From positions 62,001 to 126,000 of the forward strand of contig DASZBM010000002.1 in NCBI GenBank assembly GCA_035944135.1: a DNA stretch of 64,000 nt. Reading direction: 5' to 3'. Of this stretch, positions 1 to 64,000 are shown in pieces. Source of the DNA: Acidobacteriaceae bacterium. GTDB taxonomy: Bacteria; Acidobacteriota; Terriglobia; Terriglobales; Acidobacteriaceae. The number at the start of each line of letters is the position of its first letter. Position 1 is the first letter of the stretch. Below the pieces are notes generated by a model. The model did no database searches and had not been told where the DNA came from. It saw only the letters and a list, made by a program, of their open reading frames with translations. Both the position numbers and the translations under genes were made by a program.

Positions 1-1194
1 GGCTGTGGGGTTGTAGTCGGGGAGCTGCTTGTCGATCTGGTTGGGCTGCGGCATGAGGCGATCGAAGACCTCTTTGGCGACGGGGACGAGGCCGGGGTGC
101 GCGACCCAGGTGCCGTCGTGACCGTCGGAGGCTTCGCGCTCTTTGTCGGCGCGGACCTGGGTGAGGGCGCGCTCGTTGGCTTCGGGGTCTGACTTGATGG
201 GGATGAACGCGGACATGCCGCCCATGGCGTGGATGCGGCGGCGATGGCAGGTCTTGATGCAGAGCTTGGAGTAGCTGCGCATGAAGTGCGTGGTCATGGT
301 GACCTGTGAGCGGTCGGGGAGGAGGATGGAGGTATCGGCGGCGAGCTTTTTGATGAAAGAGAAGATGTAGTCCCAGCGGCCGCAGTTGAGGCCGGCGGAG
401 TGCTCGCGGAGCTCGAAGAGGATCTCGTCCATCTCGAACGCGGCGAGGATGGTTTCGATGAGGACGGTGGCGCGGATGGTGCCGCGCGGGATGGCGAGCA
501 TGTCCTGTGCGCGGAGGAAGATGTCGTTCCAGAGGCGGGCTTCGAGGTGGGACTCGAGCTTGGGAAGATAGAAGTAGGGGCCGGAGCCGCGGGAGGTGAG
601 CTCGCGCGCGTTATGGAAGAGGTAGAGGGAGAAATCGAAGATAGAGCCGGACATGTACTCGCCGTCGACGACAAGGTGGCGTTCTTCAAGGTGCCAGCCG
701 CGCGGGCGGATGACGAGGACTGCGGGGTTGTCGATGAGGGCGTAGTGCTTGTGGGTGGAGGGGTCGTCGAAGGTGATGGTGCGGCGGACGGCGTCGATGA
801 GGTTGAGCTGGCCGTCGAGGAGATTCTCCCAGGTGGGCGTGGTCGAGTCTTCGAAGTCAGCCATGAAGACGCGCGCGCCAGAGTTGAGGGCGTTGATGAT
901 CATCTTGCGGTCGACGGGGCCGGTGATCTCGACGCGGCGGTCCTGGAGATCAGCGGGGATGGGCGCGACGGTCCATTCGGTCTCGCGGATCTGGCGGGTC
1001 GAGGCGAGGAAGTCGGGGCGTTCACCGGCGTCGAGGCGAGTTTGGCGAGCTGCGCGCGCGGCGAGGAGCTGCTTGCGGCGCGGGTTGAACTCGCGGTGCA
1101 GAGCGACGGCGAAGGCGAGGGCTTCGGGCGTGAGGACGCGTTCGTAGCGGTCGGCGGTGGTGGCGTGGATTTCGGTGTTGGGTGGGAGGGTCAT
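1..1194 (-). CDS. aceB: Malate synthase A (3' end beyond window)
   Basis: Condenses glyoxylate with acetyl-CoA to give malate (glyoxylate shunt and glycolate assimilation), in the cytoplasm. The 398 visible codons start at ATG 1194 and run off the left edge without a stop. The stretch [16 protein letters not shown] then [15 protein letters not shown] (about residues 90-125) is the malate synthase A signature; later RPRGWHLEE and YFYLPKLES are also typical. It is the last visible gene of a minus-strand series headed by glcDEF, so it would consume the glyoxylate that GlcDEF makes. E. coli pairs glc genes with the G isoform, whereas this one is the A type. The family identity is clear; the C-terminus cannot be judged. 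Confidence 0.93.
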
Positions 1195-1207
1195 GGCAAT
1201 CCTTGCA

Positions 1208-1257
1208 AGAAGCAGATCCCCTTCGGGGATGACAGAAAGAAAGGCAACGGCAAAAGC
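1208..1257. repeat. Dispersed hairpin repeat, family 2, copy A
   Basis: A 50-base element in the gap between the malate synthase and hydratase genes. A second copy at 56548-56597 matches at 45 of 50 bases. It contains a small hairpin, GATCCCC-ttc-GGGGATG; in the other copy both sides of one stem pair have changed together (C-G to T-A), so the structure is kept. It ends in an A-rich tail (GAAAGAAAGGCAACGGC). Confidence 0.75.
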
Positions 1258-2025
1258 TTAGGCGAAGCGGAGGTCGACGCGGCCCGCGGTGGAGAAGACG
1301 ACCTCGACGGCAGAGCCGGCTGAGGCGAGAGTGTTGCCCGTCCAGGAGCCGGTGGTGATCCATTGGCCTTTGCGGAGGCCGCCGGTGCGCGCGGCGCCTT
1401 CGTTGGCGAGCCAGGGAAGAAGGCGGAGTAGGTCGCCGGCAGTGTTAGAGCCGGTGCGCTCGACGCGGACGATGCCGTCGACCGCGAGCATGACGTGCTC
1501 TTTGGTGAAGTCGATCGATTGCCAGTTGGAGACGGCGGGGCCGTAGACGAAGCCGCCGTGCATCTGGAGGTCAGCGATTACGGCAAGGCGAGCGGCCTTG
1601 GTCGGGTCTTCGAAGGCTGGTTCAAGGATTTCGATGGCGGGATGGCAGGAGGCCATCGCGGCGAGAGTTTCCTCACGCGTGTAGGGGTGTGCGCGTGGTG
1701 GGAGATCGCGGCCGACGAGGAAGGCGATCTCGGCTTCGAGGCCGCGGTAGCGCCAGCGCTCGCCTGCGAGTGTGCTGCCGGAGGCTGCGATCCAGGCGAG
1801 CGGCATGGGAGCGTACATGGGCGTGGCTTCTGGTGTACCAGCTCCGATCTTCCATCCGCCGATTTCGCCGAAGGCTGGAGCGATGCGGTCGTGGATGGCA
1901 TACGCCTCGTCAAGAGACTGGGGCTGCAGGTTGGCGGGGAGATCGGCGAGCAGATGGCCGGTGCGGCGGGCGTTGAGGAGGGCGTCGGTCGCGTCGATGA
2001 TGCGGAGTTCGTCGGGTCCAGTCAT
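1258..2025 (-). CDS. 2-keto-4-pentenoate hydratase / fumarylacetoacetase-fold protein
   Basis: 255 residues, the length of MhpD/DmpE-type hydratases and 4-oxalocrotonate decarboxylases, which act on small 2-keto acids with a divalent metal. Recognisable blocks are the N-terminal ADLPANLQPQSLDEAYAIHD, GWKIGAGTPEA, the metal-region EAEIAFLVGRDLP and EILEPAFEDP, and the C-terminal LPWLANEGAARTGGLRKGQW. It lies between glcF and malate synthase on the same strand. A hydratase is not a standard part of glycolate metabolism, so its substrate here is unknown; handling a related 2-keto acid is my inference. Start ATG 2025. Confidence 0.8.
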   Translation of the reverse strand: MTGPDELRIIDATDALLNARRTGHLLADLPANLQPQSLDEAYAIHDRIAPAFGEIGGWKIGAGTPEATPMYAPMPLAWIAASGSTLAGERWRYRGLEAEIAFLVGRDLPPRAHPYTREETLAAMASCHPAIEILEPAFEDPTKAARLAVIADLQMHGGFVYGPAVSNWQSIDFTKEHVMLAVDGIVRVERTGSNTAGDLLRLLPWLANEGAARTGGLRKGQWITTGSWTGNTLASAGSAVEVVFSTAGRVDLRFA

Positions 2026-2055
2026 GTGAGGCTCCGTGAGAAGGTTAGTTTCTAT

Positions 2056-2097
2056 CCCACCGATCGCGCAAAGGCGCGCGACGAATGGGGCAACCCC
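2056..2097. repeat. Dispersed hairpin repeat, family 1, copy A
   Basis: In the 84-base gap between glcF and the hydratase gene. It starts CCCACCG, has the stem TCGCGC-aaag-GCGCGCGA, and ends GAATGGGGCAACCC. Related copies are at 56672-56714 (intergenic) and 61932-61976 (inside thiE). The outer ends are conserved; the stem bases differ but still pair. Confidence 0.7.
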
Positions 2098-2109
2098 TGA
2101 TCGTGGCGA

Positions 2110-3542
2110 TTAGTTGACGTCGAGCGAGCGTGGGCCGTGGAGGAGTTGGTCAACGGTGAGGCCGCGGATGGAGGCGTCGAGGAGTTCGACCATGTGAAAC
2201 GTGGGAAGTTCGGCGGCGCTGCGGCGGCGAAGGCCGTTCATGAGTTGCAAAAGACAGCCGGGGTTGGCGCTGATGACGGCGTCGGCGCCGGTGGCGAGCA
2301 GGTGCGAGACCTTGCGGTCGCCGAGTTCGTTCGCGGGCTCGGGGTTGAGGAGGTTGTAGACGCCGGCGGAGCCGCAGCAGAGATTGGATTCAGCGATTTC
2401 TTCGACGGTGAGTTCGGGAATTTGTGCGAGGAGAGCGCGTGGTTGCGCGAAGATGCCTTGCGCATGACGGAGATGACAGGCGTCGTGATACGCGACGCGG
2501 AGATTGATCGGACGGCGCGGAGCGATGGGCTCGACGGCAGCGAGGACCTCGCTGATGTCTTTGCATTTGGCGGAGAAGGCAGCGGCGCGCGCGGCCCAGG
2601 CGGGGTTGTTGCGGAGGAGGTGCGCGTACTCCTTCATGGTGCTGCCGCAGCCGGCGGCGTTGATGACGATGGTGTCGACGTTCGCGGATTCGAAGCTGGC
2701 GATCATATCCTTCGCGTAGCTTTGGGCCGCGTCCTCGAGACCGGAATGCACCATAAGTGCGCCGCAGCAACCTTGCGATTTGGGGATGATGACCTCGAAG
2801 CCTTCGGCAGCGAGGACGCGCGCGGTGGCGGCGTTGACGTGACCGAAGTAGGCGTCCTGCACGCAGCCGGTGAGCATGGCGACGCGGCCGCGGGATCGGT
2901 TGCTGGAGGCGACGGTGTGCGGGAGCGAGTGGAAAGGGTTGAGCGGGACGGGCGGAAGTAGCGCTTCCATGGAGCGGAGACGAGCAGGCAGAAGGTTGAG
3001 GAGACCGCTGCCGCGGACGAGATTTTGCAGGCCGGTGCGCTGGTAGATCGCGAGTGGAAGACCGAGTGCGCGGAGACGGCGCGGATGCGGGAAGGTGGCG
3101 AAGAGGAGCTTGCGGAAGAGCCGATCCGAGAGCGAGCGCGAGCCCGTGCGTTCGGCCTGGCGCTCGACCTGGCCCCGTGTGTCTTCGATGAGCTTGTTGT
3201 ACTCGACGCCGGACGGGCAGGCGGTCATGCAGGCCATGCAGCCGAGGCAACGGTCGATGTGCGTTTGAAAGATTTCGTCGAGCGGGGCTTCGCCCGTGGC
3301 GGCTTTGCGCATGAGCCAGATGCGCCCGCGCGGAGAGTCCATCTCTTCACCCCAGAGCGCGTACGTGGGGCAGGCAGGAAGGCAGAAGCCGCAGTGAACG
3401 CACTTGTCTATCAGGGCTGGCTCGGGTGGGTTGTGGGTGTCGAACGAGCTGGGACGCGTGGAGGTGGTGATTTGCGTGAGTGCGGATTGCGTAGCGAGGC
3501 CGGTGGCTTCGTGGGTTGGCAGGGCTTCGGGAGTGCGTGGCA

Positions 3543-3543
<1 letters not shown>
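2110..3543 (-). CDS. glcF: Glycolate oxidase iron-sulfur subunit GlcF
   Basis: 477 residues. It is the electron-transfer subunit of glycolate oxidase, passing electrons from the flavin subunits to the quinone pool. Two ferredoxin-type 4Fe-4S motifs are visible: Cys48/51/54/58 (CVHCGFCLPACP) and Cys99/102/105/109 (CLGCMACMTACP). Two CCG-type motifs follow, SQGCCGALMVHSG and ESNLCCGSAGVYN, as expected for the heterodisulfide-reductase-like C-terminal half. The ATG overlaps the glcE stop by one base, implying translational coupling. The N-terminal ~40 residues look poorly conserved and the true start could be slightly downstream. Confidence 0.93.
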
Positions 3544-4741
<1,198 letters not shown>

Positions 4742-4742
<1 letters not shown>

Positions 4743-6202
4743 CAAAAGACCTCCGCGAGCCCGGCGGCTTCGATGGGATGCGGCGCGTAGTTGCCGCCGG
4801 AGCGCTCGCCGCAGAGGCGTGGCGTAGGGAAGAGCTTTTCCGGGTTCGCGATGTTGTGCGGATCGAACGCGTGACGAACGCGATGCATGGTGGCGAGGTC
4901 GGGCTGGGCGAACATGTAGCTCATGACACATTGTTTTTCGCGGCCGACGCCATGCTCGCCGGTGATGGAGCCGCCGGCATCGACGCAGAGCTCCAGGATT
5001 TTATAGGAGAGATCGAGGGCGCGAGCTTCTTCGCCTTCGTGCGAGCCGTCGTAGAGGACCATCGGGTGGAGGTTGCCGTCGCCGGCGTGGAAGACATTGG
5101 CGATGCGAAGGCCGGTTTCGGCGGACATTTCCTGCATGCGCGCGAGTACGGAAGGAAGCTGTGTGCGGGGGATGACGCCGTCCTGCACGATGTAGTTGGG
5201 CGAGACGCGGCCCATGGCTGCGAAGGCGGCTTTGCGGCCCTTCCAGACGAGAGCGCGTTCGGTGTCAGATTGCGCGAGACGCTGTTCCCATGCGCCGTTC
5301 TTTGTGCAGAGCTCGCGGACGCGCCGCATCTGGGTGTTGACTTCGTCGATGGGGCCGTCGAGCTCGACGAGCAGGAGACATTCGCAGTCGGGATAGCCGG
5401 CGTGGACGGCGGCTTCGGCGGCGAAGATGGAGATGCGGTCCATCATCTCCATGGCGGAGGGAAGCATGCCGGCGGCGATGATGTCGGAGACGGTCTGGCC
5501 GGCGGCGGTGCTGGAGTCGAATGCGGCGAGAAGAGTTTGCACGCATTGCGGACGACGGACGATGCGAAGCACGGCCTTGGTGGCGACGCCGAGTGTGCCT
5601 TCGCTGCCGATGAAAACGCCTGGGAGGTCGTAGCCCGGTGTGTCAGGCACACCCGTTGGAGAACCAAGCCAGACGAGTTCGCCGGTGGGAAGAAGAACTT
5701 CACAGCCGAGAACGTGCGTGGTGGTGAAGCCGTATTTGAGGCAGTGCGCGCCGCCGGCGTTTTCGGCAAGGTTGCCGCCGATGGTGCAGACGATTTGTGA
5801 TGAGGGATCGGGCGCGTAGAAAAAGCCGGCGCTGCGGACGAGATCGGTGACCTGCGAGTTGGTGACACCGGGCTCGACGGTGATGAGTGCGTTTTCAAGA
5901 TCGATGGAGAGCACGCGGTTCATGCGTGCGAGACCGATGACGATGCAGCCGGGAGTGGGGAGCGCGCCGCCGCTGAGGCCGGTGCCTGCGCCGCGTGCGA
6001 CGAAGGGGATGTTGTGCTTTGCGCAGACGCGGACGGCGGCTTCGACTTGTGCGGCTTCGCGCGGCAGGACGACGGCGCCTGGAACGGCACGGAAGTTTGT
6101 GAGGCCGTCGCACTCGTAGGTCTGGAGTTGGGTGCGATCGATGATGAGGTTTGCATCGCCGACGGCTGCTCGGAGTTCAGCGATGACTTGCGATGGGATC
6201 AC
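4742..6202 (-). CDS. glcD: Glycolate oxidase catalytic subunit GlcD
   Basis: 486 residues; FAD-linked oxidase converting glycolate to glyoxylate. The FAD-binding loop is [12 protein letters not shown] (about residues 75-86), followed by [11 protein letters not shown]. The C-terminal domain has [25 protein letters not shown] and the terminal [14 protein letters not shown], all standard for GlcD/D-lactate dehydrogenase-type enzymes. The GTG start at 6202 has AAGG just upstream. glcD-glcE-glcF are fused head to tail by one-base overlaps, so they are one operon. A D-2-hydroxyacid dehydrogenase role is possible, but the three-subunit context with malate synthase favours glycolate. Confidence 0.92.
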
Positions 6203-6232
6203 GACCTTATGGTATCGCGGGTGGTTGCGGTG

Positions 6233-9200
6233 TTAGGTCGTGAGCCAGCGGAGTGCGTTGGCGAGAAAGCGTTGCTGGAGGACAGGGTGGAAGTCGGGGC
6301 AGCGATGGAAGAGGACTTTGCCTTTCCCGAGGCGCGTGGTGAAGGTGCCGGCACCGACGTTGCGATCGTGGTCGCGTGAATAGCCAACGACGACTTCCAT
6401 GGGTGCGCCGTTGGGGGATTGATCGATGAGGAGGCCATTGGAGGGGCGGCCTTTGCATTGGTAGAAGCCGCCGAGGGCGCAGTTTTGTGGGAGGCCGGAG
6501 AAGAGTGTGTGCTCGCGGACGAAGTACCAGTTGCCCATCCAGGGAGCGCGGAAGTCGCCGACAGCGCCGCGGTAGGTGAAGGCTCCGGCAGCGGCGAGCT
6601 CTTTGGCGACGCCTTCGGAGAGTGTGTCGGTTGGGGGGATGGCGAGGAGTGGCGTGCCGGCACGGACGGCGTCGAGGATGCCCGTTTGGAGATGGCCGAG
6701 CGCGATGACCTGGGCTTCTTCACCGGGCTCGGGTGTGTGGCCGGGCTTCATCGGCGGTGCGGCTTCGAGGCCGGTGGTCTCGCCGACCTGGCCCTCGGCC
6801 TGGGTGTGCGAGGTGATGCCGGAGGAGATGATTGCCCTGTAAGTTGCGTTGGGCTTAAAGTCGACAACTTCAAAGCAGCCGATGGTGTTACTGAGCGCCT
6901 CAAGCTGGTTGCGCAGAGATGGTGAGATTCCGGAAACGGCAATACTCATCGGCTTGAGGCAATCGTTCGTTTGCGGCTTCGTGACCCAGAGCTCTTTCTT
7001 CTGTGTCGCGAGTGGTACCGATGAGAGTGCGAACTTGAAGCGATAGAGGCCTTCTTCGGTGAGTGGCGGTGTGGTGAAGGCTTCTTCGAGTAGATAGCTG
7101 AACTGATCGAGTGTTTGGTTGGTCGGTGCCGGGAGAGTCTTGAGTTCGATGCGCTTGTTGCTCGGCGTGATCATCGAGAAGGTGAGGGTGCCGGTGGAGG
7201 GTTGGTGCGAGTCATTGAAGAGGAAGAGGTCGAAGGTTGCAGGTTTGCCGAGCTCGACGGAGAGTGCGCGCTGCTTCGCGCAGGGGCGGATGGGTTGGAG
7301 TGTGTCGCCGATGAGGTGCGGGTCGGACTTGTGGTTGCGCAGGTTATCGACGATGCCGGAGTGGTTTTCAATGGCGGTGGACTCCCAGCCGGAGATGGCG
7401 GCGAAGTCGAGCGCGTCGTTGATGCGCGCGTTCTCCATGTAGTTTTGCCAGGACTCGTAGCAGGTGCGGCCGAGGGCGCGGAAGACGTGGTCGGGTGTGG
7501 GGAAGGATTTGCGGAAGCCCCACTTGTCGAGGAAGCGGTTGTAGCCGGCGATGATCTCTTCGTGGTCGGCGAGGTCGTAGCTGGCTCCGTGAGATGCGGC
7601 GCCGCCGTATTTTTTGTAGGTCTCGGTGATCTGGTGGACCATGAGGCCGTGGATGTCGGGGCGGGCGCAGCCTTCCATTTCGCCGTACTCGGTGAGGACG
7701 TTGCGGAGGTTGATGTTGTAGGTGTAGTCGGTGGGTGATTTGTAGAACTCGTCGTACCACTGATCGCCGGCGCCCTGGTGGTTGTTCCACCAGTCGCCCC
7801 ATTTTTCTTCGTCGGAGCGATGGAGTTTGCCCTCTTTTAGCTGATCATTCCAGGGTTCGTACCAGGCTTGCGCGGCGCCGCGGGCGACGAAGCCGTCGTT
7901 GAGCACGACGCAGCGCGAGGGGTCTTCGTCGTGCATGGCTTTGAGGATGGCGAGCGTGTCGGGATTCTTGAGGTCGGCGCCGAGCTCGTTTTGCAGGCAG
8001 TACTCGATGACGGAGGGGTGCGAGCGGAAGGCTTTCACCATCTCGACGCACTTGGTGAACATGTAGCGCTGCGCAAACTTGTCGGCTTCGGTGGTGGGTT
8101 TCTCCATCACGGTGCCGGCGGCGTTGGAGGCGGTTTTGGGCGGCAGCTTGCCGATGGCCATCTTGCCGGCGCCGGGCTCCATGTAGCGGAGGACGCCGAG
8201 GCGGTCGTGCCAGCGGAGGACGTCTTCCTTGGCGAGATTGCGGTGGAAGTTGAGGCAGTTGAGGCCGAGGGCCTGCGCGGCGCGGACTTCTTTCTCGGCG
8301 AGTTCGGGGACGGGGAACATGCCGTTGAGCCCCCAGTAGCCCCAGGAGATTGCGGTGTAGATCTTTGTGCGCTTGCCGTTGAGGCGGAAGACGGCGTTGG
8401 AGTTCGGGTTGTTGGGGTCGACGCCGGTGATCGTGAAGGAGCGGAAGGCGAAGGCGATGGTGCGGGTGTCGGCGCCAGCCTCAGAATTCAATGTCATCCG
8501 CAGCCAGTAAAGCTTTGGATGATTCAGGTCCCATGCTGTCGCAGTCTCTGCACCGATCTCCTGCTTCACCGAGGTGATGCTTCCAGCGTCCGTAATGCCT
8601 TGCATGTTGACTGAGCGGCCTACGACTGCTCCAGTCTGTGGATCGATGACCTCGAAGTGGACAGTTGCGTTGCCGATAGCTTTCGAGTTTCGTCGGTCGA
8701 GCGTCACGTATGCGATGGCAGTGTTCTTTCGCGGTGTGTTGAGCACCCAGGCATCTTTGATGCGAACGTCACCATGCCCACTGAGCGTGATGCCGCGATC
8801 GAGCGCGCCGAAGCCGTGGGAGCGGTAGAGAGAAACCTTGCCCCATTTGGCGTTGAGGCCGTCGACCCAGTCGAAGCGGCCGAAGGGGTTGGTGATGCGG
8901 ATGGCGAGGTGGTTGTCGCCACCGGGGTTGGCGGCGTCGGTGCAGTCGCACTCGAAGGGAAGCTCCTCCATGATGGAGTAGCCGACGAGCTTCTGGTTGA
9001 GGTAGACCTCGGCGCGGAGGTGGGCGCCGCGGATGTGGAGGAAGATGCGCTTGCCGCGGTACTCGGCCGGGATGTCGATGCGGCGGTGGAACCAGGAGAC
9101 GCCGAAGTAGGCGCCGTTCTGCGGAACTGAGTCATCCGCCGGAGGAACTGGCGGGGTCGTCGCCGCATAACGGTATTCCTCGGGTGTGTAGGGACGACTG

Positions 9201-9565
9201 CCGTACTTGCCCCAGAAGTGTTGCTCGACGGAGGTCGGGAGTGTGACCTCGAGGCCGGTGTCATGCGTGAGTGTTGACCAGCCGCCCGTGGGTGAATTGA
9301 CGGGAAGCGGTTGGCCTTTCGCGCAGAGCTTGCCATCGATCCAGCTGATGTCTTCAGGGAGAAAGATGTCGTCGTTCTGCCACTCGGCCTTGTCATCGAT
9401 CCAGAGGCGCCAGCCTTCGTCGGGGATGAGCGTGCCGTTCTCAGGGTAGGGGAGTTCGGTCGGCTTTGTTTCCGCGGGCAGCGCCAGTGCGGGAGTGATG
9501 GCTGCGGCGGTGGTGAGTGCGGCTGTGGTCTGAAGGAAGGCGCGGCGGGAGAGGCTGTCAGACAT
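6233..9565 (-). CDS. Tat-exported glycoside hydrolase family 2 protein
   Basis: 1110 residues. The N-terminus SRRAFLQTTAALTTAAAITPALA is a twin-arginine signal with cleavage near residue 30, so it works outside the cytoplasmic membrane. The jelly-roll sugar-binding domain (FGVSWFHRRIDIP, IFLHIRGAHLRAEVYLN, about residues 153-190), an Ig-like domain, and a TIM barrel starting near KIYTAISWGYWG (401) are in GH2 order. Glu527 in QNELG is the expected acid/base; Glu626 in LTEYGE is the likely nucleophile. The C-terminal ~200 residues resemble a glutamine-amidotransferase-like or beta-galactosidase trimerisation fold. Its stop is 30 bases from glcD, so cotranscription is possible. The substrate cannot be told. 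Confidence 0.82.
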   Translation of the reverse strand: MSDSLSRRAFLQTTAALTTAAAITPALALPAETKPTELPYPENGTLIPDEGWRLWIDDKAEWQNDDIFLPEDISWIDGKLCAKGQPLPVNSPTGGWSTLTHDTGLEVTLPTSVEQHFWGKYGSRPYTPEEYRYAATTPPVPPADDSVPQNGAYFGVSWFHRRIDIPAEYRGKRIFLHIRGAHLRAEVYLNQKLVGYSIMEELPFECDCTDAANPGGDNHLAIRITNPFGRFDWVDGLNAKWGKVSLYRSHGFGALDRGITLSGHGDVRIKDAWVLNTPRKNTAIAYVTLDRRNSKAIGNATVHFEVIDPQTGAVVGRSVNMQGITDAGSITSVKQEIGAETATAWDLNHPKLYWLRMTLNSEAGADTRTIAFAFRSFTITGVDPNNPNSNAVFRLNGKRTKIYTAISWGYWGLNGMFPVPELAEKEVRAAQALGLNCLNFHRNLAKEDVLRWHDRLGVLRYMEPGAGKMAIGKLPPKTASNAAGTVMEKPTTEADKFAQRYMFTKCVEMVKAFRSHPSVIEYCLQNELGADLKNPDTLAILKAMHDEDPSRCVVLNDGFVARGAAQAWYEPWNDQLKEGKLHRSDEEKWGDWWNNHQGAGDQWYDEFYKSPTDYTYNINLRNVLTEYGEMEGCARPDIHGLMVHQITETYKKYGGAASHGASYDLADHEEIIAGYNRFLDKWGFRKSFPTPDHVFRALGRTCYESWQNYMENARINDALDFAAISGWESTAIENHSGIVDNLRNHKSDPHLIGDTLQPIRPCAKQRALSVELGKPATFDLFLFNDSHQPSTGTLTFSMITPSNKRIELKTLPAPTNQTLDQFSYLLEEAFTTPPLTEEGLYRFKFALSSVPLATQKKELWVTKPQTNDCLKPMSIAVSGISPSLRNQLEALSNTIGCFEVVDFKPNATYRAIISSGITSHTQAEGQVGETTGLEAAPPMKPGHTPEPGEEAQVIALGHLQTGILDAVRAGTPLLAIPPTDTLSEGVAKELAAAGAFTYRGAVGDFRAPWMGNWYFVREHTLFSGLPQNCALGGFYQCKGRPSNGLLIDQSPNGAPMEVVVGYSRDHDRNVGAGTFTTRLGKGKVLFHRCPDFHPVLQQRFLANALRWLTT

Positions 9566-9612
9566 GTACCCGTGAGTTTAGACGAGTGTATTTCTCGAGC
9601 GCGATGCTGAGG

Positions 9613-10419
9613 CTACTCGCCGAGCATGATGCGCTGAACGGAACGGGCGCGGCCGGTTGCGCCGTCGCAATCGATGAGTGTGGCGCAGAGTTTCGGGTTG
9701 CCCTTGGCGGCTTCGAACTTGCCGGGCATGCCGGTGAGGAAGCGCTTGAGAACCATCTCGGTCTCGACGCCGATGACGGAGTCGTAAGGGCCGGACATGC
9801 CGACATCGGTCTGAAAGGCGGTGCCGTTGGGAAGCACACGTTCATCAGCGGTGGGAATGTGGGTGTGTGTGCCGAGCACGGCGGTGACGCGGCCGTCGAG
9901 ATACCAGCCGAGCGCGACCTTTTCGCTGGTGGCCTCGGCGTGGAAATCAAGGAGGATGACGCGCGCGCCGGACCTCTCGCGGATTTCAGTAAGGAGGTCG
10001 TCGGCTTTGCGAAAGGGATCGTCGCAGGAGGACATGAAGACCCGGCCTTGCAGATTAATGACCGCGTAGGCGGGGCCGTTGGGCAGTGTTCCCTGGTAGA
10101 AGCCGAAGCCGGGCGTGCCATGCGCATAGTTCGCAGGACGAATGACGCGGCGACCGCGCGAGTCAGAGTTTTCAGGAACTGCGATGTATTCGAAGATCTC
10201 TTTCTTGTCCCAGATGTGGTTGCCGGTGGTGATGACGTGTGCGCCGAGGTCGAAGAGCTCTTCGGCGATGGCCGGTGTGAGGCCGAAGCCGCCAGCGGCG
10301 TTTTCGCCATTGATGATGAGGAGGTCAACCGCGTGTGTTTCAACCAGATGCGGGATGTGTTCATGTGCAATGTGGCGGCCGGCGGAGCCAAATATGTCGC
10401 CTACAAACAGAATCTTCAC
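9613..10419 (-). CDS. YmdB-family metallophosphoesterase
   Basis: 268 residues, the normal length for the YmdB/TIGR00282 family (2',3'-cyclic-nucleotide phosphodiesterase, cytoplasmic, two-metal). Motifs in order: ILFVGDIFGSAGR at the N-terminus, INGENAAGGFGLTP, TTGNHIWDKKEI, ILLDFHAEATSEK, and GTHTHIPTADERVLPNGTA. These supply the Asp, Asn/Glu, Asn-His and His-x-His metal ligands. The start is GTG 10419. It precedes the GH2 gene by 47 bases on the same strand; a functional link is not evident. Confidence 0.88.
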   Translation of the reverse strand: MKILFVGDIFGSAGRHIAHEHIPHLVETHAVDLLIINGENAAGGFGLTPAIAEELFDLGAHVITTGNHIWDKKEIFEYIAVPENSDSRGRRVIRPANYAHGTPGFGFYQGTLPNGPAYAVINLQGRVFMSSCDDPFRKADDLLTEIRERSGARVILLDFHAEATSEKVALGWYLDGRVTAVLGTHTHIPTADERVLPNGTAFQTDVGMSGPYDSVIGVETEMVLKRFLTGMPGKFEAAKGNPKLCATLIDCDGATGRARSVQRIMLGE

Positions 10420-10517
10420 TGGACGAGTTTATACGGCTAACAAGTTAAGAAGTCAGCGAGTCGGTGAGATAGCGGTTTTTGAGCCCGCCTGGGCGGAAAG
10501 GTGACACACTGATAGAC

Positions 10518-11642
10518 ATGATCGACCTGGTGTGGAACTTCCCCCTTCTACCCGGTCAGCAGGAGATGTGGTCGCGCTATCTGGAGGCAGCCTTGGCTGA
10601 GTCTGGATCGCAGTCTGTGGAGTCTTTGCGGCCGTCGTTTCGAACTGTTGAGCCGAAGCTGCGGGAGCGGGCGGCGCGGTGGCTCGGATACCCGTTGAGT
10701 CGTGTGTGGGTGACGTGCGGCGGACATCATGGAACGCTGAATTCGCTGATGGCGTCCGGGCTGGCAGGAACGCGCGTCGCTGTCGAGGGCAACACGTATC
10801 CGGGATTTTTGGATCAGTGCTGGATGACGAAGACGTCGGTGGTCGCGTGTCTTGTGGATGACGAGGGCATTGTGCCGGAGGCGTTGCGGGAACTATGCGA
10901 GCGCAAGCGGCAGGAGCTGGAGCCGGTGCACGGGATCTTCACGATGCCGACGGTGCAGAATCCGCTAGGGTTTGTGACGCCGGAGCAGCGGCGCGTGGAG
11001 ATTGTGGAGATTGCGCGCCAGTTTCAGCTGACGATCATCGAGGACGACGCATACGGGTTTATGGAGGAGAATGCTCCGCCGAGTTATGCGGACCTCGCGC
11101 CGGAGCGCACCTATTATGTGCGCGGATTGGCGAAGAGCCTGGCGCCGGGTGCGAGGACGGGATTTCTGATTGCGCCGGAGAATGCGGCAGCGTCGATTGA
11201 GGCGTCGTTGCGCTGCACGGCGACGGGCACGGATGTGCCCCAGAATATGGCCGCGCTGAAGATGTGCGAAGAGGGCGTACTTGATGAGTTGATTAAGGCG
11301 AAGCGCGCAGAGGGGCGCGAGCGCAACAAGGCCGCGCGTGCTTCGCTGGGAAGACTGTGCGCGCCGGGAGCCGCGGCGGCCTGGCATGTATGGGTGCGGC
11401 TGCCGGAGGATGTTGAGCCGAGCGATATCGAGGGCGCGATCAAATCAGAAGGTGTGATCGTGACGAACGGGCAGTGGTGCGCGGCGGCGCCGGAGTACAG
11501 GCATGGGCTGCGGCTGGCGCTTGGCGCAGAAGTGGAGCGCGCGCGGGCGCTGGAGGGGGTCGCGCGGGTGGCTGGGGTGCTGGAAGGTTTTATGAAACAG
11601 GCGCAGCGGCAAGAGATGGGCTACACGAAGAGAATGGCGTGA
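10518..11642 (+). CDS. PLP-dependent aminotransferase (fold I, MocR-like catalytic domain)
   Basis: 374 residues from ATG 10518; a TTG 39 bases earlier would add 13 uncertain residues. Class I/II aminotransferase: MPTVQNPLG (about 143-151), IIEDDAYGFM (173-182), and the PLP lysine Lys206 in GLAKSLAPGARTGF. This resembles the aminotransferase half of MocR/PdxR regulators and of 2-aminoadipate-type aminotransferases, but no GntR helix-turn-helix is present, so it is an enzyme rather than a regulator. The substrate is unknown. Its stop abuts the convergent lysS stop with no base between. Confidence 0.85.
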   Translation: MIDLVWNFPLLPGQQEMWSRYLEAALAESGSQSVESLRPSFRTVEPKLRERAARWLGYPLSRVWVTCGGHHGTLNSLMASGLAGTRVAVEGNTYPGFLDQCWMTKTSVVACLVDDEGIVPEALRELCERKRQELEPVHGIFTMPTVQNPLGFVTPEQRRVEIVEIARQFQLTIIEDDAYGFMEENAPPSYADLAPERTYYVRGLAKSLAPGARTGFLIAPENAAASIEASLRCTATGTDVPQNMAALKMCEEGVLDELIKAKRAEGRERNKAARASLGRLCAPGAAAAWHVWVRLPEDVEPSDIEGAIKSEGVIVTNGQWCAAAPEYRHGLRLALGAEVERARALEGVARVAGVLEGFMKQAQRQEMGYTKRMA

Positions 11643-13514
11643 TTACTCGGCGGACTCGCCGTGCGTGTGGCCATCTCCTTCGTCTTCATCAGCGACTGTT
11701 TTGTTGATCGGACGCATGAGTGGGAAGAGGATGACATCTCGGATGGAGCGCGCGCCGGTGAGGATCATGGTGAGACGGTCGATGCCGATGCCTTCGCCTG
11801 CTGTCGGTGGGAGACCGAAGCTGAGAGCGCGAACGTAGTCCTCGTCCATCTGATGGGCTTCATCGTCGCCGCGGTCGCGTTCTTTCAGTTGATCTTCGAA
11901 GCGGCGGCGCTGGTCGTCGGGGTCGTTGAGCTCGGAGAAGGCGTTGCCGACTTCGAAGCCGCCGATGTAGAACTCGAAGCGCTCGACCCAGTCGGGCTCG
12001 TCGGGCTTGACCTTGCTGAGAGGAGAGACGGCAAGCGGGAAGTCGTAAATGATGGTGGGTTGGATGAGGTGTTCTTCGGCAAGGAACTCGAACAGCTCTG
12101 CAATAAGCTTTCCCAAATTGCCGGCTGATGGACCGTAGTCTGGATGGCCGATGTTGAAGTCGCCCGCGAGCAGTTGGAGATAGAGAGCGCGAACATTTTC
12201 AATCGTGTCAAACGACTTCTCCGTTGGTGCCGTCCCAAAATTTTTCGGCCAGAACTTAACGATCGCCTCACGCATCGAGAGCTTCTGCCACTTGCTCAGA
12301 TCGATCTCGTTGCCGTTGAAGTTCGTGATCGCAGTTCCGTTCACTTCCTTCGCGACGGTGGTGATGAGCTCCTGAGTGAGGTCCATCAAGTCGTGGTAAT
12401 TGGCGTAGGCCTGATAGAACTCGAGCATGGTGAATTCGGGGTTGTGCTGCGTGCTGACGCCCTCGTTGCGGAAGTTTCGGTTAATTTCGTAGACACGATC
12501 CAGCCCACCGACGACGAGCCGCTTGAGGTAGAGTTCGGGCGCGATGCGAAGCGAGAGGCCGATATCGAGCGCGTTGTGGTGCGTGCGGAAGGGACGCGCC
12601 GCGGCGCCGCCGGCGATGGTGTGCATCATCGGCGTTTCGACTTCGAGGTAGCCGCGGTCGTCGAAGAAGCGGCGGATGGCGCGGAGGATCGCGGCGCGTT
12701 TGACGAAGACGTCGCGGACGTTACGGGGAGATTCGGGTTCGGCGTTCGTGGTGGAAATGGGTTCTGCTGCCGCGGTGGGGTCAGCGGTCGCGGGGTTCTT
12801 CGACTCCGGCTCGCGGAGCGAGCCTTCGCTCAGAATGACAGCTTTTTTGTCAGCGCTCAGGATGCCTGGGCTTCGTGTGGGCGGGGCACCCGGATTTGTG
12901 GCCTGCTCCTGCTTTGCGAGCGTGCCGGAATTCATGATGAGGTCGACGTAGCGCTGGCGGTAGCGGAGTTCGACGTCCTCGAGGCCGTGGTACTTGTCGG
13001 GCAGCGCGATCATCGCTTTTGAGAGGAAGCTGATGGCGGGCTTGCTGCCGGCGGGCAGGGCTTTCAGTGTGAGCTCGCCCGTGCGGGTGCGCATGAGATG
13101 GCCGCGCACGCCGATGTGGTCGCCGAGGTCGAGCAGTTTGTAGAGCGCGAAGATGTCCTCACCGACGTCGTCCTTGCGAACGTAAATCTGAAGCCGCTTG
13201 CCGCCTTGTTGCAGATGCGCGAAGCCGGCCTTGCCCTGGAGGCGGATGGACATAATGCGCCCGGCGACGGCGAACTCGGGATGTTCAGCTTCGAGGGTCT
13301 CTGCGGAGACCGGCGCGGATTCGGAGTCGTAGCGCGCGAGTAGGTCGGGGATGTGCGCGAAGGGGATGGGCTCGTCGGCCGCAGGGAAGCGGTTGGGATA
13401 GATGCTTTCGGCGGTGGTGAGGCCAAGGCGCTGGCCGATGGCGGAGATCTCGCGCAGCTTTTCCTGACGCTGTGCGTAGAGATTTCGTTCGAATTCACTT
13501 TCAAACTGGGACAA
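11643..13514 (-). CDS. lysS: Lysyl-tRNA synthetase (class II) with a repeat-derived insertion
   Basis: 623 residues, versus about 500 for typical LysS. The OB-fold ([20 protein letters not shown], about 81-100), motif 2 ([18 protein letters not shown]) and motif 3 ([15 protein letters not shown]) are intact, so it should charge tRNA-Lys. Between RYVDLIMN (196) and RDVFVKR (267) lies a ~65-residue Pro/Ala/Ser-rich insertion at a point where other LysS proteins have only a short linker. Its DNA resembles dispersed repeats elsewhere in the window. The C-terminus adds a short acidic tail ([15 protein letters not shown]). I use TTG 13514 because no ATG precedes the conserved [10 protein letters not shown]; there is no clear ribosome site. 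Confidence 0.93.
12720..12935. repeat. Repeat-derived insertion inside lysS
   Basis: In-frame insertion encoding about residues 194-266 of LysS. Bases 12792-12840 contain TTCGACTCCGGCTCGCGGAGC and end CTTCGCTCAGAATGAC, matching the style of the family-3 elements ending CAGGATGACGG at 56746-56784 and 62335-62373. Bases 12856-12894 (CTCAGGATGCC ... GGGGCACCCGG) resemble the ends of families 3 and 1. The reading frame is open through all of it. Confidence 0.65.
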
Positions 13515-13602
13515 TCTGGAGGGCTCACTTTGCTGGAGACGTATGAGGCTTCAGTATATCGGCGAGTGGCGGCACGGCTGCGGCGGATGGTAAGGTTTGG
13601 CG

Positions 13603-13848
13603 ATGGCGGATGATGGACAGAAGCAGAAAGGCGGCGGGATTTTCGGCAGCCTGGTGCAGGCGGAGTCGATGGTTCAGCTTGCGCTGGCGCTGCCGGCGGG
13701 CTGCCTGATTGGATGGTTCATCGGGATGCTGCTGGACCATCACTTCCATACGGATTGGATCCAGATTGTTGGGATTATTGTGGGGGCGATCGCCGGGTTT
13801 GTGCAGATCTTCCAGACGGCGTCGAAGTTTATGAAGAAGGGCAATTAG
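13603..13848 (+). CDS. atpZ: AtpZ/AtpI-family small membrane protein
   Basis: 81 residues from ATG 13603, with TAAGG seven bases upstream. Two transmembrane segments (MVQLALALPAGCLIGWFIGMLL and WIQIVGIIVGAIAGFVQIF) separated by a short loop and a basic C-terminus fit the AtpZ/AtpQ family found at the head of ATP synthase operons, where such proteins are linked to Mg2+ handling or c-ring assembly. It is two bases upstream of atpI and divergent from lysS, so the 88-base gap before it must carry the operon promoter; I could not pick out clear boxes. Confidence 0.8.
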   Translation: MADDGQKQKGGGIFGSLVQAESMVQLALALPAGCLIGWFIGMLLDHHFHTDWIQIVGIIVGAIAGFVQIFQTASKFMKKGN

Positions 13849-13850
13849 GC

Positions 13851-14258
13851 GTGGAACTGGCGGGACTGACCGACGAGGATGTGCGGCAGACGATGTTGCG
13901 CGCGCTGCGTCTGCTGGCGATCATCGCAGTGGCCGGAGTATCGCTGGCGTGGTGGAAGCTGGGCTGGCAGAGCGCGTTGCTGCTGGCGGTGGGGGCTGTG
14001 ATTTCGGCGACCGGCCTGTGGGAGTGGATGCGGCTGATGGCGGTGGTGATCAGCCGCATGGATGCCGGCGCGGAGCCGCGTCCGGTGGGCACCGTGCTGG
14101 TGGGTTTCTTCATGCGGCTGGGGATCGCTCTTGTGGCTCTGTATGTTAGTCTTAAGTATCTGGATGGTTCTGTTTACGCGCTTGCCGCGGGCCTCGCATT
14201 GGGCATGGTTGCCCTGACAATTGAGGCGCTGAGGCTGGTGAGATCGTGGACAGTTTAG
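13851..14258 (+). CDS. atpI: ATP synthase subunit I (AtpI)
   Basis: 135 residues from GTG 13851. Four hydrophobic stretches (RLLAIIAVAGVSLAWWKLGW, ALLLAVGAVISATGLWEWM, FMRLGIALVALYVSLKYL, VYALAAGLALGMVALTIEAL) match the four-helix AtpI assembly factor that helps build the c-ring. It follows the AtpZ-like gene by two bases and precedes atpB by 76, in the usual order. The sequence is poorly conserved in this family, so the assignment relies on topology and position. Confidence 0.75.
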   Translation: MELAGLTDEDVRQTMLRALRLLAIIAVAGVSLAWWKLGWQSALLLAVGAVISATGLWEWMRLMAVVISRMDAGAEPRPVGTVLVGFFMRLGIALVALYVSLKYLDGSVYALAAGLALGMVALTIEALRLVRSWTV

Positions 14259-14334
14259 TCGCCTGCGGCATCTGAAGCTCACGAATTGAACCGCCTCCAG
14301 GACTAGATTTCGACGTAGGTTTTCTGAAGTTTCT

Positions 14335-15066
14335 ATGCCGACTCAGCTTTTGTTCACGCGTCTTTTGAACCACTTCTTTGCCCGCCAGGTGGACGGGCTG
14401 CTCGCTGTTTTTCACGTCACTCCGGCCTATGCGAACGCTCCGATTACGAATGCAGTAGCGATGGAGCTGCTGGTGTTTCTGATCCTGCTGGTTTACTTCG
14501 TGCTCGTGCGGGCTTCGCTGAGCGTGGAGAAGCCGAACGGACTGCAGCATCTCGCGGAGTTGCTGAATGAGGGAGTCGAGGAGCAGAGCGAGGCCATCAT
14601 CGGTCACGGGTATGAGCGCTTTACGAGCTATCTGACGGCGCTCTTCCTGTTCATCCTGCTGTGCAATCTGGTGGGTTTGATTCCGGGACTGGAGTCGCCC
14701 ACGGCGAATCCCTCCGTGCCGCTCGGTTTTGCGGTCGTGACTTTTCTGTACTACCACTACCACGGTATCCGCGTGAACAAGGGCGCGTACATCAAGCAGT
14801 TCCTTGGACCCGTGTGGTGGCTGTACTGGCTGCTGTTCCCGATCGAGATCATCTCGCACTTCGCGCGTATCCTCTCGCTCACGGTTCGTCTTTACGCGAA
14901 CATGTTCGCCGGCGACCTGCTGACGATCGCGTTCTTCTCGCTGGTGCCCATTGGTGTTCCGCTGGTGTTCCTCGGACTGCACCTTGGCGTTGCGATTGTG
15001 CAGGCGTATGTGTTCGCGGTGCTTGGAGCGATCTACCTTGGGCTGGCTGTCGCGCACGAGCATTAG
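14335..15066 (+). CDS. atpB: ATP synthase F0 subunit a
   Basis: 243 residues, multi-pass membrane subunit forming the ion half-channels next to the c-ring. The essential arginine is Arg185 in RILSLTVRLYANMFAGD, equivalent to E. coli Arg210. GLIPGLESPTANPSVPLGFA (about 114-133) is a typical subunit a loop. An N-terminal stretch (VDGLLAVFHVTPAYANAPITN) is in the periplasmic position. The ATG at 14335 is used; no strong ribosome site is visible. Confidence 0.95.
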   Translation: MPTQLLFTRLLNHFFARQVDGLLAVFHVTPAYANAPITNAVAMELLVFLILLVYFVLVRASLSVEKPNGLQHLAELLNEGVEEQSEAIIGHGYERFTSYLTALFLFILLCNLVGLIPGLESPTANPSVPLGFAVVTFLYYHYHGIRVNKGAYIKQFLGPVWWLYWLLFPIEIISHFARILSLTVRLYANMFAGDLLTIAFFSLVPIGVPLVFLGLHLGVAIVQAYVFAVLGAIYLGLAVAHEH

Positions 15067-15096
15067 AAATTAGCGGCGAAGTCTGCCGCGCAAAGA

Positions 15097-15125
15097 TCCC
15101 GCGAGGGGGTGCTCCCTCTTCGCGG
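15097..15125 (+). other. Stem-loop between atpB and atpE
   Basis: In the 148-base atpB-atpE gap. CCGCGA pairs with TCGCGG, with an inner GGG/CCC pairing. There is no T-run, so it is not an obvious terminator. An mRNA structure here could help set the high c-subunit to a-subunit ratio by processing or protection; that role is inference. I see no gene in the rest of the gap. Confidence 0.5.
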
Positions 15126-15214
15126 TGGGTACTTCCGCCGTTCAGCGTGAGGGGGCCAGTCAGGTGAGCCTCAACCACCCACTGATGGCGAGATAACGGG
15201 AGCATGGAGTACGA

Positions 15215-15526
15215 ATGCGTAAGCTGCAATATCTCTTTATGTCACTGGCCGCGATGCTGATTGCCTCGCCGGCCTTCGCGCAGGCGACGGGGCAGTACAG
15301 CCCGGCGTCGCAGTGGGTTCCACTGGCGGCGGGCCTGGGAATGGCCTTGGCGGCCGGACTCTGCGGTCTCGGACAGGGACGCGCAACGGCCTCGTCGGCC
15401 GAGGCGCTGGCCCGCAACCCCGGCGCACGCCCTGGAATCTTTCTCTTCCTGATTCTCGGCCTCGCGTTCATCGAGTCGCTGGCGCTGTTCACCTTCGTCA
15501 TCATCTTCTTGAAGGTTCACGCCTAA
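15215..15526 (+). CDS. atpE: ATP synthase F0 subunit c
   Basis: 103 residues, longer than the usual ~80 because of an N-terminal signal-like segment (MRKLQYLFMSLAAMLIASPAFA) ahead of the two-helix hairpin. Helix 1 contains GLCGLGQGRATA; the loop is EALARNPGARP; helix 2 has the ion-binding carboxylate Glu87 in LGLAFIESLALF. Gln54, Glu87 and Ser88 align with three residues of the Na+ site of Ilyobacter subunit c, while the aligning Tyr is Phe92. It is followed by a strong terminator, so atpFHAGDC are not cotranscribed and are absent from the window. Confidence 0.92.
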   Translation: MRKLQYLFMSLAAMLIASPAFAQATGQYSPASQWVPLAAGLGMALAAGLCGLGQGRATASSAEALARNPGARPGIFLFLILGLAFIESLALFTFVIIFLKVHA

Positions 15527-15546
15527 GCTTTACGCAAGCCAGTAAG

Positions 15547-15577
15547 AAGGCCTCCGCGATGCGGAGGCCTTTCTGTT
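15547..15577. terminator. Bidirectional terminator between atpE and nuoN
   Basis: Perfect 11-bp stem AAGGCCTCCGC / GCGGAGGCCTT with GAT loop, T-rich after it on the plus strand (TTCTGTTT) and CTTCTTAC on the minus strand. It sits between convergent atpE and nuoN and can serve both. Confidence 0.85.
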
Positions 15578-15598
15578 TGGCCCGATTTCGCTGTGGAG

Positions 15599-17122
15599 TT
15601 ACTCGCCGGTTGCAGGCGTCTGGACGGCTTCTGGATTGGGCGCCGGTGTGACGGGGAGCGTGACCGGAGTCGAGCGTTGAGTGAGATGCAGCACCCGGCC
15701 AGGAGCGATCCCGAGGAACAACGTTGCGAGCGCAGTGGCCGCAAGCGCGATGCCCGCAGGAATCGCGACCTTGCGCGTGGGGAGCGTGGATTCAGTCGCA
15801 GTTACCGGCCGCGTGTACAGGGCCGCGAGCAGACGCAGGTAGTAGAAGCACGCGATGCCGGAGTTGAGAAGTCCGATGACCGCGAGCCACACATGGCCCG
15901 TGTACATGGCTGCTGTAAACGAATAGAACTTGCCAAAGAATCCGCCGGTAAAAGGAATCCCAATCAGGGAGATGAGGAAGAAGCTGAGCAGGGCGGCGAG
16001 GCCTGGCCGGTGCAACGCGAGTCCAGTGTAGTCGTCGATCGTGCGCGACTCTTCGCTGTAGCCTGAAGCGGCTGTAAGGACGAGGAACGCGCCTACATTC
16101 ATCGCGGCGTAGGCAGCGGTATAGAAGAGCGCGGCGGAGATGGCGTTTTCGCGTGTGGAGCTGAAAGCGACGAGCAGATACCCGGCATGCGCGATGGAGG
16201 AGTAAGCGAGCAGGCGCTTGACGTCACGCTGTACGAGCGCGCCGAGATTGCCGATGCACATGCTGGCGACAGCAAGGATCTCGATAAGCGCAATCCAGTG
16301 CGGCCGAAGAGCGGGCATGCCGTTGAAGAGGAAGCGCAAAAGCACAGCGAAGGCAGCAGCCTTTGGGGCGGTAGACATCATGCCGACGACAGGAGCGGGA
16401 GCGCCCTGGTAGACGTCAGGAGTCCAGACGTGAAACGGAGCGAGGGACACCTTGAAGCCGAGGCCGATCAGCACCATTGCGATCGCAAGGATCGCGAGGT
16501 GGGGTGTGGTGGTGGTTGCGATGCCGTTGTGGATCGCGGCGATTGAGGTGGAACCGGTCGCGCCGAAGCAGAGCGCGATGCCGTAGAGGAAGAATGCCGT
16601 CGCGAAGCTGCCAAGCAGGAAGTACTTCAGCGAAGACTCCGATGCAGTGGCCTGGCCTTTGCGGAAGCCGGCCATGATGTAGGTGGAGATCGAGGAGATC
16701 TCGAGCCCGATGAAGACCATTAGCAGTTCGACCGAGCAGGTCATGAACATCATGCCGCTCGCGCCGAAGAGCATCAGCGCATAGAACTCACCGGCGTGGG
16801 AATTGGGCGTGCCATCGAAGTAGTCGAGTGTGGCGAGCAGCGTGACGAGAACGATTGCGGCGATGAGCAGGTGGAAGAAGACCGAGAAGTCGTCGATCTG
16901 CACGGTGCCGTAGAACGCGCTGATCGTGCGCCACTGGAACTGGCCGAAGAGGCTGTGCTGGTAGACGGTCGCAGCGCCGGCGCCGAGTGTGCCGAGGATT
17001 GCGAGCCAACCGAGCGGTTTGCGCGAGCGGCCGGGAGCGATCGTTGGTTCGGCGAGCATGATGATCACGCCCGCCACGACAAGGATGACTTCGGGAAGAA
17101 CGGACAGGAGCGATGTGGGCAT
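15599..17122 (-). CDS. nuoN: NADH-quinone oxidoreductase subunit N
   Basis: 507 residues, antiporter-like proton-pumping membrane subunit of complex I. It has about 14 hydrophobic helices, the FIGLEISSISTYIMAGF region with the conserved Glu, LKYFLLGSFATAFFLYG, and KVSLAPFHVWTPDVYQGAP containing the channel lysine. Last gene of the nuo operon; its ATG overlaps the nuoM stop (TAATG). The C-terminus carries a ~25-residue polar Pro/Thr-rich tail ending at the convergent terminator. Confidence 0.95.
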   Translation of the reverse strand: MPTSLLSVLPEVILVVAGVIIMLAEPTIAPGRSRKPLGWLAILGTLGAGAATVYQHSLFGQFQWRTISAFYGTVQIDDFSVFFHLLIAAIVLVTLLATLDYFDGTPNSHAGEFYALMLFGASGMMFMTCSVELLMVFIGLEISSISTYIMAGFRKGQATASESSLKYFLLGSFATAFFLYGIALCFGATGSTSIAAIHNGIATTTTPHLAILAIAMVLIGLGFKVSLAPFHVWTPDVYQGAPAPVVGMMSTAPKAAAFAVLLRFLFNGMPALRPHWIALIEILAVASMCIGNLGALVQRDVKRLLAYSSIAHAGYLLVAFSSTRENAISAALFYTAAYAAMNVGAFLVLTAASGYSEESRTIDDYTGLALHRPGLAALLSFFLISLIGIPFTGGFFGKFYSFTAAMYTGHVWLAVIGLLNSGIACFYYLRLLAALYTRPVTATESTLPTRKVAIPAGIALAATALATLFLGIAPGRVLHLTQRSTPVTLPVTPAPNPEAVQTPATGE

Positions 17123-18750
17123 TAGTAGTGGGCTCCTTTATTGATGGCCGGAGCCTGTTTGCCGAGCGCGGCCGCGCCGAGGTTGGGATCGACAAAGCCG
17201 GTGGGCTGTGCCTCTGGTCTGTCCACGGCAGACGTGCCCGGAAGCGGCTGAGTCTGGCGAGAGGCAATTGAAGTTGTGTAGGTCTGGATCCCCTTCGTCC
17301 AGTAAGGCGAGAACACGCCCATGACGAGGAAGAGCAGGGCCAGCGGCCAGAGCTCTACGTGCTCGCGGGCGCTAATGTCCCAGCCAGGAACTTCCTCAGG
17401 CCGGAGTCCCAGCGAGCCGTAAAAGACGCGCTGAATCATCCAGAGCATGTATGCGGCTGAGAAGATCACGCCCGTGGTGCCGACGACGGTCCAGAGTACA
17501 TGGTGGGCGACGAAGGTCTGCATCGCGCCGGAGAGGATCAGGAACTCGCCGACGAAGCCGGAGAGCATCGGGAGGCCGACGGCCGCGAGTCCGGTGATGA
17601 CGAAGAAGGTCACCATCCACGGATGACGCGCCGCGAGGCCGCCGTAGTCGCGCATGTCGTAGGTGCCGTAACGCTCATAAAGCAGGCCCAGAAGAATGAA
17701 GAGCGCAGCGCCAATGAGTGACTCGTTGAGAATCTGGTACGTGCCGCCGTCGAGACCGGAGATGGTGAAGGTGAAGATGCCGAGCACAATGAAGCTGTTA
17801 GCGCTGAGCGTGGCGAACGAGGCGAGCTTCTTCAGGTCAGTCTGGACCAGAGCAATGAGTGCGCCGTAGACGATGCCGATGGCGCCGAGGGCGATGAGCA
17901 GAGGAGCGAGCTGCCGGGATTGATCCGGGAAGATGCTGAAGCTGAAGCGAAGGATGGAATAAAGCCCGAGTTTGCCCGCAATCACCATGACGGCGGCCGT
18001 GGGGGCCTCCTGCACGGCGTCAGATAACCAGCCGTGCAGCGGGAAGATCGGCACCTTCACGCCGAAGGCGAAAAGGAACGCAAGTGAGCAGAGCAGGAGA
18101 GCGGACCCGTTTGTCGAGATCGCGTGCTGCTGAGCGAGCGTCTGCAAGGTTGGCAGATCGAACGTGCCGGTCTGCGCGTACAGCCAGATCATTCCGACGA
18201 GCAGCAGTGCAGACGGAATGAAGGTGTAGAGGAAGAACTTGATGGCAGCGCGGCGGCGGTTCTCGGTACGGCCGAAAGTTGCGATGAGCAGCGCCATGGG
18301 AACGAGCGAGAGTTCCCAGAAACCGTAATAGAGGAACAGGTCGAGCGAGACGAAGATGCCGATCATCGCGACCTGCTGGAGCAGGAACAGAGTGAAGAAG
18401 AGGCGCGAGCGCGAGCGGATCGCGTTCCACGAGCAAAGCACGCCCAGCGGAGCCAGTACGCCGGCGAGCACAACTAGCCACATCGACAGGCCGTCGACGC
18501 CAAGGTGATAGCGGATTGCAGGAGATGCGATCCAATCGGCGTTTTGCTCAAACTGGAAGCGGCCGAAACTCGCGTAATCGAAGTGCGCCGGCAGGTGCAG
18601 CGCGAACGCCAGCGTAAGAAGCGTGACGACAAGCGCGACGATGTGGTGTAGCTTCGAGCCTTCCTCGCGGTCCGGAATTAGCGCGACGATGATCGCGCCG
18701 ACTAATGGCGTGAGGATAAGCAGCGTAAGAATGGAATGGTCGAGATTCAT
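17122..18750 (-). CDS. nuoM: NADH-quinone oxidoreductase subunit M
   Basis: 542 residues from ATG 18750, which overlaps the nuoL stop by four bases (ATGA); the 29 upstream in-frame residues are nuoL sequence read out of phase. Antiporter-like subunit of complex I: YYGFWELSLVPMALLIATFG contains the key Glu, IKFFLYTFIPSALLLVGMIW follows, and FGVKVPIFPLHGWLSDAVQEAP carries the conserved Lys and His. Membrane protein with about 14 helices. The C-terminal ~55 residues are polar and extend past most homologues. Confidence 0.95.
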   Translation of the reverse strand: MNLDHSILTLLILTPLVGAIIVALIPDREEGSKLHHIVALVVTLLTLAFALHLPAHFDYASFGRFQFEQNADWIASPAIRYHLGVDGLSMWLVVLAGVLAPLGVLCSWNAIRSRSRLFFTLFLLQQVAMIGIFVSLDLFLYYGFWELSLVPMALLIATFGRTENRRRAAIKFFLYTFIPSALLLVGMIWLYAQTGTFDLPTLQTLAQQHAISTNGSALLLCSLAFLFAFGVKVPIFPLHGWLSDAVQEAPTAAVMVIAGKLGLYSILRFSFSIFPDQSRQLAPLLIALGAIGIVYGALIALVQTDLKKLASFATLSANSFIVLGIFTFTISGLDGGTYQILNESLIGAALFILLGLLYERYGTYDMRDYGGLAARHPWMVTFFVITGLAAVGLPMLSGFVGEFLILSGAMQTFVAHHVLWTVVGTTGVIFSAAYMLWMIQRVFYGSLGLRPEEVPGWDISAREHVELWPLALLFLVMGVFSPYWTKGIQTYTTSIASRQTQPLPGTSAVDRPEAQPTGFVDPNLGAAALGKQAPAINKGAHY

Positions 18751-20849
18751 CGAGTCAGTGTGATGGCGTGCGTAGGTTGGGTGGCGACGACGAAGAGAAC
18801 GATAGCGATGACGACGGCGGCTCCGAACGCCAGCCATCCTGCGTAGGAGCGAATGTTTCCGGACTGCATGCGGCGGGCAAGCCAGCCGAGCCCGCGGGTG
18901 CCGCCGGCCAGCGTTGCAGCACTTCCTTGCACGACGATTCCATCAACCAGACCGCCGAGAACGATGCGCGAGAGCATGAGCAGCGGCGAGACGATCAGAC
19001 GGCCGTAGATCTCATCCACCCAGTACTTGTGATCGAGCAGAGAGTAGAGGCCATGGAAGCGTGCGGCGAGTGCTGCAGCGGTGCCCGGCTTCCGGTAGTA
19101 GAAGATGTAGGCGACGAAGAAGCCGATAGCGACGACGAGCAGTGAGATGGCAGCGAGCGAAAGCTCGAGCGCGTGCGAAGTTGCGGGCGCGGGGAGCACA
19201 GTGGCCGCACCCGTGGCGAAGACGGGCTCCAGGAAGTGCTCGAACTCGTTATGGCCGCCGAGTGCGGCAGGGACGCCGACCCAGCCGCCGATGATGGAGA
19301 GGATGGCGAGGATAGCGAGCGGGACCCACATGACGGCAGGCGACTCATGGACACCGTGCGGATGTGCGGCCTGAGCTTTGTCGTGCTCGGGCCCCTCGGG
19401 TTCGGCGAGCATGACGGCGTGGGTGTCGCGGTGGAGGTGGACGGGAGCGAGGTCCTCGTCGTGATCCGCATGTGCGCCGTGGCCGTGAGCGAGTGCGGCT
19501 TCGTCGAAACGCGGCTCACCGAAAAACGTCTTGAACCAGAGGCGGAACATGTAGAACGAGGTGATGCCGGCGGTAATGAGGCCGACGGCCCAGAGCGTGT
19601 AGCCGAGCGCGCCCCCGCGGATGAAGGTCTGGTAGAGGATCTCGTCCTTGGAGTAGAAGCCGGCGAAGGGAAAGACGCCGCAGATGGCGAAAACCGCAGC
19701 GGTCATGGTCCAGAAGGTGATAGGGATGCGCTTGCGCAAGCCGCCCATGTTGCGCATATCCTGCTCGCCGCTTAGCGCATGAATGACCGAGCCGGCCGCA
19801 AGGAAGAGCAGCGCCTTGAAGAAGGCGTGCGTCATCAGGTGGAAGATGCCGGCGGAGTACGCTGCTACGCCGCAGCCAAGGAACATGTAGCCGAGCTGCG
19901 AGACGGTGGAGTAGGCGAGCACACGCTTGATGTCGTGCTGCACGGTGCCGATAGTGGCAGCGAAAAACGCTGTAGCGCAGCCAATGATGGCGACGACTGC
20001 GAGCGTGAAGGGCGAGCGATCGAACAGCACATGGCAGCGCGCGACCATGTAAACGCCGGCCGTGACCATGGTCGCCGCATGGATCAGAGCGGAAACCGGT
20101 GTGGGGCCTTCCATCGCATCGGGCAACCAGATGTACAGCGGGATCTGGGCGGATTTCCCGGCTGCTCCGACAAAGAGCAAAAGGCAGATGGCGGTGAGGA
20201 AGCCCCCCGTGAGACCGGGAGCGGAGTTGACCTGGCCAAAGACGTTGGCGAAATCGAGGGAGCCGAAGTGCGCGATGAGCAGAAACATTGCAAGCAGGAA
20301 GCCGAAGTCGCCGATGCGGTTGACGATGAAGGCTTTCTTGCCGGCGTTTGCAGCGGAGTCGCGCTTGAAGTAGAAGCCGATGAGCAGGTAGGACGCTAGG
20401 CCGACGCCCTCCCACCCAACGAAGAGCAAAAGGAAGCTGGATGCGAGCACGAGCACCAGCATGAAGAACATAAAGAGGTTGAGGTACGCGAAGAAGCGCC
20501 AGTAGCCTTCTTCCTCAGCCATGTAGCCCACCGAATAGACGTGAATCAGGAACCCTACGCCAGTGACGACGCCGAGCATGATCAGCGTGAGGTGGTCGAT
20601 CGCAAAGGCGAAATTGACCTGGAAACCGCTGATGGCGATCCACGGCGCGCCCGTCAACGTAAAGTGATCCGGCGCCCCAGCCGATTTCATGTACAGCCAC
20701 AGCTTCAAAACGATGAGTGCAGGCACCAGCGTGAAGAGCAGTGCCACGGTCGAGACAAGCGCCCGCGGAAACCTGCGGCCGAGCGTTCCGTTGATAAGGA
20801 AGCCGGCGAAGGGAAGAGTCGGTATGAGCCAGAGCAGGGTATCGTTCAT
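18747..20849 (-). CDS. nuoL: NADH-quinone oxidoreductase subunit L
   Basis: 700 residues, largest antiporter-like subunit of complex I with the long lateral helix at the C-terminus. FVGWEGVGLASYLLIGFYF has the conserved Glu; AGKSAQIPLYIWLPDAMEGPTPVSAL and LIHAATMVTAGVYMVAR have the channel Lys and His residues. A histidine-rich soluble loop (HGHGAHADHDEDLAPVHLH, about residues 470-490) lies between late helices, possibly metal-binding. It starts 18 bases after nuoK. Confidence 0.95.
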   Translation of the reverse strand: MNDTLLWLIPTLPFAGFLINGTLGRRFPRALVSTVALLFTLVPALIVLKLWLYMKSAGAPDHFTLTGAPWIAISGFQVNFAFAIDHLTLIMLGVVTGVGFLIHVYSVGYMAEEEGYWRFFAYLNLFMFFMLVLVLASSFLLLFVGWEGVGLASYLLIGFYFKRDSAANAGKKAFIVNRIGDFGFLLAMFLLIAHFGSLDFANVFGQVNSAPGLTGGFLTAICLLLFVGAAGKSAQIPLYIWLPDAMEGPTPVSALIHAATMVTAGVYMVARCHVLFDRSPFTLAVVAIIGCATAFFAATIGTVQHDIKRVLAYSTVSQLGYMFLGCGVAAYSAGIFHLMTHAFFKALLFLAAGSVIHALSGEQDMRNMGGLRKRIPITFWTMTAAVFAICGVFPFAGFYSKDEILYQTFIRGGALGYTLWAVGLITAGITSFYMFRLWFKTFFGEPRFDEAALAHGHGAHADHDEDLAPVHLHRDTHAVMLAEPEGPEHDKAQAAHPHGVHESPAVMWVPLAILAILSIIGGWVGVPAALGGHNEFEHFLEPVFATGAATVLPAPATSHALELSLAAISLLVVAIGFFVAYIFYYRKPGTAAALAARFHGLYSLLDHKYWVDEIYGRLIVSPLLMLSRIVLGGLVDGIVVQGSAATLAGGTRGLGWLARRMQSGNIRSYAGWLAFGAAVVIAIVLFVVATQPTHAITLTR

Positions 20850-20867
20850 GCGTTTTGTGCGGGCTCG

Positions 20868-21170
20868 TTAATCCTTCATAAGGTTGACCTGATCGACGTT
20901 CAAGGTCTGACGGGCGCGGAAGAGCGCGATGATAATCGCCAGACCGACAGCGGCCTCTGCCGCTGCAACGACCATGACGAAAAAGACGAAGATCTGGCCC
21001 TCAATGCGGTGCCACATGTGCGCAAACGCAACGAAGGTCAGGTTGACGGCGTTGAGCATCAGCTCGATCGACATGAAAATCGTGATCACATTGCGCCTGA
21101 TCAGAAAGGAACAGACGCCAATCGAGAAGAGCACGGCCCCGAGGATGAGGTAGTACGAGGTGGGGACCAT
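20868..21170 (-). CDS. nuoK: NADH-quinone oxidoreductase subunit K
   Basis: 100 residues, three transmembrane helices, normal NuoK length. [26 protein letters not shown] (about 23-48) includes the membrane Glu conserved in NuoK, and [20 protein letters not shown] (about 65-84) the second one. It is directly after the small membrane ORF (no gap) and 18 bases before nuoL. Confidence 0.96.
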
Positions 21171-21305
21171 TTAGCGGTCCTCCTTACGGCGAAGGCGTTT
21201 GGAGATCAAAACCACGGCCAAACCCGCAACGACGCCGGCAGCAAACGACAGCCAGGACTCGCGAGATCCGGTGAAGAACAGAGCCATGGCGAGAGATGAG
21301 CACAT
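21171..21305 (-). CDS. Small single-pass membrane protein between nuoJ and nuoK
   Basis: 44 residues from ATG 21305, with AGGAG ten bases upstream and only four bases after the nuoJ stop. SWLSFAAGVVAGLAVVLISKRLRRKEDR is one transmembrane helix followed by a basic cytoplasmic tail. The stop abuts the nuoK start. A longer frame back to 21356 overlaps nuoJ and is unlikely. I recognise no family; tight packing in the operon suggests a complex I accessory peptide, but it could be a non-functional filler. Confidence 0.5.
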   Translation of the reverse strand: MCSSLAMALFFTGSRESWLSFAAGVVAGLAVVLISKRLRRKEDR

Positions 21306-21309
21306 GCGG

Positions 21310-21825
21310 CTACTGCTCCTTCCTGGCGAGGACGACTGCGCCGAGAATCGCGACAAGGATCAGGATCGAAGTGACTTCGAACGGCAGCAACTGTGAGGTG
21401 AAGAGGGTGTGCGAGAGAACCTCGATGTTGTTCACGGCGCCGGTGAGGTAGCCACCGATGGGAACGGCGCCGAGGTGATCGCGCTCCGAGAGAAAGACGA
21501 ACGTCAGCAGGCAGAAGATCGCTGCCGCACCGGGAAAGCCCGCGATCGTTGCAGCGCGCGAGAATTTCGACGCGGGGCTGGTATCTTCTTCGCCGGCATT
21601 CAGCAGCATGATGACGAAAACGAACAGCACCATGATGGCGCCGGAGTAGACGATCACCTGCGCAGCCGCCAGGAACTCCGCGCCCAGCGACCAGTAGAGC
21701 ACCGCGAGCGACATCATCACGACGATGAGCGAGAGCGCTGAGTTAATCGGGTGGCGCTGCAGCAGAAGGTTGAGCGCTCCTGCGACCGCGAGCAGACCGA
21801 AGATGATGAACAGGGCAAGTTCCAT
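21310..21825 (-). CDS. nuoJ: NADH-quinone oxidoreductase subunit J
   Basis: 171 residues, five predicted helices. LNLLLQRHPINSALSLIVVMM near the N-terminus and AAQVIVYSGAIMVLFVFVIMLLNAG (about 54-78), containing the conserved pi-bulge helix, are diagnostic of NuoJ. It is separated from nuoH by 106 bases; nuoI normally fills this place but is missing. It opens the J-z-K-L-M-N part of the operon. Confidence 0.95.
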   Translation of the reverse strand: MELALFIIFGLLAVAGALNLLLQRHPINSALSLIVVMMSLAVLYWSLGAEFLAAAQVIVYSGAIMVLFVFVIMLLNAGEEDTSPASKFSRAATIAGFPGAAAIFCLLTFVFLSERDHLGAVPIGGYLTGAVNNIEVLSHTLFTSQLLPFEVTSILILVAILGAVVLARKEQ

Positions 21826-21931
21826 CGTTGCTGTCTTTAAGCTCTTTCTTACGTACGCGTGTACTTTCGATTGTAAAACGCGCAGCCTGAACAGATGCGG
21901 GCCGATTCGATGGCGCGCAAGCTGTTTTTAG
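21826..21931. other. nuoH-nuoJ gap lacking nuoI
   Basis: 106 bases with no reading frame of useful length. On the minus strand a TTTACA box followed 16 bases later by TACGTA could be a weak internal promoter for nuoJ onward. No trace of the paired CxxCxxCxxxCP motifs of NuoI is seen in any frame. Confidence 0.4.
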
Positions 21932-22993
21932 CTAGCGATACGCGAGTGCCAGGGCCGTCGCCAGGATGTTCAGGATGGCGACGGGCATAAGAAACTTCCA
22001 GCCGAAGTTCATGAGCTGGTCATAACGGAAGCGCGGAAGCGTTCCACGCACCCAGATATAGAGCAGGAGAAACGCGAGAATCTTTACGACAAACCAGAAG
22101 ATGGACAGAAGCGTGCCGATCACCGGCCCGTTCAAAATGTTGTCGAAGATATGGCCGAAGGGCGATGTGGCGCCGCCGAAGAAGAGCAGGGTAGCGACGC
22201 ACGCGACGGTAATCATGTTCGCGTACTCGGCCATGAAAAACATCGCAAACTTCATCGACGAATATTCAGTGTGATAACCAGCGACGAGCTCACTCTCGGC
22301 TTCGGGCAGGTCAAAGGGGGTACGGTTCGTCTCCGCATACGCCGCCATTATGTAGATGAAGAACGCGACGAACTGGAAGCCGCCAAAGAAGTTCCACGAC
22401 AGCAGCCCATGCGGCGACTGTACGTCCACAATGTGGCGCAATGAGAGCGAGCCCGACCGCAGGACCACGCCCACCAGCGAAAGCCCAAGCGCTAGCTCAT
22501 AGCTGACCAGTTGGGCAGAGGCGCGCAGGGAACCGAAGAGCGAGTATTTATTGTTCGAGCTCCAGCCTGAGAGCGCCACCCCATAGACCCCGATCGAGGT
22601 TATGCCCAGGATGACCAGCAGACCGATGTTGACGTCCGAGATCTGGCCGAGATCGACGGTGACACCGTGGAAGGTGAACGGCGTCACCTTTGCATACGGC
22701 ACCATTGAGATCGAGACGAGCGCGCACGAAAGCGCGATGAGCGGCGCCAGGATGAAGAGCGGGCGCTCAACCGCAAGCGGCATCATATCTTCCTTCAGGA
22801 AGAGCTTGATCCCGTCAGCTAACGGCTGCAGCATTCCAAACGGCCCGACCCGCGAAGGTCCCCACCGGTTCTGTAGGCGGCCCAGGACCTTGCGCTCCAG
22901 CAGCACGGTGTAGGCAACCGCGGTGAGCGTGATGCCCAGCACGACGACGATCTTGATAATGCTGATCAGCAAAAAGATTTCAAAGTTATGCAT
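21932..22993 (-). CDS. nuoH: NADH-quinone oxidoreductase subunit H
   Basis: 353 residues, membrane subunit at the quinone-site interface. Conserved blocks: LLERKVLGRLQNRWGPSRVGPFG (about 30-52), QPLADGIKLFLKED, YAETNRTPFDLPEAESELVAGYHTEYS (about 220-245), and the final GTLPRFRYDQLMNFGWKFLMP. Six bases follow nuoG. Sequence is complete and highly typical. Confidence 0.97.
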   Translation of the reverse strand: MHNFEIFLLISIIKIVVVLGITLTAVAYTVLLERKVLGRLQNRWGPSRVGPFGMLQPLADGIKLFLKEDMMPLAVERPLFILAPLIALSCALVSISMVPYAKVTPFTFHGVTVDLGQISDVNIGLLVILGITSIGVYGVALSGWSSNNKYSLFGSLRASAQLVSYELALGLSLVGVVLRSGSLSLRHIVDVQSPHGLLSWNFFGGFQFVAFFIYIMAAYAETNRTPFDLPEAESELVAGYHTEYSSMKFAMFFMAEYANMITVACVATLLFFGGATSPFGHIFDNILNGPVIGTLLSIFWFVVKILAFLLLYIWVRGTLPRFRYDQLMNFGWKFLMPVAILNILATALALAYR

Positions 22994-22999
22994 GTCAGT

Positions 23000-25387
23000 C
23001 TAGTCGGCTTCCGCGAAGTGGTCGGCGACTTCGCGCTGCTGGTGCTTCTGGATGTCGAGGAGCATGGGCGAGTACTTCGTGAGCGAGCCCGAGGTAAAGA
23101 GCGTGTCGGACGACGGCAGGACCAGATCTTTACGGGAGGTCGCGTTCGAAATCTGGATCAGGCCGGAGCCTGCCGGCGTGAGATGCTGATCATTTCCGCT
23201 GAACAATTGCAGGCGCAGCAGCTTGTCGTAACCGGGAACGAGGCGCTGAATCTCGTCCAGGATCGCGAACGGATCAAATGGCGAAAGCTTGGGCTCGAGA
23301 TTCTGCGCGGTGAGCCACACGGCATGGCGGTCGGCTTCGCCAGATTGCGCGCCGCGAGATTGGCCGATGTCTGCCCGGATCCCGCGCTTGCCAAACGGAA
23401 CGAGTGTCTTGACGGGATGGCCCATCTTGTCCGCGAGCCGGACGATGAGCTCGAAATCTGGTCGTGTGCCAGCTTTATCAGCGGCTTTGTTGACGAGCTG
23501 GATATCACCGTAGCTATTGGTGACCGTGCCGGACTTCTCGTACAGCATTGCCGCGGGCAGCACGACATCTGCGATTGCCGCGGTTTCGGTCAGGAAAAGA
23601 TCCTGCACGATGAGAAACGTATTCCGGAGCGCCTCCGGCGTAACTCCGTATCGCGCCACCGGGTTCGATCCGACGACGTACAGCGCCGCCAGGTTGCCGG
23701 CGTTTGCTGCGTCGAACATCGCAAGCATATCCAGGCCAGGAGTCGAGGGAGAGTTGTACTCAGCGCCAAGTGCCGAACCTGAAAGCGGCTGATAACCCGG
23801 GAGCACGTCGGGTAGTAAACCCATATCCGATGCTCCGTGCGAGTTTGCGTAATCAGCCATGCAGGCAAATTTTGCATTTGGCAGGGTGTTGACCAGCCGC
23901 GCAAGCTCGCCATCGCGCAGCTCATTGCCCACGAGCACGACAAGCTTCTCCTCACCAAGCACCGCTGTGCGCAAGTTGGAGAGTTCATCTGCCTGCGCGA
24001 TCACCGAAGCCGCGCTTGCAGCGCTATCGTCTCCGGCCAGATAGCTGACGAAGCTGCCATAAGCAAACGGCGCGACCTGGATGAACGCGTGCGCTTGCCG
24101 CCGCAGCTTGATCTCTTCTGTATTCGCGACGTATACGTGCGCTTTGTTCAGCCGAACGTTCGTGCGAATGTTCCATGCCGTAAGCGGCGCCTGGTTCGTC
24201 GGGTCGCCTCCAACCAGCAGAATCGCCGGTGCGTTCGCCACGTCGCGCTGGGAAGCAAAGCGGCCCGTCGTGCCCTGCAGAGCAGCCGCGAGGGTGACGA
24301 AATCGGCCGTGCGGTGATGGTCGATGTTGTTTGTCCCCAGCACTGTGCGCGCGAATTTCTGGAGCAGATAATTCTCTTCGTTCGTCGTGCGGTTCGAGCC
24401 GATGACGCCAAGCGACTGCGGCCCGCGCGTGTCCCGCAGCTCACGCAGCTTGTTGCCCGCGAAGGTAAGCGCGTCTTCCCATGACACAGGCGTCAGTTTT
24501 CCATCCTTGCGAACCAGCGGCTGCGTCAGGCGCTCAGTGTTGTTCGCAAAGTCAAATGCATAGCGGCCTTTGTTGCATAGAAAGTCGCCGTTCATGCCGC
24601 TCTTGTCGCGGTTATCGCCGCGGATGATTTCCGCGCCTTCGCTTACCGCGCGTACGCCAAGCGTGGTCTTGCAGCCATCGCCGCAGTGTGTGCAGATAGT
24701 CGCGACGTGGTTCATCTCCCAGGGCCGCGTCTTGTAGCGGTAGGTGCCGGAGGTCAGCGCGCCCACCGGGCAAGCGTCGATGCACATCCCGCATTGTTCG
24801 CAATCCACGCGTGCGAGATGGTCCGGCGAAAGATCGGCCGGAACGTTCGGCGCGATCACCGATGAGCTGCCGCGGTTCTGAATGCCCAACGCGAAGACGT
24901 CCATGCCCTCGCCGCACATGCGCACGCAGCGGTAGCACAGAATGCAGCGCGGCCGATCGAAGAACACGACCGGCGACCACTGCTGCTCGTCGCGGTGGTT
25001 CTTGGGCTCCGTGTAGAAGCTGTCTGCCGCCCCATACTTGAATGTCATGTCCTGCAGTTCGCACTCACCACCTGCATCGCACACGGGGCAGTCGAGCGGA
25101 TGATTGCCCAGCAGAAGCTGCAGCGTCGCCTTGCGCGCCTGCGCGATCTCCGGCGACTCCGTCGCAACAACCATGCCTTCAGTCACAGGCGTAGTGCAGG
25201 CGGTTTGCAGCTTCGGCATCTTCTCAATGCGCACCACACACATGCGGCAGGCAGCCTGCAGTGAGAGCCCGGGGTAATAACAGAAGGCCGGCACCTCAAT
25301 CCCCGCGGACTTGCACGCGTCAATAAGCAGCGTGCCCGCGGGTGCGGTGAGCTTCTGGCCGTCTACTGTGAACGATACGTCTGGCAT
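23000..25387 (-). CDS. nuoG: NADH-quinone oxidoreductase subunit G
   Basis: 795 residues. The N-terminus has a 2Fe-2S ferredoxin (AFCYYPGLSLQAACRMCVV) and CPVCDAGGECELQD; then 4Fe-4S motifs CILCYRCVRMCGE and CEQCGMCIDACPVGALT, followed by the molybdopterin-oxidoreductase-like domain (CTHCGDGCK onward; KSGMNGDFLCNKGRYAF; GSNRTTNEENYLLQKF). It links NuoF/E to the hydrophilic arm. In most complex I, NuoI and NuoB take the electrons onward; both genes are absent here. Start ATG 25387. Confidence 0.95.
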   Translation of the reverse strand: MPDVSFTVDGQKLTAPAGTLLIDACKSAGIEVPAFCYYPGLSLQAACRMCVVRIEKMPKLQTACTTPVTEGMVVATESPEIAQARKATLQLLLGNHPLDCPVCDAGGECELQDMTFKYGAADSFYTEPKNHRDEQQWSPVVFFDRPRCILCYRCVRMCGEGMDVFALGIQNRGSSSVIAPNVPADLSPDHLARVDCEQCGMCIDACPVGALTSGTYRYKTRPWEMNHVATICTHCGDGCKTTLGVRAVSEGAEIIRGDNRDKSGMNGDFLCNKGRYAFDFANNTERLTQPLVRKDGKLTPVSWEDALTFAGNKLRELRDTRGPQSLGVIGSNRTTNEENYLLQKFARTVLGTNNIDHHRTADFVTLAAALQGTTGRFASQRDVANAPAILLVGGDPTNQAPLTAWNIRTNVRLNKAHVYVANTEEIKLRRQAHAFIQVAPFAYGSFVSYLAGDDSAASAASVIAQADELSNLRTAVLGEEKLVVLVGNELRDGELARLVNTLPNAKFACMADYANSHGASDMGLLPDVLPGYQPLSGSALGAEYNSPSTPGLDMLAMFDAANAGNLAALYVVGSNPVARYGVTPEALRNTFLIVQDLFLTETAAIADVVLPAAMLYEKSGTVTNSYGDIQLVNKAADKAGTRPDFELIVRLADKMGHPVKTLVPFGKRGIRADIGQSRGAQSGEADRHAVWLTAQNLEPKLSPFDPFAILDEIQRLVPGYDKLLRLQLFSGNDQHLTPAGSGLIQISNATSRKDLVLPSSDTLFTSGSLTKYSPMLLDIQKHQQREVADHFAEAD

Positions 25388-25396
25388 GAGTTTCCT

Positions 25397-26083
25397 CTAA
25401 TGGATAGCCTCTGTGTGCTTGGTGGCATGAGGCTGCGACTGAACCTGAGCAAGCGCTGCTTCGACGACAGGGACGATGTTTCTGGGATCGCCGCTTTCCG
25501 CGTTCGCCCCGCAGATCACCTGCTGTTTATGGTCGGTGACCACGACGATTGTAGGAGTCCAGCCAACGTTCAACCGGCGTCCCAAATCGACGTCCGCGTT
25601 AACCTGCTTTGCCAGTGAACCATCGGGGTCAACTAGGAAGGGCATCTGCTTCCCGTGGCGTTGCAACCACATCCGAGTAAACTGCAGCACGTCCTCCTTG
25701 CTCGAGATGGACATCTGTGCAGCGAAGAGATCGGTGCGGAACTGGTTCGCGAGCTGGGGATTGATCCGATCCTCAATGTAGCGGGCGCACACGGCCCCTT
25801 CGAATGTCCAGACATGGCTCGGGATTGGGAGGTCGTAACGCTCAATGGGAACGTGGGTCTCTGCTGCGGCTTTCAATTCGATCGGATGAGCTGCGGCGCA
25901 GTGCGGACATCCAAGGTCTTCAAACACGACGATGGCGACCTTGCTGTTTCCTGGCGGTTTGAGCAGCGAGAGATTCTTCAGGACGCCCGTCGGAGCCTGC
26001 GAGGTGAATTGTGCGCGAGCAGCAACGGGCAGACATAAAGCGGCTGCGAGACTTGCATATCGCATCATTTGAGACCAACGCAT
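25397..26083 (-). CDS. DsbA/DsbG-like thiol:disulfide oxidoreductase inside nuo operon
   Basis: 228 residues. AGGAGG sits six bases before ATG 26083 (and directly against an alternative ATG at 26089), which decides the start. MRYASLAAALCLPVAARA is a signal peptide, so the protein is periplasmic. The thioredoxin-fold active site is CPHC in VVFEDLGCPHCAAAHPIE; NVGWTPTIVV holds the cis-proline. The insert between them is helical, as in DsbA/DsbC-like proteins. It lies between nuoF (37 bases) and nuoG (9 bases). A periplasmic redox protein is unexpected among genes for the cytoplasmic arm; either an assembly role or chance capture is possible. Confidence 0.8.
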   Translation of the reverse strand: MRWSQMMRYASLAAALCLPVAARAQFTSQAPTGVLKNLSLLKPPGNSKVAIVVFEDLGCPHCAAAHPIELKAAAETHVPIERYDLPIPSHVWTFEGAVCARYIEDRINPQLANQFRTDLFAAQMSISSKEDVLQFTRMWLQRHGKQMPFLVDPDGSLAKQVNADVDLGRRLNVGWTPTIVVVTDHKQQVICGANAESGDPRNIVPVVEAALAQVQSQPHATKHTEAIH

Positions 26084-26120
26084 CGTCATCCTCCTCTCTG
26101 TGCTTTGCGGTTTCACGCGA

Positions 26121-27455
26121 TCAATGAGCTCCAGCAAGTTCGGGTTCGCCGACCGGCTGAATCTGAATGAGCAGCGGCTCCGTGCGCTTGCCCTCGAGAT
26201 ACTCCTCAAACTCCGAGCGGAACTTCTTCACAAACCCGAGCGTAGGCATCGCTGCCGCATCGCCGAGCGGGCAGAAGGTGCGGCCCATCATGTTCTCGGC
26301 CAGATACTGAATGTTGTCGATGTCCTTCTTGTTGCCGCCGCCGGCATGGAAGCGCACCAGCGTCTTCTTCAGCCAGTCCGTGCCTTCGCGGCAGGGAATG
26401 CACCAACCGCAACTCTCATGCTGATAGAACTTGATGACCCGCATCGCGAACTCAACGATGGACACCGTCTCGTCGAGAACAACGATGCCACCGGATCCGA
26501 GCATCGTTCCAGCCTTCGCCATCTGGTCGAAGTCCAGCCCGACATCAATCTCATCGGCCTTGAGCACCGGGCAGGATGATCCGCCGGGGACAACCGCCTT
26601 CAACTGCTTACCGTCCTTGATGCCACCCGCGACCTCGTAGATCGCCTTGCGCAGCGAGTAGCCCATCGGCAGCTCGTACACGCCGGGCTTGTTCACATGC
26701 CCGCTGATGCCAAACAGCCGCGTTCCGCCGTTGCGCTCCGTGCCGAGCTTCGCGTACGCCTCGCCGCCCATCAGCAGAATGTGCGGCACGCTCGCAATCG
26801 TCTCCGCGTTGTTGATGACGGTAGGCCCGCCGTATAAACCCACAACAGCAGGGAAGGGCGGCTTGATGCGCGGAACGCCACGCTTGCCCTCGAGCGACTC
26901 CATCAGCGCAGACTCTTCTCCGACCTCATACGCGCCCGCGCCGGTCTGCGTCACGATGTCGAAGTCCACGCCATCCTTGCCGAAGATGTTCTTGCCCAGG
27001 AAGCCCTTCGCATACGCGTCCGCGACGGCCTTCTCCATAATCTTCAGCAGGTAGCGATACTCGCCGCGCAGATAGATGAACCCCATCTTCGCGCCAATCG
27101 CGAGTCCGGCAATCATCGTACCCTCGATGATCGCGTGCGGGTCGTCGATAAAGATGACGTGGTCCTTGCACGTGCCCGGCTCGGACTCATCACCATTTAC
27201 AAGCACGTACTTCGGCTTCTCGCTCTGCTTGGGCACAAAGCTCCACTTCAGACCGGTCGGAAAACCTGCGCCGCCGCGCCCGCGGAGGCCACTGGCTTTC
27301 ATCTCGTTGATGATCCACTCCGGGCCTTTTTCGAGAGCAAGCTGCGTCGCTTTATAGCCGTCGAGCTCAAGGTACTTATCGATATCGGACGCGCCCTGGC
27401 CGAAGCGCCGCTTGAGCACGATCACCTCGTCGGGATGGCTGACGGAATTCGGCAT
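26121..27455 (-). CDS. nuoF: NADH-quinone oxidoreductase subunit F
   Basis: 444 residues from ATG 27455, overlapping the nuoE stop. FMN- and NADH-binding subunit: SGLRGRGGAGFPTGLKW (about 55-71), NGDESEPGTCKDH, LRGEYRYLLKIMEKAV, and the 4Fe-4S (N3) motif ESCGWCIPCREGTDW with a later Cys in GRTFCPLGDAAA. Electrons from NADH enter the complex here. A longer in-frame ORF upstream is nuoE sequence in another frame. Confidence 0.96.
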   Translation of the reverse strand: MPNSVSHPDEVIVLKRRFGQGASDIDKYLELDGYKATQLALEKGPEWIINEMKASGLRGRGGAGFPTGLKWSFVPKQSEKPKYVLVNGDESEPGTCKDHVIFIDDPHAIIEGTMIAGLAIGAKMGFIYLRGEYRYLLKIMEKAVADAYAKGFLGKNIFGKDGVDFDIVTQTGAGAYEVGEESALMESLEGKRGVPRIKPPFPAVVGLYGGPTVINNAETIASVPHILLMGGEAYAKLGTERNGGTRLFGISGHVNKPGVYELPMGYSLRKAIYEVAGGIKDGKQLKAVVPGGSSCPVLKADEIDVGLDFDQMAKAGTMLGSGGIVVLDETVSIVEFAMRVIKFYQHESCGWCIPCREGTDWLKKTLVRFHAGGGNKKDIDNIQYLAENMMGRTFCPLGDAAAMPTLGFVKKFRSEFEEYLEGKRTEPLLIQIQPVGEPELAGAH

Positions 27456-27964
27456 TACTTCACGTCCTTTCCGCGGCCGGCAGCGTAGTCGTCCAGCACC
27501 TGATCCATCTTCTCGGGCGTCAGGAATTCGTGGAAGTCGTAGTTCACCTGCGCGGCCGGAGCCCAGCAGCACGCGCCGATGCACTCGACTTCTTCAAGCG
27601 AGAACAACCCATCCGGCGTCACGCCCTTGTGACCTACGCCAAGCCGGTGCTTGCAGTGGTCCAGCAACTCATAGCCACCGCGCAGCATGCACGAGATGTT
27701 GGTACAAATCTGCACGTTGTATTTACCCGCGGGCTTGGTGCGCAGCATCGAGTAGTAGCTCAGCACGTTGCGCACATCGAGCTCGAGGATGTCGAGCCGC
27801 TGTGCAAGCTCGGCGACAACCTCGTCCGAGACGTAGCCGACCTCATCCTGCGCGTAGAGCAGCATGGGCACGAGCGCCGAGCGCTTGACTGGATAGAGCG
27901 TCACCAGCTTGTCAAAGCGTGCGGCGAGCTCGGGAGAAAAAATCGTGTTGGCGATGGCGGCCAT
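27455..27964 (-). CDS. nuoE: NADH-quinone oxidoreductase subunit E
   Basis: 169 residues, thioredoxin-like 2Fe-2S (N1a) subunit. The four cysteine ligands are in QICTNISCMLRGG (Cys-x4-Cys) and VECIGACCWAPA (Cys-x3-Cys). The N-terminal helical part (LYPVKRSALVPMLLYAQDEVGYVSDE) is typical. It overlaps nuoF by one base. Upstream a 26-base A-rich stretch separates it from the hypothetical gene at 27991. Confidence 0.95.
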   Translation of the reverse strand: MAAIANTIFSPELAARFDKLVTLYPVKRSALVPMLLYAQDEVGYVSDEVVAELAQRLDILELDVRNVLSYYSMLRTKPAGKYNVQICTNISCMLRGGYELLDHCKHRLGVGHKGVTPDGLFSLEEVECIGACCWAPAAQVNYDFHEFLTPEKMDQVLDDYAAGRGKDVK

Positions 27965-27990
27965 AAGAATCAGAGATCAGAAAACAGAAA

Positions 27991-28296
27991 TCAAAAATTA
28001 GGGATCAGGATCTCGCGGGCGAACTGTTCAGCGGCGATGTCCATCTCCTGTTGCGGTTGATTGCCTACCGTTGCTGTGCCGTCCTCGTTCAAGTGAAACG
28101 CGAGCGGCGAATGGTTGCTGGCGGTTACCTCGTTCGGCGTGAAGCGAATCCAGCGGCTGCCCACGCGGAGGGTGATTTCGTCTGCACTTACTTCAACAAC
28201 TGCGTGCTGCGTACTGTTCAGTCCGTGAGCGGCTGCGTAGCTGCGAAGCAGTGACGCCCAGGAGGTCCAAAGTTCGGTGTGGAGTGATTGCTCCAC
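27991..28296 (-). CDS. Hypothetical protein in nuo operon (between nuoD and nuoE)
   Basis: 101 residues from GTG 28296, one base after the stop of the preceding small membrane gene. Soluble, no signal, no cysteines. The middle reads as beta strands (HAVVEVSADEITLRVGSRWIRFTPNEV) and the C-terminus as a helix (AAEQFAREILIPNF). I recognise no family. Its tight spacing argues it is expressed with complex I, and the beta-rich pattern could be a small binding domain, but no function can be given. Confidence 0.6.
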   Translation of the reverse strand: MEQSLHTELWTSWASLLRSYAAAHGLNSTQHAVVEVSADEITLRVGSRWIRFTPNEVTASNHSPLAFHLNEDGTATVGNQPQQEMDIAAEQFAREILIPNF

Positions 28297-28297
28297 G

Positions 28298-28651
28298 TTA
28301 TGCGATCATCGCCGCGCTCCGAATCGAGGGGCGACTGAGAAAAACAACAGCGATGATGAGGAGTAGCAATCGAATTGAATTCTCTATGTTGGAGACCGAA
28401 ACCAACAACACGCCTGGGGATACATGGCTGCTGCTGAGCAATGCACCCAACAATCCCGGAGCGGAATGACCGTGGATTACGGGCGAGATGAAAACGTATC
28501 GAAAGAGATCCATCAGACTTGGCCAGAGAACAATTGCAGCGCCAAGCCAGAGGAAACCTGTGTTATGGGTGCGTAGGTACTTACGAATGAGAAGGACGGT
28601 AAGTGCCACGTACAGCACGAGCACGACAGCGACCAAAAAATAAATAGTCAT
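28298..28651 (-). CDS. Hypothetical membrane protein in nuo operon
   Basis: 117 residues from ATG 28651, chosen because AGGAGG lies four bases upstream; the frame is open a little further. It has three or four hydrophobic segments: IYFLVAVVLVLYVALTVLLI at the N-terminus, FLWLGAAIVLWPSLMDLF, a weaker PGLLGALLSSSHVSPGVLLV, and IRLLLLIIAVVFLS. It follows nuoD by 30 bases. I know no family for it. Together with the next gene it replaces the usual direct nuoD-nuoE junction. Confidence 0.6.
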   Translation of the reverse strand: MTIYFLVAVVLVLYVALTVLLIRKYLRTHNTGFLWLGAAIVLWPSLMDLFRYVFISPVIHGHSAPGLLGALLSSSHVSPGVLLVSVSNIENSIRLLLLIIAVVFLSRPSIRSAAMIA

Positions 28652-28681
28652 CACTCCTCCTTTCGACCGCAATTCATCGAC

Positions 28682-30051
<1,370 letters not shown>

Positions 30052-30052
<1 letters not shown>

Positions 30053-30585
30053 TAGCGATACCCCTCCACCGGGTAATCCTTGCGGAGCGGGTGTCCGTTC
30101 CAGTTGTCGGGCATCATGATGCGCGTCAGCCGCGGGTGTCCGGCGAAGGTCACGCCAAACAGGTCGAAGACCTCGCGCTCATAGAAGTTCGCCGCCGGCC
30201 ACACGCCGGTGATCGAATCAATCGTCGGTGAATCACCCTCCAGCCGCGCCACGATGCGGATGCGCTGTTTCAGCTTATGTGAGAGCAGGGAATAGCTGAG
30301 CTGAAACCTCGGCTCGGTCGGATACCAGTCAACGCCGGTTAGATCCTCGAAAAAGTTGTAGCCCGCAGCCTTCGCAGCTTCGCACGCCCGCACGATGGTT
30401 TCCGGCGCGACCGTGAGGGTCAACTCGCCGCGGTCCCACTTGGCGTCGGTGATGAACTGGTGAAGTCCCTGAACCGCGGCATGGTCGGCGAGCGCTGCAG
30501 CGACGGCTTCCTTGCCGAAGACGGCCTCGGGAGTGGCGGGAGTTTCCATTGGATCTTTTGGCTCAGGACCTTTTGGTTCAGACAT
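30052..30585 (-). CDS. nuoC: NADH-quinone oxidoreductase subunit C
   Basis: 177 residues, 30-kDa-type subunit. NFFEDLTGVDWYPTEPRFQLSYSL and the signature FYEREVFDLFGVTFAGHPRLTRIMMPDNW followed by GHPLRKDYPVEGY are diagnostic. It starts at ATG 30585, 32 bases after nuoA; nuoB is normally between nuoA and nuoC and there is no room for it. Confidence 0.96.
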
Positions 30586-30617
30586 CGCTTTACAACCACT
30601 CCTCGAAAGCTAAACAG

Positions 30618-31031
30618 TTACAGGTCGGCGCGATCGTTCGACCAGTTCAGGACGCCCTTTTTCCACACATAGAAGAGCCCAACGGCCACAAAGCCGAGAT
30701 ACACAAGCATCTCCCAGAACCCGAACAGCCGTGATCCGGTGATGCCCGGCAGCTTCCGGTAAATGACCGCCCAGGGCAGCATGAAAACCGCTTCAACGTC
30801 GAACAGGATGAACAGCATCGCCACCATGTAAAAGCGCACGGAGAAGCGCCCGCGGGCATCGCCCACCGGGTCCATGCCGCATTCATAGGCGCCCAGCTTC
30901 GTCCGCGAACGCCGATGCTTGCCCAGAAAATACGACGCGCCCACCATGAAACACGCCAACCCGATCGCCAACAGAATCTGAATAGCGAGCGGAACATATT
31001 GCCAGATGTATGGATTGCTCTGCATGGCCAT
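30618..31031 (-). CDS. nuoA: NADH-quinone oxidoreductase subunit A
   Basis: 137 residues from ATG 31031 (a second ATG two codons on is equally possible; no clear ribosome site). Three transmembrane helices, with KLGAYECGMDPVGDARGRFSVRFYMVAMLFILFDVEAVF in the middle, the NuoA signature containing the Cys loop and acidic helix. First gene of the operon; the promoter should be in the 120 bases shared with the divergent TauE gene. Confidence 0.95.
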   Translation of the reverse strand: MAMQSNPYIWQYVPLAIQILLAIGLACFMVGASYFLGKHRRSRTKLGAYECGMDPVGDARGRFSVRFYMVAMLFILFDVEAVFMLPWAVIYRKLPGITGSRLFGFWEMLVYLGFVAVGLFYVWKKGVLNWSNDRADL

Positions 31032-31151
31032 CTTTGAGTGTAGGAGTGAGGTCGTCAAGGGTCAAGGCGAGCCGGTTGCTTCCTAAGCAAATCCAAGAAA
31101 CTGCTGCTTACAAGACAAGAGACGCCTGCGCGTGGACACTAAGAGGCATCA

Positions 31152-31895
31152 GTGCATCTCCTCACGCTTGAAATTCTTTTGGTGGTTTTCATCGCCTCGC
31201 TGGTCCGCTCCGTCTTCGGCTTCGGCGAGGCCCTCATCGCCGTCCCTTTGCTGGCGCTCATTCTGCCCATCCAGATTGCGGTTCCGCTCGCCGTTCTACT
31301 CTCCGTCGCGATCGCGGCCGTCGTGCTCGTTCAGGATTGGCGCAAAATTCATCTCGGCAGTACAGCCTGGCTTCTCGTCTCCACGCTCGCCGGAATTCCT
31401 GCCGGAATCTGGCTCTTGAGGTTCGCCCACCAGGATCTCCTCAAGGCCGCGCTCGCTGCCGTAATCCTGCTCTTTTCCGGCTACTCTCTGCTCGGCCGCC
31501 GCTCGCTGCGTCTGGAGCACGACAGCCGGCCGTGGCTCCTGGGCTGCGGATTCCTCGCCGGCGTTCTCGGCGGAGCCTACGGGATGAACGGCCCTCCGCT
31601 CGTCATCTACGGAGCGATGCGCCGCTGGTCGCCGCAGCACTTTCGCGCGACCCTGCAAGCCTACTTTCTGCCCGCAAGTGCAATCGCTATCGCCGGCTAC
31701 GCGCTCTCCGGTCTCTGGACAAAGCCGGTCACGCACTACTTTCTCGTCTCGCTCATTGCAGCGATTCCCGCCACGTTCCTTGGTGGCCTCATCAATCGCC
31801 GCCTGCGAGGAGACGCGTTCCTGCGCTACGTCTACATCGGCCTTATCTGCATCGGTATCGTCCTTCTGGTGCAAGCCGTCGGACACCACGTCTAG
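31152..31895 (+). CDS. Sulfite exporter TauE/SafE family permease
   Basis: 247 residues from GTG 31152, with eight predicted helices in two repeated halves. RSVFGFGEALIAVPLLAL (about 19-36) and its second-half counterpart GVLGGAYGMNGPPLVIYGAM are the paired TauE motifs. The family exports sulfite, sulfoacetate or other small organosulfur or organic anions; the substrate here is unknown. It is divergent from nuoA and convergent with pilD. Confidence 0.85.
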   Translation: MHLLTLEILLVVFIASLVRSVFGFGEALIAVPLLALILPIQIAVPLAVLLSVAIAAVVLVQDWRKIHLGSTAWLLVSTLAGIPAGIWLLRFAHQDLLKAALAAVILLFSGYSLLGRRSLRLEHDSRPWLLGCGFLAGVLGGAYGMNGPPLVIYGAMRRWSPQHFRATLQAYFLPASAIAIAGYALSGLWTKPVTHYFLVSLIAAIPATFLGGLINRRLRGDAFLRYVYIGLICIGIVLLVQAVGHHV

Positions 31896-31902
31896 CCGCT
31901 GC

Positions 31903-32820
31903 CTAGAAGAAACCCCGGTACCACTCCACCATCGGCCCACCGAGCAGCGCCGCGACCAGGCCGCCAATACAAAGGAATGTCCCGAGTGGAATCTGGCTCG
32001 CTGTAGTCGCCCGCCGCCGTGCGAGCAGCACAATGCCATAGGCCGCACCCAGAATCACGCCCACGAAGAACGCCACCATCGCGGACGCAAACCCCAGAAA
32101 CGCCGCAATCATCGCCATCAGCTTCACGTCGCCGAACCCCAGCCCCTCCTGCTTTCGGATCGCCTTATAGAGCGCCCGAATCAGCCACGGAATCGCCGCC
32201 GCCATGCACATCGCCAGCACGCGCCCCCACACAAGATGCTCCGGCCCCGTCATGAACACATCGCCCTGGCTGGCGAACGATCCTGGACTCGACAGTCGCA
32301 GACTATGTTGCGAATTCAGGTGAATGTCATAAGCCCCGCGCGGCAGGAAGATTGCCTGCACGCAGACGAGAAAAAAACCGATCGCCGTCCCCGTCAGCGT
32401 GAACGCATCCGGAAGCGTGTGCGTCTGCCAGTCCATGACCAGCAGCCCGATGAGCAGAAACCCCAGAATCACAAATTCCACGAGCGTCAGGTAGATATTT
32501 GTGGACGCTGCTCCGCCGACCGCCTCGACATACCCAATCCGCGACGCCAGCGCAAACCACAACCCTGTCGCCAACTCCACCGCCGGATACCGCCACGGAA
32601 TCGCCGCCTTGCAATTCCTGCACTTCGCCGCCAGCAGCACCCAGCTCAGCAGCGGAACATTGTCGTACCACAGGATCGGCGCCAGGCACTTCGGGCAGTG
32701 CGACCGCGGCTTCGCCACGCTCCGGTGTTCCGGCAACCGCGAAATGCAGACGTTCAAAAAGCTGCCGAAAAGCAGGCCAAGAAGAAACGCAGGGAGCTCA
32801 AAAGCGAGCATTATCAGCAT
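31903..32820 (-). CDS. pilD: Prepilin peptidase / N-methyltransferase
   Basis: 305 residues from ATG 32820; the open frame upstream lacks homology. Type IV prepilin peptidase cleaving and methylating pilins and type II secretion pseudopilins at the inner membrane. FGSFLNVCISRLP (about 14-26), two zinc-type CxxC pairs (HCPKCLAP and KCRNCKAAI), and aspartyl catalytic motifs MDWQTHTLPD and GFGDVKLMAM. An ~25-residue loop (YDIHLNSQHSLRLSSPGS) sits between helices. No pilin genes are nearby. Confidence 0.9.
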   Translation of the reverse strand: MLIMLAFELPAFLLGLLFGSFLNVCISRLPEHRSVAKPRSHCPKCLAPILWYDNVPLLSWVLLAAKCRNCKAAIPWRYPAVELATGLWFALASRIGYVEAVGGAASTNIYLTLVEFVILGFLLIGLLVMDWQTHTLPDAFTLTGTAIGFFLVCVQAIFLPRGAYDIHLNSQHSLRLSSPGSFASQGDVFMTGPEHLVWGRVLAMCMAAAIPWLIRALYKAIRKQEGLGFGDVKLMAMIAAFLGFASAMVAFFVGVILGAAYGIVLLARRRATTASQIPLGTFLCIGGLVAALLGGPMVEWYRGFF

Positions 32821-33055
32821 TCTTCTCAGTATAGGTCGCACTGCCAGAGCGTCCTCAGTCCCGCTCACCCCGCTGCGCACGCCGAGTTGCCCACTCTGGA
32901 GAAAAAAAGCAAACAATCCCTCAATTCGCCAACGAGGAGTGGACCAGGAAATCAACAGCCAGAGCAACATTCCGGAGGCCCCTGGGTTCCTAACATTGGG
33001 TGCCGGATAGAGGATCTCGAATCCGGCGAGAGTTCGGGCCCCAGGAGACTTGAAA

Positions 33056-33712
33056 ATGCGATTTATCAAATATTTAGCGTTGCTGGCAGTTCTCGGCGTT
33101 GTCTTGATGCCGGCGTCACAGTCACACGCGCAGATTGGAGTGGGTGTTGGAGTAGGCGTCCCAGCTTATCCTGCTCAGGCCTATCCCGCTCCGGCCTATG
33201 AAGCTCCCGCTCCGGCCTACGAAGCGCCGCCGGTCGATATGGCCTATGGCTATCCGCCTAACTGCCCGTATGGCTACTACAACTACGCTCCTTACGCCTG
33301 CGCGCCCTACGGTTTTTACGGCCCGAACTGGTTCTATGACGGCCTTTTCATCGGCGTCGGACCCTGGTATGGCTGGGGCTATCGCGGTTGGGGTTGGGGT
33401 CACGGCGGCTGGTCATGGGGTCGCGGCGGCTACGGCTACGGCCCGCATCCCGGCTACGGCTTCCGCGGCGGTGTAGGCTATCGCGGCGGCGTAGGCTACC
33501 GCGGTGGCGTGGGCGCCGGCTATCGTGGCGGCTACGCTGGCGGAGCTCGCGGCTATGTCGGCGGCGGCCATGCTTTCGCCGGTGGCGGAGCACGTGGCTT
33601 CTCCGGTGGCGGCGGAGCGCACTTCTCCGGCGGCGGTGGTGGCGGATTCCACGGCGGTGGCGGTGGCGGTCACTTCAGCGGTGGCGGCGGCCACGGCGGC
33701 GGACGACGCTAA
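33056..33712 (+). CDS. Exported glycine/tyrosine-rich low-complexity protein
   Basis: 218 residues from ATG 33056 (AGGAG eight bases upstream). Signal peptide with cleavage after about residue 26 (LLAVLGVVLMPASQSHAQ). The mature part has three zones: Pro/Ala/Tyr repeats (AYPAPAYEAPAPAYEAPP), a Tyr/Trp/Pro-rich middle (YGYPPNCPYGYYNYAPYACAP), and a Gly-rich C-terminus with repeats of YRGGVG and HFSGGGG and scattered His. The composition suggests an envelope or surface protein, perhaps metal-binding or adhesive. No enzymatic domain is seen. It is followed by a terminator, so it is a single-gene unit. Confidence 0.75.
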   Translation: MRFIKYLALLAVLGVVLMPASQSHAQIGVGVGVGVPAYPAQAYPAPAYEAPAPAYEAPPVDMAYGYPPNCPYGYYNYAPYACAPYGFYGPNWFYDGLFIGVGPWYGWGYRGWGWGHGGWSWGRGGYGYGPHPGYGFRGGVGYRGGVGYRGGVGAGYRGGYAGGARGYVGGGHAFAGGGARGFSGGGGAHFSGGGGGGFHGGGGGGHFSGGGGHGGGRR

Positions 33713-33739
33713 ATCACCTGAATCAACCTGAAGTTGCAA

Positions 33740-33772
33740 CGGCTACCCCTCGGGGTAGCCGTCCTGCTTTTG
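33740..33772 (+). terminator. Rho-independent terminator after the Gly-rich gene
   Basis: Perfect 10-bp stem CGGCTACCCC / GGGGTAGCCG with TC loop, followed by TCCTGCTTTT. Confidence 0.85.
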
Positions 33773-33786
33773 GAAGAATGTCCGAC

Positions 33787-34476
33787 CTATCTTCGCGACT
33801 GCCGCTCGCGCTCCACGCCATCCAGCGCAATCCACAGTGCCTGGGCGGCGCGCTCGGCAGAGTCCAGCGCGGCGTCGCCGGCGGTCGGATCACTGGCGAG
33901 TTCCTTATCGATCAGATCGCGCCACACGGCGGCATGGGCCACATCTGCCGTCTGGTGCAGCGTGAAGTACTTCGCCGTAGTCGCGTCTGCCGAATAATGA
34001 TTGGCCAATCCCTCAGCCTTGGTGGCTGCAATCTGCGGCACCTTGGACTCATACGCGTACAGCGCGGCCATCGCAGCTGCAGCCTTGGGCTCCTGCATCG
34101 CCGCCCGAAACGTCGTCAGCAGCGCCGCCATCTCGGGCTGCACGGTGTGGTTTCTCACCTCTGCCCTCGTCGCGCCCATGCCCGTCGCAAAGTCCATCCA
34201 CAGATCCGAGTGCGGCCGCGCCGTCGGGCTGTCTGTGCCTTCCTCTTCGGCGAGATTTCGCAACACCTCACGGCGCAGCTCCGAATCCGGCAGCCGGCTG
34301 TGCAGCGCGCTGAGATACGTCGGAAAGGCCGAAACGTGATGCCAATACTCAGCCGCGTACGCGCGTAGATCGTCGCGTGTCAGCTCTCCGCGCGACCACG
34401 CCTGATAGAACGGGTGCGTCAGCAGGTTATAGGGCGCGATGCGCGATTCAAGGGCGGTCCAGAAACTTGTGCTCAT
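33787..34476 (-). CDS. CADD-like di-iron protein (candidate p-aminobenzoate synthase)
   Basis: 229 residues from ATG 34476. All-helical TenA/PqqC-like fold resembling CADD, the Chlamydia protein that makes p-aminobenzoate by sacrificing its own tyrosine. Visible: NLLTHPFYQAW (Tyr24, likely the sacrificed position), AEEEGT and a following His, YAYESKVPQIAATK (Tyr-Glu with a Lys ten residues later), and YFTLHQTADVAH giving the His-x3-Asp-x2-His ligand set. The spacing between AEEEG and the next His looks a few residues longer than in CADD as I recall it. Convergent with the Gly-rich gene. The family is likely; activity is inferred. Confidence 0.75.
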   Translation of the reverse strand: MSTSFWTALESRIAPYNLLTHPFYQAWSRGELTRDDLRAYAAEYWHHVSAFPTYLSALHSRLPDSELRREVLRNLAEEEGTDSPTARPHSDLWMDFATGMGATRAEVRNHTVQPEMAALLTTFRAAMQEPKAAAAMAALYAYESKVPQIAATKAEGLANHYSADATTAKYFTLHQTADVAHAAVWRDLIDKELASDPTAGDAALDSAERAAQALWIALDGVERERQSRR

Positions 34477-34557
34477 AGGGGTCTCTCTCAAGATTAGGGA
34501 TGCGAGCCTGCTCAGGAGTTTACCTCGCCGGCCTGTGCGTCGGCGCTGATCGGGCCA

Positions 34558-36012
34558 TTAGAAATCCACATGCGTCCGCACGCTGAACACACCCACCGGC
34601 CCGCGGTCCTGGTTGTACCCGGGATGCTCGATGAACTGAAAATCGAACGAGCTGAACAGCCCGCGCCAGTTGTGCGCCGTGTAGTAGCTCTCCAGGATGT
34701 CCTCGCGCGCGTAGTTCAGCCGCCCATCGCCAAGCAGAAACCCCAGTCCGCCCAGCCCCAGATACGCCTGGTGGTCACGCTTGATCGCGTTGCTCACCAC
34801 CACCACGCCGACTCTGTCATTCGGCCGCGACCACCTATTGCCCGCCAGGTCCCCGCCGACCTCGAACGTCTGGTCCACCTCCGTGTACGCGTAGCTCTCG
34901 TGCTGGCCCTCGTTCCACCCGAACCGCCCAAACACCCGCAGGTCTTTCGGCAGTTCCTGCTCGAAGTTCAGCCCCACGCCGTACTTCACCGTCGTGCCGA
35001 ACGGATGATCCGTAATCACCGGCGTTGCAGCGGCATTCCCGCTCGCCCGCTCTTGCAGTGCCTTGATGTTCTGCTGGCGATAGTCACCCATATTCGCGTG
35101 GTTCACATATCCCACCAGCCGCACGGCGCCTTGGCGCTTTGGGTCGAGCCACCGCGCTAATGGCCCTCGTCCGTAGTCGATCTCATAGTTGTCGCCACGA
35201 GCCTTCCGCAAACTCGACTGCAGATCGATCCCATTCGCCACCGTCGGCATCAGGGCCATTCCATACCGCACAGCCCACGGTCCGTCGTCATACTCCAGCA
35301 CGGCCGCATACGTATAGCCGCGCGTGTCCGCCGCGTAGTCATAGGCTCCGTTATTGTCGACCGTCCAGTTCAGAAACTGCAGGTGCGAGTCCGATCCCGG
35401 CGTGTTCTGGTCGAAGATGTCCGGCAGGCTCAGCTTGCCTACCCGCAACTCAAACCGCCGATCCGGAACCTTCGTCGCCAGCGAAAACTGCGTCCGCTGC
35501 GCCTCCACCATCTTTGAGGTCAACCCGATCGTCTGGTGAATCTCCGCGCGGGCCACATACGGCTTCGGGCCCAGGTTCGGATTCCGCACCACGTCCAGGT
35601 TTGTGAAGCCCGCCAGCCCCAGCGCCTCGGAGATCCCGCGCCCGCCCGTCGACTCCAGATCGAAAATCGCGTCCGTGTTGTAGCGGGCGTTTCCGTGTAG
35701 TTCCAGTCCTGTAAACAGCGTCCCGACAAGCGAGGTCTTGTACTCCCCGCGCGCCAGCATGGAATTCGTCCCTGAGTACGGTGAGTGAAAGCCCGGATGT
35801 GCCTGAAAGATGATGTTCGCCTGCCCGGAAACCAGCCACCGCTGATCGTCCGAATGCGGAAACATCGTCACATGAGCCGGCCTGTTCGCGGCGTGGGGCG
35901 GATTCCCGCCGTCGGCATCCGGCTGGCCTGCCGGGTCCTGTTGCGCGTGCGCCATGACTACCGCAAACATGCAGAGGCTTAGCGTCAGTTTGTGGGCCAC
36001 GCGCAGAATCAT
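34558..36012 (-). CDS. OprB-family carbohydrate-selective porin
   Basis: 484 residues with signal peptide LSLCMFAVVMAHAQ. Outer-membrane beta-barrel: WLVSGQANIIFQAHPGFHSPYSG near residue 60, RAEIHQTIGL, RFELRVGKLSLPDIFDQN, FLNWTVDNNGAYDYAADTRG, FGRFGWNEGQ and AYLGLGGLGFLLGDG, and a terminal Phe (RTHVDF). These match the OprB family, which passes sugars or other small solutes. The gene starts 44 bases beyond a rho-independent terminator that lies in the 3' part of the leader ORF, suggesting that expression depends on readthrough. Confidence 0.85.
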   Translation of the reverse strand: MILRVAHKLTLSLCMFAVVMAHAQQDPAGQPDADGGNPPHAANRPAHVTMFPHSDDQRWLVSGQANIIFQAHPGFHSPYSGTNSMLARGEYKTSLVGTLFTGLELHGNARYNTDAIFDLESTGGRGISEALGLAGFTNLDVVRNPNLGPKPYVARAEIHQTIGLTSKMVEAQRTQFSLATKVPDRRFELRVGKLSLPDIFDQNTPGSDSHLQFLNWTVDNNGAYDYAADTRGYTYAAVLEYDDGPWAVRYGMALMPTVANGIDLQSSLRKARGDNYEIDYGRGPLARWLDPKRQGAVRLVGYVNHANMGDYRQQNIKALQERASGNAAATPVITDHPFGTTVKYGVGLNFEQELPKDLRVFGRFGWNEGQHESYAYTEVDQTFEVGGDLAGNRWSRPNDRVGVVVVSNAIKRDHQAYLGLGGLGFLLGDGRLNYAREDILESYYTAHNWRGLFSSFDFQFIEHPGYNQDRGPVGVFSVRTHVDF

Positions 36013-36030
36013 CGGAATTCGAAAGGGTTA

Positions 36031-36276
36031 TTAGAAGACGGGCAGATAAGGCCCGAATAAAAAGGCCCGCCATGGGGAGAGCCTCCACACGGCGGGCCGC
36101 GTTAATTCACCGTCATCAGCGGTCGCATCGTTCTCCAGGCGCGACCAGATGCCCGCGATCGGGCAGCGCTCGTCCCCAGTCTCAACGAAGGTGCGAGTCA
36201 GGTGCATGCGGCTAAACCGCGGCAGCATCGGCAGGTTCTCTGCTGGGCGTACCCAGCGATTGGTCAGGTTCTTCAT
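36031..36276 (-). CDS. 81-residue leader ORF overlapping a terminator ahead of the porin
   Basis: ATG 36276 with AGGAG eight bases upstream, so translation is plausible. Residues 1-45 (MKNLTNRWVRPAENLPMLPR ... TFVETGDERCPIAGIW) are polar with one Cys; I know no family. The last ~25 codons run straight through a rho-independent terminator. Both other frames have stops just before the hairpin (TGA, TAA within GGTGAATTAACG), so a one-base indel would have ended the ORF there; the true end is uncertain. It is divergent from the FrmR-like gene and shares its control region. Confidence 0.55.
   Translation of the reverse strand: MKNLTNRWVRPAENLPMLPRFSRMHLTRTFVETGDERCPIAGIWSRLENDATADDGELTRPAVWRLSPWRAFLFGPYLPVF
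36056..36098 (-). terminator. Terminator/attenuator between leader ORF and porin gene
   Basis: On the minus strand GGCCCGCC pairs with GGCGGGCC, with an inner TGGAGG/CTCCCCA pairing, followed at once by TTTTTATT. It lies inside the 3' part of the 81-codon ORF, about 44 bases before the porin start. Confidence 0.8.
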
Positions 36277-36329
36277 GGGAGTCTCCTCCTTTCTGCGCCG
36301 CATTCGGCGCCACGTTCCTTTAGATGTAG

Positions 36330-36348
36330 TATACCCCGGTAGGGTATA
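36330..36348. promoter_or_regulatory. Perfect palindrome, likely operator of the FrmR-like repressor
   Basis: TATACCC-cggta-GGGTATA, a perfect 7-5-7 inverted repeat in the divergent control region. Family members (CsoR/RcnR/FrmR) bind G/C tracts flanked by TA-rich half-sites of this kind. On the minus strand its left end supplies a TATACT -10 box for the leader ORF and porin; on the plus strand TATAAA at its right end could serve the repressor. Confidence 0.65.
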
Positions 36349-36381
36349 TAAAAGACGTAAAATTCTCCCCCGGGAGGCTCT

Positions 36382-36642
36382 GTGGAGATCGACCGCGAAC
36401 GCACGAAGCTCATCAACCGCGCCAAGCGCATTCACGGCCAGATGGAGACCGTCGAGCGCAGCCTCATCGAAAACCGCGACTGCACGGACGTTCTGATGCT
36501 TCTCGCCGCCGTCAAAGGCGGCATCAATGGCCTGATGGCCGAGATTCTCGAGGACCACATCCGCCTGCACATCGGCGCCCGCCCCATGACGCCAGAACTC
36601 GGCGAAGAGCTCATCGACCTCGTCCGCGCGTACCTCAAGTGA
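36382..36642 (+). CDS. FrmR-like transcriptional repressor (CsoR/RcnR family)
   Basis: 86 residues from GTG 36382, with GGGAGG about five bases upstream. All-helical metal- or aldehyde-sensing repressor. RAKRIHGQMETVERSL and the sensor Cys34 in ENRDCTDVLMLLAAVKGG, then NGLMAEILEDHIRLHI and the C-terminal LIDLVRAYLK closely follow E. coli FrmR (NGLMAEVLESHIR, LVRAYLK). FrmR's Pro2 is not present (MEIDRER), so a metal sensor of RcnR type remains possible. The divergent leader ORF and porin are the likely target. Confidence 0.85.
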   Translation: MEIDRERTKLINRAKRIHGQMETVERSLIENRDCTDVLMLLAAVKGGINGLMAEILEDHIRLHIGARPMTPELGEELIDLVRAYLK

Positions 36643-36711
36643 TCCGCCACGCTCATCCCCTTTGACTCGCGATTGGCCATCGAATAAGCTGTCGATACAC
36701 GGGAAAGGAGG

Positions 36712-36777
36712 ATGATCCAGCCTATGAAATCTGACAGTACCAGTTGCAACACAACACGTGAGGTGACTGAGGCTTAG
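36712..36777 (+). CDS. Possible 21-residue peptide ORF
   Basis: ATG 36712 abuts AGGAGG; the in-frame ATG at 36724 has the same AGGAGG twelve bases upstream, so neither spacing is ideal. The peptide is polar (MKSDSTSCNTTREVTEA from the second ATG). It begins a region with two hairpins and a terminator. It may be a leader peptide, a small gene, or chance. Confidence 0.3.
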   Translation: MIQPMKSDSTSCNTTREVTEA

Positions 36778-36879
36778 AGCATCCGCGCTCTAGACCTGGC
36801 AGTTCTGGCAATCTTCAGAATCTCCTGCCGAGGCCCATCCAGCACGGATGCCTCAGGTCAATCTCCACAGTTCACCGCA

Positions 36880-36909
36880 AAAGGGCTCGCCGACACGGCG
36901 AGCCCTTTG
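36880..36909. terminator. Strong hairpin terminator upstream of thiG
   Basis: Perfect 13-bp stem AAAGGGCTCGCCG / CGGCGAGCCCTTT with ACA loop. T-run is weak on plus (TTTGTGT) and better on minus (CCCTTTTGC). Confidence 0.7.
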
Positions 36910-37027
36910 TGTCTCTCGCCTCTCTGCACAACCTGGGTGCCCATCCATGCGCCGCTTCATCCCGCATGGGCGGGGGAATAACCGTCGGCCTTCTGAACAT
37001 GTAGCCTCTAGCCTCTAAAATCTTCTT

Positions 37028-37834
37028 ATGAGCACAGCCGTCGTCGACCAACCCGCCACCACCACCGACGACCTCATCATCGCCGGCCGCCGCTTCCGCT
37101 CCCGCCTCATCGTCGGCACCGGCAAGTACAAGGACGGTCCCGAGACTGCCGCCGCCATCGAGGCCTCCGGCGCCGAGATGGTCACCGTTGCCGTCCGCCG
37201 CGTCAACCTCGACCGCTCCAAGGAATCCCTCCTCGACTTCATCGACCCCACGCGCTTCTTCCTCATGCCCAACACCGCCGGCTGCTACACCGCCGAGGAA
37301 GCCATCCGCGCCGCCCGCCTCGCCCGCGAGGTCGGCCTCTCCGACTGGGTCAAGATCGAGGTCATCGGCGACCAGCCCACCCTCTACCCCGACGTCCAGG
37401 CCACCGTCGAAGCTACGCGCGTCCTCGTCAAGGAAGGCTTCACCGTCCTGCCCTACACCACCGACGACATCGTCTTCGCCAAGCGCCTCATCGACGTTGG
37501 CGCCGCCGCCGTCATGCCCCTCGGCGCGCCCATCGGCACCGGGCTCGGCATCGCGAACAAGTACACCCTGCGCATGATGCGCGAGCTCATCACCGAAGTC
37601 CCACTCGTCGTCGACGCCGGCCTCGGCACCGCCTCCGACGCCGCCCTCGCCATGGAGCTCGGCTTCGACGCCGTCCTCCTCAACACCGCGATCGCCGGCG
37701 CAAAGAACCCCATCCTCATGGCCTCCGCGATGAAGAAGGCCGTCGAAGCCGGCCGCGAAGCCTTCCTCTCCGGCCGCATGCCCAAAAAGCTCTACGCCAG
37801 CGCCAGCTCACCCATCGAAGGCATCTCGCGTTAG
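37028..37834 (+). CDS. thiG: Thiazole synthase ThiG
   Basis: 268 residues, TIM-barrel enzyme making the thiazole phosphate of thiamine from DXP, dehydroglycine and ThiS-thiocarboxylate. Blocks: [35 protein letters not shown], Schiff-base Lys109 in [24 protein letters not shown], and [19 protein letters not shown]. No thiS, thiF, thiH/O or thiC is adjacent and no TPP riboswitch precedes it. Its stop overlaps the convergent GNAT stop. Confidence 0.96.
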
Positions 37835-38454
37835 CGGGCAAGCTTCTCCTGCAGCGCCCGCTTCACCTCAGGCCACTCACTCCCCACAATCGAAAACCGC
37901 AGCGTATTCCTCGGCACGAAATCCGCCGCCATCCTGTGCGCCCGCAGCGTGCCTTCGAGCTTCGCCCCAATCCGCTTGATCGCCGCCGCCGAGCGCTCAT
38001 TCCGCTCATCCGTGCAGAAGCTCACCGAGTTCATCCGCCACACCTCGAACGCGTGTGTCAGCATCAGCAGCTTCGCCTCGGTATTCGCCGCCGTCCGCAC
38101 CGCCGAAGCCGTCAGCCACGTGTAGCCGATCTCGCCTGTGTCGTACACATGCTTGCCGTGGTGCGCCGACCCCACCGGCCACGCCCACCGCTCCAGTCCA
38201 TAAATCCGCGTCGACCCAATCACGACACCATCAGCCTTCCGCACAGTCACAAACGGCACCGCCGTCCCCGCATCTCTCCACGCGATCGCAGTCTCGATAT
38301 ACCTCTCGACCGCGTCGCGCCCCACCGGAACAAGACTCCACTTGTAGATCGACGTATCCGCCGCCGAAGCCTCCACCAGCGCCGCGGCATGCTCGCGCTC
38401 CAGCGGCTCCAGCCTCACATGCTCACCCTCGAGCGTTACAAGCTCCATCGCCAT
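37831..38454 (-). CDS. GNAT acetyltransferase, RimJ/RimL type
   Basis: 207 residues from ATG 38454, overlapping the VOC gene stop (TAATG), so these two genes are coupled. RimJ/RimL-like N-acetyltransferase: [17 protein letters not shown] at the N-terminus, [32 protein letters not shown] holding the acetyl-CoA loop region, and [23 protein letters not shown]. Substrate could be an N-terminal amine or a small amine. Confidence 0.8.
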
Positions 38455-38831
38455 TACAGTCGCTGTCCGAAGCACACCAGGTCGCCGTCAGGCGCAACGA
38501 TCAACAACTCGCGCTGGTGATACGGCTTGTCCGCGGGTCCGTGCACATCGCCCTTCGGCAGCTTGTCCAGCTTCGCCTTCAACTCCTCATATAGCGCGTC
38601 CACGTCGCGGACATCGAAGTAGTACCGAAAATTCCGCACGCCGCGCGGTGCATCCGCCGCATCCTCGCGTCCCCATATGCGAATCCCGCAACCATCGCGC
38701 TGCATGTACGCGTAGTCGCTCACTCGCGTGTGCGCCGTAAACCCGAGCACCTCTTCAAAGAACCGCACCGCCGCCTCAAACTCCCCAATCGGAACGTGCA
38801 TGAATGGCGTCGTTTGAATGAAGTTCGACAT
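38454..38831 (-). CDS. VOC/glyoxalase-fold protein
   Basis: 125 residues. One vicinal-oxygen-chelate unit pair: HVPIGEFEAAVRFFEEVLGFTAH opens the first module; FRYYFDVRDVDALYEELKAKL the second; the end is RELLIVAPDGDLVCFGQRL. The family includes glyoxalases, bleomycin-resistance proteins and dioxygenases, using a divalent metal. The residues visible do not specify which. Confidence 0.75.
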   Translation of the reverse strand: MSNFIQTTPFMHVPIGEFEAAVRFFEEVLGFTAHTRVSDYAYMQRDGCGIRIWGREDAADAPRGVRNFRYYFDVRDVDALYEELKAKLDKLPKGDVHGPADKPYHQRELLIVAPDGDLVCFGQRL

Positions 38832-38881
38832 TCGTCACAGCTTACGTCAAGCTCCGCCGGATGACACGCAAAACCGGCACG

Positions 38882-40510
38882 TCACGCCATGCACGCTCGC
38901 GTCCACGGATCCTGGCCCACCCTCGTCCCCGGCGGCAGCACGGAAGAGTACGCCGCCAGCTTCGCCCGCAACTCGTTCACATCCTCCGGATGCACAGCAT
39001 AGAACGCGATCGTGAACCCGCCAACCGTCGCATGACGACTCGGGCACTTCGGCGTTAGGCTTCCCGCATACGTCCACTCCTGCGGAAGCGCCTCCGCTCC
39101 CTGGAACCACTCGACGTAAACCGCCACCACTTTCACGCCCTGCTCTGCCGCGAGCTGCCGCATCGCATCCGTGTCGTACGCATGCGCCAGCTTCAGGTTC
39201 AGTACTTTGCTCGAGGTGAGCCCGAACAAATCCAGCATCTGCCCATCGTGAAAATAGCTCACTGCCCCCACATCATTCACCGCAATCGGCGCGTCAGGAT
39301 AGCTCTTCGCGAAGAAGTGCGCCATCTGATACTGCTGCAGAAAAATCGACTGCACCGCATCCGCATTGGTCGCGAGGATCACCGCCGCGCGCGGCACCAG
39401 CGCGAGCACCCCACAAGCCACCAGCCATCCGGCAATCTTCTTCGACTGCACAGCGCTCAGAATTCCCCGGCACTCTTCCAGCAGCACAAACAGGCTGAAG
39501 ATCGTCAGCACCACAAGGTAGCTCTCATATCTTCCAAGCTGTCCCATGCGCGATAACAGCGTGTGCAGCACCGACAATCCAACGGTGATGATCCCCGCAG
39601 CCGCGGCGCCGCGCATCGCTCCACGCGCACGTATCGACGCGATGCTCAGTCCCAAAACAACTGCCCATCCGACCGGCAGCAGATGTTTTCCCGCATACTT
39701 CAGGTTCTGCAGCACCGGAGCAATCCGGTCCGAGAACGCAGCCGACGCCGGTGCAGTCTTCAACAGCAACGAGTTCGGAAAGAAGTGCGACCCAGGATGG
39801 CTCATGCTGAAGATGCCGAACGCCAGGATCGGAAGAAATCCCGCGCCCGCAACAGCCGTCGCCAGACCCGCACGCCTCTGCCACACAAGCAGCGCACAGA
39901 TGCACGCAACCTCAAACGCAATCTCATAGCGCGACGCAGTCGCCACCGCTGCCCACACAATCAGCGGCGCCACGCTTTTCACATCACGCGGACGATCCAG
40001 CACCTCAGCCGCCGCAGCTAGTAAGCCAAGTGCCGTGATGCTTTCGAGCACATGCTCCAGGCCCAATGACGTGAGGCTGCTCAAAGGCGTAAGCACTGCA
40101 ATTGAGAGCAGCGCGACGGCCCGCATCCACTCTGACCTCACTCCGATCAGCCAGAGCCACCGATGCGCCAACCAGAGCAGAACCAGCGACAGCACAACAT
40201 TCAGCACAAACGGCAGCCACACGTGCAGGCCAACGATCGCTCCGAGCGCTGCCAGCAGAAACGGCCACACCACGGAGGACGACGCGCCCGTAAATCCATA
40301 CGGCGTCACGCCAAACACATGATGCGTCAGCAGGTTCTTTGAAATCGCGAGGTGAATGTACGCATCATCTACCGCATACATTTGCTGCAGCCGGTCAATG
40401 TGCCATACCTGAACCAACAGCACACCCAGCATGAACAGGTAGGTCGCTGTTGCTATCCAGTACGGCCGCAGGCTGCCGCGTGGTGCCTCTGCGCTGCTCG
40501 CATCAGGCAT
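38882..40510 (-). CDS. Multi-pass membrane protein, GT-C glycosyltransferase-like
   Basis: 542 residues with about ten or more transmembrane helices in the first ~400 residues and a soluble C-terminal domain. YAVDDAYIHLAISKNLLTHHVFG (about 45-67) carries the acidic DD motif in the first extracytoplasmic loop, as in GT-C enzymes (arabinofuranosyl- and mannosyltransferases using polyprenyl-phosphate sugars). The soluble end (GAVSYFHDGQMLDLFGLTSS, VYVEWFQGAEALP) resembles C-terminal domains of uncharacterised bacterial GT-C proteins. Role in envelope glycan or glycoprotein assembly is inference. Confidence 0.65.
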   Translation of the reverse strand: MPDASSAEAPRGSLRPYWIATATYLFMLGVLLVQVWHIDRLQQMYAVDDAYIHLAISKNLLTHHVFGVTPYGFTGASSSVVWPFLLAALGAIVGLHVWLPFVLNVVLSLVLLWLAHRWLWLIGVRSEWMRAVALLSIAVLTPLSSLTSLGLEHVLESITALGLLAAAAEVLDRPRDVKSVAPLIVWAAVATASRYEIAFEVACICALLVWQRRAGLATAVAGAGFLPILAFGIFSMSHPGSHFFPNSLLLKTAPASAAFSDRIAPVLQNLKYAGKHLLPVGWAVVLGLSIASIRARGAMRGAAAAGIITVGLSVLHTLLSRMGQLGRYESYLVVLTIFSLFVLLEECRGILSAVQSKKIAGWLVACGVLALVPRAAVILATNADAVQSIFLQQYQMAHFFAKSYPDAPIAVNDVGAVSYFHDGQMLDLFGLTSSKVLNLKLAHAYDTDAMRQLAAEQGVKVVAVYVEWFQGAEALPQEWTYAGSLTPKCPSRHATVGGFTIAFYAVHPEDVNELRAKLAAYSSVLPPGTRVGQDPWTRACMA

Positions 40511-40556
40511 TGAAGAAGTTGTTCTCCTGTTGTTGGACTGCAGAACGTTGTCCGGA

Positions 40557-41957
40557 CTAATCCAGCGTGTACATCGCCAGCCCGCTCAGCAACTTCGGAT
40601 AAAAGTCCGTCGACTTCTGCGGCATCACTTCCAGGTTCAGCGAAATGTCCTTCATCTGCTCCAGCGTCACCGGCTTGATCAGGAAAGCCACATCGGCTTT
40701 TCCGTTCTTCACGCGCTCCACGGATTCATCCGCTTCACGGTAATAGCGAATCACCTCGCCCTTGCGGATCGTGTCCTCATCCAGTCCAAAAATCCGCTCC
40801 AGCACTACCTTGTGCAACTGCGTCACATCCAGTTGCTGCTGTCGCGGCGACAAGCCCTTCAGCACCGGCGCAATCGCCTCTGGCTTCGGCGTCAATAGCA
40901 GGTTGCCGTCACTCGCCGCCGCAACGAACGCCACTCCATTCGTCGCATTCAACTTCGCCAGCAGTTCCGCTGGCGTCAGCGACCCCTCCAACTCCTGAAC
41001 GTCGAAGTACTGCTTCGCCTTCTCCGCAAAATCTTTGATCGAAAAATCCGCGAGGCCAGACACCACACGATGCGTCGGCAGAATCGTGATGCCCGGCGCA
41101 TCCATGTTTACGAACGTCATCATCATCGCTTGCTCGGGAAACGCAGGTTGTGGCAGGCCGTCGGCGGTCAGCTTCGGCTCCGCGTCCGCATCGCAGTGCA
41201 ACTGCTCCGCGCGCTCATGCATGTATCCCACCGAGGTTTCGTAACGGTGATGTCCATCCGCGATCAGCAGCCACTTGTCCTTCATCGCATCCAGCACGCG
41301 GGTGATCAGGTTGCAGTCCGTGAGCTTCCACACTCGATGCACCACGTGATACTCGTCCGTGATTTCCAGATCCGGCACGCGCGAAACATGTGAGACCGTG
41401 GCAGCGTTGCCCACGTTTGGCGGAGGCACGTCGAAGATCACCTTCTCCGCCGTGAATGTCGGATCGGAGTACAGCATGTAAATCTGCTCGCAATACGCGC
41501 GCGTTGCCTTGAACAGCGCGAGCCGGTCCGACTTGTGCTTCGGGAACGTCTGCTCGTGCCTGTAAACAACGTGGTCGGCATAATCGTGAAGCTGCCCGAG
41601 CGCAATAAATCCGCGGCGCTCGCGAATGTCGGCCTTCACGCCTGTATCGCCACCCGTCCCCGGAACCGTGTAGGTCTGCGAGTACCCATACAGGGCGGGC
41701 ACCGTCTCCTTGCACAGCACGCCCTCATCCTGCCATTGCTCCAGCGTCTCCGCCGCGCGGGTGTACACATTGTGCTGCTCGTTGTCGTCCGGCTGATGTT
41801 TCCCAAGCACAACGCGAACCAGGTTGTACGGACTCAGGTTGTAGTAGCGCTCCTGCATCTGCTTATCGATCTTGTCGTAGGGCTGCGTCACCACATCGGC
41901 CATGTTGACGCGGGTTGGGTCATAGCGAAGCGCGCGAAACGGAAACAAACGTGCCAT
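40557..41957 (-). CDS. DUF1015 family protein
   Basis: 466 residues from ATG 41957, the point where DUF1015 proteins normally start (MARLFPFRALRYDPTRV); an ATG 39 bases earlier would add 13 residues. Conserved features: VTQPYDKIDKQMQERYYNLSPYNLVRV, YGYSQTYTVPG, RRGFIALGQLHDY, HEQTFPKHKSDRLAL, LIADGHHRYETSVGYMHE and NMDAPGITILPTHRVV. The family is linked to amino-acid metabolism and in one report to serine kinase activity, but its bacterial role is not settled. It is divergent from a GNAT gene. Confidence 0.85.
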   Translation of the reverse strand: MARLFPFRALRYDPTRVNMADVVTQPYDKIDKQMQERYYNLSPYNLVRVVLGKHQPDDNEQHNVYTRAAETLEQWQDEGVLCKETVPALYGYSQTYTVPGTGGDTGVKADIRERRGFIALGQLHDYADHVVYRHEQTFPKHKSDRLALFKATRAYCEQIYMLYSDPTFTAEKVIFDVPPPNVGNAATVSHVSRVPDLEITDEYHVVHRVWKLTDCNLITRVLDAMKDKWLLIADGHHRYETSVGYMHERAEQLHCDADAEPKLTADGLPQPAFPEQAMMMTFVNMDAPGITILPTHRVVSGLADFSIKDFAEKAKQYFDVQELEGSLTPAELLAKLNATNGVAFVAAASDGNLLLTPKPEAIAPVLKGLSPRQQQLDVTQLHKVVLERIFGLDEDTIRKGEVIRYYREADESVERVKNGKADVAFLIKPVTLEQMKDISLNLEVMPQKSTDFYPKLLSGLAMYTLD

Positions 41958-42007
41958 CCCTCCATTGTAGACAAGGCTCGCGGACTCATTCCGCATACAC
42001 TGGGCGA

Positions 42008-42535
42008 ATGGTTTTGAGGAAGGCCGACGCAGCAGACTACGACGAGATCATCGATCTCGCGAACCTCGCCTATCGCGGACGCGAGGGCGCAACTCCAAGC
42101 TGGAATATCGAAAAGGGAATCGTCGGCGGACAGCGGCTCGACCATTCACTGCTCCGCGAAGAACTGGCCGCAAAACCTGACGGAGCGCTGCTGATCTATC
42201 GCGAAGAAGCTGATGGCCCGCTCCTCGGGACCGCATGGTTGAACCCGGAAGAAGATGGTGTGTGGTCGCTCGGTCTGCTGACCATTCGGCCAGAGCTGCA
42301 GAATCAGCAGCTGGGGCGCAAGCTGCTCGATGCAGTAGAAGATTACGCGCGTTCGCGTGGCGCAAAGCGCATCCGAATCGGTGTGCTGCACGTGCGTGAC
42401 ACGCTCATCGCCTGGTACGAGCGCCGAGGGTATCGTGCAACGGGAGATACAGAACCATATCCGGCCGACGATCCTCGCTTCGGTACGCCTCTCCAGGACA
42501 ATCTGCAGTTCGTCATCATGGAGAAGCAGGTCTGA
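42008..42535 (+). CDS. GNAT family N-acetyltransferase
   Basis: 175 residues from ATG 42008. VLRKADAADYDEIIDLANLAYRG opens the fold; GVWSLGLLTIRPELQNQQLGRKLLDAVEDYARSRG holds the acetyl-CoA pyrophosphate loop (Q-x-x-x-G-R/K); VRDTLIAWYERRGYRATGDTEPYP closes it. The substrate is unknown. One base separates its stop from the convergent MoaD-like gene's stop. Confidence 0.85.
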   Translation: MVLRKADAADYDEIIDLANLAYRGREGATPSWNIEKGIVGGQRLDHSLLREELAAKPDGALLIYREEADGPLLGTAWLNPEEDGVWSLGLLTIRPELQNQQLGRKLLDAVEDYARSRGAKRIRIGVLHVRDTLIAWYERRGYRATGDTEPYPADDPRFGTPLQDNLQFVIMEKQV

Positions 42536-42536
42536 T

Positions 42537-42845
42537 TCAGCCGCCTGCAATCGCGCCGAGAATAATCAGTGGCTCGCGTCCGCTGACAATCTCCTCGGGC
42601 AGTGGAGCATCCACCGATTCGTGAGACAGATCCTCGTTGCACGCGAAGAAGCGAATGAAGGCCCGACGTTCTTTCGTTGTCTGATCGCGAATCGTTCCGC
42701 ACAACGTTGGGTGCGTCCCTTCGAGCGCATCCAGCACGCGCCGCAGCGTCACCGGCGCATCAATCTCAAGCGTAACCTCGTGGCCGCTCGTGATCTTCGC
42801 ATGACGCAGCAGCGGCACGGGTAGTTCAACGCGGATGCGACTCAT
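42537..42845 (-). CDS. MoaD/ThiS-like ubiquitin-fold protein
   Basis: 102 residues ending GAIAGG, the di-glycine tail that sulfur-carrier and ubiquitin-like modifiers need for adenylation. Beta-grasp pattern: [48 protein letters not shown]. It is longer than ThiS (~65) or MoaD (~81), with an insert [20 protein letters not shown]. It overlaps the Asp-box propeller gene by four bases. No moaE, moeB or thiF is near, so the activating enzyme must be elsewhere. Confidence 0.8.
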
Positions 42846-43957
42846 GGGAGCGTTTGCACCTCAATGGAAAGCACCGGTGGCAGGTGTTCGGTGATCGTGT
42901 TCCATGAATCACCGGCATCAGGCGAGCAGTAGATCTGGCCGCCGGTTGTGCCAAAGTAAACGCCGCAGTCATCCAGCGCATCGACGGACATTGCGTCGCG
43001 CAGAACATTCACGTAGCAATCCTGCTGCGGCAGTCCCTTCGTCAGCGGCTCCCATTCATTACCGCCGGACTTGCTGCGGAAGACCTGCAGCTTGCCGTCG
43101 AGAGGGAAGTGCTCGGAGTCGGACTTGATGGGCACAACGTAAACCGTCTCCGGTTCATGCGTGTGCACATCGATCACGAAGCCGAAATCCGTCGGAAGAT
43201 TGCCGGAAATCTTGGTCCACTGATCACCTGCATCATCCGAGCGCATCACGTCCCAGTGCTTCTGCATGAACAGCGTCTTCGGCGTTTTCGCATTCATCGC
43301 GATGTGATGGACGCAGTGGCCAACCTCGGCAGTCGGATCCGGAATGTACTTCGAGTACAGCCCCTTATTGATTGGCTTCCAGCTCTTGCCTGCATCGTCG
43401 CTTCTGAACGCTCCCGCCGCAGAAATTGCGATGACAATGCGATCGGGATTCGTGGGATCAAGAATGATCGTATGGAGGCACATGCCGCCAGCACCGGGCT
43501 GCCACCCCGGGGCGGTGGCGTTCGTGCGCAGGCCGGAGAGCTCCGTCCAGTTCTGCCCGCCGTCCGTAGATTTGAAGAGCGCTGCATCTTCCGCTCCGGC
43601 GTAAACCGTATCGGGATCTGTCAGCGAAGGCTCGAGGTGCCAGACGCGCTTGAACTCCCAGGGGTGGGGGGTGCCGTCGTACCACTGGTGGGTGCCGGGG
43701 ACGCCGTCGTAGGTGAACTGGGCGCTGACGGGGTTCCAGGTCTGGCCGCCGTCGTCGGAGCGCTGCACCTGCTGGCCGAACCAGCCGGAGCACTGCGAGG
43801 CGTAGAGGCGGTTCGGGTCGGCGGGCGAGCCCTTCAGGTGGTAGATCTCCCAGCCGGTGAAGTGAGGGCCGGTGATCTTCCAGTCCTTGCGCTTGCCGTC
43901 GGAGGAGAGGATAAAGGCGCCTTTGCGGGTTCCGGCGAGGACGCGGACGGAGCTCAT
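42842..43957 (-). CDS. Asp-box (BNR) beta-propeller protein
   Basis: 371 residues, no signal peptide, so probably cytoplasmic. Five Asp-box motifs (S-x-D-x-G-x-x-W): [45 protein letters not shown], one per blade of a propeller. Often annotated as sialidase-like or WD40/YVTN/BNR protein, but sialidase catalytic residues are not evident. Its stop overlaps the start of the MoaD/ThiS-like gene, so the two are translated together and likely work together. Confidence 0.75.
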
Positions 43958-44049
43958 CGAGCGGTCTCCTGTGTGAGAGGTGGTCTGTCTGGGGCCTCGA
44001 GAAGCATACGCTCGGCAGCAGTGGAAGTTCAGGGGAAATTTGGTTTGAT

Positions 44050-44165
44050 GGGTACCCCCCTCCCCCCGTACTTTTTGCGCAAAGTCTTCGAACGAGAGAC
44101 TTTAGGTCTGGACTTTATCGTCCTGGAAGGCCGGTTTTGTGCAAAGTCTTCAAAGCAAAGAGGTA
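44050..44165. repeat. Intergenic element with two 62-base-spaced direct repeats
   Basis: In the 353-base gap between the propeller gene and the OMP gene. It starts with GGTACCCCCC and CCCCGTAC, then has TTTTGCGCAAAGTCTTC at about 44075 and TTTTGTGCAAAGTCTTC at about 44137, each followed by A-rich sequence. I recall similar elements from other acidobacterial intergenic regions (recollection, not checked). Nothing else is seen in the gap apart from the OMP gene's ribosome site at its end. Confidence 0.55.
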
Positions 44166-44310
44166 ATCCTCACGGGGGGTTGTCGGAGCAAATTGTAAGT
44201 TATGGGAAATGAGCGGTTTGCGTCGGGTCACGCTTAATGGCGCGCGGGTCCGCAACGTGGGAGGCCTCTTGGGGTTCTTAGGACAATGGTCAGTCAGTAG
44301 GAGGGGAACT

Positions 44311-44922
44311 GTGAGGGCTTGGGCTTTGTTGGCGTTGTTAGGGCTGGTTGGTGGTGTGGCGCAGGGACAGACGGATCTGGCAGCGAGCGTGTACGGGGCG
44401 TTCACGGGATCGGTGACCGGGAATGGCGTGACGCAGAGCCCGTCGAACCAGGGCGGCGCGATGGTGGAGCTGCATCACCAGTCGAATCCGCTGGTCGGGT
44501 ATGCCCTCACGTATTCCTGGAATCGGGCGGACCAGAAATATACGGCGGGCCAGATCACGTGTGGACTGCCGTGCGGCAACCAGCCGACGACCGAGACGGT
44601 CCATGTGCCGGCGAATGCGCACGAGGTGACGGCGGCCTGGGAGGTGGGAGTGCACGTGCTGAACCTGCGGCCGTTCCTGCTGGCGGGCGGCGGGGTGCTG
44701 TTCCATCAACCGGCGCAGAGCTCGAGCGGGACGCAGAACCATACGGCGGGTGTGCTGGTGTATGGGGGCGGTGTGGATGTCGGGCTGGTGCCGCATGTGG
44801 GGATTCGGGCGCAGTATCGCGGGAATGTGTACAGCGCGCCGCAGTTGTCGACGGCGTTTTCGTCGACCAAGGCGTTTTTCAATACGGCGGAGCCGATGGT
44901 GGGGGCGTACCTGAGGTTTTAA
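44311..44922 (+). CDS. Outer-membrane beta-barrel protein (OmpA/OmpX-like)
   Basis: 203 residues from GTG 44311, chosen because AGGAGG lies upstream and the signal peptide (RAWALLALLGLVGGVAQGQ) starts there. Alternating amphipathic strands (GGAMVELHHQSNPLVGYALT, NAHEVTAAWEVGVHVLNLRPF, GVLVYGGGVDVGLVPHVGIR) and a C-terminal aromatic strand VGAYLRF fit an eight-stranded barrel. A Cys pair CGLPCG is in one loop. Function unknown; likely a porin-like or structural OMP. Confidence 0.7.
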   Translation: MRAWALLALLGLVGGVAQGQTDLAASVYGAFTGSVTGNGVTQSPSNQGGAMVELHHQSNPLVGYALTYSWNRADQKYTAGQITCGLPCGNQPTTETVHVPANAHEVTAAWEVGVHVLNLRPFLLAGGGVLFHQPAQSSSGTQNHTAGVLVYGGGVDVGLVPHVGIRAQYRGNVYSAPQLSTAFSSTKAFFNTAEPMVGAYLRF

Positions 44923-44990
44923 GGATTGAGGATTGCGCCTTGCGCCCGTACTACCCGGCCTGAAGCATCCAATCCACTTGTGGAGGGACG

Positions 44991-45341
44991 ATGCGGAAGG
45001 CGGTCTTCATTGCGCTCATGATGGCTGGGTTGGTGGGGTGTACCCGAGAGCAACGCAGCCCCGACGCGATCCGGAATGACACCGCGCATGCGACCGCCGG
45101 TGCGGTTCGTGATGGGAAGGCTGTGGTGGAGGGAGTCTTCGATGGCCTGCGGCAGAAGGGGCCGGTGAATATCAACAAGGCGAGCAGCGATGACCTCGAG
45201 CGGCTGCCGGGAGTCACGCCGGAGATTGCGGACCGGATTATTGCGGGCCGGCCGTATCAGAACGGAGCAGACCTTTACCACCGCCGGATCGTGAGCAAGG
45301 CCGAGTACAACCAGATTGCCGACAAGATAGAGGCGCGGTGA
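44991..45341 (+). CDS. ComEA-like helix-hairpin-helix lipoprotein
   Basis: 116 residues. The N-terminus FIALMMAGLVGCTRE is a lipoprotein signal with the lipobox ending at Cys17. The C-terminal half is a helix-hairpin-helix DNA-binding unit as in ComEA: NINKASSDDLERLPGVTPEIADRIIAGRPYQ then VSKAEYNQIADKIEAR. ComEA binds incoming DNA in competence; no other com genes are adjacent. It ends before a terminator shared with hppA. Confidence 0.75.
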   Translation: MRKAVFIALMMAGLVGCTREQRSPDAIRNDTAHATAGAVRDGKAVVEGVFDGLRQKGPVNINKASSDDLERLPGVTPEIADRIIAGRPYQNGADLYHRRIVSKAEYNQIADKIEAR

Positions 45342-45418
45342 AGAGCAACAAAGGCAAAAGCAAAAGCGGGTTCGCGACCAGTTTCGAGTTGCGAGTTTCG
45401 AGTCGCGAGTAAAAGCGG

Positions 45419-45452
45419 AAGGCCGCCTGTTCAGGCGGCCTTCGTTCTTTGC
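45419..45452. terminator. Bidirectional terminator between comEA-like gene and hppA
   Basis: Stem AAGGCCGCCTG / CAGGCGGCCTT with TT loop; CGTTCTTT follows on plus and CCGCTTTTAC on minus. Confidence 0.85.
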
Positions 45453-45461
45453 GGAGTTGCT

Positions 45462-47795
45462 TTAGAGGAACAGGGGGGCGAGCACGAGCGTGATCGTCGC
45501 CAGGAGCTTAATCAGCACGTGCAGGCTGGGCCCGGCGGTGTCCTTGAAGGGATCGCCGACGGTGTCGCCAACGACGGCGGCCTTGTGGGCCTCGGAGCGT
45601 TTGCCGCCGTACTGGCCGGATTCGATGAACTTCTTGGCATTGTCCCAGGCGCCGCCGCCGTTGTTCATCAGCATGGCGAGCAGGATGCCGGCGATGGTGC
45701 CGACCATCAACAGCCCGGCGACAGCGGTGGCTCCGCCCAGGTTGACCGGAAGGCCGTTGATCATCGGGACGTTGGACATCTGGCCGGGAGCGAGCGTGAC
45801 CGAGCTGGTGCCGTAGCTCGCCGAGAAGTTGCGGAAGATGAGACCAACCGCGACCGGCATGGCGACGACGAGCACGCCAGGGACAACCATCTCCTTGAGC
45901 GCGGCTCCCGTGACGATGGAGACGCAGCGGGCGTAGTTGGGCTTGGCTGTGCCTTCCATGATGCCGGGGTTCTCGCGGAACTGATCGCGGACGTCCTGCA
46001 CGACCTTTTGCGCCGTGCGGCCGACGGCCTTGATGGCCAGCGACGAGAAGAGATAGACGAGCATCGCGCCGAGGAGGGCGCCGACGAAGACGGGGATCTC
46101 GGCGAGATTAATGTTGGTGAAGGACCAGCCGTGCGGCATATAGCCGTTGGGGCCGGCAGCCGCAACCTTGTCGGCGACGATGGTGCGGACCTCTTCAAGG
46201 TAGGCGGAGAAGAGAAGGAAGGCGGCGAGCGAGGCTGAGCCGATGGCGTAGCCCTTGGTGAGCGCCTTGGTCGTGTTGCCGGCGGAGTCGAGCTTGTCGG
46301 TTATGTTGCGGACGGCGTCGGGCTGGTGGGACATCTCGATGATGCCGCCGGCGTTGTCGGTGATGGGGCCAAAGGTATCCATCGCGAGAATGTAGGCTGC
46401 CGTTGCCAGCATGCCCATCGTGGCGATTGCGGTGCCGTAGATGCCCTTGGCGTAGTCGGAGATGACGAGCATGTTGCCGTTGATGTCGGTGGCGTTGGCC
46501 AGGGCGCGGACGCCGCAGTAGTAGCTGGCGAGAAGCGCGATGGAGATGACGATGACGGGAAGCGCCGGCGTCTCCATGCCTACAGCCAGGCCGGAGATGA
46601 TGTTGGTGGCCGGGCCGGTGAGCGAAGACTCGGCGATGAGCCGGACGGGGCGGTAGCGGCTCTCGGTGTAGTACTGCGTGATCCAGACGAAGAGAAATGC
46701 CGTGACGAGGCCGATGACGCCGGAGAGGAAGAGCCAGCCGGGCTGGACGCCGGGGCCATTGAGCATCTTCCAGACGACGACGGCGAGACCGCCGAGCGCG
46801 ATGATGGCCGTGACATAGAAGCCGCGGTTGAGCGCGCGCATCGGGTCTTCGGTTTCGCTGGAGCGGACGACCGCGACGCCGACGATGGAGGCGATGAGGT
46901 TGATCGCGTGGATGATGAGCGGGAAGAGGATGCCCTTGATGCCGAAGACGGGGAAGAGCGCGGCGCCGAGGATCATGGCGCCGACGGTTTCTGCGGCGGT
47001 GGACTCGAAGATGTCGGCACCGCGGCCGGCGCAGTCGCCGACGTTGTCACCGACGAGGTCGGCGATGACGGCGGGGTTGCGTGGGTCGTCTTCGGGGATG
47101 CCGGCTTCGACCTTGCCGACGAGGTCGGCGCCGACGTCCGCGGCCTTGGTGTAGATGCCGCCGCCGAGCTGCGCGAAGAGCGCGACGAGCGAGGCACCAA
47201 AGCCGAAGCCGACCAGTTGGTAGACGACGCCGGTGGGATTTGTCGTTCCGCCGTAGGCGAGGAAGAGGATGCTGACGCCCAGGAGGGCGAGGGCGACGAC
47301 GACGAGGCCGGTGATTGCGCCTCCGCGGAGTGCGGCCTGGAGGGCTTTGTTCAGCGAGGAGCGGGCGGCGGAGGCGGCGCGAATGTTGGTGCGGATGGAG
47401 ACGTACATGCCGGTGAAGCCGGCGATGCCGGAGCAGGTGGCTCCGACGAGGAAGCTGACGACGGTCTGGATGGCGATGTCGTGCGTGCGGGGCGAGAAGA
47501 AGTAACCGCAGAAGATGATGATGGCCAGGACGACGGCGATGATGCCGATGGTGCGGTACTGGCGGGCGAGGAAGGCTTCGGCGCCCTCGCGGATGGCGTT
47601 GGAGATGGCCTGCATGTCGGCGGTTCCGGTGTCGCCGGCGAGGACGGAGCGCGCGATGACGGCCGCAGCGATGAGAGCGAGGACGCCGATGGCGATAGCG
47701 ATCCAGAGCCAGACGGTGTCATTAGAGGAAACGGTGGGGGCGGCTGGGGAATAGTTCTGAAAGGCGATAAGGGCCGCGGGTGCTCCGAGATGCAT
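45462..47795 (-). CDS. hppA: Membrane proton-pumping pyrophosphatase (K+-independent type)
   Basis: 777 residues, about 16 helices; hydrolyses PPi to pump H+. Signature motifs: DVGADLVGKVEAGIPEDD then NPAVIADLVGDNVGDCAGRG (substrate site), GPITDNAGGIIEMS, and near the end EAHKAAVVGDTVGDPFKDTAGPS. The K+-dependence segment is GNTTKALTKG: Lys (not Ala) then Thr three residues on, the pattern of the K+-independent subfamily. AGGAGG is ten bases before ATG 47795. A promoter and leader hairpin lie upstream. Confidence 0.95.
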   Translation of the reverse strand: MHLGAPAALIAFQNYSPAAPTVSSNDTVWLWIAIAIGVLALIAAAVIARSVLAGDTGTADMQAISNAIREGAEAFLARQYRTIGIIAVVLAIIIFCGYFFSPRTHDIAIQTVVSFLVGATCSGIAGFTGMYVSIRTNIRAASAARSSLNKALQAALRGGAITGLVVVALALLGVSILFLAYGGTTNPTGVVYQLVGFGFGASLVALFAQLGGGIYTKAADVGADLVGKVEAGIPEDDPRNPAVIADLVGDNVGDCAGRGADIFESTAAETVGAMILGAALFPVFGIKGILFPLIIHAINLIASIVGVAVVRSSETEDPMRALNRGFYVTAIIALGGLAVVVWKMLNGPGVQPGWLFLSGVIGLVTAFLFVWITQYYTESRYRPVRLIAESSLTGPATNIISGLAVGMETPALPVIVISIALLASYYCGVRALANATDINGNMLVISDYAKGIYGTAIATMGMLATAAYILAMDTFGPITDNAGGIIEMSHQPDAVRNITDKLDSAGNTTKALTKGYAIGSASLAAFLLFSAYLEEVRTIVADKVAAAGPNGYMPHGWSFTNINLAEIPVFVGALLGAMLVYLFSSLAIKAVGRTAQKVVQDVRDQFRENPGIMEGTAKPNYARCVSIVTGAALKEMVVPGVLVVAMPVAVGLIFRNFSASYGTSSVTLAPGQMSNVPMINGLPVNLGGATAVAGLLMVGTIAGILLAMLMNNGGGAWDNAKKFIESGQYGGKRSEAHKAAVVGDTVGDPFKDTAGPSLHVLIKLLATITLVLAPLFL

Positions 47796-47872
47796 GAACA
47801 GGTGTCCTCCTGAAGTCGTGCAAGGGTGGATATATGGATTGTGTGCCGGATGACCGCTGGTGTACCGGAGTG

Positions 47873-47892
47873 ACTCCCCTTGAAGGGGAGAC
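47873..47892 (-). promoter_or_regulatory. Stem-loop in the hppA leader
   Basis: CTCCCCTT-g-AAGGGGAG inverted repeat between the putative hppA promoter and its start codon. No T-run follows, so it is a leader structure rather than a terminator. Confidence 0.5.
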
Positions 47893-47898
47893 TGGCGA

Positions 47899-47934
47899 AT
47901 TAGAGCATTTGAAGTGTGAGAGGGTCAATTGACA
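47899..47934. promoter_or_regulatory. Divergent promoters for hppA and the VWA genes
   Basis: Minus strand: TTGACC, 18-base spacer, TCTAAT, about 105 bases before hppA. Plus strand: TTGACA at 47929, adjacent to and back to back with the other -35 (TCAATTGA centre), with a weaker TATTCG 19 bases on, pointing to the VWA genes. Inferred from consensus only. Confidence 0.5.
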
Positions 47935-48097
47935 GTAGTAACTTGAGGAACCGGTATTCGGATGGGGGTTTCGAGCGGGAGGGATGACGGGGGCTTCAGA
48001 GGAAAGATTGGCGAAGAAAGCGCGGCGGTGCGATAGTGATAGCGCAGGGCTCCGCGCAGCGATCTGGGGACGACGGGTGCGGAGCGCGAGGTGCCGT

Positions 48098-49171
48098 ATG
48101 CGGTGCTTGCAGTTGGGCCGGGTGGAAGGTGGTGCGCGGAGCGGCAGAGTGTGGCTGTGCTCTGTTTTCCTCATGCTTTGGGTATTGGCGATGGCAGGGG
48201 GGAGCTTTGCTCGGGCGCAGGAAAATCCTCTGGGCGACGTGAAGACGCCTGCGCCGGCGGCGCCAACCGAGCCGAAGGATAATCGGCCGCTGATTACGGG
48301 CAGTGCCGTGGCCACGAAGGCGACGAACTCGCCGGGGTCCGAGATTCGTGTGGATGTGAATCTGGTGCTGGTGCCGCTGACCGTGACGGATCCGATGAAT
48401 CGGCTGGTGACGGGGCTGGAGAAGGAGAACTTCGCGGTCTACGACAACAACAATCTGCAGACGATCAAGAGCTTTGCGACCGAGGATGCGCCGCTGTCGA
48501 TCGGGATTGTTTTCGATCTGAGCGGGAGCATGCAGTCGAAGTTTTTGCGGGCGAGGAAGGCGCTGACGGAGTTTTTGCGCACGTGCAACCCACAGGATGA
48601 GTTCTTTGTGATCGGGTTTAATGACCGGCCGGCGGTTCTGGTGGATTACACAAACGACGTGGAGGACGTCGAAGCACGTATGGTGATGCTGCATCCGCAG
48701 AACCGGACGGCGCTGATCGACGCGATGTACCTGGGAGTGAACAAGCTGCGGCAGGCAAAGTATGCGCGCAAGGCGCTGCTGGTGATCTCGGATGGCGGGG
48801 ATAACCGGAGCCGGTATACGGAGGGCGAGCTGACGCGCATTGTGCGCGAAAGCGAGGTGCAGATTTATTCGATCGGCATCTTTGACGCGTTTGCGCCGAC
48901 GGAGGAAGAGGTCAACGGGCCGACACTGCTGAATGAGGTGTGCGAGTCGACGGGCGGGCGGCTGTTTCGTGTGATGGAGATGCAGGACCTGAGCGACATT
49001 GCGCAGCGGATCAGCGAAGAGCTGCGGAACCAGTATGTGATCGGGTTTACGCCGACGGACAGGCGACGGGATGGGCAATGGCGGAAGTTGAGGGTGAAGC
49101 TGATGGAGCCTCCGGGGCTGCCTCCGCTGACGGTGCACAGCCGCGAGGGGTACTATGCGCCGACGCAGTAA
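48098..49171 (+). CDS. Secreted VWA-domain protein 1 (acidobacterial VWFA-related type)
   Basis: 357 residues from ATG 48098 (GAGG six bases upstream); an ATG at 47984 would add 38 Arg-rich residues. Signal peptide VFLMLWVLAMAGGSFARAQ. A short beta domain (VDVNLVLVPLTVTDPMNRLV) precedes the VWA fold, whose MIDAS motif is DLSGSM in GIVFDLSGSMQSK, with conserved VISDGGDNRS and ISEELRNQYVIGFTP. It resembles the TIGR03436 VWFA-related family expanded in Acidobacteria. First of three such genes overlapping head to tail; function unknown. Confidence 0.85.
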   Translation: MRCLQLGRVEGGARSGRVWLCSVFLMLWVLAMAGGSFARAQENPLGDVKTPAPAAPTEPKDNRPLITGSAVATKATNSPGSEIRVDVNLVLVPLTVTDPMNRLVTGLEKENFAVYDNNNLQTIKSFATEDAPLSIGIVFDLSGSMQSKFLRARKALTEFLRTCNPQDEFFVIGFNDRPAVLVDYTNDVEDVEARMVMLHPQNRTALIDAMYLGVNKLRQAKYARKALLVISDGGDNRSRYTEGELTRIVRESEVQIYSIGIFDAFAPTEEEVNGPTLLNEVCESTGGRLFRVMEMQDLSDIAQRISEELRNQYVIGFTPTDRRRDGQWRKLRVKLMEPPGLPPLTVHSREGYYAPTQ

Positions 49172-50054
49172 GGCTGCGGGTTGCTTCTTACTGGTGGGAG
49201 TGACGGCGGGTGCTCAACAGGCAAATGTGCCGAAGTGGCCGCACGTAAGAGTGAATGTGTCGATCGTGGATAGAAGCGGCGCGCCGGCGGTGGGCGTGAA
49301 CGCGGATGCGCTGGAGATCAGGGATGGGAAGAGCGTGGTTCAGGATGCGGTGCTGCATCCAGTTGGCGACGAACCGGAATCGGTGTGCCTGCTGGTGGAT
49401 ACCTCGGGGTCGACGTACGAAGCGCGCAATGCAGTTCATGCCGAGGTGGGGAAGCTGATTGATAAGCTGCCGGGGACCGATGAGATGTGCCTTGTGGATT
49501 TCTCTTCCTCTGCGTACGTGGATGCGCCGCTGACGACGGACCGGGCGCTGGTGAGGAAGGGAGTGAGTTATCTGAGGTCCTCGGGTGGGTCCGTCCTTCT
49601 GGATGCGGTGGAGAGTACAGCCCGATACATGCAAAAAAACGCGCATTTTGAGCGCAGGGTCATCGTTCTGGTGAGCGATGGAGGCGAAAATGCGTCCAAG
49701 ATGAGTGAAGACGAGGTGTGGCGCGAGCTGCACCGGCCGGAGGCGCCGGTTGTTTATTCCATTCAGAACCCGAGCGCAGCCAGCTCTGGTTCTACGGCTG
49801 GTTGGAAGTTGCTGCTGAATCTTTCCGAGCGCACCGGCGGGCTGGCCTTCCCGGTGAATACGGAGAATGAGGCCCTGCAGGCTACCGACTATCTGATTGA
49901 GGCGATACAGGGAAGGTATGAGCTGGAGTTTACGTCGGGCAATCCGGCGGCCGATGGCAGTGTACGGAAGCTGCGTGTTGAACTGACGAACGATTTGCGG
50001 AAGCAGAAGTTTAAAGTAGTCGGAGCGGATGGATACGTTGCCGAGCGGCAGTGA
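49155..50054 (+). CDS. Secreted VWA-domain protein 2
   Basis: 299 residues; ATG 49155 overlaps the preceding gene by 17 bases, so it is translationally coupled. Short signal (CFLLVGVTAGAQ). Same plan as its neighbours: beta domain (RVNVSIVDRSGAPAVGVNADAL), VWA with MIDAS DTSGST in VCLLVDTSGSTYEAR, Thr/Asp-containing VSDGGENASK, and a closing strand region (QGRYELEFTSGNP). Sequence divergence from the neighbours is large, so the copies are not recent duplicates. Confidence 0.85.
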   Translation: MRRRSKAAGCFLLVGVTAGAQQANVPKWPHVRVNVSIVDRSGAPAVGVNADALEIRDGKSVVQDAVLHPVGDEPESVCLLVDTSGSTYEARNAVHAEVGKLIDKLPGTDEMCLVDFSSSAYVDAPLTTDRALVRKGVSYLRSSGGSVLLDAVESTARYMQKNAHFERRVIVLVSDGGENASKMSEDEVWRELHRPEAPVVYSIQNPSAASSGSTAGWKLLLNLSERTGGLAFPVNTENEALQATDYLIEAIQGRYELEFTSGNPAADGSVRKLRVELTNDLRKQKFKVVGADGYVAERQ

Positions 50055-51174
50055 GGTTGGATTGAGAAGAGCTGAAAGATTGGCGTGGTGGGTGGTAGCG
50101 CTTCTGTGCACGGCGATGGCGCCGCGTGTGTGGGCGCAGGCGACACCACAGCAGCAGGCGCCGGCAACTGCAACGCAGAAGCAGGTTCCTTTGACGCAGG
50201 ACAGCGACCCGGTGCCGTCGCCGGATCCGGACACGCATACGGCAGCTCCCGTGCCGACCGGGCCGCCGAAGGCGGGAGAGATTACGAAGGAGCACGGCGA
50301 GTACACCCTGCGCGCGAATGCGTATGAGGTGCGGCTGAATGCGTCCGTGATTGATGGAAACGGGGCCCCGGTGGAGAACCTGCCGCAGGACGCGTTCCAT
50401 GTGTACGAAGACGGCGTGCCGCAGACGATCATCGGCTTCCGGCATGAGGATGTGCCGGTGTCGATGGGGATTCTGATCGATAGCTCGGGGTCGATGTACG
50501 ACAAGCGGGCGGCGGTGGATGCGGCGTCTCTGGATCTCGTGAGGCTGTCGAATCGCGAGGATGAGGCGTTCCTGGTGGACTTCAGCTCAGAGGCGTATAT
50601 CGACCAGGATTTTACGAACTCGATTGAGAAGCTGCAGCAGGGGCTCGCATACATCAAGTCCAGCGGAGGGACCGCGCTGTATGACGCGGTGATCGCGTCG
50701 GCGGATTATCTCTCGAAGAATGCGAAGCGCAGCAAACAGGTTTTGCTGATCGTGACCGACGGCGATGACAACGCATCGAGCGCGACGCTGGAGGCGACGA
50801 TTCGCAGGGTGCAGGACCTGGACGGCCCGGCGATCTATTGCATCGGGCTGCTGTTTGGCGAGGATGTGAGCCACTCGGAGGCGAGGCACTCCCGCGAGGT
50901 GCTCACCGAGCTGGCGGCGCAGACCGGAGGCATTGCGTACTTCCCGCGATCGCTGAAAGAGGTGGATGGCATCACGCACGAGGTAGCGCAGGACATCCGG
51001 TCGCAGTACACGATCGAGTACCGGTCGACGAAATCGCCAGAATTGGGCGGATACCGGACGATTCACGTGGAAGCAAAAGAAAAGGGCTATCGCGGGTTGC
51101 AGGTGAGGACGCGCTCGGGATATTTTCCGAAGGTCGCTGGTGGTGGGAAGAGCGCCGGGACGACGGGAGAGTAG
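50029..51174 (+). CDS. Secreted VWA-domain protein 3
   Basis: 381 residues; ATG 50029 overlaps the previous gene by 26 bases (a later TTG start is possible). Signal peptide LAWWVVALLCTAMAPRVWAQ, then a ~60-residue Pro/Gln/Thr-rich linker (ATPQQQAPATATQKQ), the beta domain (VRLNASVIDGNGAPVENLPQ), and the VWA with MIDAS DSSGSM in GILIDSSGSMYDK and IVTDGDDNASS. The end DIRSQYTIEYRS ... RTRSGYFPKV is typical for the family. Eight bases separate it from cysK. Confidence 0.87.
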   Translation: MDTLPSGSEVGLRRAERLAWWVVALLCTAMAPRVWAQATPQQQAPATATQKQVPLTQDSDPVPSPDPDTHTAAPVPTGPPKAGEITKEHGEYTLRANAYEVRLNASVIDGNGAPVENLPQDAFHVYEDGVPQTIIGFRHEDVPVSMGILIDSSGSMYDKRAAVDAASLDLVRLSNREDEAFLVDFSSEAYIDQDFTNSIEKLQQGLAYIKSSGGTALYDAVIASADYLSKNAKRSKQVLLIVTDGDDNASSATLEATIRRVQDLDGPAIYCIGLLFGEDVSHSEARHSREVLTELAAQTGGIAYFPRSLKEVDGITHEVAQDIRSQYTIEYRSTKSPELGGYRTIHVEAKEKGYRGLQVRTRSGYFPKVAGGGKSAGTTGE

Positions 51175-51182
51175 CGGGCAGC

Positions 51183-52112
51183 GTGCGAATCGGAACAGAT
51201 GTAACTCAATTGGTGGGCCACACGCCCATGGTGCGGTTGTCGAAGTTGGCGAGCGCGGACTCAGCGGAAGTGTGGGCGAAGCTGGAGACGATGAACCCGG
51301 GCGGCAGCATCAAGGACCGCGCGGCGCTGGGCATTGTGCTGGATGCGGAGCGGCGAGGCGTGCTGAAGCCGGGAGGAACGATCTGCGAGGCGACGGCGGG
51401 AAATACCGGCGTGGGATTGGCGCTGATCGGCGTGCAGCGCGGCTATCGCGTGAAGCTGTTTGTGCCGGAGGGCTACGCGGAAGAGAAGTGCATCCTGATG
51501 CGCGGTCTCGGCGCGGAGGTCGTTCGCACGCCGGAGGCGGAGATGATGGCCGGGGCGATCAAGCGCGCGCTCGCGTTCGAAGACGAGACGCCCGGAGCGT
51601 TTGCGGCGATGCAGTTTGAGAATCCGGCGAACGCGGATTATCACGAGGAGACGACGGCAGAAGAGATCTGGTCGCAGATGGAAGGCCGCATTGATGCAGC
51701 GGTCATCGGTGTGGGATCTGCCGGAACGTTTACGGGCATCGCGCGATGCTTCAAGAAGCGGCTGCCAAACGTGCTGACGGTTGCGGTAGAGACGCAGGGA
51801 AGCATTCTGCAGGGTGGCGAGCCCGGGCCGCACAAGGTTGAGGGCATCGGCGTGTCGTTCATTCCGGCGAACTTCGATCGCAGCGTAACGGACCGCATCA
51901 TCATGGTGAGCGATGACGATGCGTTTGCGATGGTGGGGCGCCTGGCGCGCGAAGAAGGCGTGCTGGCGGGGTCGAGCTCGGGCGCGAATGTCTTCGCGGC
52001 GTTGCAGATCGCGAAGGAGCTGGGGCCCGGCAAGCGCGTGGTGACGGTGGTGCCGGATTCGGCGGAGCGGTATCTGTCGAAGGGGATATTGGGGGAGTGC
52101 CAGGGCGGGTGA
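51183..52112 (+). CDS. cysK: Cysteine synthase (O-acetylserine sulfhydrylase)
   Basis: 309 residues from GTG 51183; longer upstream frames overlap the VWA gene. PLP enzyme making cysteine from O-acetylserine and sulfide. VGHTPMVRLSKL, PLP Lys44 in MNPGGSIKDRAAL, the TAGNTGVGLALIG substrate loop, GVGSAGTFTGIAR phosphate cradle, and LAGSSSGANVFAAL. Being only eight bases after the VWA genes it is probably cotranscribed with them. A cystathionine beta-synthase-like role is possible but the length fits CysK. Confidence 0.93.
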   Translation: MRIGTDVTQLVGHTPMVRLSKLASADSAEVWAKLETMNPGGSIKDRAALGIVLDAERRGVLKPGGTICEATAGNTGVGLALIGVQRGYRVKLFVPEGYAEEKCILMRGLGAEVVRTPEAEMMAGAIKRALAFEDETPGAFAAMQFENPANADYHEETTAEEIWSQMEGRIDAAVIGVGSAGTFTGIARCFKKRLPNVLTVAVETQGSILQGGEPGPHKVEGIGVSFIPANFDRSVTDRIIMVSDDDAFAMVGRLAREEGVLAGSSSGANVFAALQIAKELGPGKRVVTVVPDSAERYLSKGILGECQGG

Positions 52113-52276
52113 AGGTATCTCGGCATCCTGCAAAGGGTGCGCTACCAGTTTCGAGATGCGAGTGATGAGATGCGAGTGAAGCTTGCTGGTTGAGGCCAAG
52201 GAGGCTTTTATTGCGGCTGTGTAGTCTGTTGCATCAGATAAGCGTGTACTGCGGCAAAATCTGAAGGAGACAATGC

Positions 52277-54049
52277 ATGCTTGAGTTGCGCACGATCAAC
52301 GACATCCTGGCGGGCCTCGCCCAACGCGACGGCGATACGGTTGCGATGTGGAAGTCAGTCGAAGGATGGAAGCCGATCATAGGGCGCACGATGTATGGGC
52401 GTGTGCGGGCCCTGGTTGCGGCGCTCGAGAGCTGGGGCGTGAAGCGCGGCGATCGCGTGGCAATCATCAGCGAGAACCGGTGGGAGTGGCCGGTGGTCGA
52501 CTTTGCGGCACTGGCGATTGGCGCGGTGGACGTGCCGCTGTACCAGACGCTGTCGCCGGAGCAGGTGGGTTTTATGCTGCGCGATTCGGGCGCGAAGGTG
52601 GCGTTCGTTTCAACGCGCGAGCAGTACGACAAGGTGGTGAGTGCGGGCGAGCTGCCGGCGCTGGAGCGGGTGGTGGTGTTCGATGCCGGGGAGTTTCCGA
52701 ACGCCGAGCATCTGTGCAATCTGCTGGAGAATGCGGGGCAGATGGAGTCGCGCGATGCTGGCTTTGACGCGAAGTTGAACGAGACGAAGCCCGAGGAACT
52801 GGCGACGATCATCTACACATCAGGAACGACGGGCGAACCGAAGGGCGTGATGCTGACGCATAAAAATCTGTGCGACAACCTGCATCATTCGACGGACGAT
52901 TTGCAGATCGGCAAGGGAGATTCGGCGATCTCGTTTCTGCCGCTGAGCCATGCGCTGGCGCGGCATCTGGACTATGCGATCTACGCACATGGCGGATACC
53001 TCGCGTATCTGCCGGGGTTCGATCGTCTGCCGGCTGCGATGAAGGAAGTAAAGCCGACGATCTTCCTCGCGGTGCCGCGCGTGTTTGAGAAGGTGCGGCA
53101 GGGGGTTGAGGGCAAGGCGCAAGGCATGCAGAAGCGGATTTTGAACTGGGCGCTGGCGCAGGGACGCAGGCAGAAAGAGACGATCGTCGCGGGCAAAGAG
53201 CCGGGGTCGCTGGGATGGAAGATTGCGAACAAGCTAGTGTTCTCGAAGATTCGCGAGGCGTTTGGAGGGAACGCGAAGCTGTTTGTTTCGGGCGGGGCGC
53301 CGCTGGGCAAAGAGACGACCGACTGGTTTTTGAGCGTGGGGATTCGCGTGTTTGAAGGCTATGGGATGACGGAGACGTCGCCGGTGATTGCGCGGAACAC
53401 GTTTGCGGCGTACAGGCCGTACACGGTGGGCACGGTGATTCCGAATCTCGAGACGCGGCTGGCCGAGGATGGCGAGCTGGAGGTGCGCGGCACGTCGGTG
53501 TTCGCGGGCTACTGGAAGAAGGAAGAGGCGACGAAAAAGGAGTTCACGCCGGATGGGTGGTTCAAGACCGGCGACATTGCGAAGCTCGAGGACGGATTTC
53601 TGTCGATCACGGATCGCAAGAAGGAGTTGATGAAGACCTCGGGCGGGAAGTATGTTGCGCCGCAGCCGGTGGAAAGCAAGTTGAAGGTCGATGCGCTGGT
53701 GGGGCAGGCGGCGCTGATCGGGGATCAGAAAAAGTTTGTGAGCGTGGTTATCTCGCCGAACTTTGACGCGCTGGAGAAGTGGGCGCAGCAGAACGGTGTG
53801 CAGACAAAGGACCGCGCGAAGCTGGTGGAAGATGCGAAGGTGCAGCAGGTGTACAAAGGCATCGTGAGCAAGGCGAATGAGGGCCTGGAACACCATGAGA
53901 CGATCAAGAAGATTGTGGTGGTCGCCGAGGAGTGGACGGTGGAGTCGGGTGAGCTGACGCCGAGCATGAAGCTGAAGCGGCGTGTGATCAATGAGAAATA
54001 TAAGGACAGGATTAATGCGCTGTATGGTTCAGGCAATGGCGCGGAGTAA
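52277..54049 (+). CDS. Long-chain acyl-CoA synthetase (AMP-forming)
   Basis: 590 residues; AAGGAG seven bases before ATG 52277. Adenylate-forming enzyme of the long FadD15/ACSL type. P-loop ATIIYTSGTTGEPKGVMLTH (about 178-197), SFLPLSHALARHLDYAIYAHGG, FVSGGAPLGKETTDWFLSVG, EGYGMTETSPVI, and GWFKTGDIAKLEDGFLSITDRKKELMKTSGGKYVAPQ with the hinge and C-terminal domain. Activates fatty acids for lipid synthesis or degradation. The preceding 164-base gap holds only a short tandem-like repeat and the ribosome site. Confidence 0.9.
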   Translation: MLELRTINDILAGLAQRDGDTVAMWKSVEGWKPIIGRTMYGRVRALVAALESWGVKRGDRVAIISENRWEWPVVDFAALAIGAVDVPLYQTLSPEQVGFMLRDSGAKVAFVSTREQYDKVVSAGELPALERVVVFDAGEFPNAEHLCNLLENAGQMESRDAGFDAKLNETKPEELATIIYTSGTTGEPKGVMLTHKNLCDNLHHSTDDLQIGKGDSAISFLPLSHALARHLDYAIYAHGGYLAYLPGFDRLPAAMKEVKPTIFLAVPRVFEKVRQGVEGKAQGMQKRILNWALAQGRRQKETIVAGKEPGSLGWKIANKLVFSKIREAFGGNAKLFVSGGAPLGKETTDWFLSVGIRVFEGYGMTETSPVIARNTFAAYRPYTVGTVIPNLETRLAEDGELEVRGTSVFAGYWKKEEATKKEFTPDGWFKTGDIAKLEDGFLSITDRKKELMKTSGGKYVAPQPVESKLKVDALVGQAALIGDQKKFVSVVISPNFDALEKWAQQNGVQTKDRAKLVEDAKVQQVYKGIVSKANEGLEHHETIKKIVVVAEEWTVESGELTPSMKLKRRVINEKYKDRINALYGSGNGAE

Positions 54050-54905
54050 CGCGAGACTGTGGAGCTGGGTAATTGTCGCGGCGTTCGCAGCCGCGGCGGT
54101 CGCGCAGCAGTCAAGCGCAGGTCCGGGCGTTGTACCGACAGATCATTATGGTCCGCCGATGTGTGTGGCAGGACCGAAGCCGGGAGCGTCAGATGCGGTG
54201 GAACGGGCTGCGCGAGAGCAGAAGGATGCGCTGGACAACTCACGCATTCTGCCTTCGGCCGAACCGCTCGCGAACTTTGGCGTGGAACGCTACAAGCTCG
54301 TGGAGTACGGCGAGTGCACAGGCAACGGCGGATGCTACTGGGCGGACCTGGATGCGCAGTACAGGCGCGCGGAAACGGAGCTGAAGCAGGAGATCGCGAC
54401 CAAGAAGCCGGGCGAGAAGCTCGCGGTCGTCATGGATATCGACGAGACGACCCTGACGAACTGGTGCGAGATGCGGCGTGAGGATTTTGGCTACGTGGGT
54501 TCGCTGTACCGGCCCTACGAGCTGACTGGATCCGCGGTGGCGATCCCCGGAGCGCTCCGGCTGTTCAACGAGGCGCGCGCGGCGGGCGCGGCGGTGTTCT
54601 TCATTACCGGAAGGCCGGGAAAGCCTGACCGTCGCGTGCAGGACATTGGGAATGGCGACGAGACGGCCGCGACGGCCAGAAACCTGGAGGCCGCGGGCTT
54701 TCATGGGTGGGCCGGGCTGCGGCTGCGGAACGGCGAGGAGAACGGTATGCCGACGATTCCGTATAAGTCGCAGGAACGGCGGCAGATCGTGGCGGATGGC
54801 TACCGGATTGTGATGAGCGTGGGTGACCAGTGGAGCGATCTGCTCGGCGAGCCGCAGGCGGATGTGAGCGTGAAGCTGCCGAATCCGTTCTACTTCATTC
54901 CGTAG
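54036..54905 (+). CDS. Exported HAD-superfamily acid phosphatase (class B/IIIB)
   Basis: 289 residues from ATG 54036, overlapping the fadD-like stop; ATGs at 54015 and 54024 are alternatives. Signal peptide LWSWVIVAAFAAAAVAQ. HAD motif I VMDIDETTLTNW (nucleophile Asp and D+2), motif II FFITGRPG, a later Lys in PYKSQERRQ, and motif IV SVGDQWSDLLGEP. It fits plant/bacterial acid phosphatases of the IIIB group and lipoprotein P4-type phosphatases. Likely releases phosphate from periplasmic phosphomonoesters. Confidence 0.85.
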   Translation: MARSNARLWSWVIVAAFAAAAVAQQSSAGPGVVPTDHYGPPMCVAGPKPGASDAVERAAREQKDALDNSRILPSAEPLANFGVERYKLVEYGECTGNGGCYWADLDAQYRRAETELKQEIATKKPGEKLAVVMDIDETTLTNWCEMRREDFGYVGSLYRPYELTGSAVAIPGALRLFNEARAAGAAVFFITGRPGKPDRRVQDIGNGDETAATARNLEAAGFHGWAGLRLRNGEENGMPTIPYKSQERRQIVADGYRIVMSVGDQWSDLLGEPQADVSVKLPNPFYFIP

Positions 54906-54954
54906 GGGCAGGATCAGGGATCAGGGCAGCCGGCGGGACGGATCCGACGGCGGT

Positions 54955-56034
54955 GTGAGAGTATCGAAAGACTTTATGGGGTTGCTGGAGCGCGCGAAGA
55001 AGCAGGGTGGGCGGTATCTGAATCCGGTGCCGACGAAGATGGGCGGATTCGGGCTGATCTTCAAGGTGTTGCCGTTATATCTGCGCAATAAGGCGGAGAC
55101 GGAGCCGAAGATTCCGCTGGGACCGTTCCGGACGGATGTGCGCGTGTACCGGAAGGCGCCGGCGAGCGGGCTGCGGGTGACGTGGTTCGGGCACTCGTCG
55201 ATGCTGCTGGAGATTGATGGCGTACGGATCCTGATTGATCCAGTTTGGGAGGAGCGCGCGAGCCCCTTGCAGTGGTTCGGGCCGCAGCGGTTCTTTCCGC
55301 CGACGATGCCGCTGGAGCAGATGCCGGAGCTGGACGCGGTGCTCATCTCGCACGACCACTACGACCATCTGGGCGCGGTTACGGTGGGCAGGCTGGCGCG
55401 GATGAATTGCACGGCGCGGGCGCTGTGGGTGACCTCCGCGGGCGTGGGCAAGCGGCTGCGGCGCTTTGGCGTGCCGGAGGGCCGGATCGCCGAGCTGGAC
55501 TGGGGGCAGTCGAGGGAGTTGGCGGCGGGACCGGACGCGGGTCTGGGGCAGGGCGTGCGGGTTACGGCGTGGCCATCGCGGCACTTCTCAGGCCGGCTGC
55601 CGTGGGACAGGTTTACGACGCTGTGGAGCTCGTTTGTGATCGAGGGTCCGAAGCACAGGGTGTACTTCGGGGCAGACTCGGGCTGGTGGGACGGTTTTGC
55701 GGAGATTGCGGCGAACTACGAGAAGTTTGACCTGACCATGCTGGAAATTGGGGCGTTTCATCCGCTGTGGTCGGAGATTCATCTTGGGCCGGAGGGTGCG
55801 GCGCGGGCGTACCAGGCGATGGGTGGGGCGCAGAAGGCCGGGCTGCTGATGCCGATCCACTGGGGAATGTTCAACTTGGCGCTGCATGGGTGGCGGGACC
55901 CGATTGAGCAGCTGGAGGAGCTGGCGGCTCGGGATGGGGCGGGTCTGTGGACGCCGGAGCCGGGAGTGCCGACCGAGGTGGTTGAGGGCAGTGGGCAGAC
56001 TCGATGGTGGGCGGACCCGTTTCGGCGTTTTTAA
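54955..56034 (+). CDS. MBL-fold metal-dependent hydrolase (UlaG/NAPE-PLD-like)
   Basis: 359 residues from GTG 54955 (ATG 54976 is possible). Metallo-beta-lactamase fold with a lipase-like group of homologues: VTWFGHSSMLLEIDGVRILIDPVW, zinc motif ISHDHYDHLGAV (H-x-H-x-D-H), WPSRHFSGR, VYFGADSGWWDGF, and MPIHWGMFNLALHGWRDP. These match the NAPE-phospholipase-D/RomA-like subfamily, which may act on N-acyl phospholipids. No signal peptide. Substrate not known. Confidence 0.85.
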   Translation: MRVSKDFMGLLERAKKQGGRYLNPVPTKMGGFGLIFKVLPLYLRNKAETEPKIPLGPFRTDVRVYRKAPASGLRVTWFGHSSMLLEIDGVRILIDPVWEERASPLQWFGPQRFFPPTMPLEQMPELDAVLISHDHYDHLGAVTVGRLARMNCTARALWVTSAGVGKRLRRFGVPEGRIAELDWGQSRELAAGPDAGLGQGVRVTAWPSRHFSGRLPWDRFTTLWSSFVIEGPKHRVYFGADSGWWDGFAEIAANYEKFDLTMLEIGAFHPLWSEIHLGPEGAARAYQAMGGAQKAGLLMPIHWGMFNLALHGWRDPIEQLEELAARDGAGLWTPEPGVPTEVVEGSGQTRWWADPFRRF

Positions 56035-56179
56035 GGCGCTCATTTTCGTGCAAAAACCGCGAAATTTTGCGCAAAAACGACTCATTTTTTAACCATCAAT
56101 ACTCGAAATAAATCGCGTCAACGCAGGTTAGAAACTCGCCAAGAGCCAAGAAAAGCAGGAGAGAACCGGAAGATTTCCG

Positions 56180-56209
56180 CTTGTATACCGTGCCAAAAGC
56201 GGGTACAAG
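56180..56209. promoter_or_regulatory. Imperfect inverted repeat upstream of the HTH gene
   Basis: CTTGTATACC ... GGGTACAAG, arms about 9-10 bases with one mismatch around an 11-base centre, 66 bases before the HTH start. A possible operator, perhaps for autoregulation. Confidence 0.35.
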
Positions 56210-56274
56210 AGGATTCGCGCTGAGAGTTTGCGAGAGTATCTGAGATTCCCGGATCTTCCGGATGGAGATTGGCG

Positions 56275-56529
56275 ATGGCATCTGCACAGGCACAGCCCGC
56301 GCTTCGCGAGGTGATGGATATTCGGCAGGCGGCGGAGTACCTGGGGATCAGCGGCGACACGCTGTACCGGTATGCGTCCGAGGGGTTTGTGCCGGCGTTC
56401 AAGCTGGGGAACCGGTGGCGGTTCAAGAAGAGCCTGCTGGATAGCTGGATGGATGAGAAGAGCGGGGTCAGGCCTCCCGCGGCTCCAGTGGACGTGACGA
56501 AGAAGAAGCCGGCGGGGAAAGCGCGGTAG
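56275..56529 (+). CDS. Excisionase/MerR-like helix-turn-helix DNA-binding protein
   Basis: 84 residues from ATG 56275 (GGAG seven bases upstream). MDIRQAAEYLGISGDTLYRYASEGFVPAFKLGNRWRFKKSLLDSWM is the winged HTH_17/excise fold. A short Lys/Pro-rich tail follows (KKKPAGKAR). Such proteins act as excisionases or small regulators; no integrase or mobile element is nearby, so a regulator is more likely. The 3' gap is a repeat island. Confidence 0.8.
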   Translation: MASAQAQPALREVMDIRQAAEYLGISGDTLYRYASEGFVPAFKLGNRWRFKKSLLDSWMDEKSGVRPPAAPVDVTKKKPAGKAR

Positions 56530-56671
56530 GTCCTCAGCGGACACACCAGAAGCAGATTCCCTGCGGGAATGACAGAAAGAAAAGCAAAGGCAAAAGCGAC
56601 CGCGCGTCCTAACGCGCGATACCCCACCCTTTCGCTGCGCGAAAGGATGGGCCACCCGGCATCCTTGCTAG

Positions 56672-56714
56672 CCCACTCATGCGCGATGAAACCGCGCATG
56701 AATGGGGCACCCGG
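56672..56714. repeat. Dispersed hairpin repeat, family 1, copy B
   Basis: CCCACTCA, stem TGCGCG-atgaaac-CGCGCA, then TGAATGGGGCACCCGG. Compared with the copy in thiE (CACGCG-atgaggc-CGCGTG), two stem pairs differ on both sides so pairing is preserved. Confidence 0.7.
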
Positions 56715-56745
56715 CTGGGCCACCCGGGTGTGCGGTGATCCGGAC

Positions 56746-56784
56746 GAAATACGGAGATCCTTCGGCTACGCTTCAGGATGACGG
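56746..56784. repeat. Dispersed repeat, family 3, intergenic copy
   Basis: 39 bases, 35 identical to 62335-62373 at the 5' end of the APC permease gene. Starts GAAATAC, ends TCAGGATGACGG. Confidence 0.75.
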
Positions 56785-56842
56785 CCTAAATTAGCTGGCT
56801 CAGGATGACGGCGTGGGGAATGCGATGCCCGAATTGGTGCGG

Positions 56843-57730
56843 CTACGCGCGCTGCAGGGTGAAGTGGGTGATTTCGGCGGGGCAGTTGAGGCGGAAGGGG
56901 AGGCCGACGGTGCCGAGGCCGCGGTTGACGTAGAGCTCCATGTGGTCGAACTGGAAACGTCCTTCGATGTACTTCTTGCCCATGGGGGGGAGGATGAGCG
57001 GGCCGATGGCGGGGAGGCGGACCTGGCCTCCGTGGGTGTGGCCGGAGAGCATGGCATCGATGTAGGGGAAGCGCGGGTGGCGGACGACGTGGTCGACGTA
57101 ATCCGGCTCATGGCACATGAGGATGACGGGCGCGGTGGGGGCGGCGGGGACGGCGAGGTTGAGATCGGGGTCGCGGGTGCCGGCGTCGTCGGAGCCGCAG
57201 AGCCAGAAGTAGTCGGAGCCGCGCTGGATCGGGATGTAGCTGTCGATGAGCATGGGCGTGCCGTGGGCGCGGAGGGGATTGATGACGTGCTCGGCACCGA
57301 CGGCGACGTCGTGGTTGCCGAGACAGGCGAAGCGCTGGGGGGCCTTGAGCTCGGAGAGGACCTCGGCGGCGATGCCGGCGGCGCGCCAGGCGACGCGGTC
57401 GGTGGCCGGGCCGCGGCTGATGATGTCGCCGGTGATGAGGACGAGGTCGGGGTGGAGGTTGTTGATGGTCTGGACGGCCTGGCGGAGGAACCAGGGCTCG
57501 GTGTACTCCTCGAGATGGATGTCGGAGAGCTGGACGAAGCGGAAGCCGACGAAGGCGTCGGGGAGGTTGCGGAGGGCGAGGGTGCGCTCGGTGACCTCGA
57601 GCTCATGGCGCGCGTGGGTGCCGGCGTAGGCGGCGAGCGAGAGCCCGGCAGCGGACGCCCCGACAAGGAAACTGCGGCGGGTAATAGTCCGCAGGTCAGG
57701 ATGAGATTTTGCCTGAGAAACGGCGGGCAT
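56843..57730 (-). CDS. Tat-exported metallophosphoesterase (YkuE-like)
   Basis: 295 residues. TRRSFLVGASAAGLSLAAYAG is a twin-arginine signal near residue 17. Calcineurin-like fold: FVQLSDIHLEEYTEP, DLVLITGDIISRGPA, FACLGNHDVAVGAEHVI, ILMCHEPDYVDH and MLSGHTHGGQVRLP, giving the full two-metal ligand set. Homologues act on phosphoesters in or at the membrane; some resemble UDP-diacylglucosamine pyrophosphohydrolases. Substrate unknown. Confidence 0.87.
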   Translation of the reverse strand: MPAVSQAKSHPDLRTITRRSFLVGASAAGLSLAAYAGTHARHELEVTERTLALRNLPDAFVGFRFVQLSDIHLEEYTEPWFLRQAVQTINNLHPDLVLITGDIISRGPATDRVAWRAAGIAAEVLSELKAPQRFACLGNHDVAVGAEHVINPLRAHGTPMLIDSYIPIQRGSDYFWLCGSDDAGTRDPDLNLAVPAAPTAPVILMCHEPDYVDHVVRHPRFPYIDAMLSGHTHGGQVRLPAIGPLILPPMGKKYIEGRFQFDHMELYVNRGLGTVGLPFRLNCPAEITHFTLQRA

Positions 57731-57769
57731 ATTCCATGATACCGAGGGTTGGACGGTTGAAGACTTCCG

Positions 57770-57824
57770 GGGGCTGAAGCCCCTGTTTGTTATCGAGGTT
57801 TTACGGCACGGCTGAAGCCGTGCC
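57770..57824. repeat. Pair of TGAA-loop hairpins
   Basis: GGGGC-tgaa-GCCCC at 57770-57783 and GGCACGGC-tgaa-GCCGTGCC at 57805-57824, in the gap between the divergent phosphoesterase and M24 peptidase genes. Both stems are perfect and share the TGAA tetraloop, so they look like members of one palindromic family. Confidence 0.65.
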
Positions 57825-57854
57825 CCTTCAAAGCAACCGGGTAGAATCAGTTAG

Positions 57855-58943
57855 ATGCAGCATCGAGTGAGACGGCAGGCAGCGCTGGAGGCGGCAAGGG
57901 GTGCAGGCGTGGATGCGCTGGTGGTGACGCATCTGCCCGATGTGCGGTGGCTGAGCGGATTCACGGGGTCGAGCGGGGCGGTGGCGTTGATGAAAGGCGC
58001 GGCTGCTCTGTTTACGGATGGGCGGTATACGACGCAGGCGAAGTCTGAGGCGGCGGGGCTGCGGGTGGTGGTGGGAAAGGGGTCGCCGGGTGCGCAGGCG
58101 GCTGCGTGGCTGGCGGAGAAGGGCGCGAAGAGAGCCGGCTTCGATGCGGTGAACACGACGGTGGCGGCGCTGGATGCGATGCGAAAGGTGTTGCCGGCAG
58201 GGCAGCGGCGGAGTTTTTTTGTCGCGACGCAGGGGCTGGTGGCGCGGCTGCGCGAGCGCAAGGACGCGGATGAGATTGTGAAGATGCGCCGGGCGGCGGC
58301 ACTGGGCTGCAGGTTGTTTGAGGGCGTGCTGACGAACCTGAGCGCCGGCGAGACGGAGAGCGAGATTGCGCTGGTGATGGAGATTGAGGCGAGGCGCGCG
58401 GGCGCGGAGGGGATGAGCTTCGAAACGATTGTGGCGAGCGGAAAGCGGAGCGCGCTGCCGCATGGTAGAGCGAGTGCGGCGAAGCTGCCGCATCGTGGAT
58501 TTGTGACGCTGGATTTTGGCGTGCTGCTGGACGGTTACTGCTCGGACATGACGAGGACTGTGCACATGGGCAAAGCCACGAAGCGCGAGTGGGACGTGTA
58601 TCATTCGGTGCTGGAAGCGCAGCAGGCAGGTGTGGCTGCAGTGGTACCCGGAGCGACGTGCGGCGATGTGGACGAGGCCGCGCGGTCGGTACTGCGAAAG
58701 GCGAAGCTGGAGAAGTGGTTTACGCACTCGACCGGGCATGGCGTCGGGTTGGAGATTCATGAAGGACCGCGGATTGCAGCGAAGCAGGAGCAGGTGCTGG
58801 AACCGGGGATGGTAATTACGATTGAACCGGGAGTTTATCTGCCGGGTGAGTTCGGAGTTCGCATCGAAGATATGGTGCTTGTGACGGAAAAGGGTCGCGA
58901 GGTGCTGACGAAGGCGAGTCCGAAGACGTGGGTGGAGTTGTAG
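57855..58943 (+). CDS. Xaa-Pro aminopeptidase, M24 family
   Basis: 362 residues. N-terminal creatinase-like domain (VTHLPDVRWLSGFTGSSGAVAL) followed by the pita-bread metallopeptidase domain. Metal ligands: Asp in LDFGVLLDGYCSDMTRTV (two), His in STGHGVGLEIHEGP, Glu in TIEPGVYLPGEFG and Glu in RIEDMVLVT. Releases N-terminal residues before proline, in the cytoplasm. Lies ahead of accB in the same direction with 73 bases of short repeats between. Confidence 0.92.
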   Translation: MQHRVRRQAALEAARGAGVDALVVTHLPDVRWLSGFTGSSGAVALMKGAAALFTDGRYTTQAKSEAAGLRVVVGKGSPGAQAAAWLAEKGAKRAGFDAVNTTVAALDAMRKVLPAGQRRSFFVATQGLVARLRERKDADEIVKMRRAAALGCRLFEGVLTNLSAGETESEIALVMEIEARRAGAEGMSFETIVASGKRSALPHGRASAAKLPHRGFVTLDFGVLLDGYCSDMTRTVHMGKATKREWDVYHSVLEAQQAGVAAVVPGATCGDVDEAARSVLRKAKLEKWFTHSTGHGVGLEIHEGPRIAAKQEQVLEPGMVITIEPGVYLPGEFGVRIEDMVLVTEKGREVLTKASPKTWVEL

Positions 58944-59016
58944 CGAGTCAGCAAGTTAGCGAGTCAGCGAGTCAGTAGTAAGGCAGTCGGAAAGTTAGAG
59001 AGTCAGGAGTTAGTTG

Positions 59017-59559
59017 ATGGCGGCGGAAGATCTGCAGCAGCTGCGAGAGCTGGTTGAGTTTTTGAAGGCAAACGGTATCGCCGAGTTTGACATGGAGCGG
59101 ACGGACCTGAAGGTTCGGCTGAAGTTTGCCGGATTGCAGCCGGCGCCGGCGATGGATGTCGCGCACCTTGCGAGCGCGATTGCGGCGCAGGGAGCGCCCC
59201 AGATCGTTCCGGTGGCTGTGCCTGCGGCTCTGCCGAGCCTGCAGGCGGCGGCACCCGCGGCGCAGGGGTCGGCTCCGGCTGCACAAGCAGCGGCGCCCGC
59301 GGCAGAGGCTGGGCCGGAGGCGGGAGCGCATATTGTGAAGTCGCCGATTGTGGGGACCTTCTATGATGCGCCGTCGCCGGATGCGGACCCGTTTGTGAAG
59401 ATGGGCGACCGCGTTTCGAGCGGGCAGGTGCTGTGCATTGTCGAGGCGATGAAGCTGATGAATGAGATTGAGAGCGACTTCGCGGGCGAGATTGTGAAGG
59501 TGTATGTGAAGGCAGGGCAGCCGGTCGAGTATGGGCAGCCGTTGTTTGCGATCAAGTAA
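59017..59559 (+). CDS. accB: Biotin carboxyl carrier protein of acetyl-CoA carboxylase
   Basis: 180 residues from ATG 59017, with AGGAG seven bases upstream. N-terminal helix ([20 protein letters not shown]), an Ala/Pro-rich linker (about 60-115), and the biotinyl domain with [12 protein letters not shown], biotin on Lys146. Carries carboxyl groups from AccC to AccAD for malonyl-CoA synthesis. accC follows after a small ORF. Confidence 0.96.
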
Positions 59560-59623
59560 GAGCAGTGAATAGTGAGTAGTGAATAGTGAATAAGGCAAAG
59601 GCGATCAAGTAAGGCTTGACGAT

Positions 59624-59827
59624 ATGAGGCTGACACTTCCAGAACTCACGCCTGGTGGAGAGCATTGGGCGACGCGTACCTCATGGATTTCGATCGCCGG
59701 TCTCCTATTTTGTGCATGTTTGTTTGAAAGGCGACGGGATCCGTTCGCATTCGCGTTTGTTCTTGCGTGCCTTGCGATCTGTTTGCCTCTCTCGATCATT
59801 TACACAATCCGAGCGCGCCGCAAATAA
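59624..59827 (+). CDS. Small membrane protein between accB and accC
   Basis: 67 residues from ATG 59624; no good ribosome site. Two hydrophobic segments (SWISIAGLLFCACLF and FAFAFVLACLAICLPLSIIYTI) with a basic end IRARRK. I know no family. It is preceded by a short AGTGAATAGTGA-type repeat. It may be a real small membrane protein or a fortuitous frame. Confidence 0.4.
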   Translation: MRLTLPELTPGGEHWATRTSWISIAGLLFCACLFERRRDPFAFAFVLACLAICLPLSIIYTIRARRK

Positions 59828-59858
59828 CGGTTCGCGTCACAGCACCGAAAGGTAGTGA

Positions 59859-61217
59859 ATGTTTCGTAAGGTTTTGATTGCCAACCGGGGTGAGATTGCG
59901 CTGCGCGTGATCAATGCGTGCAAAGAGATGGGGATTCGCACGGTTGCGGTTTATTCCGAGGCGGACCGCAACAGCCTGCACGTGAAGTTTGCGGATGAGG
60001 CGATCTGTATTGGGCCGCCGCCGTCGAAGGATAGCTACCTGAATATTCCGTCGGTGATCTCGGCTGCGGAGATTGCCGGTGCGGATGCGATACATCCGGG
60101 GTATGGGCTGCTGAGCGAGAATTCGAACTTCGCGGAGGTCTGCAGGGCGTCGAACATCAAGTTCATTGGGCCGCGGCCTGAGGTGACGCGCATGATGGGC
60201 GAGAAGTCCACGGCGCGGCAGACGATGAAGCAGGCGAAGGTGCCGATCCTGCCGGGAAGCGATGGGGTGCTGGCGAACGAGGACGAGGCGCTGGCGTGCG
60301 CGGAGAAGATTCGCTATCCCATCATTCTGAAGGCTGTGGCGGGTGGCGGCGGACGCGGCATGCGGATTGTGCGCACGAAGGAGGAGCTGCCGGCGCTGTT
60401 CCAGCAGGCTTCGACGGAGGCGCTGAATGCGTTCAGCAACGGCGAACTGTACATGGAGAAGTTCATCGAGCGGCCGCGGCATATTGAGTTCCAAGTGCTG
60501 GCGGATGAGCACGGGAACGTGATGAGCCTGGGCGAGCGCGAGTGTTCGATTCAGCGGAGACATCAGAAGCTGATTGAAGAGGCGCCGAGTTTGCAGGTGA
60601 CGCCGAAGCTGCGCGAGCGGCTGGGCAAGACGATCGAGCGGTCGCTGAGGGATATCGGTTATTGGAATGCGGGGACGATTGAGTTCCTGATGGATGAGGA
60701 TGGAGAGATCTACTTCATCGAGATGAATACGCGTATCCAGGTGGAGCACTGCGTGACGGAGATGGTTACGGGTGTGGACCTGGTGAAGGCGCAGCTACGG
60801 ATTGCGGCGGGCGAAAGATTGAGGGATATCGTTCCTGAGGTGCCCGCGATTCAGGGGCATGCGATTGAGTGCCGCATCAATGCGGAGCATCCGGAGAAGT
60901 TCACGCCGAGCCCGGGCAAGATTACGGTGTTCAATCTGCCCGGCGGGAATGGCGTGCGCGTGGATACGGCGCAGTATGCAGAGGGTGTGGTGCCGCAGTA
61001 TTACGACTCGATGATTGCGAAGCTGATCTGCCATGGCAAGGACAGGGTGGAGGCGATGGACAAGATGCAGCGGGCTTTATCGCAATTCGTCGTGCAGGGG
61101 ATCTTTACGTCGATTCCGCTGCACCAGAAGATCTTCGCGGATGAGGAGTTTCGTCGCGGGGAGTTTGATACGAAGTTTATGGAGCGGTTTTTGGAGCGGC
61201 AGAAAAGCAAGGGGTAG
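59859..61217 (+). CDS. accC: Biotin carboxylase subunit of acetyl-CoA carboxylase
   Basis: 452 residues, full length. ATP-grasp enzyme carboxylating biotin: [53 protein letters not shown] (glycine-rich loop), [42 protein letters not shown] and [13 protein letters not shown] terminator follows at 61244-61270, ending the acc operon. Confidence 0.97.
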
Positions 61218-61243
61218 AGGGTAGAAAGTAGAGGGTAGAGAAG

Positions 61244-61270
61244 AGCCCGGTGAGAGCCGGGCTTTTTTCT
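61244..61270 (+). terminator. Rho-independent terminator after accC
   Basis: AGCCCGG-tgaga-CCGGGCT stem followed by TTTTTT. Confidence 0.9.
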
Positions 61271-61341
61271 TGGCCCACGCGAAAACGTTTGACGCAAAGA
61301 GCGCAAAGGGGCGCAAAGGCACGCAAAGGCAGCGGTGGTGA

Positions 61342-61566
61342 TCAGAGGTCGGTGCGGTTGCGGACGATGAGGTGGTCGACGGTGAGCTCGTCGACGTGAA
61401 GCTTTTCGAATTGGCCGAGTTTGAGCTTGAGTTTGCCGATGGCGATCCTGCCGACGGCGAGGGTGCCGATAGCCGCGGCTCCGAAGGCGATGGCGCCGAG
61501 AGCGAGAGAGCCGCCGGCAGCGGCGCCGAATTTTACGAGGGTTGAGGTGCGCGGGCGAAGTCTCAT
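61342..61566 (-). CDS. Small pentad-repeat protein (possible beta-solenoid)
   Basis: 74 residues. After a short Ala/Gly segment the chain reads as consecutive five-residue units: AAAIG, TLAVG, RIAIG, KLKLK, LGQFE, KLHVD, ELTVD, HLIVR, with a hydrophobic residue at positions 2 and 4 of nearly every unit. This resembles a minimal right-handed beta-helix of the pentapeptide-repeat kind. No signal or catalytic motif. I know no function. A (G)CGCAAAG-type tandem repeat lies downstream at about 61290-61335. Confidence 0.55.
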   Translation of the reverse strand: MRLRPRTSTLVKFGAAAGGSLALGAIAFGAAAIGTLAVGRIAIGKLKLKLGQFEKLHVDELTVDHLIVRNRTDL

Positions 61567-61622
61567 GGGGAGGATTGTAGACCGGGTGTGTCGCCGGGCG
61601 ATTTGCGGGATAGCCTTGAGTT

Positions 61623-62291
61623 ATGAGGGACGGGTTTCCAAGGCTGTATGCGATTGTGGACCGGGCGACGCTGGATGCGCGGGGGATGAGTGCGCGCGAG
61701 TTTGCGCGGGAGTTGCGCGCGGCGGGCGTGCGGCTGGTGCAGTATCGGGATAAGGGGAACGGGCCACAAGAAATTTTGAGGGCGGCGCGGGAGATCGATG
61801 CGGCGTTTGAGGGCGTGGAGGTCATTCGGGTGATGAATGATCGCGCGGACCTGGCGGTGTTGGCGGGGTGGGAGGGCGTGCATGTGGGGCAGGGGGATTT
61901 GGGGGTGGAGGCGGTGCGGAGGGTGTTCGACCCCACCCACCACGCGATGAGGCCGCGTGATGAATGGGGCACCCGGATGGTTGGGATTTCGACGCACAAT
62001 GAGGAGCAGGTGGGGGCGGCGGTGGGGGCGGGGCCGGACTATGTGGCGGTTGGGCCGGTGTTTCGGACGGCGTCGAAGGCGAATCCGGAGCCGGTGGTGG
62101 GGCTGGAGCTGGTGCGACGGGCGAGGGCGATGACGGAGCTTCCGGTGGTGGCGATTGGAGGGATAACGCTTGCGAATGCGCGCAGTGTGATTGAGGCCGG
62201 GGCGGATTCGGTGGCAGTGATTGGTGGGCTGTTTGTTGAGGGCAGGCGGGTGAGTGAGGTTGCGCGGGACTTTCTCGAGATTTTGGGGTAG
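61623..62291 (+). CDS. thiE: Thiamine-phosphate synthase with an in-frame repeat insertion
   Basis: 222 residues. Couples HMP-PP and thiazole phosphate to thiamine phosphate. LVQYRDKGN, VMNDRADLAVL, GVHVGQGDLGVEAVRR, GISTHNEEQ, DYVAVGPVFRTASK and PVVAIGGITLANA are all in place. Residues 104-118 (PTHHAMRPRDEWGTR) are extra, between VEAVRRV and MVGIST where homologues have a few residues; the 45 coding bases are a copy of the family-1 repeat. It follows accC and ends 11 bases before the permease gene. No TPP riboswitch is seen. Confidence 0.94.
   Translation: MRDGFPRLYAIVDRATLDARGMSAREFARELRAAGVRLVQYRDKGNGPQEILRAAREIDAAFEGVEVIRVMNDRADLAVLAGWEGVHVGQGDLGVEAVRRVFDPTHHAMRPRDEWGTRMVGISTHNEEQVGAAVGAGPDYVAVGPVFRTASKANPEPVVGLELVRRARAMTELPVVAIGGITLANARSVIEAGADSVAVIGGLFVEGRRVSEVARDFLEILG
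61932..61976. repeat. Dispersed hairpin repeat, family 1, copy C, inside thiE
   Basis: 45 bases, exactly 15 codons: CCCACCCAC, stem CACGCG-atgaggc-CGCGTG, TGAATGGGGCACCCGG. The last 16 bases are identical to copy B at 56699-56714. Confidence 0.8.
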
Positions 62292-62302
62292 GGTACGGGG
62301 AA

Positions 62303-63856
62303 GTGACTCCTCAGACATCAGTGGCTCAAGAGGCGAAATACAGAGGTCCTTCGGCTGCGCCTCAGGATGACGGCGGCTCTGTGGGGGTACGTGCGCCGCA
62401 CTTTGTGCAAGGGTTGGGGTTGTTTTCGGCGACGGCGATTGTGATGGGCTCGATGATCGGGTCGGGCATTTTTATCGTGCCCGCCGAGATGAGCCGCGTG
62501 GTGGGGTCGCCGGCGCTGTTGATTGCAGCGTGGGCGGTGACGGCGCTGATGACGGTGATTGGCGCACTGAGCTATGGCGAGCTGGCGGCGATGATGCCGA
62601 AGGCTGGCGGGCAGTATGTGTACCTGCGCGAGAGTTTGGGGCCGATTTGGGGATTTTTGTACGGGTGGACGCTGTTTACGGTGATCCAGACGGGAACGAT
62701 TGCCGCGGTGGGCGTGGCGTTCGGTAAGTTTCTGGGGGTGTTTTTCCCGAGCATCAGCCAGACGAACTGGATTGTGCACGTGGGCTCGGGGAATGTGGGG
62801 CTGAGCACGGCGAATTTGGTGGGGATCGTCGTGATTGTGCTGCTGACGTTCACGAATACGCGCGGCGTGAAGACGGGCGCGGCGGTGCAGAACGTTTTCA
62901 CGACGACGAAGGTGCTGGCGCTGCTGGGCGTGATCGCGGTGGGGCTGATTGCGAAGAATGCAGTTGCGCACGCTGCGAATTTTGGCGTGGGCTGGCATAA
63001 CTTCTGGGCGGGAGCGCACTGGGGAACGCCGCATGTGGTGCAGGTTGGGTCGTTCCTTGGGCTGGGCGGCGGGACGGCTGTGGTCGGCGTGCTGACGGTG
63101 GTTGCGGTGGTGCAGGTGGGGTCGCTGTTTTCGAGCGATGCGTGGAATAACGTGACGTTCACGGCGGGCGAGGTGCGGAATCCGAAGCGGAACCTGCCGC
63201 TGTCGCTGGCGATTGGAACGGGCGCGGTGAGCCTGCTGTATATCGCGTGCAACTTTGTGTATCTGAACGTGCTGCCGATGAGCGGGATTGCGAATGCACC
63301 GCAGGACAGAGTGGCGACGGCGGTGATGCAGACGGCGTTTGGGCCAGTGGGTGCGAAGCTGATGGCGGCGGCGATCCTGGTGAGCACGTTCGGGTGCGTG
63401 AACGGGATGGTGCTGGCGGGGGCGCGCGTGTATTACGCGATGAGCCAGGATGGCCTGTTCTTCAAGAGCACGGGGAAGCTGGACAGCAAGGGCGTGCCGA
63501 AGAACTCGCTGTGGATGCAGTGCGCGTGGACGTGCCTGCTGTGCCTGAGCGGACAGTACGGCAACCTGCTGGATTACGTAATCCTGGCGGCGCTGGTGTT
63601 TTATGCGCTGACGATTGTGGGGCTGTTTGTATTGCGGCGGACGGAGCCGGATGCGGCGCGTCCGTACAGGGCGTTTGGGTATCCGGTGCTGCCGGGGCTG
63701 TACATCGTGATGGCGGTGTGGATTTGTGGCGTGCTTTTGCGATACAAACCCCAGTACACTTGGCCGGGACTGATTCTGGTGCTGCTTGGCGTGCCGGTGT
63801 ACCTGGTGTGGAGATGGGTGGGAAGTAGAGATCAGAGATTAGAGATTAGAGATTAG
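62303..63856 (+). CDS. APC-family amino acid permease
   Basis: 517 residues from GTG 62303, about 12-14 helices. LFSATAIVMGSMIGSGIFIVPAEM is the glycine-rich helix 1 of APC transporters; LSYGELAAMMPKAGGQYVYLRE, FSSDAWNNVTFTAGEVRNPKRNLP and NGMVLAGARVYYAMSQDGLFF follow. The first ~35 residues include translated family-3 repeat (KYRGPSAAPQDDGGS). A GTG in VGVRAPHFVQ could be the true start, which would put the repeat in the 5' UTR. Substrate unknown. Confidence 0.9.
   Translation: MTPQTSVAQEAKYRGPSAAPQDDGGSVGVRAPHFVQGLGLFSATAIVMGSMIGSGIFIVPAEMSRVVGSPALLIAAWAVTALMTVIGALSYGELAAMMPKAGGQYVYLRESLGPIWGFLYGWTLFTVIQTGTIAAVGVAFGKFLGVFFPSISQTNWIVHVGSGNVGLSTANLVGIVVIVLLTFTNTRGVKTGAAVQNVFTTTKVLALLGVIAVGLIAKNAVAHAANFGVGWHNFWAGAHWGTPHVVQVGSFLGLGGGTAVVGVLTVVAVVQVGSLFSSDAWNNVTFTAGEVRNPKRNLPLSLAIGTGAVSLLYIACNFVYLNVLPMSGIANAPQDRVATAVMQTAFGPVGAKLMAAAILVSTFGCVNGMVLAGARVYYAMSQDGLFFKSTGKLDSKGVPKNSLWMQCAWTCLLCLSGQYGNLLDYVILAALVFYALTIVGLFVLRRTEPDAARPYRAFGYPVLPGLYIVMAVWICGVLLRYKPQYTWPGLILVLLGVPVYLVWRWVGSRDQRLEIRD
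62335..62373. repeat. Dispersed repeat, family 3, at 5' end of permease gene
   Basis: 39 bases, 35 identical to 56746-56784; ends TCAGGATGACGG. Open in the permease frame. Confidence 0.75.
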
Positions 63857-63896
63857 AAATTCTGGATACGGACAGGGATTAGGAGAAGCAGAAAGC

Positions 63897-64000
63897 ATGG
63901 CGAATTTGTTGGCGGTCAAGCCGCTGAAGGCCTTGATGCATGAGGCGGAGAGCGAGAGCAGCGGCGGACTGAAACGTGCACTCGGTCCAGTGAACCTGAT
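63897..64000 (+). CDS. Start of a second amino acid permease (3' end beyond window)
   Basis: 34 complete codons from ATG 63897, with AGGAG about 12 bases upstream. The visible start (MANLLAVKPL, LMHEAESESSG, LKRALGPVNL) matches the cytoplasmic N-terminus of APC permeases of the cationic amino-acid or YfnA group, just before helix 1. It follows another APC permease by 40 bases containing an AGAGATTAG-type tandem repeat. Identity is provisional. Confidence 0.6.
   Translation, partial: MANLLAVKPLKALMHEAESESSGGLKRALGPVNL

Follow-up and report, generated by a model that had tools for sequence, protein, structure and literature searches.

A Repeated, REP-Like Palindrome Lies in Frame Within thiE of an Acidobacteriaceae Bacterium

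The gene for thiamine phosphate synthase, thiE, of an Acidobacteriaceae bacterium carries a REP-like palindrome of which the genome has at least 85 copies; it would have been moved as single-stranded DNA by a RAYT-type transposase, oriented in accordance with GC skew and tolerated in protein loops, a reading to which we assign a probability of about 0.78. The inserted sequence is a genomic repeat, its site is empty in most relatives, the reading frame of the host gene is kept, further copies lie inside other predicted genes, a RAYT gene adjoins related palindromes, and the copies are oriented with the skew.

The Element and Its Host Gene

The gene was studied within a window of 64,000 nucleotides, by which we mean the whole stretch of contig DNA analyzed. 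The features of this window that matter here are the following.

61623..62291, + strand: thiE, thiamine phosphate synthase of 222 aa, carrying the insert (PF02581, E 6e-46)
61932..61976, - strand (tag, then 5' arm on the - strand): A-type palindrome within thiE, 53.7 bits by covariance model
56672..56714, - strand: intergenic A-type palindrome, 72.0 bits, one of the 15 copies behind the covariance model
56623..56659, - strand: intergenic B-type sister palindrome (CCCACCCTTTC..GAAAGGATGGGCCACCC), 34.9 bits
36933..36974, + strand: degenerate A-type palindrome of opposite orientation, in a stretch of reversed skew, 38.0 bits
2056..2097, - strand: distant or decayed A-type copy, 16.9 bits, E 0.064, tail with 2 mismatches
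1208..1257, + strand: D-type repeat (TTCGGGGATGACAGAAAG), repeat family D2
56548..56597, + strand: second D-type repeat of the same family, 90% identical
62348..62373, + strand: third repeat type (CCTTCGGCTGCGCCTCAGGATGACGG), just 3' of thiE, with another copy at 56759-56784

ThiE scores 149.2 bits against TIGR00693 (cut-off 145.1), and the closest sequence of named source among the best 120 of 7999 matches is the ThiE of a Bryocella sp. (71% identity); in contigs from named organisms, ThiE matched 5 loci, at 49% identity for the best of them. Bases 61932-61976 read CCCACCCACCACGCGATGAGGCCGCGTGATGAATGGGGCACCCGG and are translated on the + strand as PTHHAMRPRDEWGTR. On the - strand they fold into the tag CCGGGTG followed by a 16-bp stem, with zero mismatches when G.T wobbles count as pairs; the + strand has C.A mismatches at some of the positions that are paired in this fold. 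The initial annotation had placed the insert in frame and between two core blocks of the protein, and both points hold. In a structure model with a mean pLDDT of 89.7, the insert is located between helix 95-102 and strand 119-124, and residues 109-116, which belong to it, are the sole segment of at least three residues with a pLDDT below 50; the insert occupies a helix-to-strand loop that is predicted to be disordered. The length of exactly 15 codons given in the same annotation is right for the span of the repeat and not for the net gain, which amounts to 12-14 codons: from anchor to anchor, the protein measures 39 residues here and mostly 25-27 in relatives with an empty site. In two alignments with solved ThiEs, 13 residues of the insert stretch face a gap. 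Beyond thiE, the N-terminal part of the permease ORF that follows (62303-62420) overlaps the palindromic repeat 62348-62373, and the true start of this ORF is probably near 62420, where the gene finder placed it.

A Palindrome Repeated Across the Genome

Evidence for a repeat is weak when it is drawn from the window alone, where the 16-base tail, allowed up to three mismatches, is matched 3 times (0.64 expected) and a count of 3 is also reached by 5 of 100 shuffles, and decisive when it is drawn from the whole genome. Over 4.43 Mb, the tail with up to two mismatches is matched 70 times and the reversed pattern 0 times, which bears out the proposal that the thiE insert is a copy of a genomic palindrome. 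The two-arm pattern CCCACYC..RRTGGGSCACCC is matched 59 times and its reversed control 0 times. The covariance model finds at least 85 matches at E 0.01 or better, the thiE copy among them, a lower bound since 150 of 4086 candidates were scored, and under a model lacking the thiE copy, the thiE insert scores 53.7 bits (window E 9e-10). The intergenic copy at 56672-56714, recognized from the window sequence, shares with the thiE copy an identical end of 17 bases, one more than had been counted, and the two stem pairs that differ between these copies are both compensated, as described. The distant copy reported at 2056-2097 is less secure, its tail matching with two mismatches and its overall score being weak, and two palindromes of the window had been missed altogether, namely the oppositely oriented one at 36933-36974 and the sister palindrome at 56623-56659.

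The structure of the element is preserved among its copies. In an alignment of 15 other copies, all of equal length, 99.0% of the cells are paired and three pairs have changed on both sides; none of 500 shuffles reaches the pairing or the change value, and sliding the arms of this alignment abolishes pairing. The common form is a GGGTG tag standing at, or one base ahead of, a stem of 13-16 bp that pairs along its full length, with G.T wobbles, on one strand. The tag-bearing strand forms a complete stem in both copies that were folded. CACCC, the tail form of the GGGTG tag, survives intact in 65 of the 70 tail matches, for which up to two mismatches were permitted at any position. A second alignment comprises 24 of the 30 loci with the two-arm pattern, six of other types being left out; GGGTGCCCCATTC and GTGGG stand in all of its rows, largely fixed by the selecting pattern, and the tag is invariant in 24/24 copies, though that pattern fixes it there.

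Within the genus, 21 of 28 genomes (the present one among them) contain the two-arm pattern; in a sample of 80 genomes of the family, 67 contain it and the reversed pattern is matched once in total. In the present genome (G000), the copies are mostly single or arranged in clusters of the same orientation. Palindrome positions in relatives were listed for part of the genomes, that of G153 in part; in two of these genomes, G140 (on C1) and G151, CCCACCCTGCCGCGC.. palindromes form inverted pairs about 0.1-0.2 kb apart, which are REPIN-like and unlike the single copies of G000.

Copies Inside Other Genes

Within the 568 kb examined, which is no full census, 65 copies were defined by pattern. Of these, 41 stand between genes, 3 straddle a gene end and 21 (in several frames) lie inside 18 CDSs predicted by our own dicodon scheme. 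A Pfam family is found for 15 of the 18 products and no Pfam match for the remaining 3, and ClpB, ThiL, MutL, RecO, MurI, YoaA and TruA score above the NCBIfam cut-offs. In thiE, clpB, recO, thiL and a gene for a YoaA-like helicase the copies fall between conserved parts, and in mutL into the linker; comparison with solved ClpB and ThiL locates the insert between aligned blocks. Other copies are close to the C-terminus (hemE, truA, and the xerC-like and cysG-like genes) or to the N-terminus (murI, C10:391500 and one of the two in C8:72369-74939), where they may precede the true start. One of the two thiL copies consists of the repeated tail only. In total, two sense and three antisense frames are used, the third antisense frame only via the repeated tail in thiL; the sixth frame of the palindrome holds a TGA in the tail.

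ClpB offers a parallel to ThiE. Its span ending at the conserved LKEEVDEED stretch measures 51-52 residues in 15 of the 22 relatives that match the search expression (3 of 26 loci gave no match). It reaches 70 residues in the present genome, where it contains PTHPGDKTAGMNGAP; G154 has 97 residues and PTHDDKTVMNGAP, and G159 has 92 and a D-like peptide. The ClpB linker (L210 in G150, L224 in G159 and L233 in G154) appears as a second loop that is filled by different repeat-like peptides in each genome. In addition, the HemE peptide TNPGAPHLDSEMWARA (L012) and GAPHLDSEMWD in the ClpB linker of G150 (L210) share a peptide, which suggests a further coding repeat family.

Orientation Follows Local GC Skew

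All 85 model matches agree in orientation with the GC skew within 5 kb, as do 69 of the 70 tail-pattern matches, the skew at the exception being 0.019. On contig C2, every tail-pattern match as far as 712 kb has one orientation and every match beyond 980 kb the opposite one; the sign of the skew changes between 790 and 850 kb. DnaA is found on C4, where the skew passes from -0.18 to +0.16, which makes C4 the probable site of the origin and C2 that of the terminus. The window contains a natural control, as the skew is negative from about 24 to 44 kb (-0.21 at 36001-40000) and the sole copy there, 36933-36974, is also reversed. This stretch (24001-44000), about 20 kb of weakly to clearly negative skew within an arm of positive skew, may be an ancient inversion or an acquired island.

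Gene direction was rejected as the source of this pattern. When the majority coding strand within 5 kb is taken for each copy, only 21 of 66 match it, and in-gene copies are found on the same strand as the host gene in 10 cases and on the opposite strand in 12. Nor does the skew come from gene direction, since it differs little between + and - genes (0.149 and 0.137 in the left arm of C2, -0.200 and -0.165 in the right arm). Other repeat types also agree with the skew (D 11/11, E 9/9, C3 4/4 and B 5/5, with 0 matches for a fifth motif), as counted in 568 kb chosen mostly around A-type copies. In G047, which belongs to another genus, all 12 pattern matches were tested and 12/12 copies follow the skew. 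The strand lock is not universal. Of 23 pattern matches in G140, 11 were tested, in stretches around copies without a close inverted partner, and only 6 of these 11 agree with the skew (5/5 where it is at least 0.10 and 1/6 where it is below 0.07); the inverted pairs that are common in G140 cannot agree with it. The skew itself flips several times in G000 and G047, which makes the link to replication direction an indirect one.

An orientation that goes with local GC skew suggests single-strand insertion tied to replication. A RAYT-type HUH/Y1 transposase would move the palindrome as single-stranded DNA, and the target DNA would probably be exposed at the replication fork, which would fix the orientation of the element; in-frame insertions in flexible loops, in any stop-free frame, would be tolerated and kept. 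The copies and inverted pairs of G140 count against insertion at the fork, and the presumed lagging-strand template carries the weaker hairpin with the tag 3', contrary to a simple IS608-like model.

The lock could also have arisen after insertion, through selection that keeps the stable hairpin off the lagging-exposed strand or retains the copies as KOPS-like marks, KOPS being polar chromosome marks. Agreement in 85 of 85 cases is very strict for an insertion bias alone, and in both folded copies the presumed lagging template gives the less stable hairpin (-12 vs -14.3 and -15.4 vs -16 kcal/mol). Nevertheless, this difference in hairpin energy is small and the lock is common to repeat types of different sequence, and we regard selection as an unlikely source of the orientation, albeit one of some weight. 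Decay of wrong-way copies is a less likely source, since near-identical copies also show the lock.

Transposase Genes Beside the Palindromes

Two Y1 transposase genes are present in this genome, one of them with an in-frame stop. The stop-free gene, L062:1387-1854(-), is assigned to NF047646 (REP_Tyr_transpos) with 104.8 bits against a cut-off of 80, and its product carries HVH and YIHMNP. Covariance-model matches lie on both sides of it (C2:555412 and C2:556113), and these are palindromes of the B type, as at 56623-56659 in the window, not of the A type. The second gene, L061:1453-1716 (G000:C10:482.5 kb), is interrupted by a TGA and adjoins other palindromes, of the GCACGGCTTCAGCCGTGCC and TTCAGGGGCTTTAGCCCCTGA types. 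The NF047646 assignment concerns the L062 gene; the transposases of relatives were identified as Y1_Tnp matches. In six relatives (G116, G150, G140, G151, G152 and part of G153), 5 of 32 such matches have palindromes beside them. Both sides are occupied within about 0.4 kb at G153:C4:376123, G116:C5:123401 and G140:C1:915359; at G151:C32:38246 and G153:C12:2558 one side is, likewise within about 0.4 kb. A rough density estimate made by hand predicts fewer than one. No strict-pattern palindrome stands beside the other 27 of the 32.

These 27 unflanked matches, the B-type flanks and the single stop-free Y1 gene of this genome count against movement by a RAYT. The palindromes might have spread by recombination or template switching at hairpins with no transposase involved, the adjoining RAYTs being passengers or relics, and the scarcity of stop-free and flanked Y1 genes as well as the mixed repeat clusters, such as that at C1:453 kb of this genome, would suit such a history. 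It is hard to reconcile with the Y1 genes of G000, G153, G116 and G140 that have palindromes to either side and with the established pairing of RAYT and REP (PMC6006769), and we consider it improbable. We infer from sequence that a RAYT moves the palindromes; nothing in the data shows a benefit from the inserts.

One ThiE Loop, Several Inserts

The initial annotation named an ordinary loop as the alternative to a mobile palindrome and an alignment of related ThiEs as the way to tell them apart. The ThiE set included 27 genomes of the genus with a ThiE-like match (this genome being P0001; 24 gave rows and two none). The insert is absent from 22 of 24 same-genus ThiEs, and the other two have a different insert; three genomes of the genus, this one included, carry repeat-like inserts at the site, that of G153 being one of 90 pattern matches in its genome. 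Empty relatives and the genome-wide repeats together support a mobile palindrome, inserted in frame within conserved coding sequence. Although loop length varies among ThiEs and the repeat is weakly significant in the window alone, ordinary variation with a chance likeness to a repeat was rejected as exceedingly improbable in view of the genome-wide counts of 70 vs 0 and 59 vs 0, the score from the model built without the thiE copy, and the repeat-like inserts in three genomes.

On a wider scale, the site is empty in 57 and filled in 86 of 143 ThiE sequences, one (P0034) having been dropped ahead of these counts and of the tree. Peptides of five recurring types are found in 80 of the 86 filled sequences, and 6 fit no type; for relatives outside G153 and G159, the type was read by regular expressions from the peptide and not from DNA. 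In the present genome, A, B and D occur as DNA repeats; K and S are recurring peptides only. One frame of the D-type repeat at 1208-1257 gives a 14-residue peptide that resembles peptides at the ThiE site in relatives. On the ThiE core tree, at least 27 changes between filled and empty are counted, 7 with only branches of SH-aLRT at or above 95. The ThiE loop thus appears to be an insertion hotspot, with other palindromes filling the same loop in other lineages.

Relation to Known Repeat Systems

The element resembles the REP/REPIN sequences served by RAYTs (TnpA_REP) in being a short tagged palindrome of tens of copies, mostly between genes, in flanking a Y1 transposase gene, and in the HVH and YIHMNP of that transposase, which fit the class 2 signature as set out in PMC6006769. 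It differs in its tag, GGGTG, the REP tag GTAG (or GT[AG]G) being absent from the aligned copies, in the copies of this genome being mostly single or in same-orientation clusters (inverted pairs occur in G140 and G151), in the 21 of 65 copies that lie inside predicted genes, and in an orientation that follows GC skew. Strand-polar single-strand insertion at the lagging-strand template is described for IS200/IS605 elements (PMC6006769). The Rickettsia palindromic elements (RPEs) evoked by the initial annotation remain a useful analogy, as they too are in-frame insertions into conserved genes, whereas identity with them finds no support: the CGTC end reported for the RPEs of R. conorii (PMC3733652) is absent from the 24- and 15-copy alignments, the phylum is another, and a transposase link exists here, while PMC3733652 reports none for CGTC repeats; RPEs were compared by description. 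A tyrosine transposase group of Acidobacteria, flanked by inverted repeats and named for five genes (PMC3733652), shares with our case the phylum, a repeat-flanked Y1-type transposase and the dispersal of some repeats. The GGGGWSAS motif of these TIRYT TIRs, which only some of them share according to that source, is absent from the copies, where GGGGCACC is found. As far as the sequences can tell, the thiE palindrome fits a RAYT-served REP better than an RPE.

The kind of element is already in print: REPs have been described inside ORFs of several species, with Opitutus terrae and R. conorii having the largest numbers, as have repeat-flanked transposases of Acidobacteria (PMC3733652). In-frame gene insertions in Acidobacteria find no mention in the accessible part of that article, and a literature search made mostly outside subscription journals returned no report of an acidobacterial in-gene palindrome or of REP orientation tied to the replication strand. 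Going by this literature, three things are new: the presence of the tag family within genes of Acidobacteria, a ThiE loop that different repeats have filled time and again, and the strand lock.

Implications

It is conceivable, and we put it forward tentatively, that several unrelated palindrome families of Acidobacteria insert as single strands at replication forks, always with one polarity and time and again into the same tolerant loops of enzymes, ThiE and ClpB for example, and that they would thereby provide a standing source of in-frame peptides and a fossil record of replication direction. The near-perfect lock in two genomes makes a replication-coupled, single-strand movement of REP-like elements, which is plausible and unproved, open to testing. 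Relatives with an empty site, together with those in which different palindromes fill one and the same enzyme loop, form a natural series that makes the cost of an insert directly measurable. Finally, there is a warning for annotation, as loop "insertions" of acidobacterial proteins may be repeat DNA.
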